Virus record (IMG/VR): IMGVR_UViG_3300038410_000079
Location: 1 to 20,469 of that record
DNA from: a virus
Strand: one strand, 5' to 3'
Length of the DNA: 20,469 bases
This document shows positions 1-20,469 of the stretch, in pieces. The translations under genes were made by a program, and so were the position numbers. The notes beneath the pieces were generated by a model, which was not told the DNA's origin, ran no database searches, and saw nothing but the letters and a program-made list of their open reading frames with translations. The first letter of the stretch is position 1; every line of letters starts with the position of its first letter.

Positions 1-276
1 GTGAGTGGCTGCGTATACCGTTCCGAACTGGACGCCGCTCTGCACCGTATTCCGATCGGCCCTGACCGGAAGCGGCCTCGTGGAAGCGCGAAGGGCGCCC
101 GTGCGCACGCGCAGATTCGATGGACCACCCCCCGTCATTCGATCACTGCGCAGATAGTTCGACTCCTGGAGGGATGCGGCAGCGAAGGTGACGCGGAGCG
201 CGGCGAGCATTCTTCCGCCCTCTTCGTCGAAGTTCCGCGCCGCTTCCGGCAGTCCTCTGGTTATGATCCGAATCAT
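1..276 (-). CDS. Neck/tail-completion protein, HK97 gp10-like (partial, runs off left edge)
   Basis: Only the first 92 codons are present; the gene continues past base 1. The readable protein starts MIRIITRGLPEAARNF and contains LRVRTGALRAS (about residues 56-66) and FGTVYAATH at its visible end. This is the layout of HK97 gp10-like and virion-morphogenesis proteins: an N-terminal helix, a segment where a residue said to be tested for chirality (RTGxLRxS) precedes beta strands, then GTxYAxxHE. Such proteins sit at the neck and complete the head-tail joint. The ATG shares its A with the TGA of the preceding gene (TGATG), implying translational coupling. Position directly after a gp6-like connector fits the usual gene order. 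Family assignment is by motif recognition only; the missing C-terminus prevents a length check. Confidence 0.68.
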   Translation of the reverse strand, partial: MIRIITRGLPEAARNFDEEGGRMLAALRVTFAAASLQESNYLRSDRMTGGGPSNLRVRTGALRASTRPLPVRADRNTVQSGVQFGTVYAATH

Positions 277-467
277 CAGTCCGCCTCTTCCATCCCATCC
301 CACTTGGCAGGCCATCCGGCCCCGTACAGATCGGTGATGGTCATTGCGCTGCCGTCATTCGCCGACACAAGGAGCTCGCCGTCATCCCGGAGTTGCTTCG
401 CCTCCTCGACGGTCACCAGATCCGTCAAGCCGTCCAGGTATGTGACATCGACGTATTGTGCATTCAT
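276..467 (-). CDS. Small acidic protein of unknown function between connector and neck genes
   Basis: A 63-aa acidic protein starting MNAQYVDVTYLDGLTDLVTV. The reading frame is open for 17 codons further upstream, but the ATG at 467 overlaps the TGA of the gp6-like gene as ATGA, so that start is preferred. The body, with VEEAKQLRDDGELLVS and a C-terminal GWPAKWDGMEEAD, has no motif I recognise. It shows no membrane segment and no cysteines. Its location between the gp6-like and gp10-like genes is where many phages encode an extra head-tail joining protein, but that role is inference from position only. The tight overlaps on both ends (ATGA in, TGATG out) argue that it is a real gene. Confidence 0.62.
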   Translation of the reverse strand: MNAQYVDVTYLDGLTDLVTVEEAKQLRDDGELLVSANDGSAMTITDLYGAGWPAKWDGMEEAD

Positions 468-796
468 ATTGTCAACACCCGGTAGCGATCCACGATCTTC
501 TCGACCTCCGGCAGCCACTCGCCGATGTCGTATCGATTGATCGATCCATCCGGAAAGGTCACCGACGCCAATCCGAGTTCATTCCGGCGCTTCCACTCGA
601 AGGCGCACTGCTTCAGAAGCGCTCGGCAGACATCTGGATACGTGTCCACGGTGGACGTCGTGATCCCCTCGTTCTCCATGTACCCGACGGCCTGAGCAAG
701 GACATCATCCATGATGCTCTGGAGCGCCGTGTCCGCATCCTTCGTGTCCAGGTTGAGAAATGCCTTCCCCTTGAGATTCGTAAGAGTATATGTCAT
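464..796 (-). CDS. Head-tail connector protein, gp6-like
   Basis: A mostly helical protein of 110 aa. Its C-terminus, GEWLPEVEKIVDRYRVL, matches the closing helix (LPEVxxILDRYR) of HK97 gp6-like and SPP1 gp15-like connectors, which form a ring under the portal. The helix DVCRALLKQCAFEWKRRNELG is also typical of the fold. Length is normal for the family. The start is ambiguous: a GTG at 799 directly precedes the ATG at 796. The GAGGAGG ribosome site is well spaced only for the ATG, which also forms a TGATG junction with the stop of the upstream gene, so ATG 796 is chosen. The next gene begins inside its stop codon. Family call is by motif and gene order. Confidence 0.72.
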   Translation of the reverse strand: MTYTLTNLKGKAFLNLDTKDADTALQSIMDDVLAQAVGYMENEGITTSTVDTYPDVCRALLKQCAFEWKRRNELGLASVTFPDGSINRYDIGEWLPEVEKIVDRYRVLTI

Positions 797-1668
797 CACT
801 CCTCCTCGTCAACATCGTAATCGTCGATCCACAGTTCCGCGTCGGTGGTCACGGTGATTTTGGCCGTTAGGAAAATCACGCCTTCCGGGGTTTTTCCCAG
901 GATCGCATACTCGATCCCCTGGACCAGGATCAGCTCCCAATACTTCGTCGTCGTGACGGTGTACGTCAAGCTCTGCTTCGACAGGACGTTGTGATCTGAC
1001 AGCACATTTTTCTTGGTGATGTATGCCGAGATCACGCAGTCCGTCGCGGCCGCATCACTTGGCAGGATGCAGTATCCCTTGAGTTTCTGAGTTCCCGCTG
1101 GCGCCGCGGCACTGGAAAGCGCAGTCCCTATAAAGATGAAGGTCCCATCCGCATTGACGATCATGGTCTCCGGAACCGTGAAGGACCATCCGGTCTTCTG
1201 AATTCGCACTTTGTAAGTAGCCGCGGATAGACCGAACTCGGCGTTCCCTACCGTGTTGGTGATTTTCTCGTCCACCGATACGGTCTGCGTCACGTTGAGC
1301 AGTCGCACTGTGGCGTCAGTGATCGCCACACCACCGAGGTCCTGGAGATGCACGACGACATCATACGGTCCCTCGAACTGGTCCATCGTCACATATATGC
1401 GCTCGATCTGGATACCCGGAGTCGAGCTGCGCGGGACAACTGTCATCTCGTTGACATCCGCCTCGGCTGTGGTTATGAGTACGTCATAGAGGGCCGATGC
1501 TGCTCCGAGTTCGTTGTTGACTTCGGTTGCGGCATTCGTCGCCAGGACTCCGGCGGCCCCGTCGCGGCTGAGAAACGTGATGATATTCGCCGCATCACCG
1601 GTCTTCGGAGCGTTGGCTGCGGTGTCCCATGCCGTGAACTGAGCGTGAAAGGCTTTTCCTCTTCGCAT
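796..1668 (-). CDS. Modular virion/tail-fibre-like protein with Ig-like carboxypeptidase-regulatory domain
   Basis: A 290-aa protein with three parts. Residues 1 to about 100 begin MRRGKAFHAQFTAWDTAANA and resemble an N-terminal module seen on accessory phage virion proteins (PKTGDAANI, then DGAAGVLATNAATEV). Residues about 100-180 look like a carboxypeptidase-regulatory Ig fold: VVVHLQDLGGVAITDATVRLLN followed by GNAEFGLSAATYKVRIQKTG, the usual 'variable loop then Y-V-I' strand pattern. The last third is beta-rich with an acidic tail ending DDYDVDEEE. Such modules act in protein or glycan contacts on virions. The frame is open 12 codons upstream (to 1704), but ATG 1668 follows the previous TAA by one base and has a GGGG ribosome site. 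A surface-exposed structural role is inferred. Confidence 0.6.
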   Translation of the reverse strand: MRRGKAFHAQFTAWDTAANAPKTGDAANIITFLSRDGAAGVLATNAATEVNNELGAASALYDVLITTAEADVNEMTVVPRSSTPGIQIERIYVTMDQFEGPYDVVVHLQDLGGVAITDATVRLLNVTQTVSVDEKITNTVGNAEFGLSAATYKVRIQKTGWSFTVPETMIVNADGTFIFIGTALSSAAAPAGTQKLKGYCILPSDAAATDCVISAYITKKNVLSDHNVLSKQSLTYTVTTTKYWELILVQGIEYAILGKTPEGVIFLTAKITVTTDAELWIDDYDVDEEE

Positions 1669-1669
1669 T

Positions 1670-1873
1670 TTATGCCCCTGCCTGTTTGGTGAAGGGAAGG
1701 TCAAGAGTACAGTTCATAAACATCGTCTTGATTCCAGCAGGAAATACGTCGCTACGGGGCGTATCCTGGTGAAAGCACGCGCCCACGATCTCGCCGTCGA
1801 ACTCAGCGGCGCTCAGGTGCGTGAATACCTTGCGCTTCCAGGACTTGTAGGACCACTTGCTATTGAGTGCCAT
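1670..1873 (-). CDS. Small conserved-looking phage protein of unknown function
   Basis: A 67-aa protein starting MALNSKWSYKSWKRKVFTH. The core reads GEIVGACFHQDTPRSDVFP then IKTMFMNCTLDLPF. This shape (a short strand, 'S/CFxQDTPxxxVFP', then 'F.NCxLD') resembles small proteins that recur in environmental phages next to virion genes; none has a known function as far as I know. ATG 1873 lies one base after the TAA of the preceding gene and has a GGAGGG ribosome site about ten bases upstream, so it is preferred over the ATG at 1891. One base separates its own stop from the next ATG. No membrane segment or catalytic motif is visible. Confidence 0.6.
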   Translation of the reverse strand: MALNSKWSYKSWKRKVFTHLSAAEFDGEIVGACFHQDTPRSDVFPAGIKTMFMNCTLDLPFTKQAGA

Positions 1874-1874
1874 T

Positions 1875-2210
1875 TTATCGTCGCCCTCCACCGTATCTAA
1901 CGATATTCATATTCAACGTCTTGATATTTGCATTCAAACTATCCAGTTTCGGGGCCGCACTAGACCATTCAATTTCCATGCCCTTGATTCTATGTTCATA
2001 ATCATCAAGTCGTGCAGTTATCGTTCCTATCGTAGTCAACCATAGCCAGACTCCCCATGCTGTACCAACGCACACTCCACCCACCAGCCCCAATATCCAT
2101 GGCGTCAATTTCTCCCACGATACAAAACGCGCAGCGCATGACTCTAAAATGTCAGGTTGGGTACGACATAGATGATCGTCAGATGCTCTCACGAAAACAT
2201 CAGATTCCAT
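1875..2210 (-). CDS. Single-pass membrane protein, possible holin or lysis accessory
   Basis: A 111-aa protein with one clear hydrophobic helix at residues about 36-59 (PWILGLVGGVCVGTAWGVWL and following), preceded by a Cys-containing polar N-terminus and followed by a charged, coiled-coil-like tail (TARLDDYEHRIKGMEI, then LDSLNANIKTLNMNI). The layout of one transmembrane helix with a helical extramembrane segment occurs in XhlA-type and other small phage lysis proteins, although XhlA has its helix at the C-terminus. It directly follows two candidate peptidoglycan hydrolases, which supports a lysis role by position. There is no sequence motif that proves holin function; a structural or superinfection-related membrane protein is an alternative. 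The gap to the preceding stop is three bases. Confidence 0.55.
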   Translation of the reverse strand: MESDVFVRASDDHLCRTQPDILESCAARFVSWEKLTPWILGLVGGVCVGTAWGVWLWLTTIGTITARLDDYEHRIKGMEIEWSSAAPKLDSLNANIKTLNMNIVRYGGGRR

Positions 2211-2213
2211 TGA

Positions 2214-2771
2214 CTACCACCATGGCCTATAGGACCGATAGGTGATTTCCTGTTCAGCCTCACCATGCAATTGCATATTGAACGGCTCAACCTTGATCGT
2301 CCACTCGCCCGGTATCTGACACCCACCGGCTGCCAAGAGAACAGCTCCGGCCTCTGAGCAATAGTATCGTTTCGAGTCCTGCCGGCCGAATCCCCACTCG
2401 GCGCCCAGGGCGGGTAGGTCGTATGGCGTGCCGTCGAGTTTTGCGGCCAATACCTGCAAATTGTTGATAAGCGGGACTCGCGGCCGCCAGACGAAAACGA
2501 CTTTCCCGTGAACCTTCCCGACGCCAGCGATGCGGCAACGCGGCCAGATAGCTTGTATCTGACGTGGACTTTTGTCACAAATAGCTTGTATCTGCCGTGG
2601 GCCTTTGCCGTCGATTATGATAGCGATGTGCGTTGCCACACGATCCCGAAATGCTTCACCTGGTCCCGCCTGCCGCCAGCGCAGGGCGAATGCGAAAGGG
2701 TCCCATCCTGTTACCCCAACGATGTCACCCGCGTATAGCTGCATTCCCCGCGATAGCTGAGTGAGATTCAT
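2214..2771 (-). CDS. Permuted NlpC/P60 (YiiX/DUF830-like) cysteine hydrolase
   Basis: A 185-aa protein. It has GDIV at residues 15-18, a candidate catalytic histidine in VATHIAIII (His48) and a candidate nucleophile in YYCSEAGAVL (Cys138). This order, with His before Cys, is that of the circularly permuted papain-like enzymes (YiiX/LRAT/DUF830 group) rather than classical NlpC/P60. Known members cleave amide or thioester bonds; in phages they are candidate cell-wall hydrolases or virion-associated enzymes. The ATG overlaps the TGA of the M15 peptidase gene (ATGA), so the two are probably translated together. An in-frame 33-bp duplication inserts a second PRQIQAI unit at residues 58-79, between the His and Cys motifs. 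Substrate is unknown. Confidence 0.65.
   Translation of the reverse strand: MNLTQLSRGMQLYAGDIVGVTGWDPFAFALRWRQAGPGEAFRDRVATHIAIIIDGKGPRQIQAICDKSPRQIQAIWPRCRIAGVGKVHGKVVFVWRPRVPLINNLQVLAAKLDGTPYDLPALGAEWGFGRQDSKRYYCSEAGAVLLAAGGCQIPGEWTIKVEPFNMQLHGEAEQEITYRSYRPWW
2548..2613. repeat. In-frame 33-bp imperfect tandem duplication inside the cysteine-hydrolase gene
   Basis: Two adjacent 33-bp units (2548-2580 and 2581-2613). The first 20 bases of each, atagcttgtatctgacgtgg and the same with c for a at position 15, differ once; the remaining 13 bases have diverged further. The length is a multiple of three and the protein therefore repeats PRQIQAI eleven residues apart. It looks like a local duplication followed by drift. 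Confidence 0.85.
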
Positions 2772-3142
2772 GCGCCCGGCCCTTTCCAGCGGCGAACTTC
2801 GCCAATGTCAACGTGTACCCACGATGTATACAACCCTATCCCACCATGCCGAAATGCCTGCACGCCCTCGGCCAGCAGGGCCAGTTCTGCGGGAGTAGTA
2901 CCTTGTACCCAGATGTCCGCAGCCAGTCCCCGGCAATGAGGCGAGTCTGTCGCCGCGCCCTTGACTTCGAGGTTATGACGCCGACAGCGAAACCCGCAGG
3001 TGATATTGACAGGGCGGGCCGTGAGTTTTCGCAATTGCTCCAGCGCCAGCACCAGATAGGGGTGCACGACGGAAGCATGACCACAACAGGCGTCGCCGTG
3101 GCACTCAAATTCGGCGTCCGAAAAATGCTCAGAGAGTTTCAC
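2768..3142 (-). CDS. M15-family zinc peptidase, candidate endolysin
   Basis: A 124-aa single-domain Peptidase_M15_3-like enzyme. The family signature SxHxxGxAxD is present as SPHCRGLAADIW, giving His69 and Asp76 as zinc ligands. The third ligand is His110 in SWVHVDIG, with Asp112 next to it. An N-terminal HFSDAEFECH, as in HFSxxEF of related proteins, starts the domain, and GFRCRRHNLEV matches the GxRxxxHN segment. Known members are D-Ala-D-Ala carboxypeptidases or L-Ala-D-Glu endopeptidases that cut peptidoglycan stem peptides. No signal peptide is visible, so release would need a holin. An AAGGG ribosome site lies eight bases before ATG 3142. Its stop overlaps the start of the cysteine hydrolase. 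Confidence 0.85.
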   Translation of the reverse strand: MKLSEHFSDAEFECHGDACCGHASVVHPYLVLALEQLRKLTARPVNITCGFRCRRHNLEVKGAATDSPHCRGLAADIWVQGTTPAELALLAEGVQAFRHGGIGLYTSWVHVDIGEVRRWKGPGA

Positions 3143-3189
3143 GTTATCCCTTCAGCAGGTGAAATAAATCACTCGTCCCGAACTGATTC

Positions 3190-3447
3190 CTAACCGCAAA
3201 GGTATTGCTTGTTCAGCCGTCTCTCCAAATCCCGCGCTTTATCGGGATTTGCCTCCCACCATCCTTTGTCAAAAGCTCTATTATATTCATAAAGTTTTTT
3301 CGCCATGCGTTTGCCCATCTCGTAGGCTTCGAAAATCTTCTTCCGCGTAAGAACCGAATGTTCTGTAGAATCCTGATGCAAATCATTGATCTCCCGTAGG
3401 ACTTCACAGATCGTCCGGCAACCATGCGCGCCCCGAAATGAACTCAC
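3190..3447 (-). CDS. Small helical protein, paralogue of the preceding gene
   Basis: An 85-aa charged, helical protein. It shares with the gene just upstream the block RTICEVLREI near the N-terminus and MGKRMAKKLYEYN...FDKGWWEANPD in the second half, so the pair is a tandem duplication. No known function; cysteine and tryptophan positions are conserved between the copies (Cys in TICEV, GWW). GTG at 3447 overlaps the TGA of the upstream copy (GTGA) and follows a GGAGG ribosome site by five bases. There is a 47-bp gap to the next gene. It lacks membrane segments and recognisable enzymatic motifs. Similar small proteins near glycan or lysis genes in phage metagenomes come to mind, but I cannot confirm this. 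Confidence 0.65.
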   Translation of the reverse strand: MSSFRGAHGCRTICEVLREINDLHQDSTEHSVLTRKKIFEAYEMGKRMAKKLYEYNRAFDKGWWEANPDKARDLERRLNKQYLCG

Positions 3448-3692
3448 AACAACCTCCGCCTGAGATCTGCTTCATAATCAGCATTCTTCTCCCACCATCC
3501 CCTATCAAACTGCTTGTTGTATTCGTAAAGTTTGCCCGCCATCCTTTTCCCCATCGCCTCAGCTTCAATTAGCCGCTTGACAATTTCTTGCCCGTGTCGA
3601 AGGTAAGGTCCGCGTAATCTGACCGCATAGTCTTGAATCTCTCTCAGGACTTCGCAGATAGTCCGCAGTTTGCAGGTTCCCCGAAGACTCAT
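3444..3692 (-). CDS. Small helical protein, paralogue of the following gene
   Basis: An 82-aa helical protein, the first member of the tandem pair. It begins MSLRGTCKLRTICEVLREIQ and ends with MGKRMAGKLYEYNKQFD, RGWWEKN and a basic tail. Compared with its sister, the middle (DYAVRLRGPYLRHGQ versus DLHQDSTEHSVLTRK) has diverged while the two ends are conserved, which suggests that the conserved helices carry the function. ATG 3692 overlaps the TGA of the DxD glycosyltransferase (ATGA), so it is translationally tied to the glycan cassette. Function unknown; a regulatory or scaffolding partner would be speculation. Confidence 0.65.
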   Translation of the reverse strand: MSLRGTCKLRTICEVLREIQDYAVRLRGPYLRHGQEIVKRLIEAEAMGKRMAGKLYEYNKQFDRGWWEKNADYEADLRRRLL

Positions 3693-4477
3693 TTCAGGTA
3701 CTCCTCAATAAGTGCAAAGCGTTCGTTCCGCCCCGCCAGATGGTGATGCAGTTCTACATATTCTCCCCGGATCAGTCTCCTGAGTTCCAGCGCATGCCGC
3801 GGGGCGATCACCCCGCGCCAGTTATCGAGGCCAAAATCAATGAACTTCACCGGCACCCCCGACAAATGCACCCGCGCACGCAACCACGCCTGACTGCTGA
3901 ACCGGTGCCGGCCATGTTCCAGGGGTTGATCGATCCTCTCCCGCGGGTCGAACACGTGGAGTCCGGTCTGTGCGCGAATAAAATCATCCCATGTCGTCGA
4001 GTCATCCATCGAGTTGATCTTGCGCCATATTCCTCCCCTCGCCGTGACGTATCCCATCGGGTAGAGGTTCGGTTCCTTCACTAGAACTCGCATTACATCC
4101 GCTCCGATTGCGAAAAACTTGTCCGGCTCGTATTCTGAAAGTTTCGCGGCCAGGAAGCTGCGCTGCAGGACTACGCTGTCAATATCGTGAAGCATCACTA
4201 CGGACTCTGCGGGGAACCGAGCCGCAAAGTAATTGCGCAAAAGATGCGCCTGCCACGTCTTGAGAATCCCCGGAACTGCGCGCCTCACTCCGAAGAAATC
4301 CACCGTATCCGCAATGCGTCGGGCCTCTTCAGGAATACGTTTTCCCGACAGAACGAATCCGAAAGATATCTTTGCCTCTGGGAAAAACTTCCTCCACCCC
4401 ATGACTGCATACTTCACCACGCCAAGGTATGCGGGATGATCGTCGCATGAGAGGCTGACGATGAACTCATTAAGCAC
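3689..4477 (-). CDS. Putative GT-A-fold glycosyltransferase with DxD motif
   Basis: A 262-aa protein when started at GTG 4477. The frame is open upstream to 4645, but that part lies inside the WbqC-like gene; GTG 4477 has a GAGG ribosome site six bases away and overlaps the previous stop by eight bases. The N-terminus, EFIVSLSCDDHPAYLG, reads as the first beta strand of a nucleotide-sugar-binding fold. VVMLHDIDSVVL (residues 94-105) carries a DxD motif (Asp98, Asp100) that would bind metal and nucleotide sugar. Later segments (FAIGADVMRV, PMGYVTARGGIW, FSSQAWLRARVH) fit an acceptor-binding half. The donor, acceptor and GT family number cannot be read from sequence. It ends the sugar cassette before the two small paralogues. 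Confidence 0.62.
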   Translation of the reverse strand: MLNEFIVSLSCDDHPAYLGVVKYAVMGWRKFFPEAKISFGFVLSGKRIPEEARRIADTVDFFGVRRAVPGILKTWQAHLLRNYFAARFPAESVVMLHDIDSVVLQRSFLAAKLSEYEPDKFFAIGADVMRVLVKEPNLYPMGYVTARGGIWRKINSMDDSTTWDDFIRAQTGLHVFDPRERIDQPLEHGRHRFSSQAWLRARVHLSGVPVKFIDFGLDNWRGVIAPRHALELRRLIRGEYVELHHHLAGRNERFALIEEYLK

Positions 4478-5045
4478 AGCGGGCCTCGGCAATGGCTTGG
4501 AGTGACGATATCTTTCTGATGCCAGAAAGGTCCTGGAACTCAACCGCGATACCTGCGTCTTCGAACTTGCTGAGATCGAGATACGCCTTTCCGCTTGCGC
4601 CGGCCAGGTAAGAGTCGGCGCCGACTTCCCGGCAGATCTCGACAAGGCGTTCGGTCGATCGTGCGCATGACTTTTTGTCCATGACGATCTCAGTCTCGAT
4701 CCCCAGAAGCATCCGCAGCCGCATGATAATGGAAATATTCATCGCCACGAGATTCGCCGACGGCACTACGGCGAGATCCGCGAAGATAGAAGCGAACTGA
4801 GGCAACCGATCTATAATCTTCCGCCAGTCGCTTTCATAGTTGACGTATCGCTTCTGCATCAGTGGTTCTATGCCGTGATTGACGCTCATGGTGTACCACT
4901 GATTGTCATGGTTGAACCTGTTGAGATGTCCGCCCTTTGAGAACTGCGCATGCGTCATAATGACAAAGACATCCACCGACCGCATCTTCTCGAAATAAGG
5001 CAGCCAAGGAACTAGATTTGGTTGATGGATAGCGCATTTTCTCAT
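4470..5045 (-). CDS. WbqC-family protein
   Basis: A 191-aa protein beginning MRKCAIHQPNLVPWLPYFEK. The HQPN..PWLPYF signature is diagnostic of the WbqC family, members of which occur in O-antigen and other surface-glycan clusters. The biochemical role of the family is not well settled; involvement in amino-sugar modification is usually assumed from context. Further typical blocks are VDVFVIMTHAQFSKGGHLNR (residues about 24-43) and a C-terminal EDAGIAVEFQDL. Length is somewhat shorter than common family members (about 220-240 aa). ATG 5045 overlaps the TGA of the deacetylase-like gene (ATGA); the 12 codons upstream in the same frame are not used. Cytoplasmic, no signal peptide. Confidence 0.82.
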   Translation of the reverse strand: MRKCAIHQPNLVPWLPYFEKMRSVDVFVIMTHAQFSKGGHLNRFNHDNQWYTMSVNHGIEPLMQKRYVNYESDWRKIIDRLPQFASIFADLAVVPSANLVAMNISIIMRLRMLLGIETEIVMDKKSCARSTERLVEICREVGADSYLAGASGKAYLDLSKFEDAGIAVEFQDLSGIRKISSLQAIAEARCA

Positions 5046-5599
5046 GCAAGCAACCATCTCTCCAAGTATTCCGGTCCACAATCAAACGGATGTAGGTAGT
5101 ACCTTCCGCCGGGCTTGTATTCGTTATACATGACATGTCTCCACCCGTCCTCGAACTTCATGAGTTCTATCCCGCCCTGTAAACAGACCGACTCAGTGTC
5201 GGCGTTCCACATATTTCTCGGCGGAATAAACACCTTCGCATCGAGAATGCTACAACTCAGAAGGATCGACAGTTCCTGCGTCGATTTTGGCAGAAGTCTA
5301 TGATCCAGGTGGACGAGTCCATGGGACGCGATGCGGAATTGTCCGGTTCCCGTTGATAGATATTTCTCCCTGATCTCTGTCAGGATAGACGACGCTGGAG
5401 TGTCCATTCCGTAAAAAACGCGAAAGTCCGACATGGCCTTCCAGATATTCGGATGCAGTCGTTCCCCGCATCCGCTATGGCAGAAGATGGTGATGCCAAA
5501 GATTATCTCGTCATCGGGGCGGTGCTTAGTCAGCACCGAGACCATCTTATACAGCTTTGCCTTGTCCGTAAATTCGCAAATGTCATCTATCCGAAACAT
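5042..5599 (-). CDS. NodB-like polysaccharide deacetylase family protein (short)
   Basis: A 185-aa protein that starts directly with the NodB motif 1: MFRIDDIC (Asp5, Asp6), followed by motif 2, ASHGLVHLDHR, with the HxxxH pair His93 and His97. In this family one Asp acts as base and the other Asp with the two His bind the metal. FIPPRNMWN (residues 123-131) resembles the RPP motif 3 region and YLHPFD the LHP-like last motif. Members remove N-acetyl or other acyl groups from sugars, but several divergent relatives act on other substrates. The protein has no signal peptide or membrane anchor, pointing to a cytoplasmic, lipid- or nucleotide-linked precursor rather than finished polymer (inference). 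A GGAG site lies seven bases before the ATG. Confidence 0.75.
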   Translation of the reverse strand: MFRIDDICEFTDKAKLYKMVSVLTKHRPDDEIIFGITIFCHSGCGERLHPNIWKAMSDFRVFYGMDTPASSILTEIREKYLSTGTGQFRIASHGLVHLDHRLLPKSTQELSILLSCSILDAKVFIPPRNMWNADTESVCLQGGIELMKFEDGWRHVMYNEYKPGGRYYLHPFDCGPEYLERWLLA

Positions 5600-5611
5600 G
5601 CCTGCACTCCA

Positions 5612-6253
5612 TCAAGTCGATGCAGTTTTCTGAAAGATCACTATGAAATCAGCCTTGGCCGAAAATGGATCGCTGTTGTAAATCGTCTCGTATCCAAATC
5701 CACGGAGCTTGCGAACCATCCTCTTCGTATCGCAGAGACCGTAGGGAACGCACGACTTCCTGTGGTGGAAATAGACGTGGACCTGGGGAACGCCGTCGAT
5801 GTCGGCTGGAAGAAGCGCTTCAATTGCGGGATATTCAGATCCCTCAATGTTCATTTTGAGAAGGGAAACGACCCCTATGGATTGGCCCCTGCCGATTGCT
5901 TCCCTGATAGAGATCCCTGGAACCTGATGCTTCGGACGACTATCGAAGACGCCGCTTCCGTTTGATCGCTGCGTGGAGAACGGAATCCCTCGCCCATTGG
6001 AGGTGAGAGCGGCCGGGATGAACCGGAACATCTCCGAGTATCCGGGCGTCGCGCATCGCCGCGCATAGGTCTCCCGCGCGAGTGCGTTCGGATCGATCCC
6101 GATGATGGTGCAATCCTTGAGCCGGATCAACGCCTCCTCAAATCGAAAGGAGTTACCGAGCCCGGCGGAGATCACCACGCTCCCGCGGGGAATCGCTTCG
6201 AGATTTACAGGCCAGCCTTGGTCCGGTCTGGGGCATCCGAGCTTATCAATCAT
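5612..6253 (-). CDS. FkbM-family methyltransferase
   Basis: A 213-aa Rossmann-type SAM-dependent methyltransferase. SAGLGNSFRFE (residues 29-39) is a motif I variant binding SAM, GIDPN (52-56) provides the acidic residue after strand 2, and LLKMNIEGSEYPAIEALL (131-148) is the characteristic FkbM motif 'KxDIEGxE', here with Asn replacing the usual Asp. FkbM proteins O-methylate sugars or polyketides, and they are frequent in glycan clusters and in phages. Start ATG 6253 overlaps the TGA of the two-domain glycosyltransferase gene (ATGA). It is soluble, about normal length for the domain alone. Likely task: methyl-capping a sugar assembled by the neighbouring transferases; the acceptor is unknown. 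Confidence 0.85.
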   Translation of the reverse strand: MIDKLGCPRPDQGWPVNLEAIPRGSVVISAGLGNSFRFEEALIRLKDCTIIGIDPNALARETYARRCATPGYSEMFRFIPAALTSNGRGIPFSTQRSNGSGVFDSRPKHQVPGISIREAIGRGQSIGVVSLLKMNIEGSEYPAIEALLPADIDGVPQVHVYFHHRKSCVPYGLCDTKRMVRKLRGFGYETIYNSDPFSAKADFIVIFQKTAST

Positions 6254-7653
6254 TTCGCCCCCAACGGTCTAAACGGTTGCCCGACGAAAAACCCCTTTGG
6301 CAATGCCCGCCGGAATTTCCGGCATGGTCCGAACCGCCCGCGGTCATCATGGACGCACGCATGATCCGCGACCAGCGGCCACATGCGCATCGAGAGGAAC
6401 GACTGGTCCGAGTTCGGAAATCGGCTATATCGATTGCTCGGAGCCCCGGAGGCCACAACTGCAGCCTTCCACTCATCGAACATGGAGGGGAACCCGATTT
6501 CGCGTAGGAACGCGGTCTTCGCCCCGCAGATGCCGCCCATGATAGGTGACGTATGCTTCGGGTGGTCGCGCATGATGTGGAACGGAAGCCCGCTTTCGAT
6601 CCACTCTGCCACGGCGTCGCTTTCCCGCACGCTTGCGCGCCCGTCTGCGTCCCGAAAGACGACCCGATCATAGGATTCGTCTTTGCCCGCTTCCAGGCGC
6701 CGTAGCCGCTTGATGCGCTCGTCGAAGGGATGTACGACCGCCTCGACATCATCGCCCTGTGACCGCAGTTCATCGACCGCAGCCGCCGGCACGTTATCCG
6801 CGACGTAGAACCGCATCTTCCACCCAGGATAGCACCGGCGGAACCAATAGACGTTCTCGATTGCGCCACGGACGTAGACCGGGTCCGATCCCCACACTGC
6901 TATGGAGATCAGCCGCTTCTCTTTGGCGACTTGCTTCGCCAGTGCCTTCCCGAGATTAGCGACGATCTTGTCAGCGGCTTTGCGGGCGATGGCATGTCCT
7001 GTAACCGGCGCCATAGCTGCCCGCGCCATGCGCTTGAACGTTTCACTTCGCTGAGGCGCGGGCTTTGCGCCTTCGTGCCAGTGTTTGAGAATGACATCTT
7101 CGAGATACAGGAGCGATCCCGTCCTCTGCCCGATCATCATCCATACCGCGTCCATGTATTTCGAAGCGAAGTCGGGGCACATAAACGGCGCGTTCGTAGC
7201 CTCGACATATCGTCGTGTCGTAAAGAGGTTCACGCACATCTTCCTCCCCTGGACATAGGCATCGTTGCAGTACACGATTGCAATCCCGTCGCGTAGATTG
7301 ACACCGCACAGGATTGCGGTATCGTATCCCTTGGTCTGCCACTCCATGTCATCGGCAACCATGGAGACGAGTGTGTTCTCTTCCTGCCATCGCGTGTCTC
7401 TGTAGATACGATTGTAGTAGCTGGATAGATTCGGCTTGACGCTATCCTCGACAAGAAGCTGATATGCAGACGGATTCTGTGATTCAAGATCCCTCGCGCG
7501 GCAAATCGTGTCTCCGTCTGAGATATTAGCAAGAATCGTGAACCGCAATTGACTTGGATCGTCGGCGCGTGCGTTCGCTGACTCGATGAATCTCAGCAGT
7601 CCACCGAGTCGCCGGTACGATGGTAGGAAGAAGTTGATTGCCGAGTATTTCAC
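6250..7653 (-). CDS. Two-domain glycosyltransferase (GT2-like plus second GT-A domain)
   Basis: A 467-aa protein from GTG 7653, which overlaps the TGA of the GT-D gene (GTGA) and follows a GAGG site; the open frame further up to 7818 is inside that gene. The N-terminal half begins KYSAINFFLPSYRRLGGLLR, like a GT2 fold, with ADD at residues 100-102 (MVADDMEW) as the metal site. After a basic linker (about residues 205-245) a second domain starts ISIAVWGSDPVYVRGAIENV and holds FRDADGR (333-339), a DAD metal motif, followed by FHIMRDHPKHTSPIMGG (358-374). The latter block recurs in glycosyltransferases that I associate with phages and capsule loci. Two active sites suggest addition of two sugars in sequence or of a repeating pair. 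Donors unknown. Confidence 0.75.
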   Translation of the reverse strand: MKYSAINFFLPSYRRLGGLLRFIESANARADDPSQLRFTILANISDGDTICRARDLESQNPSAYQLLVEDSVKPNLSSYYNRIYRDTRWQEENTLVSMVADDMEWQTKGYDTAILCGVNLRDGIAIVYCNDAYVQGRKMCVNLFTTRRYVEATNAPFMCPDFASKYMDAVWMMIGQRTGSLLYLEDVILKHWHEGAKPAPQRSETFKRMARAAMAPVTGHAIARKAADKIVANLGKALAKQVAKEKRLISIAVWGSDPVYVRGAIENVYWFRRCYPGWKMRFYVADNVPAAAVDELRSQGDDVEAVVHPFDERIKRLRRLEAGKDESYDRVVFRDADGRASVRESDAVAEWIESGLPFHIMRDHPKHTSPIMGGICGAKTAFLREIGFPSMFDEWKAAVVASGAPSNRYSRFPNSDQSFLSMRMWPLVADHACVHDDRGRFGPCRKFRRALPKGFFVGQPFRPLGAK

Positions 7654-8426
7654 AGTGCATACCTCGACGGATCGTGAAGATAGGGTCTCGTGTCTACCCC
7701 TGCCCATCCATCGAAAAGAGTCCCGATATCCAAAGCCATGCCCCCCTGTTTCTTGACCATTCGGCAGTATGCCTTCGCTAACCCGCCGGCACCCACAAGC
7801 CAGATTTCGCCGCGGCAATCCCGCGAGTGAAGATCGTGCTCGATCCGCTTGAATCCGTCCGGCCAGTGCGGTTCAGAACAGTCGGGAACATATGCACTAT
7901 CTTTGTATTTGAATCGTTCCCCGGCGACGCGCCATTGCAGGATGTGCTTGATTCCGCATGACGCTTTTAACTTCTCTGCGACATCACGGCAGGTAATGAG
8001 ACCGACGAACTTCGCCCCGTGAAGAAGTTTCCGAAACTCTCCGGTCTTTTCAAGGAGAGGCAGATCCATGTGATGAAAGCACACTCGTCCGCGGCCATCA
8101 AGTTCATGGGCTTGCAACCATGTGAGGACGCCTTTGTAAACGGGCCATCTTCTTGCTTTTTCGAGATTCGGCAATCCAAGGAAATCGGCATCAATGCATG
8201 CATCATAGATCATCTTTCTGATGTATGCGATGTCGTCGGCCGATAGTCCTTCGGCAGGGAACCATCTTCCAATGCGCTCTCGGCAGACTTTTACCGACGT
8301 CACCTCCGGATAGCGAAGGACCTGATATTCTCCGTCCCCAATGCGGACAAGAGAAAACGGCCGGTGATCAGCGATGAATCTCGCTATTTTCTTGATGACC
8401 GACTCAATGTCAACAAGGGAAATCAT
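7650..8426 (-). CDS. GT-D-fold glycosyltransferase (DUF1792-like), copy 2
   Basis: A 258-aa protein. Its N-terminus carries FSLVRIGDGE (residues 24-33) and its C-terminus LVGAGGLAKAYC (210-221) plus MALDIGTLFDGWAG (230-243). These match the GT-D/DUF1792 glycosyltransferases, whose founding members are in streptococcal adhesin glycosylation; there a DxE motif binds the metal. The DGE here is a good candidate for that motif. ATG 8426 overlaps the TGA of the other GT-D gene (ATGA); the earlier in-frame start at 8510 would lie inside it. The upstream gene is a paralogue with the same signature blocks. The sugar and acceptor cannot be deduced. Conserved Trp and His residues (VCFHHMDLPLL) lie mid-protein. 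Confidence 0.78.
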   Translation of the reverse strand: MISLVDIESVIKKIARFIADHRPFSLVRIGDGEYQVLRYPEVTSVKVCRERIGRWFPAEGLSADDIAYIRKMIYDACIDADFLGLPNLEKARRWPVYKGVLTWLQAHELDGRGRVCFHHMDLPLLEKTGEFRKLLHGAKFVGLITCRDVAEKLKASCGIKHILQWRVAGERFKYKDSAYVPDCSEPHWPDGFKRIEHDLHSRDCRGEIWLVGAGGLAKAYCRMVKKQGGMALDIGTLFDGWAGVDTRPYLHDPSRYAL

Positions 8427-9217
8427 CTCTCCACCCTTGGATTGTCCTGCGCGATTTTGAATCTTTCTATCATCTGCCTGAGATACGTCCTCGTCGGGAG
8501 TTGCGCCCACCCATCGAATACCGATCCGATGTCAATGGCGATTCCGTTGTGCTGCTTGACCCACATGCAGTAGATCTTCCCAAGACCCCCAGCGCCGACA
8601 AGATGAATCCTTCCGTGCAGATCGCCCGCAGCTTCGAGTTCTCCACTGAGAGCGGAATATCTGTCAGGATAGTGTCTCTCCGTGCCGCTCCAGTTTCTTC
8701 CCATGCACGGGCGTCTCTGCGGAGGAAGATAGAAGAACTTGACCGACTTGACGCCGAGATTCATCAGCGGGGCCTGCACGTTGCGGCAGGTGATACAGGT
8801 CACATCTCGATCTTTCAGAAGTTGCCGGTAGCCATCTCTCACCTGGAGTTCTATCGCCGTATCCATTGAGCAGGTTTTCGTGATCGGAGTCGTCAGCCCC
8901 AGGGACGCCATGAACGGACGCACATTTCTCCAGCGTTGGTCAATCGTATTATGCCGCGGGGCTGGGAGTCCAATAAGGTCCGCCGTGCGGCATGCTTCGC
9001 GTATCTGCTCCGCGAGTCCCAGCATGGTGTCACGACTCATGCCGGTGGTATCAAACCACTTCGCGAATCTAGCGAGACAGTTCTGTGAGTTGGTGAACTT
9101 CGGGAATCCCAGGACAATACCCTCTCCGTCCCCGCAGCGGACAAAAGAGAATCCTTTGCCGATTCGGATGGCATCCTTCAGGACTGAGAAGACCTGGTTA
9201 TAGTCTAGCTCTGGCAC
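8423..9217 (-). CDS. GT-D-fold glycosyltransferase (DUF1792-like), copy 1
   Basis: A 264-aa protein starting at GTG 9217 after a GGAGAGG ribosome site about nine bases upstream; it overlaps the GT9 gene by 20 bases. FSFVRCGDGE (residues 23-32) supplies the DxE-type metal motif; LVGAGGLGKIYC (206-217) and IAIDIGSVFDGWAQ (226-239) form the C-terminal signature. Both blocks, and the mid-protein CRNVQAPLMNLGVKSV, align with the following gene (CRDVAEKLKASCGIKHI), so the pair arose by tandem duplication and divergence. Divergent linkers around residues 100-130 may alter acceptor choice. Cytoplasmic, no membrane segment. GT-D enzymes known so far extend O-glycans on protein, so a glycoprotein product is one attractive reading (inference). 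Confidence 0.78.
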   Translation of the reverse strand: MPELDYNQVFSVLKDAIRIGKGFSFVRCGDGEGIVLGFPKFTNSQNCLARFAKWFDTTGMSRDTMLGLAEQIREACRTADLIGLPAPRHNTIDQRWRNVRPFMASLGLTTPITKTCSMDTAIELQVRDGYRQLLKDRDVTCITCRNVQAPLMNLGVKSVKFFYLPPQRRPCMGRNWSGTERHYPDRYSALSGELEAAGDLHGRIHLVGAGGLGKIYCMWVKQHNGIAIDIGSVFDGWAQLPTRTYLRQMIERFKIAQDNPRVER

Positions 9218-10130
9218 GCGCCATGACCTCTCCGACTGTGAGTTCTTCGAGACAATTGTACGTTGCGCAATCGTAGAACGGACCAGCCTTCTGGCATGGT
9301 TGACAGGGCATGCGCCTTGTGATGACTTCTGCTTTCCTGCTGATCGGGCCGTTTTTGCTCACCAGACTTCCGCCGAAAATCACCAGCATGTTGACACAAA
9401 GGGCATCGCCGACGTGCATCAGTCCGGTGTCTGTCGTGATGAAAAGATTTGAGGACGAGGCAATCGCCTGCGCCGTCTGGGTGATGGTCAGTTTCCCGAC
9501 GAGATCCAGGTCAGCCTGCGTGTCTTTCAACTCGTCGCCGAATCCAACCTTGACAGTGCTCCCGCCCGTATACGCGCGCAATACGCGAGAGAAATCCGAG
9601 AATCCCCGCCACTGCTTCGCGCCCTTCATGCCGGCGCTGTATGTGCCGTTGCACAGAAAAACGACGGGACGCGGGAGGGCGCCGAGTGCGGCTGCTGTCT
9701 CCTGCGGAAGCTCCGTGATGGGAAAGCTCTGCTCCGGGATCGGTCCCTTATAGCCGAGTCGATAGACCAGCCGCATGTAGTAGAGAATCTCATGGACTCG
9801 GTCCGCTTCCCACATCGGAAAGGGCTCCGTCTCCTTCGCCTTCGCCTGGAAGAGACTCAGCGCTTCGCTTGCCTCACTATGCCCGGTGTAGTACCAGCGA
9901 TCATAGTCCTGGCGAACTTTGTCCCGCGGGTGGTTCACGATCTGCCCGATGATGTCCCATCGTGGAAGAATGTCGTCGAAAGCCTGCCGGCGCGCGTCCT
10001 GCCATGTTGCCGATAGACAGACATCCACCTTTCCGCTCTCCTCCATCGAGGCAAGCGCGCGCAGGGCCGGGGACATCATAATGAGATTCCCTATGCCATG
10101 CTTGAAGTAGACGATAGTCTTCGGGTTCAT
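9198..10130 (-). CDS. GT9-family glycosyltransferase (heptosyltransferase-like)
   Basis: A 310-aa GT-B enzyme. KHGIGNLIMMSPALRAL (residues 10-26) is the GT9 N-terminal motif 'GxGDxxxxxPxLRAL', with Asn in place of the usual Asp. LFITTDTGLMHVGDAL (229-244) is the donor-binding C-terminal motif (TDTGLMH), followed by VIFGGS. The tail has a Cys cluster (MPCQPCQ, then YDCATYNCL), seen in many heptosyltransferases as CxPC...C..xxxxCL. Bacterial members transfer ADP-heptose to lipopolysaccharide core or proteins; phage ones are less studied. ATG 10130 overlaps the TGA of the 92-aa orphan gene (ATGA). The missing N-terminal Asp equivalent is worth checking for activity. Donor unknown. Confidence 0.85.
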   Translation of the reverse strand: MNPKTIVYFKHGIGNLIMMSPALRALASMEESGKVDVCLSATWQDARRQAFDDILPRWDIIGQIVNHPRDKVRQDYDRWYYTGHSEASEALSLFQAKAKETEPFPMWEADRVHEILYYMRLVYRLGYKGPIPEQSFPITELPQETAAALGALPRPVVFLCNGTYSAGMKGAKQWRGFSDFSRVLRAYTGGSTVKVGFGDELKDTQADLDLVGKLTITQTAQAIASSSNLFITTDTGLMHVGDALCVNMLVIFGGSLVSKNGPISRKAEVITRRMPCQPCQKAGPFYDCATYNCLEELTVGEVMARARARL

Positions 10131-10405
10131 CTCGTCAGCTTTGCGATCGGCAGTTCAATCTCCAACACAACCCCGCTGGCGATCTCGGTTCGCCCAAACC
10201 GGGACACGCGCGTCCCTTCTCCCGTCAGATTCATGCGCTTGCCCTTGCCCAGGATGATCCTCGCCTGACACGAGAACCCGCCCGAGATTTCCGTGAGCAT
10301 ATTCACCTGGATGCTTTCTTTCAACTCCGCAGTCGATCCGAGCACCTGCTCGGCCGGTTTCACCTGAATAGGAGCCGCGCTATCTCTCGACTCTTCCCTT
10401 GACAT
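10127..10405 (-). CDS. 92-aa orphan protein inside the glycan cassette
   Basis: A 92-aa protein beginning MSREESRDSAAPIQVKPAEQ. ATG 10405 has a strong GGGAGG ribosome site about six bases upstream and overlaps the GT2 gene by 26 bases; the frame's further upstream extension is inside that gene. The central and C-terminal part alternates hydrophobic and polar residues (SIQVNMLTEISGGFSCQARIILGKGK, then VVLEIELPI; quoted by fragments), suggesting a small beta-barrel or sandwich. There are no catalytic motifs, no membrane segment and one cysteine. I do not recognise a family. Being the only non-enzyme-like gene in the cassette, it could be an acceptor, a virion decoration protein or a chaperone; all of these are guesses. 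Confidence 0.55.
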   Translation of the reverse strand: MSREESRDSAAPIQVKPAEQVLGSTAELKESIQVNMLTEISGGFSCQARIILGKGKRMNLTGEGTRVSRFGRTEIASGVVLEIELPIAKLTR

Positions 10406-11000
10406 CTGCTGCCTCCCTACCGAAGTATGGTTTGATTGTCTCTCGCCAGTAGCCGTGAAAGACGTACAGATCCTGCATGATGCAGACCCTATACCCGGAC
10501 CGGCGGAGTTTTTTGCAGTAGTCCTCGTCAACGTAGAAGAAAGAATCTTCTTTGAACCTGCCGCACTCTTCCCATGCTGTCTTGTTCGTCAAGATGAAGA
10601 ACCCCGAGAAATTCCCCGGCCGCTCGGTGCAGTCGAGGACCTTTCCGCGGTGCTGGTCGTAGACACGCTTGGCGATCGCCCGATGCGTCTCGATGTCGTT
10701 CTGCTGCGCGAGATTCGGATCGGGGAGCCGCTGCAAATGGCAACCGATACGGTTCGTGTAACACGTGAACCATCCGACTCTATCTTGTGACTTGATAGCG
10801 TGTTGGCAGATGGAATACCAGAGCGGATTGAGGAGGACGATATCGTGGTCGAGGATGAGTACCCACTCGCTGCGCGCTTCTTCCATTGCCCGATTGCACG
10901 CATACCCGACATGGCGCCCGGGCTCGAAGGGGATCACCACCGTGATGCGCATGTTCGGCACGATGGGAGAGAGAATATTCAGTTCCTGAGGAGTCGGCAT
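10380..11000 (-). CDS. GT2-family glycosyltransferase
   Basis: A 206-aa single-domain GT-A enzyme. ITVVIPFEPG (residues 19-28) is the first strand, VLILDHDIVLLNP (47-59) carries the DxD (Asp51, Asp53) metal site, and FFILTNKTAW with FYVDEDYCKKLRRSGY (155-170) gives the ED catalytic-base region and the helix typical of GT2. VFHGYWRE follows. It is short, near the core size of the fold, with no membrane helices, so it probably uses a soluble or lipid-linked acceptor. ATG 11000 overlaps the GT-B gene by 22 bases and has only a weak ribosome site; an alternative start is Met17 (base 10952). The product is likely transferred inside the cytoplasm. Confidence 0.82.
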   Translation of the reverse strand: MPTPQELNILSPIVPNMRITVVIPFEPGRHVGYACNRAMEEARSEWVLILDHDIVLLNPLWYSICQHAIKSQDRVGWFTCYTNRIGCHLQRLPDPNLAQQNDIETHRAIAKRVYDQHRGKVLDCTERPGNFSGFFILTNKTAWEECGRFKEDSFFYVDEDYCKKLRRSGYRVCIMQDLYVFHGYWRETIKPYFGREAADVKGRVER

Positions 11001-12043
11001 ACCTGATCCCAGAATTGATATGGAGCCAAGCGGAGTCTGTCACGCATCTCCTCCGGTTTGAAACACCATGAAGCGTGACCGACCTTCTCGTTATCAATCA
11101 ACAGCTTACACCCACAAAGCATCGACTCGAAAAAGACCCGCTCTCCTGCCCATCGCTCGACCGGAAGATGGAGCACGAACTCATGCGCCGAGTACAATCC
11201 CGGCATCATTCCCACGGGTCCCGCAGCGACGTGACGGACTTTCCGGTCTGGGAATGCTCGGTCCGCCTGTCCCAGGATCGAGTATGAATATTGATCGTTC
11301 TTCTCGATGAACTCAGCGACGCGATCTTTGCACTTGCGCCAGCACGGGACAAGGACCGATCCGGAAACGCGCTCGATTCCCTCCACGGCAGCGAACAGGT
11401 TCACATCGATCGCCAAAGGAAGGCAAATCGATAGTTTCGGGTCAATCCCCAAGCCCTCTACGTGTCGTTCCATGTGCGCCGGTGAGATGAAAATATTCGC
11501 GCGAGACAACCAGAACATTTGCTGACTGAGATTTAAACGCCCCAACTCGCGGTAGTCGTGTTCGTACTTGATATACGGGAGTCGGCGCTCGTAGAGAAAG
11601 AACCGGATACGGTCCATTTGATCCGGATCAAACTCGAACACGTTGTTCACCACGGCGAAGTCGGCTCCATCGAGGATGCTCTGACAGAAGTTATCGGGCG
11701 TTATCCCGACAACGTCAAACCCGAGAAGTTCCCCCACGCGGACCACTTCCGCCGAGGAGATCTCCGACCCGCCCGCTTTCGAGTTGTCCTGCACCCACGC
11801 GACCTTCTGGGTCCGGGCATTGGAAAAAGACTTGCGACACAGATAATCAGTGCCATGATTCGCAGCGACATGAGAAGCCGGGGAGGAAGGAACGCCCTCC
11901 TCCTCCGGCAGAATGCGAACGGCGCCTTTCGCCTGCATGCGCCGCGCGCGAGCCGCATCAAATGACGCGACCCCGCCTTCGAATCTGCGGGCGAGATCCT
12001 TGTCCAGGATCTCGCACCGCAGCATTTTCACAGACGCGCTCAC
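10979..12043 (-). CDS. GT-B-like glycosyltransferase with an extra N-terminal phage-type segment
   Basis: A 354-aa protein directly after the capsid gene (two-base gap). Residues 7 to about 45 (MLRCEILDKDLARRFEGGVA, then DAARARRMQAKGAVRIL) look like a small phage-encoded domain rather than a transferase and are followed by a linker rich in Glu, Pro and Ser. The transferase part begins KVAWVQDNSKAGGSEIS (residues 80-96), the 'V-W-x-N...GG-E' opening of GT4-like enzymes, and ends with the ERVFFESMLCGCKLL block (301-315) that holds the donor-binding E-x4-E pair (here Glu301, Glu306). GTG 12043 has a poor ribosome site; GTG 12031 or ATG 12025 are alternatives. It would be expressed with capsid. 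Confidence 0.7.
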   Translation of the reverse strand: MSASVKMLRCEILDKDLARRFEGGVASFDAARARRMQAKGAVRILPEEEGVPSSPASHVAANHGTDYLCRKSFSNARTQKVAWVQDNSKAGGSEISSAEVVRVGELLGFDVVGITPDNFCQSILDGADFAVVNNVFEFDPDQMDRIRFFLYERRLPYIKYEHDYRELGRLNLSQQMFWLSRANIFISPAHMERHVEGLGIDPKLSICLPLAIDVNLFAAVEGIERVSGSVLVPCWRKCKDRVAEFIEKNDQYSYSILGQADRAFPDRKVRHVAAGPVGMMPGLYSAHEFVLHLPVERWAGERVFFESMLCGCKLLIDNEKVGHASWCFKPEEMRDRLRLAPYQFWDQVCRLLRN

Positions 12044-12045
12044 GG

Positions 12046-13422
12046 CTACGACTGCCCGACCAGTTCGGTGAACGCAATCGGGACCACCGGCATGCCGTCG
12101 AATCGCGCGACGAATCGGATTGACGACTCGTCATAGATCCACCGGACGGTATCCGTGGTGTCGATCGTGAGATCCTGCCTCATCGCAAGCAGATACATCC
12201 CGAGGTCTCCCAGGACGATGTCGCCCTGCGAACCCATCGCCGGCATGTTCCGGGTGAGATAGATGGGATACCCGAATACGCTCGGGGTGACCGTGCGCTG
12301 CGTGATGAGACCGTCATAGTCCACCTGGACGATCGGCCGGTTATTGCCGTCCCGCTCATTGCGGAGCGTGGCCAGAGTGTTCTTTCGGGTCATCCACACG
12401 AGGTCGCGAAAGTTCTCATCAAGCCGCCCATCGAGGGCGCACAGGTCGGCGTAATTGATCGTGCCGGCCGTATTGCGCGCCACGCCGTTGGCCACGACCG
12501 CGGGGTCGTTGATGATGCCCAGGCACGGGACGCCCAGGGCACCGGCAGCCGCGGTATTCGTCAGGACGAGGTTCTCCAGATCATACTGGAAGGCCCTGAC
12601 GTACAACCCCGTGACGTAGTTCACCACGTTGATCAGGCTGTCCGCGATGAGCTCATCCGTGAGATGGACCAGCGCGATGCGCTTCTTCGCCTCGAACGCC
12701 AAGCGCTCGAGCTGCGGCTTGCTCGTGTGCTTCTCCTCGCCTTCGCCGGGGGAGTAGAACGTCACCCCGCCGAAGTAATTTCCCGCGGCCTGCACCAGAC
12801 GCGGGATGCGCATGGTCTGCGTGCCCATCGTCAGACGCCACACGCGAGAGAGGATCGGCGACTGCGTGAACGCGAACTCGATCACCATGGCCGGGAATTC
12901 GATCGGGACGAGTGCGCCGCCGTCGGCGACCACGCCTTCGCTCATGCCAGCCTGTTTCAGGTCCAGGCCCATGACGGTCTTGAACTGCTCCATCGCGTTG
13001 TCGTTCGACTTCGCGAGGTTGATTCCCGAGGCTGCGATACGGCTGTATTTGCCGCGACACTTCAGGATCCGCCCGAAGTTCTCCATCTCGGGACTCAGTC
13101 TCTTGAACGGGCCGCCGGAATACGCGAGCGCCGTCGCGAACTGGTGATCGTCCATCCTGCGCATCTCCGGACTCATGGACTTCCGGAAGTAGGATGTGTC
13201 GACCACGCTGCCGCAGGTGTTCTTGAACGTTCCACCATCGAGCGCTCCACCCGAACCCGGGAAGAGACGCGCAGCGTCCGACCGTCCGAGTTCGGCCTTG
13301 ATCGCGGCCGTGACATCGGGCGGGTTATCCTTGATGGCCTGGGCGATGATGCCCTTCAGTTGGTCCATCGTCAACTTCTGGGGCTCCTGGGGAGCCACAG
13401 GAGGCGTTGCTGTCGGTTCCAT
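12046..13422 (-). CDS. Major capsid protein, HK97 fold
   Basis: A 458-aa HK97-family major head protein. The first ~110 residues (starting MEPTATPPVAPQEPQKL, then a charged helix around MDQLKGIIAQAIKDNPP) resemble a delta/scaffolding domain that the prohead protease would remove. The capsid fold begins near GGALVPIEFPAMVIEF and shows the family pattern: a loop with TQTMRIPRLVQ, an acidic GEGEEKHTSKP turn, KRIALVHLTDELIADS in the long spine-helix region, and YDLENLVLTNTA before the GIIND segment. The A-domain end has PVVPIAFTEL. It assembles the icosahedral shell. A ribosome site AAGGAAG lies seven bases before ATG 13422. Its position after the protease gene is classical. Confidence 0.93.
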   Translation of the reverse strand: MEPTATPPVAPQEPQKLTMDQLKGIIAQAIKDNPPDVTAAIKAELGRSDAARLFPGSGGALDGGTFKNTCGSVVDTSYFRKSMSPEMRRMDDHQFATALAYSGGPFKRLSPEMENFGRILKCRGKYSRIAASGINLAKSNDNAMEQFKTVMGLDLKQAGMSEGVVADGGALVPIEFPAMVIEFAFTQSPILSRVWRLTMGTQTMRIPRLVQAAGNYFGGVTFYSPGEGEEKHTSKPQLERLAFEAKKRIALVHLTDELIADSLINVVNYVTGLYVRAFQYDLENLVLTNTAAAGALGVPCLGIINDPAVVANGVARNTAGTINYADLCALDGRLDENFRDLVWMTRKNTLATLRNERDGNNRPIVQVDYDGLITQRTVTPSVFGYPIYLTRNMPAMGSQGDIVLGDLGMYLLAMRQDLTIDTTDTVRWIYDESSIRFVARFDGMPVVPIAFTELVGQS

Positions 13423-13458
13423 TGATCGCTTCCTTCGTTGATGGTTGATCGTCCTGAC

Positions 13459-14835
13459 CTAGTCGAGCTTGCCCTGGAGCTTTCTGACCTGCGCACGCGC
13501 GGACTCTCCGAGGGCTTCACAGACCGCGCGCTTGACATCTTCGCCGGAGACTTCGACAACCGGCTCCGCAGCCTTTGTCGGCTGGGGCGCCAGATCGAGC
13601 ACCGACTCATCAGGTTGTGACTGTGGCGGAGTCGCGGCGGGATCACTGGGGGTCGCTGGCGCCTGGTCGGCAGCGGCGGGTCCCTGCGACAGATTCTTGA
13701 TTCTTAGATCGATGACTGCCTTCATGCCGTCGCGGTTGTCCTTGACGGCGTTGGAAAATGCAATTGCGTGGGGAAGCATGAGATCATAGGTCTCATCGAG
13801 AACCCCCTTGGCCTGCTTGGGATCGGCGAGTCCCCACAACTCATTCATCATCGCGTAGAAGATGCGCTCCAGAGCCATTGACGGGATATCCTGCGCAACC
13901 CTCTGCGCAACGGATTTGATCTCCTGGACGGATGCGGTCTTCTTCGACTTGTCCCACTCAGACGCGCAGATCGCGACAGCCTGATCCTGATCCTTCCCAG
14001 CGTCTCGATTCGCGCGAATGCAGCGCGACATGAACGCACCTTCTTTCTCGCCCTTCTCGGGAGAACATGCCTTCCCTTCGATCTTCTCAATCGAGAAGTT
14101 CGGGGCCGCGTCCTTGCGCTTGTTGCGGGCGATGTAGGCACAGATCTTCTTTGCGCTCTCCTCACTGTGACCCTCGTGCTCCTGCATGTAGGCAACGCAT
14201 CCGTCAAAGCCGTTCTTGAACGTGCCGTCGGCGTTGAAATACCGGCTGTCTTTCTTCTTGAGTTCGATCTCCACGGTCATCACCTGCTTTTCCTCGGCTG
14301 GCGATTCTTGCTTAATGCCAAAGGCGAAGGCCACGTTCGCCTTTTCAAGATCCGCATCGCTTGCGGGGAGTTGGTCAACGCTCTTTATCATGGTCGCCTC
14401 GGGGTTCGCAGGGCAGGAGACCTGGGAGTATTCGACGAGTTCCCATTTCCTGACCTTTTGCCCACCATTGGGAAGTGCATCGGCCTGGTGGACGTTGAAC
14501 CCGATGGACCAATAAGGCATATAGCCTTCCTTGGCCTTCCGGTAGAGACGCTTCCCGGTATCGTCGGGGAAGTACTTGGTCTTCGCCACGATGCCCTTTG
14601 CCCCATTTGCGTTCGTCCCGATCGTCAGGGACAGAGGCTTCGCGATGGGTTCCATGCCGGCCTTCGGGTCGAGTCCGTGTTGCTCGAGGACCACAGGCAT
14701 CCCGTGCATCATCATTCCGTCGGCGAGCATCACGTCTTGACTGCGGTCGGAACTCTCCGTCGAGATGAAGTGGTCGAGGACCAGGTTTTCATCATCGAAC
14801 GCCTTGACTTCTGAACGAAATACTGCCCTATCCAT
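13459..14835 (-). CDS. Prohead protease (S78/U35-like) fused to Cys-pair modules and a scaffold-like tail
   Basis: A 458-aa protein with an N-terminal HK97-type prohead protease domain (about 1-155): EQHG supplies the catalytic His53, PYWSIGF the catalytic Ser110, and LVEYSQVSCPANPEA closes the domain. The family normally measures about 150-220 aa, so more than half the protein is additional. Residues about 197-300 hold two similar helical modules, GFDGCVAYMQEHEGH...ICAYIARNK (Cys213, Cys232) and AFMSRCIRANRDAGK...AICASEW (Cys272, Cys290). The C-terminus is helical, then Pro/Ala/Gln-rich, and ends with a basic amphipathic helix ARAQVRKLQGKLD, as in scaffolding proteins. Met186 follows an AGG-containing stretch and could be an internal start. 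A strong AAGGAGG site precedes ATG 14835. Confidence 0.85.
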   Translation of the reverse strand: MDRAVFRSEVKAFDDENLVLDHFISTESSDRSQDVMLADGMMMHGMPVVLEQHGLDPKAGMEPIAKPLSLTIGTNANGAKGIVAKTKYFPDDTGKRLYRKAKEGYMPYWSIGFNVHQADALPNGGQKVRKWELVEYSQVSCPANPEATMIKSVDQLPASDADLEKANVAFAFGIKQESPAEEKQVMTVEIELKKKDSRYFNADGTFKNGFDGCVAYMQEHEGHSEESAKKICAYIARNKRKDAAPNFSIEKIEGKACSPEKGEKEGAFMSRCIRANRDAGKDQDQAVAICASEWDKSKKTASVQEIKSVAQRVAQDIPSMALERIFYAMMNELWGLADPKQAKGVLDETYDLMLPHAIAFSNAVKDNRDGMKAVIDLRIKNLSQGPAAADQAPATPSDPAATPPQSQPDESVLDLAPQPTKAAEPVVEVSGEDVKRAVCEALGESARAQVRKLQGKLD

Positions 14836-17112
14836 TTATTCCTCCTTGACAGAATATAGTACCGTGCACCGACACTGTATATTTTCCTCTGGTAAAGATC
14901 CGTTCCCCGGCATGACCATGTGATCCTCGCCCACCTGGAACTCCTCGTCAATGTCAATTCCGTCCTCGGCGTACCGAATATCTGCTTCCCGGTGAGTCTC
15001 CCGCTCGTGCCCGTCGCGCGCGGACAGCCAATGCTTGACAAGACGCTCCTTGAGTCCGCTCTGCTGGATGCCCTCAAAGTCCCCGCGGTTGAGTGCGCTG
15101 ATCGTCTCAGACCGAGCTATGAGAGGAGCCCGGTAGGATTCGAATGAGTCGAAAGTCTCGCGCAGTTCTTGAGCGATTGTCGCCAGCGGCTTCCCTTCGG
15201 TGAATCCCTCCCGCAGCGTCGCCTTGATTGCGTCGAAGGTAGTCCCCGTGACTTCTTCGGAGAACTCATCCATGCGATCACCGAGCCATGCGCGTACCCG
15301 TGGGTCGTTAGAGTTGAACGCAACGGCTGGTGTAGGGATGGTCTCTTTGATCTCCTGCCGTGCGGCCTTGATCGGCGTTCTCAAAAGCGTCTGAATCCTT
15401 GACGCTCCGGCATCGGCCAGGATCGCCGTCAGGACTGGCTCCATCACTTCTTTCGTCCTAGCGATCTCCGCTCCCCGGTCAAGATTGAGTTTGGCAGTGG
15501 CATCCTTCGCCTTGATGTGCTGCCGGATCTTGTCCTTTGACCAGCCGGCGAGATTGCCCTGCAGCTTTGTTCCCTCCGCATTCAGCTTCTTGACGACTCG
15601 GTCGCACTGCTCGTCAAAGAGTTCTGTCATCACGCGAATGATGACAGCCTCCCAGTGGTCGGCCTGCTTGACAAATCCGTTCCATAGTGCAGTTTTCGTT
15701 TCCTCACTCAGCGACTGCGCTGCGATGGGAGAGGCAACCTTGATCTCCGGATCAAAACGCTTGGCCGTCGGTTGTAACTCTATCGGCTTCTTCGTCCCGG
15801 CCATGGGCATCATCGTAAATGACACCAGCGGGCGCTCGCCCCAATCCACAGAATCGAGTCCTTCCTTCGCGCGCTCTTCGTTGATTGTCGAATACGCATG
15901 ATCGAGATTCGAGTCGCGCTGCTTGAGTTCGAAGTCCTTGTCCTTGGTATCTGGCAGTTCAAAGTCCAGCAGAAGACGGTCGTCGTACATGGGAAGAATG
16001 AAGGACTCGAAGAACTCTTCAATCATCTGGGTCTTGGGGCGTAGGCACTCGCGGATGAACACATCGTCAAGAACTTCCATCGTCGTGCGGTTGACCTCTC
16101 TGTCAATGCCGACATGCGATGGGGTGAGATCGTGAGTCGCGATCAACTTGTCTCTTGCGAACCTCGCGAGATCGACGTTCATCGTGTCATTCATCACGAT
16201 GCTCTTGTCAAGCCGCAGTCCAGAGTGGACTATAATCGCATCACCCGACTTCTGGGCGCCGGCATACTGAGACTTGAGAAGGGCCTTGAGCGCGGCGACC
16301 TGGGGCTCCTGGAGCTTCGCGTCGGTTGAGAACACGTTGCCGAATGCGCTGTGCTTCATCAGGAAAGCGCGCTGCTGGACATCGAGGTAGTAGTCAATGT
16401 CATAGGGATACTGCTGCGCCAGGAGCGGACTCTTTCCCTCGAAGGGTGATTCAGGATTGGGATACATCACGACATGGCAGGCGTCGGTGGACAGGTCTTC
16501 CCGCACGTCCCCGTCCTCGTACCTCCACGATCTGACCAGCTTTGTGCGATCCACGTTCGCCTTGAGAAGCGCCGTATCGGTCAATGGCAACGCCCACATC
16601 TCCGACGGTATCCCCGCCGGCCCCTTACGCGGGGTGTAGATCCCGCAGAACCCGGCGAGTTCCATGCGCACGAGAATGTTGTACCAAAGTGTGAACCGAG
16701 TCATAAGAGGATTCGGCGTTCTCTGGAGATCAAGAAAAGGATGATTCGTAATCTCCACCCGATCCAGGTTCTCGGCTTTTATGAATCGGGCGACCTCTCG
16801 GCGGTCTGACTTCATCTCGCGCAGTTGCGCCTTGACTTGATGCCCGCTAATAAATTTTCCGCCCTGCTTGTAGGCGTAGAGTTGCATGGGAAGCATCGCC
16901 ACGGTCTTCGCGATCTTGTCAACGCAGATGTATGTCCAGGAGCGATAGCAGGCGATGATCTGCTGATATGTCTTCGCCCCGGCCTCGCCGCCCACGTCCT
17001 GCGGCGTCGAAAGAATGGCATTGGAGAACATCCTCGCAACATCGCTCGATGTCATCAGGCCCACGGTTGAGAGCAGGCGCTTTACTATCGATGGTCGTTC
17101 GACTTTTGCCAT
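14836..17112 (-). CDS. Portal protein fused to a MuF head-morphogenesis domain
   Basis: A 758-aa protein. Residues 1 to about 430 are an HK97-type portal: YRSWTYICVDKIAKTVAMLP near residue 55, the helical stem and clip, and GVDREVNR-like 'HVGIDREVNRTTMEVLDDVF', the typical 'LG...N....E' helix. The rest is not portal. Residues about 500-758 form a helical region ending in the MuF/SPP1 gp7 signature: KHWLSARDGHERETHREAD (693-711) and NIQCRC near 744-749, with conserved His702, His707 and CxC. Portal forms the DNA entry ring, MuF proteins help ejection and assembly. Fusion of the two is known in some phages. Stop TAA directly abuts the ATG of the protease gene. Four bases separate it from the terminase. 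Confidence 0.9.
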   Translation of the reverse strand: MAKVERPSIVKRLLSTVGLMTSSDVARMFSNAILSTPQDVGGEAGAKTYQQIIACYRSWTYICVDKIAKTVAMLPMQLYAYKQGGKFISGHQVKAQLREMKSDRREVARFIKAENLDRVEITNHPFLDLQRTPNPLMTRFTLWYNILVRMELAGFCGIYTPRKGPAGIPSEMWALPLTDTALLKANVDRTKLVRSWRYEDGDVREDLSTDACHVVMYPNPESPFEGKSPLLAQQYPYDIDYYLDVQQRAFLMKHSAFGNVFSTDAKLQEPQVAALKALLKSQYAGAQKSGDAIIVHSGLRLDKSIVMNDTMNVDLARFARDKLIATHDLTPSHVGIDREVNRTTMEVLDDVFIRECLRPKTQMIEEFFESFILPMYDDRLLLDFELPDTKDKDFELKQRDSNLDHAYSTINEERAKEGLDSVDWGERPLVSFTMMPMAGTKKPIELQPTAKRFDPEIKVASPIAAQSLSEETKTALWNGFVKQADHWEAVIIRVMTELFDEQCDRVVKKLNAEGTKLQGNLAGWSKDKIRQHIKAKDATAKLNLDRGAEIARTKEVMEPVLTAILADAGASRIQTLLRTPIKAARQEIKETIPTPAVAFNSNDPRVRAWLGDRMDEFSEEVTGTTFDAIKATLREGFTEGKPLATIAQELRETFDSFESYRAPLIARSETISALNRGDFEGIQQSGLKERLVKHWLSARDGHERETHREADIRYAEDGIDIDEEFQVGEDHMVMPGNGSLPEENIQCRCTVLYSVKEE

Positions 17113-17116
17113 TTGT

Positions 17117-18421
17117 TCAGCTCACGGCGAAGATGCCGGGTGTCGTGGCGCACCGGAAATGCTCATAGAAACCATACTCAAATGCGTTCATGGCATGGTC
17201 CGCGAACTTCACTGGTTCGTCAAGCACTTGGCCCAGGCGGTTTTCCTTGTATTTGTACGTGGTGATTTCACGCTTGATATTCACATCGTCCGGATGGACG
17301 TGTATCCTGCGCGACTTGCAAAAGTCGATTCGATCTTTCACGCACTTCTTGCCCTCGGTCGCGGGAGAGATGCAAAATCCGGCCTCGGCAATTTCCTGAA
17401 TCCGTGCGGGTTCTGCGTTATCTGCATAGATCGGAAGGGACAGGTCGGCGCCGGCGATTCGTTTCTTCATCTCCTCGATAAGGTCTGAATTTGTCAACTT
17501 GCTCTCATAGATGACCTCTCGAATCCACGGTTCCTGATCCGCGACGGAGATCTTCACAAGCGCGCTCGGGTTGTTGAACCCGAAGTCGATTCCGAAGCAC
17601 TCGTCCTCGAACTTCTTGTCGCTGTCCCAGGATTCCACGATGTAGTCCCGGTAGATGAGATGCTTCAGCGCGCCCCACAGGCCGAGGCAGTAGATCCGAT
17701 GGAATCCCACATCCTCTTTTTCGAGTCCTTCGAGTTCCTTGACGTACTCAGCATCGATGAATCTGTTGTCATGGTAGGTACTGTGGTGGATGAACGTGTC
17801 ATCACCGACTGGGCCGGTGTATCCCTGATCCTGGGGAAGATCGCGGTAGAGTTTGTCATATAGATGCGAGTTGATGTCCACCGGGTTGTACGTGTAGAGA
17901 ATTTGCTTGTAGGTTCCCGGCATCTCTCCGCGGAGTCGGAGATTCACCTGCCGCAAATCCTCCTGCGTGAACTCCGGGGCTTCCTCGATCCAGAATCCCG
18001 TCGCCCCTTCCGCGCTCTTGAGCTTGTCCGGCTCGTCCAAGCCCCCGCAGCAGATTCGTGAATTGCCGATCCGAAAGGTCATCGTGCTTTCAGAGATCTC
18101 GAATTCGTCCCCGGCCAGGTTCCAAACCTCACGCTTCTTCTTGAACAGTTCCCAGATCGACTTGCGCGCCGCGGGCTGAGTCTTGCGGAAACAGTAGAAA
18201 AGATGGTGAAATCCATTTCCCTTCCCTTCCGCAAGGAGGCAGCGGACCATCATCTTCTGAGCCGCGAAGTGGGATTTCGAGGAACCGGCACCGCCGTAGA
18301 GATGCAGGTGGCGTGAGGTGCTGGAATAGAGGGGATAGAACCTCTCGTTAGTCAACTGCGGCAGGAGTTCAAGGCTGATTATCGCCATGAGGATTATGAT
18401 GCAGTCAATAGGGAACCGCAT
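17117..18421 (-). CDS. terL: Terminase large subunit (packaging ATPase/nuclease)
   Basis: A 434-aa TerL of the PBSX/Terminase_3-type. Walker A is GGAGSSKS (residues 43-50), the Walker B region is GFWIEEAPEF with Glu146-147 (acidic pair EE instead of DE), and a Q/T-rich coupling motif lies in LYTYNPVD. The RNase-H-like nuclease has GIDFGFNNPSA (Asp279), IYADNAEP (Asp334) and KFADHAMNAFEYG (Asp408) as three metal-binding acids. It powers DNA packaging and cuts the concatemer at the portal. Start is uncertain: ATG 18421 has a GGAG site six bases upstream and overlaps the small-subunit gene; ATG 18388 is an alternative. Length is normal. Confidence 0.93.
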   Translation of the reverse strand: MRFPIDCIIILMAIISLELLPQLTNERFYPLYSSTSRHLHLYGGAGSSKSHFAAQKMMVRCLLAEGKGNGFHHLFYCFRKTQPAARKSIWELFKKKREVWNLAGDEFEISESTMTFRIGNSRICCGGLDEPDKLKSAEGATGFWIEEAPEFTQEDLRQVNLRLRGEMPGTYKQILYTYNPVDINSHLYDKLYRDLPQDQGYTGPVGDDTFIHHSTYHDNRFIDAEYVKELEGLEKEDVGFHRIYCLGLWGALKHLIYRDYIVESWDSDKKFEDECFGIDFGFNNPSALVKISVADQEPWIREVIYESKLTNSDLIEEMKKRIAGADLSLPIYADNAEPARIQEIAEAGFCISPATEGKKCVKDRIDFCKSRRIHVHPDDVNIKREITTYKYKENRLGQVLDEPVKFADHAMNAFEYGFYEHFRCATTPGIFAVS

Positions 18422-18941
18422 CATTATCTCCGGGCGGAGCACCTATCACGATTTTGCGTTCTCTCACGTTAAGATTGTCCGTAAAGAGAGCGAGGTGCCG
18501 GCCAAGGAGCTCAAGAGCGGACCTCTTGTCGTGGAGTTTGAACCGGATCGTAGGCCCGTTCTCTCCGGGGCTCTCCGATACCTCCGCAACGCATGCGGCT
18601 GCATTGTCATCAAGTTTCTGGGAGTCCCTGAGCGTCACACCACCCGGGCCCCAGTCGGCGAAATTCCTCATGTCGGAGAATGCGATCTTCCTGATCTCAG
18701 AAAGAACCGCCTCTTTGGTAATGTTCAGCCGCTTGAGGTAACCGCCTTCGATGTCGGCGACTCGCGCCTGGATGTTAGTCTTGGTTAGAAGCAGCGACGC
18801 CTGTTCTTTGGCCGCTTTTTCGCTGTACCCGGCTTTCCTCGCCGCCTCGGCACCGTTGTGTGTTGTGGCGTATTCCTGACAGAATCTCTCCTGCCGCGGG
18901 GTAATTTTGGCAGGTTTCCCTGTTTTTTGGCAGGTTTCCAC
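18405..18941 (-). CDS. terS: Terminase small subunit (DNA-recognition)
   Basis: A 178-aa small terminase of the Terminase_2 type. TPRQERFCQEYATTHNGAEA then AARKAGYSEKAAKEQAS (about residues 14-50) is the N-terminal helix-turn-helix DNA-binding domain characteristic of the family; IQARVADIEGGYLKRL (57-72) begins the oligomerisation helices, and the last part contains LELLGRHLALF. It recognises the packaging site and loads the large subunit. GTG 18941 is the first possible start; no strong ribosome site precedes it, so initiation may be weak or the true start different. The start overlaps a cluster of GGTTTCC direct repeats that could be its own binding site. It is the first gene of the leftward operon. 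Confidence 0.9.
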   Translation of the reverse strand: METCQKTGKPAKITPRQERFCQEYATTHNGAEAARKAGYSEKAAKEQASLLLTKTNIQARVADIEGGYLKRLNITKEAVLSEIRKIAFSDMRNFADWGPGGVTLRDSQKLDDNAAACVAEVSESPGENGPTIRFKLHDKRSALELLGRHLALFTDNLNVRERKIVIGAPPGDNDAVPY

Positions 18942-18960
18942 CGAGTTTCGCCCGGTTTCC
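18905..18960. repeat. Three GGTTTCC direct repeats on a 20-21-bp period at the terS start
   Basis: The 15-mer ttttggcaggtttcc occurs at 18905-18919 and again, perfectly, at 18925-18939. A third, shorter copy (cggtttcc) ends at 18960, 21 bp on. The spacing, near two helical turns, places each copy on the same face of the DNA, as expected for a cooperatively bound or oligomeric protein such as the small terminase. Part of the repeat lies inside the coding sequence of terS. Confidence 0.75.
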
Positions 18961-19026
18961 TGGTGAAGGAGTGGGATGCCGACACCCTAAATTGTCACTA
19001 ACTTATCAACATTCCCTGCACATCTT

Positions 19027-19055
19027 AAAATACCATGGTTTCGTTGTGAAGTCAA
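19027..19055 (-). promoter_or_regulatory. Candidate sigma70-type promoter driving the packaging/late operon
   Basis: On the minus strand, TTGACT (19050-19055) and TATTTT (19027-19032) are separated by exactly 17 bases (19033-19049). The pair matches the -35 and -10 consensus with one and two mismatches and points at terS, whose start is about 85 bases downstream. It could be recognised by the host polymerase. No extended -10 is visible. Confidence 0.45.
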
Positions 19056-19068
19056 GGGTTTGCTGGAG

Positions 19069-19077
19069 TTATTCACA
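19069..19077 (+). promoter_or_regulatory. DnaA-box-like 9-mer
   Basis: TTATTCACA matches the relaxed DnaA-box consensus TTWTNCACA. A second, one-mismatch site TTATCAACA lies at 19003-19011. Two isolated 9-mers can occur by chance, so this only becomes meaningful if the region proves to be an origin. Confidence 0.25.
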
Positions 19078-19092
19078 AGCTATCGACACTCT

Positions 19093-19123
19093 GGGAGTAG
19101 TTTGTATCATTTTTGATACTCCC
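19093..19123. promoter_or_regulatory. Operator-like dyad with a competing outer stem
   Basis: GTATCA (19104-19109) and TGATAC (19114-19119) form a perfect 16-bp dyad with a tttt spacer. An alternative stem pairs GGGAGTA (19093-19099) with TACTCCC (19117-19123), sharing bases with the first. The inner dyad looks like a repressor operator of the helix-turn-helix type; as RNA the two stems would be mutually exclusive. No U-run follows, so it is not a standard terminator. Confidence 0.5.
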
Positions 19124-19204
19124 TTCCCCCGGTCCCCCAACCCTAGATTTCTCTTATCGCGCGTCGTGCGTGCGTGGACAATTATATGCGGGCTGCGGGA
19201 ATCC

Positions 19205-19224
19205 GGTGAGCGCCTGGTGAGCGC
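19205..19224. repeat. Tandem 9-bp direct repeat on an 11-bp period
   Basis: GGTGAGCGC occurs at 19205-19213 and 19216-19224, spaced about one helical turn. The sequence also allows the hairpin AGCGC/GCGCT (19209-19213 with 19221-19225). It may be a small iteron pair or a binding site for a regulatory protein. Confidence 0.5.
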
Positions 19225-19253
19225 TTTGTTGGGGCGGATGTAGAAATATCGAG

Positions 19254-19269
19254 CATTAGGTAGCTAATG
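19254..19269. promoter_or_regulatory. Second operator-like 6-4-6 dyad upstream of the rightward genes
   Basis: CATTAG (19254-19259) and CTAATG (19264-19269) form a perfect inverted repeat around gtag. It has the same geometry as the dyad at 19104-19119 but different half-sites, and lies about 60 bases before the first rightward start codon, a good position to block transcription. Centre-to-centre distance between the two dyads is 150 bp. Confidence 0.45.
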
Positions 19270-19327
19270 ATAGTAAATTATAGGTGTAGGCAAAAGACAC
19301 CAACCAACCAAGCAGGAGGAGGACCCG

Positions 19328-19546
19328 ATGGCAAAATATCTCACGGAAAAACAGCTCGAGGTGATCGAATCCGCGTATGAGGCGAAACACCCCACCGAAA
19401 CGTGGGCCGGGAAATGGATATGCGGGAAATGCGGATGCATTACAACTGATCCAGGATTTGTGGCCCCGCAGAGCGGGTTGCCCTGCCCGGAGGCATTGTG
19501 CGCCGATTGCGAATCTGAGGAACATCTGACCGAGGAGTGGGACTAG
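19328..19546 (+). CDS. Small zinc-ribbon-like protein
   Basis: A 72-aa protein, the first gene of the rightward set. After a helical N-terminus (YLTEKQLEVIESAYEAK) it has WICGKCGC (Cys32, Cys35, Cys37) and CPEALCADC (Cys53, Cys58, Cys61), so CxxC pairs about 22 residues apart could bind one zinc ion. A very acidic tail (ESEEHLTEEWD) ends the protein. Small ribbon proteins of this sort in early phage regions often bind nucleic acid or RNA polymerase, but nothing here identifies a partner. A GGAGGAGG ribosome site lies six to seven bases before ATG 19328, suggesting strong expression. Family not recognised. Confidence 0.7.
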   Translation: MAKYLTEKQLEVIESAYEAKHPTETWAGKWICGKCGCITTDPGFVAPQSGLPCPEALCADCESEEHLTEEWD

Positions 19547-19561
19547 AAACAACCGACGTGG

Positions 19562-19591
19562 CATCGTGCCGTGACGCGGCACCTGACGATG
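19562..19591 (+). other. RNA hairpin in the leader of the RHH gene
   Basis: GTGCC (19566-19570) pairs with GGCAC (19578-19582) around a seven-base loop, and CATCGT (19562-19567) could instead pair with ACGATG (19586-19591), sharing two bases. It is the first of two hairpins in the 120-base gap before the RHH gene. There is no U-run, so termination is not implied. Confidence 0.4.
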
Positions 19592-19616
19592 GGCAGACCA
19601 CCACCAAAGTAGATCG

Positions 19617-19634
19617 GCGGGGCTTCGGCCCCGC
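19617..19634 (+). other. UUCG-tetraloop hairpin upstream of the RHH gene
   Basis: GCGGGGC (19617-19623) and GCCCCGC (19628-19634) pair perfectly around ttcg, giving a 7-bp GC-only stem closed by C(UUCG)G, one of the most stable RNA loops. It ends about 20 bases before the ribosome site of the next gene. No T-run follows (gtcaccataa), so it is not a classical terminator; it could protect or regulate the mRNA. Confidence 0.6.
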
Positions 19635-19666
19635 GTCACCATAACCACCAATTGACAGGAGGAGAT

Positions 19667-19870
19667 ATGCCAAAAACGCAACTAAATTGCGTCCTCACCC
19701 AGGATCTCTGGGACCGACTCGCGCGGCAAAAACAGCGCACGGGGGTCCCCAAAACCATCCTGGTGCACCGCGCGCTCGACGCGATGCTGGCCAACCTCGA
19801 GCGGCAGGAGCAGGCAATCCGGGCGGCCCGGCAGGCGGACGCTGACGGGCGGGATCACCCCAACCGATAG
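19667..19870 (+). CDS. Ribbon-helix-helix DNA-binding protein (CopG/Arc-like)
   Basis: A 67-aa protein. Residues 4-9 (TQLNCVL) form a short beta strand, followed by a helix (TQDLWDRLARQKQRTG), the turn GVPKT and a second helix (ILVHRALDAMLANLERQE): the RHH pattern in which the paired strand enters the DNA major groove. The family commonly acts as dimeric repressors or partition factors. The remaining tail (AARQADADGRDHPNR) is polar. Start ATG 19667 follows AGGAGGAG by two to five bases; an in-frame ATG at 19652 lacks a site. Candidate targets are the dyads in the control region 400-550 bases upstream, as an inference. A TAG stop precedes the next gene's ribosome site. Confidence 0.75.
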   Translation: MPKTQLNCVLTQDLWDRLARQKQRTGVPKTILVHRALDAMLANLERQEQAIRAARQADADGRDHPNR

Positions 19871-19878
19871 GAGAACGC

Positions 19879-20172
19879 ATGCTGTCTCATCTACCTCCGG
19901 CCGCTCGGCTGGAGCTCCACCGGCGGGCGCCGGCGTGGCTGTGCGGAATCCGGGGCTCCCCCCGCCTGATCCGGGGGACCCTGGCAACGGTGCGCGGCGG
20001 GTATCGGGCGCGCCTCGTGCGGGTGTGTATGTATTGCGGGGACCACGACTCGGGGTATGGGTTTCATAACGGCCGGCTACTACCGCAACATCACCGCACG
20101 CACGGGATGTGCGACGACTGCCTGCGGGACTATCATCCACTTAGGGGGGCCTATGCACATCTGGCAGTGTAG
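19879..20172 (+). CDS. Small zinc-ribbon-like protein
   Basis: A 97-aa basic protein. The first 45 residues are rich in Arg, Pro and His (AWLCGIRGSPRL, LATVRGGYRARLV) and may form a beta element; the second half has CMYCG (Cys50, Cys53) and MCDDC (Cys78, Cys81), two CxxC knuckles with 24 residues between, separated by a His-rich segment (QHHRTHG). Four cysteines in this spacing suit one zinc. I do not recognise a family; RNA or DNA binding or protein bridging is possible. An AGGAG site is seven bases before ATG 19879, eight bases after the preceding stop. The next gene overlaps its end by 20 bases. Confidence 0.65.
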   Translation: MLSHLPPAARLELHRRAPAWLCGIRGSPRLIRGTLATVRGGYRARLVRVCMYCGDHDSGYGFHNGRLLPQHHRTHGMCDDCLRDYHPLRGAYAHLAV

Positions 20173-20374
20173 GGTAGAGGCAATGGCACGGCGCGCGCAT
20201 GAGGCGATTGATAAAGCGCCAGAGTACCGGAGGATACCCCGGAAGCGGCGGTACTGTAACCCCAAAATATCCGGCCATATCCCAACGAGCGGCCAAGAGT
20301 GCTACCCTGAGTACGCCCCGCCACCCGCAGTGAGGCGCGTAATGCAGCGGGTGGGACAGGAACTCATCTATTGA
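20153..20374 (+). CDS. Small basic protein of unknown function
   Basis: A 73-aa protein from ATG 20153, which follows an AGGGGGG site by three bases; it overlaps the previous gene by 20 bases. An alternative ATG at 20183 (AMARRAHEAI) would start ten bases after that gene, with a GAGG only two bases away, so the first is slightly preferred. The sequence has basic helices (MARRAHEAIDKAPEYRR, PRKRRYCNPK) and then a proline-rich stretch and a helix (AVRRVMQRVGQ). Single cysteines are scattered and make no CxxC. No family is recognised. The open frame extends to 20057, inside the preceding gene, which is not used. Confidence 0.5.
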   Translation: MHIWQCRVEAMARRAHEAIDKAPEYRRIPRKRRYCNPKISGHIPTSGQECYPEYAPPPAVRRVMQRVGQELIY

Positions 20375-20397
20375 CAACCATCAACAAGGAGGTATGT

Positions 20398-20469
20398 GTG
20401 GAAAAGAAGTGTTTTGACTTGACAATCACCACTATCAACCCGATGCTCGGCAGTCAGCCGGGCAAGGAC
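20398..20469 (+). CDS. Unknown protein, N-terminal fragment (runs off right edge)
   Basis: GTG 20398 follows a strong AAGGAGG ribosome site by five bases; the ATG at 20394 in another frame hits a stop after seven codons. The 24 visible codons read MEKKCFDLTITTINPMLGSQ and then PGKD before the edge. The hydrophobic TITTINPMLG segment looks like the first beta strand of a domain. I recall phage proteins that start with a similar NPMLGxxP phrase but cannot name them. Too short to classify. Confidence 0.45.
   Translation, partial: MEKKCFDLTITTINPMLGSQPGKD

Follow-up and report, generated by a model that had tools for sequence, protein, structure and literature searches.

Why should a bacterial virus carry a long series of sugar-related genes among those that build its head, and on what would the encoded enzymes act? 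The question is raised by a phage known solely from environmental DNA, IMG/VR record IMGVR_UViG_3300038410_000079, of which we analysed positions 1 to 20,469 (20,469 nt; hereafter the window). Directly after the major capsid gene, on the minus strand at 3689–12043, lies a cassette of seven glycosyltransferases (GTs), an FkbM methyltransferase, a CE4/NodB-fold deacetylase, a WbqC protein and one orphan; all eleven genes run in one direction, as the original prediction had described. That prediction favoured the virion as target because the cassette would be co-expressed with head genes. Phage virion glycosylation is already known from a small number of mycobacteriophages, in which it influences recognition by antibodies; the capsid-linked cassette would be a variant of it. 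With a probability of roughly 0.8, we read the cassette as a virion-glycosylation pathway of the head operon, predicted to act in the cytosol on capsid and tail tube, with a C-terminal serine as the likely acceptor.

The surroundings of the cassette are those of a phage head operon, encoded throughout on the minus strand. Upstream lie a PBSX-family terminase large subunit (17117..18424), a portal fused to a Mu F-like head protein (14836..17112; PF04860, 2.2e-28; PF04233, 3.8e-10), a prohead protease (13459..14835), assigned from its position and from homologues in relatives, and an HK97-fold major capsid protein of 458 aa (12046..13422; Pfam PF05065, Phage_capsid, 2.8e-34) that ends in ...ELVGQS. 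The PF05065 capsid, the PF04860 portal, the terminase and their canonical order mark an HK97-type siphovirus head module, and the gene order is that of cassette-bearing relatives. Downstream, two small paralogues, g10 and g09 (3190..3692; 58% identical), are found again next to the FkbM genes in related cassettes; a pattern search of viral contigs with this pair found nothing, and HMMs later found relatives. The genes at 796–3142 follow, among them an endolysin-like M15 peptidase (2768..3142; PF08291, 1.9e-17; phrog endolysin, 4.1e-27) and a protein containing a single hydrophobic stretch, and then a head-tail connector homologue (464..799; weak profile match), whose homologues in L023, L095, L100 and L104 are 34–43% identical and which in relatives forms the downstream border of the cassette interval. 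The placement proposed for the cassette, between capsid and head-tail joining genes, was thus borne out on the capsid side but not on the connector side, where the genes at 796–3692 separate it from the connector gene. The protein encoded at 796–1668 showed a weak Ig-like/CarboxypepD_reg match.

Most of the cassette proteins searched matched few or no isolated phages, as might be expected if they stemmed from an assembly chimera or from a bacterial polysaccharide operon inserted by chance. However, a second IMG/VR contig (L002; 7,043 bp, 99.7% identical) carries the identical capsid-cassette join, which refutes a chimera at that point and disposes of the joining of unrelated contigs, an objection raised with the original prediction, on the capsid side. 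Gene order and place are also kept in 13 further capsid-clade contigs and in 42 lineages, and we consider this origin extremely improbable.

The cassette itself opens with g21 (10979..12043), a core, capsid-linked GT-B glycosyltransferase with a weak PF13524 match that was resolved by an eight-member family alignment. It is followed by a GT2-type enzyme with a DxD-like DHD motif (g20, 10380..11000; phrog_14179, glycosyltransferase, 4e-17), a 92-aa orphan (g19, 10127..10405), for which four relatives have a small gene at the equivalent position in the GT2–GT9 interval, and a second core enzyme, a heptosyltransferase-like GT9 (g18, 9198..10130; PF01075, 3.6e-12). Two GT-D fold paralogues, 34% identical to each other, come next (g17, 8423..9217, PF22882, 2.5e-12; g16, 7650..8426, PF22882, 5e-16), and then a two-domain glycosyltransferase with an RDAD motif in its C domain (g15, 6250..7653; phrog_14945, GT, 1.4e-9), whose counterparts in relatives are two separate genes. 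The FkbM-type methyltransferase (g14, 5612..6253; PF05050, 6e-5) has homologues in the L094 and L100 cassettes. For g13 (5042..5599), which had no Pfam match, the AF2 model (pLDDT 84) matched CE4/NodB deacetylases in Foldseek and the FRxDD and HGxxH motifs are conserved, consistent with the NodB-like deacetylase originally predicted. A WbqC-like protein (g12, 4470..5045; PF08889, 9.8e-31) and a GT8-like GT-A glycosyltransferase with an invariant DxD, whose AF2 model (pLDDT 91.6) is nearest to glycogenin and LgtC (g11, 3689..4477), complete the set. With starts corrected, successive genes overlap by 22, 26, 4, 20, 4, 4, 4, 4 and 8 bases and are separated once by a 12-base gap, in agreement with the mostly overlapping arrangement (4 to 26 bases) first noted.

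GT9 is the family of the heptosyltransferases, and WbqC has been linked to O-antigen loci; these affiliations, together with g21-like genes in some bacterial genomes, two of them beside GT9-like genes, would fit an enzyme set that alters the LPS core, the capsule or another glycan of the host surface late in infection, for example to keep progeny from adhering to debris or for superinfection exclusion. The cassette, however, encodes no flippase, polymerase, lipid-carrier transferase or membrane protein, and none of its products has a convincing membrane segment, so that it makes no provision for exporting a host-surface polymer. Serotype-converting gtr systems differ in the same respect: no Pfam domains of a GtrA flippase, a bactoprenol GT GtrB or a polytopic GtrC, their membrane components, were found in the cassette. 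WbqC as proof of O-antigen synthesis was not accepted. Also opposed to host-surface modification, which we judge quite unlikely, are two findings described below: cassette and capsid gene are tightly linked and inherited together over contigs of 31–63% GC, and capsid and tail tube have a serine in common at their C-termini. Counting against the virion reading, relatives of GT9 and WbqC occur also in bacterial surface-polysaccharide pathways.

Scans of viral contigs with single proteins (capsid, terminase, last GT) brought up just one near copy, a single distant phage or no match at all, and alignments were needed for searching. A capsid-blind search of public viral contigs with g21 gave 73 loci, 65 of which had a capsid gene upstream, usually as immediate neighbour; these capsid-upstream loci represent 42 non-redundant lineages (GC 31–63%), which, because they share ancestry, are not independent counts. 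Conversely, when we searched with the capsid gene, g21 was the next recognised gene in 13/13 informative contigs; both search alignments were built from cassette-bearing phages. In its minimal form the locus reads capsid, GT-B, one gene, GT9, connector, and larger forms add varying GTs, methyltransferases, a sulfotransferase, deacetylases or an epimerase. Whether relatives have exchanged the cassette at this position, a check proposed at the outset, is thus answered in the affirmative: in many lineages the capsid-to-connector interval holds a conserved core and a swapped tail. The original prediction had also regarded a set of this size as unusual; its seven GTs are confirmed, but sets of this size are not confined to the window: related phages have similar ones at other positions in the head-tail operon, and in L018–L020 a large cassette lies a few genes further on. 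Recurrence in dozens of diverse relatives strongly suggests that these phages cover their particles in a sugar whose synthesis they encode.

Beyond the capsid-linked loci, the GT-D alignment matched a single bacterial gene and, in an unrelated phage contig, a GT standing alone. In a sample of about 300 Pseudomonadota genomes, g11 had no match and g15 was matched by its C domain only, in four genomes, fused to another region, while g21 had only partial bacterial relatives in a 398-genome sample.

We also compared evolutionary distances. The core enzymes GT-B and GT9 track the capsid gene as closely as head genes do (rho of distance correlation with capsid: g21, 0.75; GT9, 0.79; portal, 0.71; protease, 0.79), and the outer domain g15C correlates at only 0.27. 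Purifying selection acts on every cassette gene compared (dN/dS 0.13–0.35). Glycosylation of phage DNA bases is conceivable, since phage GTs can put diverse glycans on DNA, according to work cited in PMC12619734; nevertheless, no modified-base synthesis gene was recognised among the annotated genes of the window, and the cassette sits in the head operon, linked to the capsid gene, leaving DNA as a very improbable substrate.

The putative acceptor emerged from the ends of the virion proteins. The capsid ends in Ser in 40/42 lineages and in Thr in one, and the tail tube in Ser in 13/13 relatives (the tail tube of this phage itself is encoded outside the window), compared with 5/30 for the portal, 3/34 for the protease, 0/19 for the connector, 0/17 for gp10 and 12.8% of all ORFs. 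Capsid and tail tube share this last residue only; positions -2 to -5 vary. We regard the C-terminal Ser of both proteins as the likely glycan acceptor, a candidate drawn from sequence comparison. The glycan might instead sit at another capsid site, on a decoration protein or on a fibre, the terminal Ser being kept for assembly. Candidate virion proteins near the cassette, such as that at 796–1668 and a 796-aa protein in L104, leave room for such acceptors, as do the L018–L021 capsids, which end in Trp; but the sharing of just the last residue by two unrelated proteins, both reported to be C-terminally glycosylated in mycobacteriophages, makes an acceptor elsewhere on the virion somewhat unlikely. 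Co-inheritance of core and capsid, the lack of membrane segments and the shared serine thus support the virion decoration originally favoured, with the glycan itself being predicted.

We infer late expression, glycan, acceptor, order of steps and benefit as follows. The cassette would presumably be transcribed late, together with the capsid genes, and its soluble enzymes would act in the host cytosol on the most numerous virion subunits, using host sugar nucleotides. The core transferase (GT-B g21, with GT9 g18) may add the initial sugars to the capsid protein, its C-terminal Ser hydroxyl being the most probable site, and also to the tail tube, whose last residue in relatives is likewise Ser. 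Chain extension would then fall to the GT2, both GT-D enzymes, the two-domain GT and the GT8-like enzyme, followed by O-methylation through FkbM, loss of acetyl groups through the CE4-fold enzyme and a further modification through WbqC. Since the outer enzymes are swapped between lineages, the outer sugar would differ while the attachment step stays. The likely benefit would be an altered particle surface (protection, masking or adhesion).

Virion glycosylation by cytosolic enzymes can be set beside several known systems. Glycosylation of capsid and tail tube has been reported in mycobacteriophages, and these reports place the glycans at the C-termini of both proteins (PMC12363180, PMC12619734, PMC11600133). 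Cluster O phages (Corndog, Firecracker) similarly carry an O-methyltransferase and three tandem transferase genes in the head operon, and their capsid and tail tube are reported to be modified (PMC4351075, PMC11600133, PMC12363180). Firecracker capsid and tail tube also end in Ser (...LVGS and ...KGDS); cluster O differs in having three GTs rather than seven, placed with the O-methyltransferase just ahead of the protease instead of following the capsid gene, and in its hosts. In Che8 (cluster F), the phage-encoded GT gp110 is reported to be essential for capsid glycosylation (PMC12363180); capsid and tail subunit again end in Ser (...KTGS and ...SDGS), but the number gp110 is far from the head genes gp1–gp13, among which there is no multi-enzyme cassette. 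The window shares with the Che8 and Corndog type its phage-encoded GTs, seven in number, and a hydroxyl residue at the capsid C-terminus (Ser in the window, Ser or Thr in 41/42 of the family), with Ser in 13/13 family tail tubes. A tblastn search with eight cassette proteins against a collection including Che8 and Firecracker gave no mycobacteriophage among the matches listed; as regards a common descent of the GTs with Che8 gp110 or Corndog gp38, this was a comparison at the level of sequence.

Cellulophaga phage phi18:1 and relatives (Helsingorvirus) have a homologous Mu F-like protein and, inside the head operon, a methyltransferase and a GT2 homologue of g20 (30%), but this is their one GT and it is sited before the protease; we know of no published glycan for them. 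In Vibrio phages VH2_2019 and V-YDF132, deacetylase, WbqC-like, methyltransferase and GT genes cluster just before the terminase genes, in another location and with other head genes. The chlorovirus PBCV-1 likewise encodes GTs that build the glycan of its major capsid protein, predicted to act in the cytoplasm (PMC9614988), but it is a eukaryotic virus with an N-linked glycan and an unrelated capsid fold.

These comparisons raise a general attachment rule, for and against which we hold the odds to be even: a glycan would be built on a C-terminal Ser (or Thr) common to capsid and tail tube, the two most numerous virion proteins, in unrelated mycobacteriophages, Cellulophaga phages and this uncultivated group alike, with the attaching enzyme (g21, with GT9) fixed in the head operon and outer-sugar enzymes exchanged like a serotype. 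If true, virion glycosylation would be old and heritable in a broad group of uncultivated phages, its core tied to the capsid gene and its outer sugar open to exchange, and a cheap sequence test would follow for any phage genome: a capsid-adjacent GT together with Ser/Thr as the last residue of both capsid and tail tube, with mass spectrometry as the check. Tweety ends in Ser, as Che8 and Firecracker do, and the capsid and tail protein of phi18:1 both end in Thr. Exceptions weigh against the Ser rule and the main reading: in Synechococcus phage Sc-Yong805-2 both C-termini are Ser, yet there is no GT among the ten proteins scanned, and the capsids of L018–L021 end in Trp although L018–L020 have a large cassette. 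Record MT838042, listed as a phage, resembles a bacterial polysaccharide locus and was set aside.

The virion genes of the window, a 20,469-bp IMG/VR virus record, lie on the minus strand, where the head genes encode, in order of transcription, a terminase small subunit, a terminase large subunit, a portal fused to a Mu F-like protein, a prohead protease and an HK97-fold capsid protein, followed by the cassette of sugar-enzyme genes (3689-12043). The cassette encodes a GT-B glycosyltransferase (g21), a GT2, a 92-residue orphan, a GT9, two GT-D enzymes, a two-domain glycosyltransferase (g15), an FkbM methyltransferase, a deacetylase, WbqC and a last glycosyltransferase (g11). With corrected starts, its genes overlap by 4-26 bases with a single 12-base gap, and most assignments are backed by Pfam and PHROGs. 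Two genes without a Pfam or PHROG match were modelled together with relatives: the one at 5042-5599 is predicted to adopt a CE4/NodB fold, with the motifs FRxDD and HGxxH conserved, and the one at 3689-4477 a GT-A fold resembling GT8, whose DxD is invariant. A second contig, L002, 99.7% identical to the window, starts at the portal, runs through protease and capsid into the first five genes of the cassette, reaching the sixth operon position, and ends inside the first GT-D gene, which rules out an assembly artefact as the source of the capsid-cassette join.

Between the cassette and a connector homologue (464-799) lie two small paralogues, an M15 peptidase, an untyped protein, a protein with one hydrophobic segment and two further genes. 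The peptidase and the small one-hydrophobic-segment protein (1875-3142) look like a lysis module within the head-tail operon. The paralogues (3190-3692) carry a TICEVLREI motif, and their relatives adjoin FkbM genes in three loci (L019, L094, L100), with a similar small gene in the L131 cassette; they are putative accessories of glycan cassettes. In the window and in four relatives, the poorly conserved orphan gene (10127-10405) holds a fixed place, with GT2 on one side and GT9 on the other.

An alignment scan with the two-domain glycosyltransferase returned 74 viral loci, including L023, whose capsid, protease and portal are 46-48% identical to those of the window. L023 carries GT-B, GT2, GT9, GT-D, GT-D and the two-domain enzyme (split in two genes) in the same place and order; unlike in the window, its cassette ends with a sulfotransferase and a second GT-B, then the connector. 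Of the 15 loci returned by a capsid scan, one was L002 and another, L099, was the L023 contig again. Apart from L002, 13 of them continue past the capsid gene (L092-L101, L103-L105; L102 stops at it), and in all 13 g21 was the next recognised gene, one unassigned ORF separating the two in L094. The glycosyltransferase core came next in most contigs of sufficient length and the distal genes differed, L094 having the window's FkbM, deacetylase, WbqC and last glycosyltransferase.

Scanning with g21 alone gave 73 loci, 65 of them with an HK97 capsid gene upstream; two of the eight others have <1.3 kb before g21. The 65 represent 42 non-redundant lineages (GC 31-63%). As the lineages share ancestry, these counts are not independent, and since the searches start from cassette-bearing phages, they do not give the share of cassette-free forms among more distant capsid relatives. 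The smallest cassettes (L130, L164, L152, L127) span 2.4-3.1 kb and consist of capsid, GT-B, one unassigned gene or gap, GT9 and connector; the longest interval measured is the window's, 11.2 kb. The L131 cassette holds a PIG-L deacetylase, a hexapeptide transferase, an epimerase and several GT2 enzymes. In a separate group, L018-L020, large cassettes lie a few genes further on, behind connector or gp10-like genes. Away from any head gene recognisable with the baits and HMMs used, the phage contigs L028, L029, L033, L042 and L051 share a recurrent block in which the g15 C domain is grouped with deacetylase, WbqC and a g11-type glycosyltransferase.

Pairwise distances of the capsid protein correlate with those of g21 (Spearman 0.75) and GT9 (0.79) as tightly as with those of protease (0.79) and portal (0.71), the outer domain g15C being much looser (0.27); with 300 permutations, the p of 0.003 is the lowest value attainable. 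Every cassette gene compared between L023 and L115 had a dN/dS of 0.13-0.35.

Capsid and tail-tube proteins of mycobacteriophages are reported to be glycosylated, at C-termini according to one of the papers (PMC12363180, PMC12619734, PMC11600133), and we therefore read the C-termini in g21-type phages. Of the 42 lineages, 40 have a capsid that ends in Ser and one a capsid that ends in Thr, with positions -2 to -5 variable, and the tail tube ended in Ser in 13 of 13. Ser ends occurred in 12.8% of 615 ORFs of the same contigs, and in 5/30 portals, 3/34 proteases, 1/40 g21, 3/30 GT9, 0/19 connectors and 0/17 gp10 proteins. Che8, among the phages reported as glycosylated, has ends of KTGS and SDGS, and Tweety and Firecracker end in Ser in both proteins. 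No Ser-ended capsid was found in Giles, or in 11 phages without a known glycosyltransferase in the head operon, the part of each genome considered (Caulobacter W2, Bradyrhizobium, Javan630, Dagobah, Oscillospirales, Erysipelothrix, Faecalimonas, GBK2, Idiomarinaceae, Andrew, NatCom_21982). There are two exceptions: Synechococcus phage Sc-Yong805-2 (L187/L176) has Ser at the ends of its capsid and tail-tube-position proteins and no glycosyltransferase in ten proteins scanned, and the L018-L021 capsids end in Trp, with large glycan cassettes in three (L018-L020); this group possibly uses another acceptor.

Capsids and tails are made in the cytosol. None of the cassette products is a convincing membrane protein (hydropathy peaks ≤1.68, similar to the 1.62 of the soluble capsid protein), and genes for a flippase, a polymerase or a lipid-carrier transferase are absent from the cassette, making the cytosol the simplest site of action. 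The best reading is that capsid and tail tube would be glycosylated in sequence: the core enzymes, g21 and GT9, would start glycosylation of both, and exchangeable outer enzymes would finish the sugar by methylating, sulfating or deacetylating it, the order of steps and nature of the sugars being what we infer.

The bacterial genome G206 (L012, L016, L017) gave three g15C-like matches of equal score at a spacing of exactly 8,226 bases, which may reflect a tandem repeat or an artefact of assembly, and MT838042 (L006), labelled bacteriophage, resembles a fragment of a bacterial polysaccharide locus.
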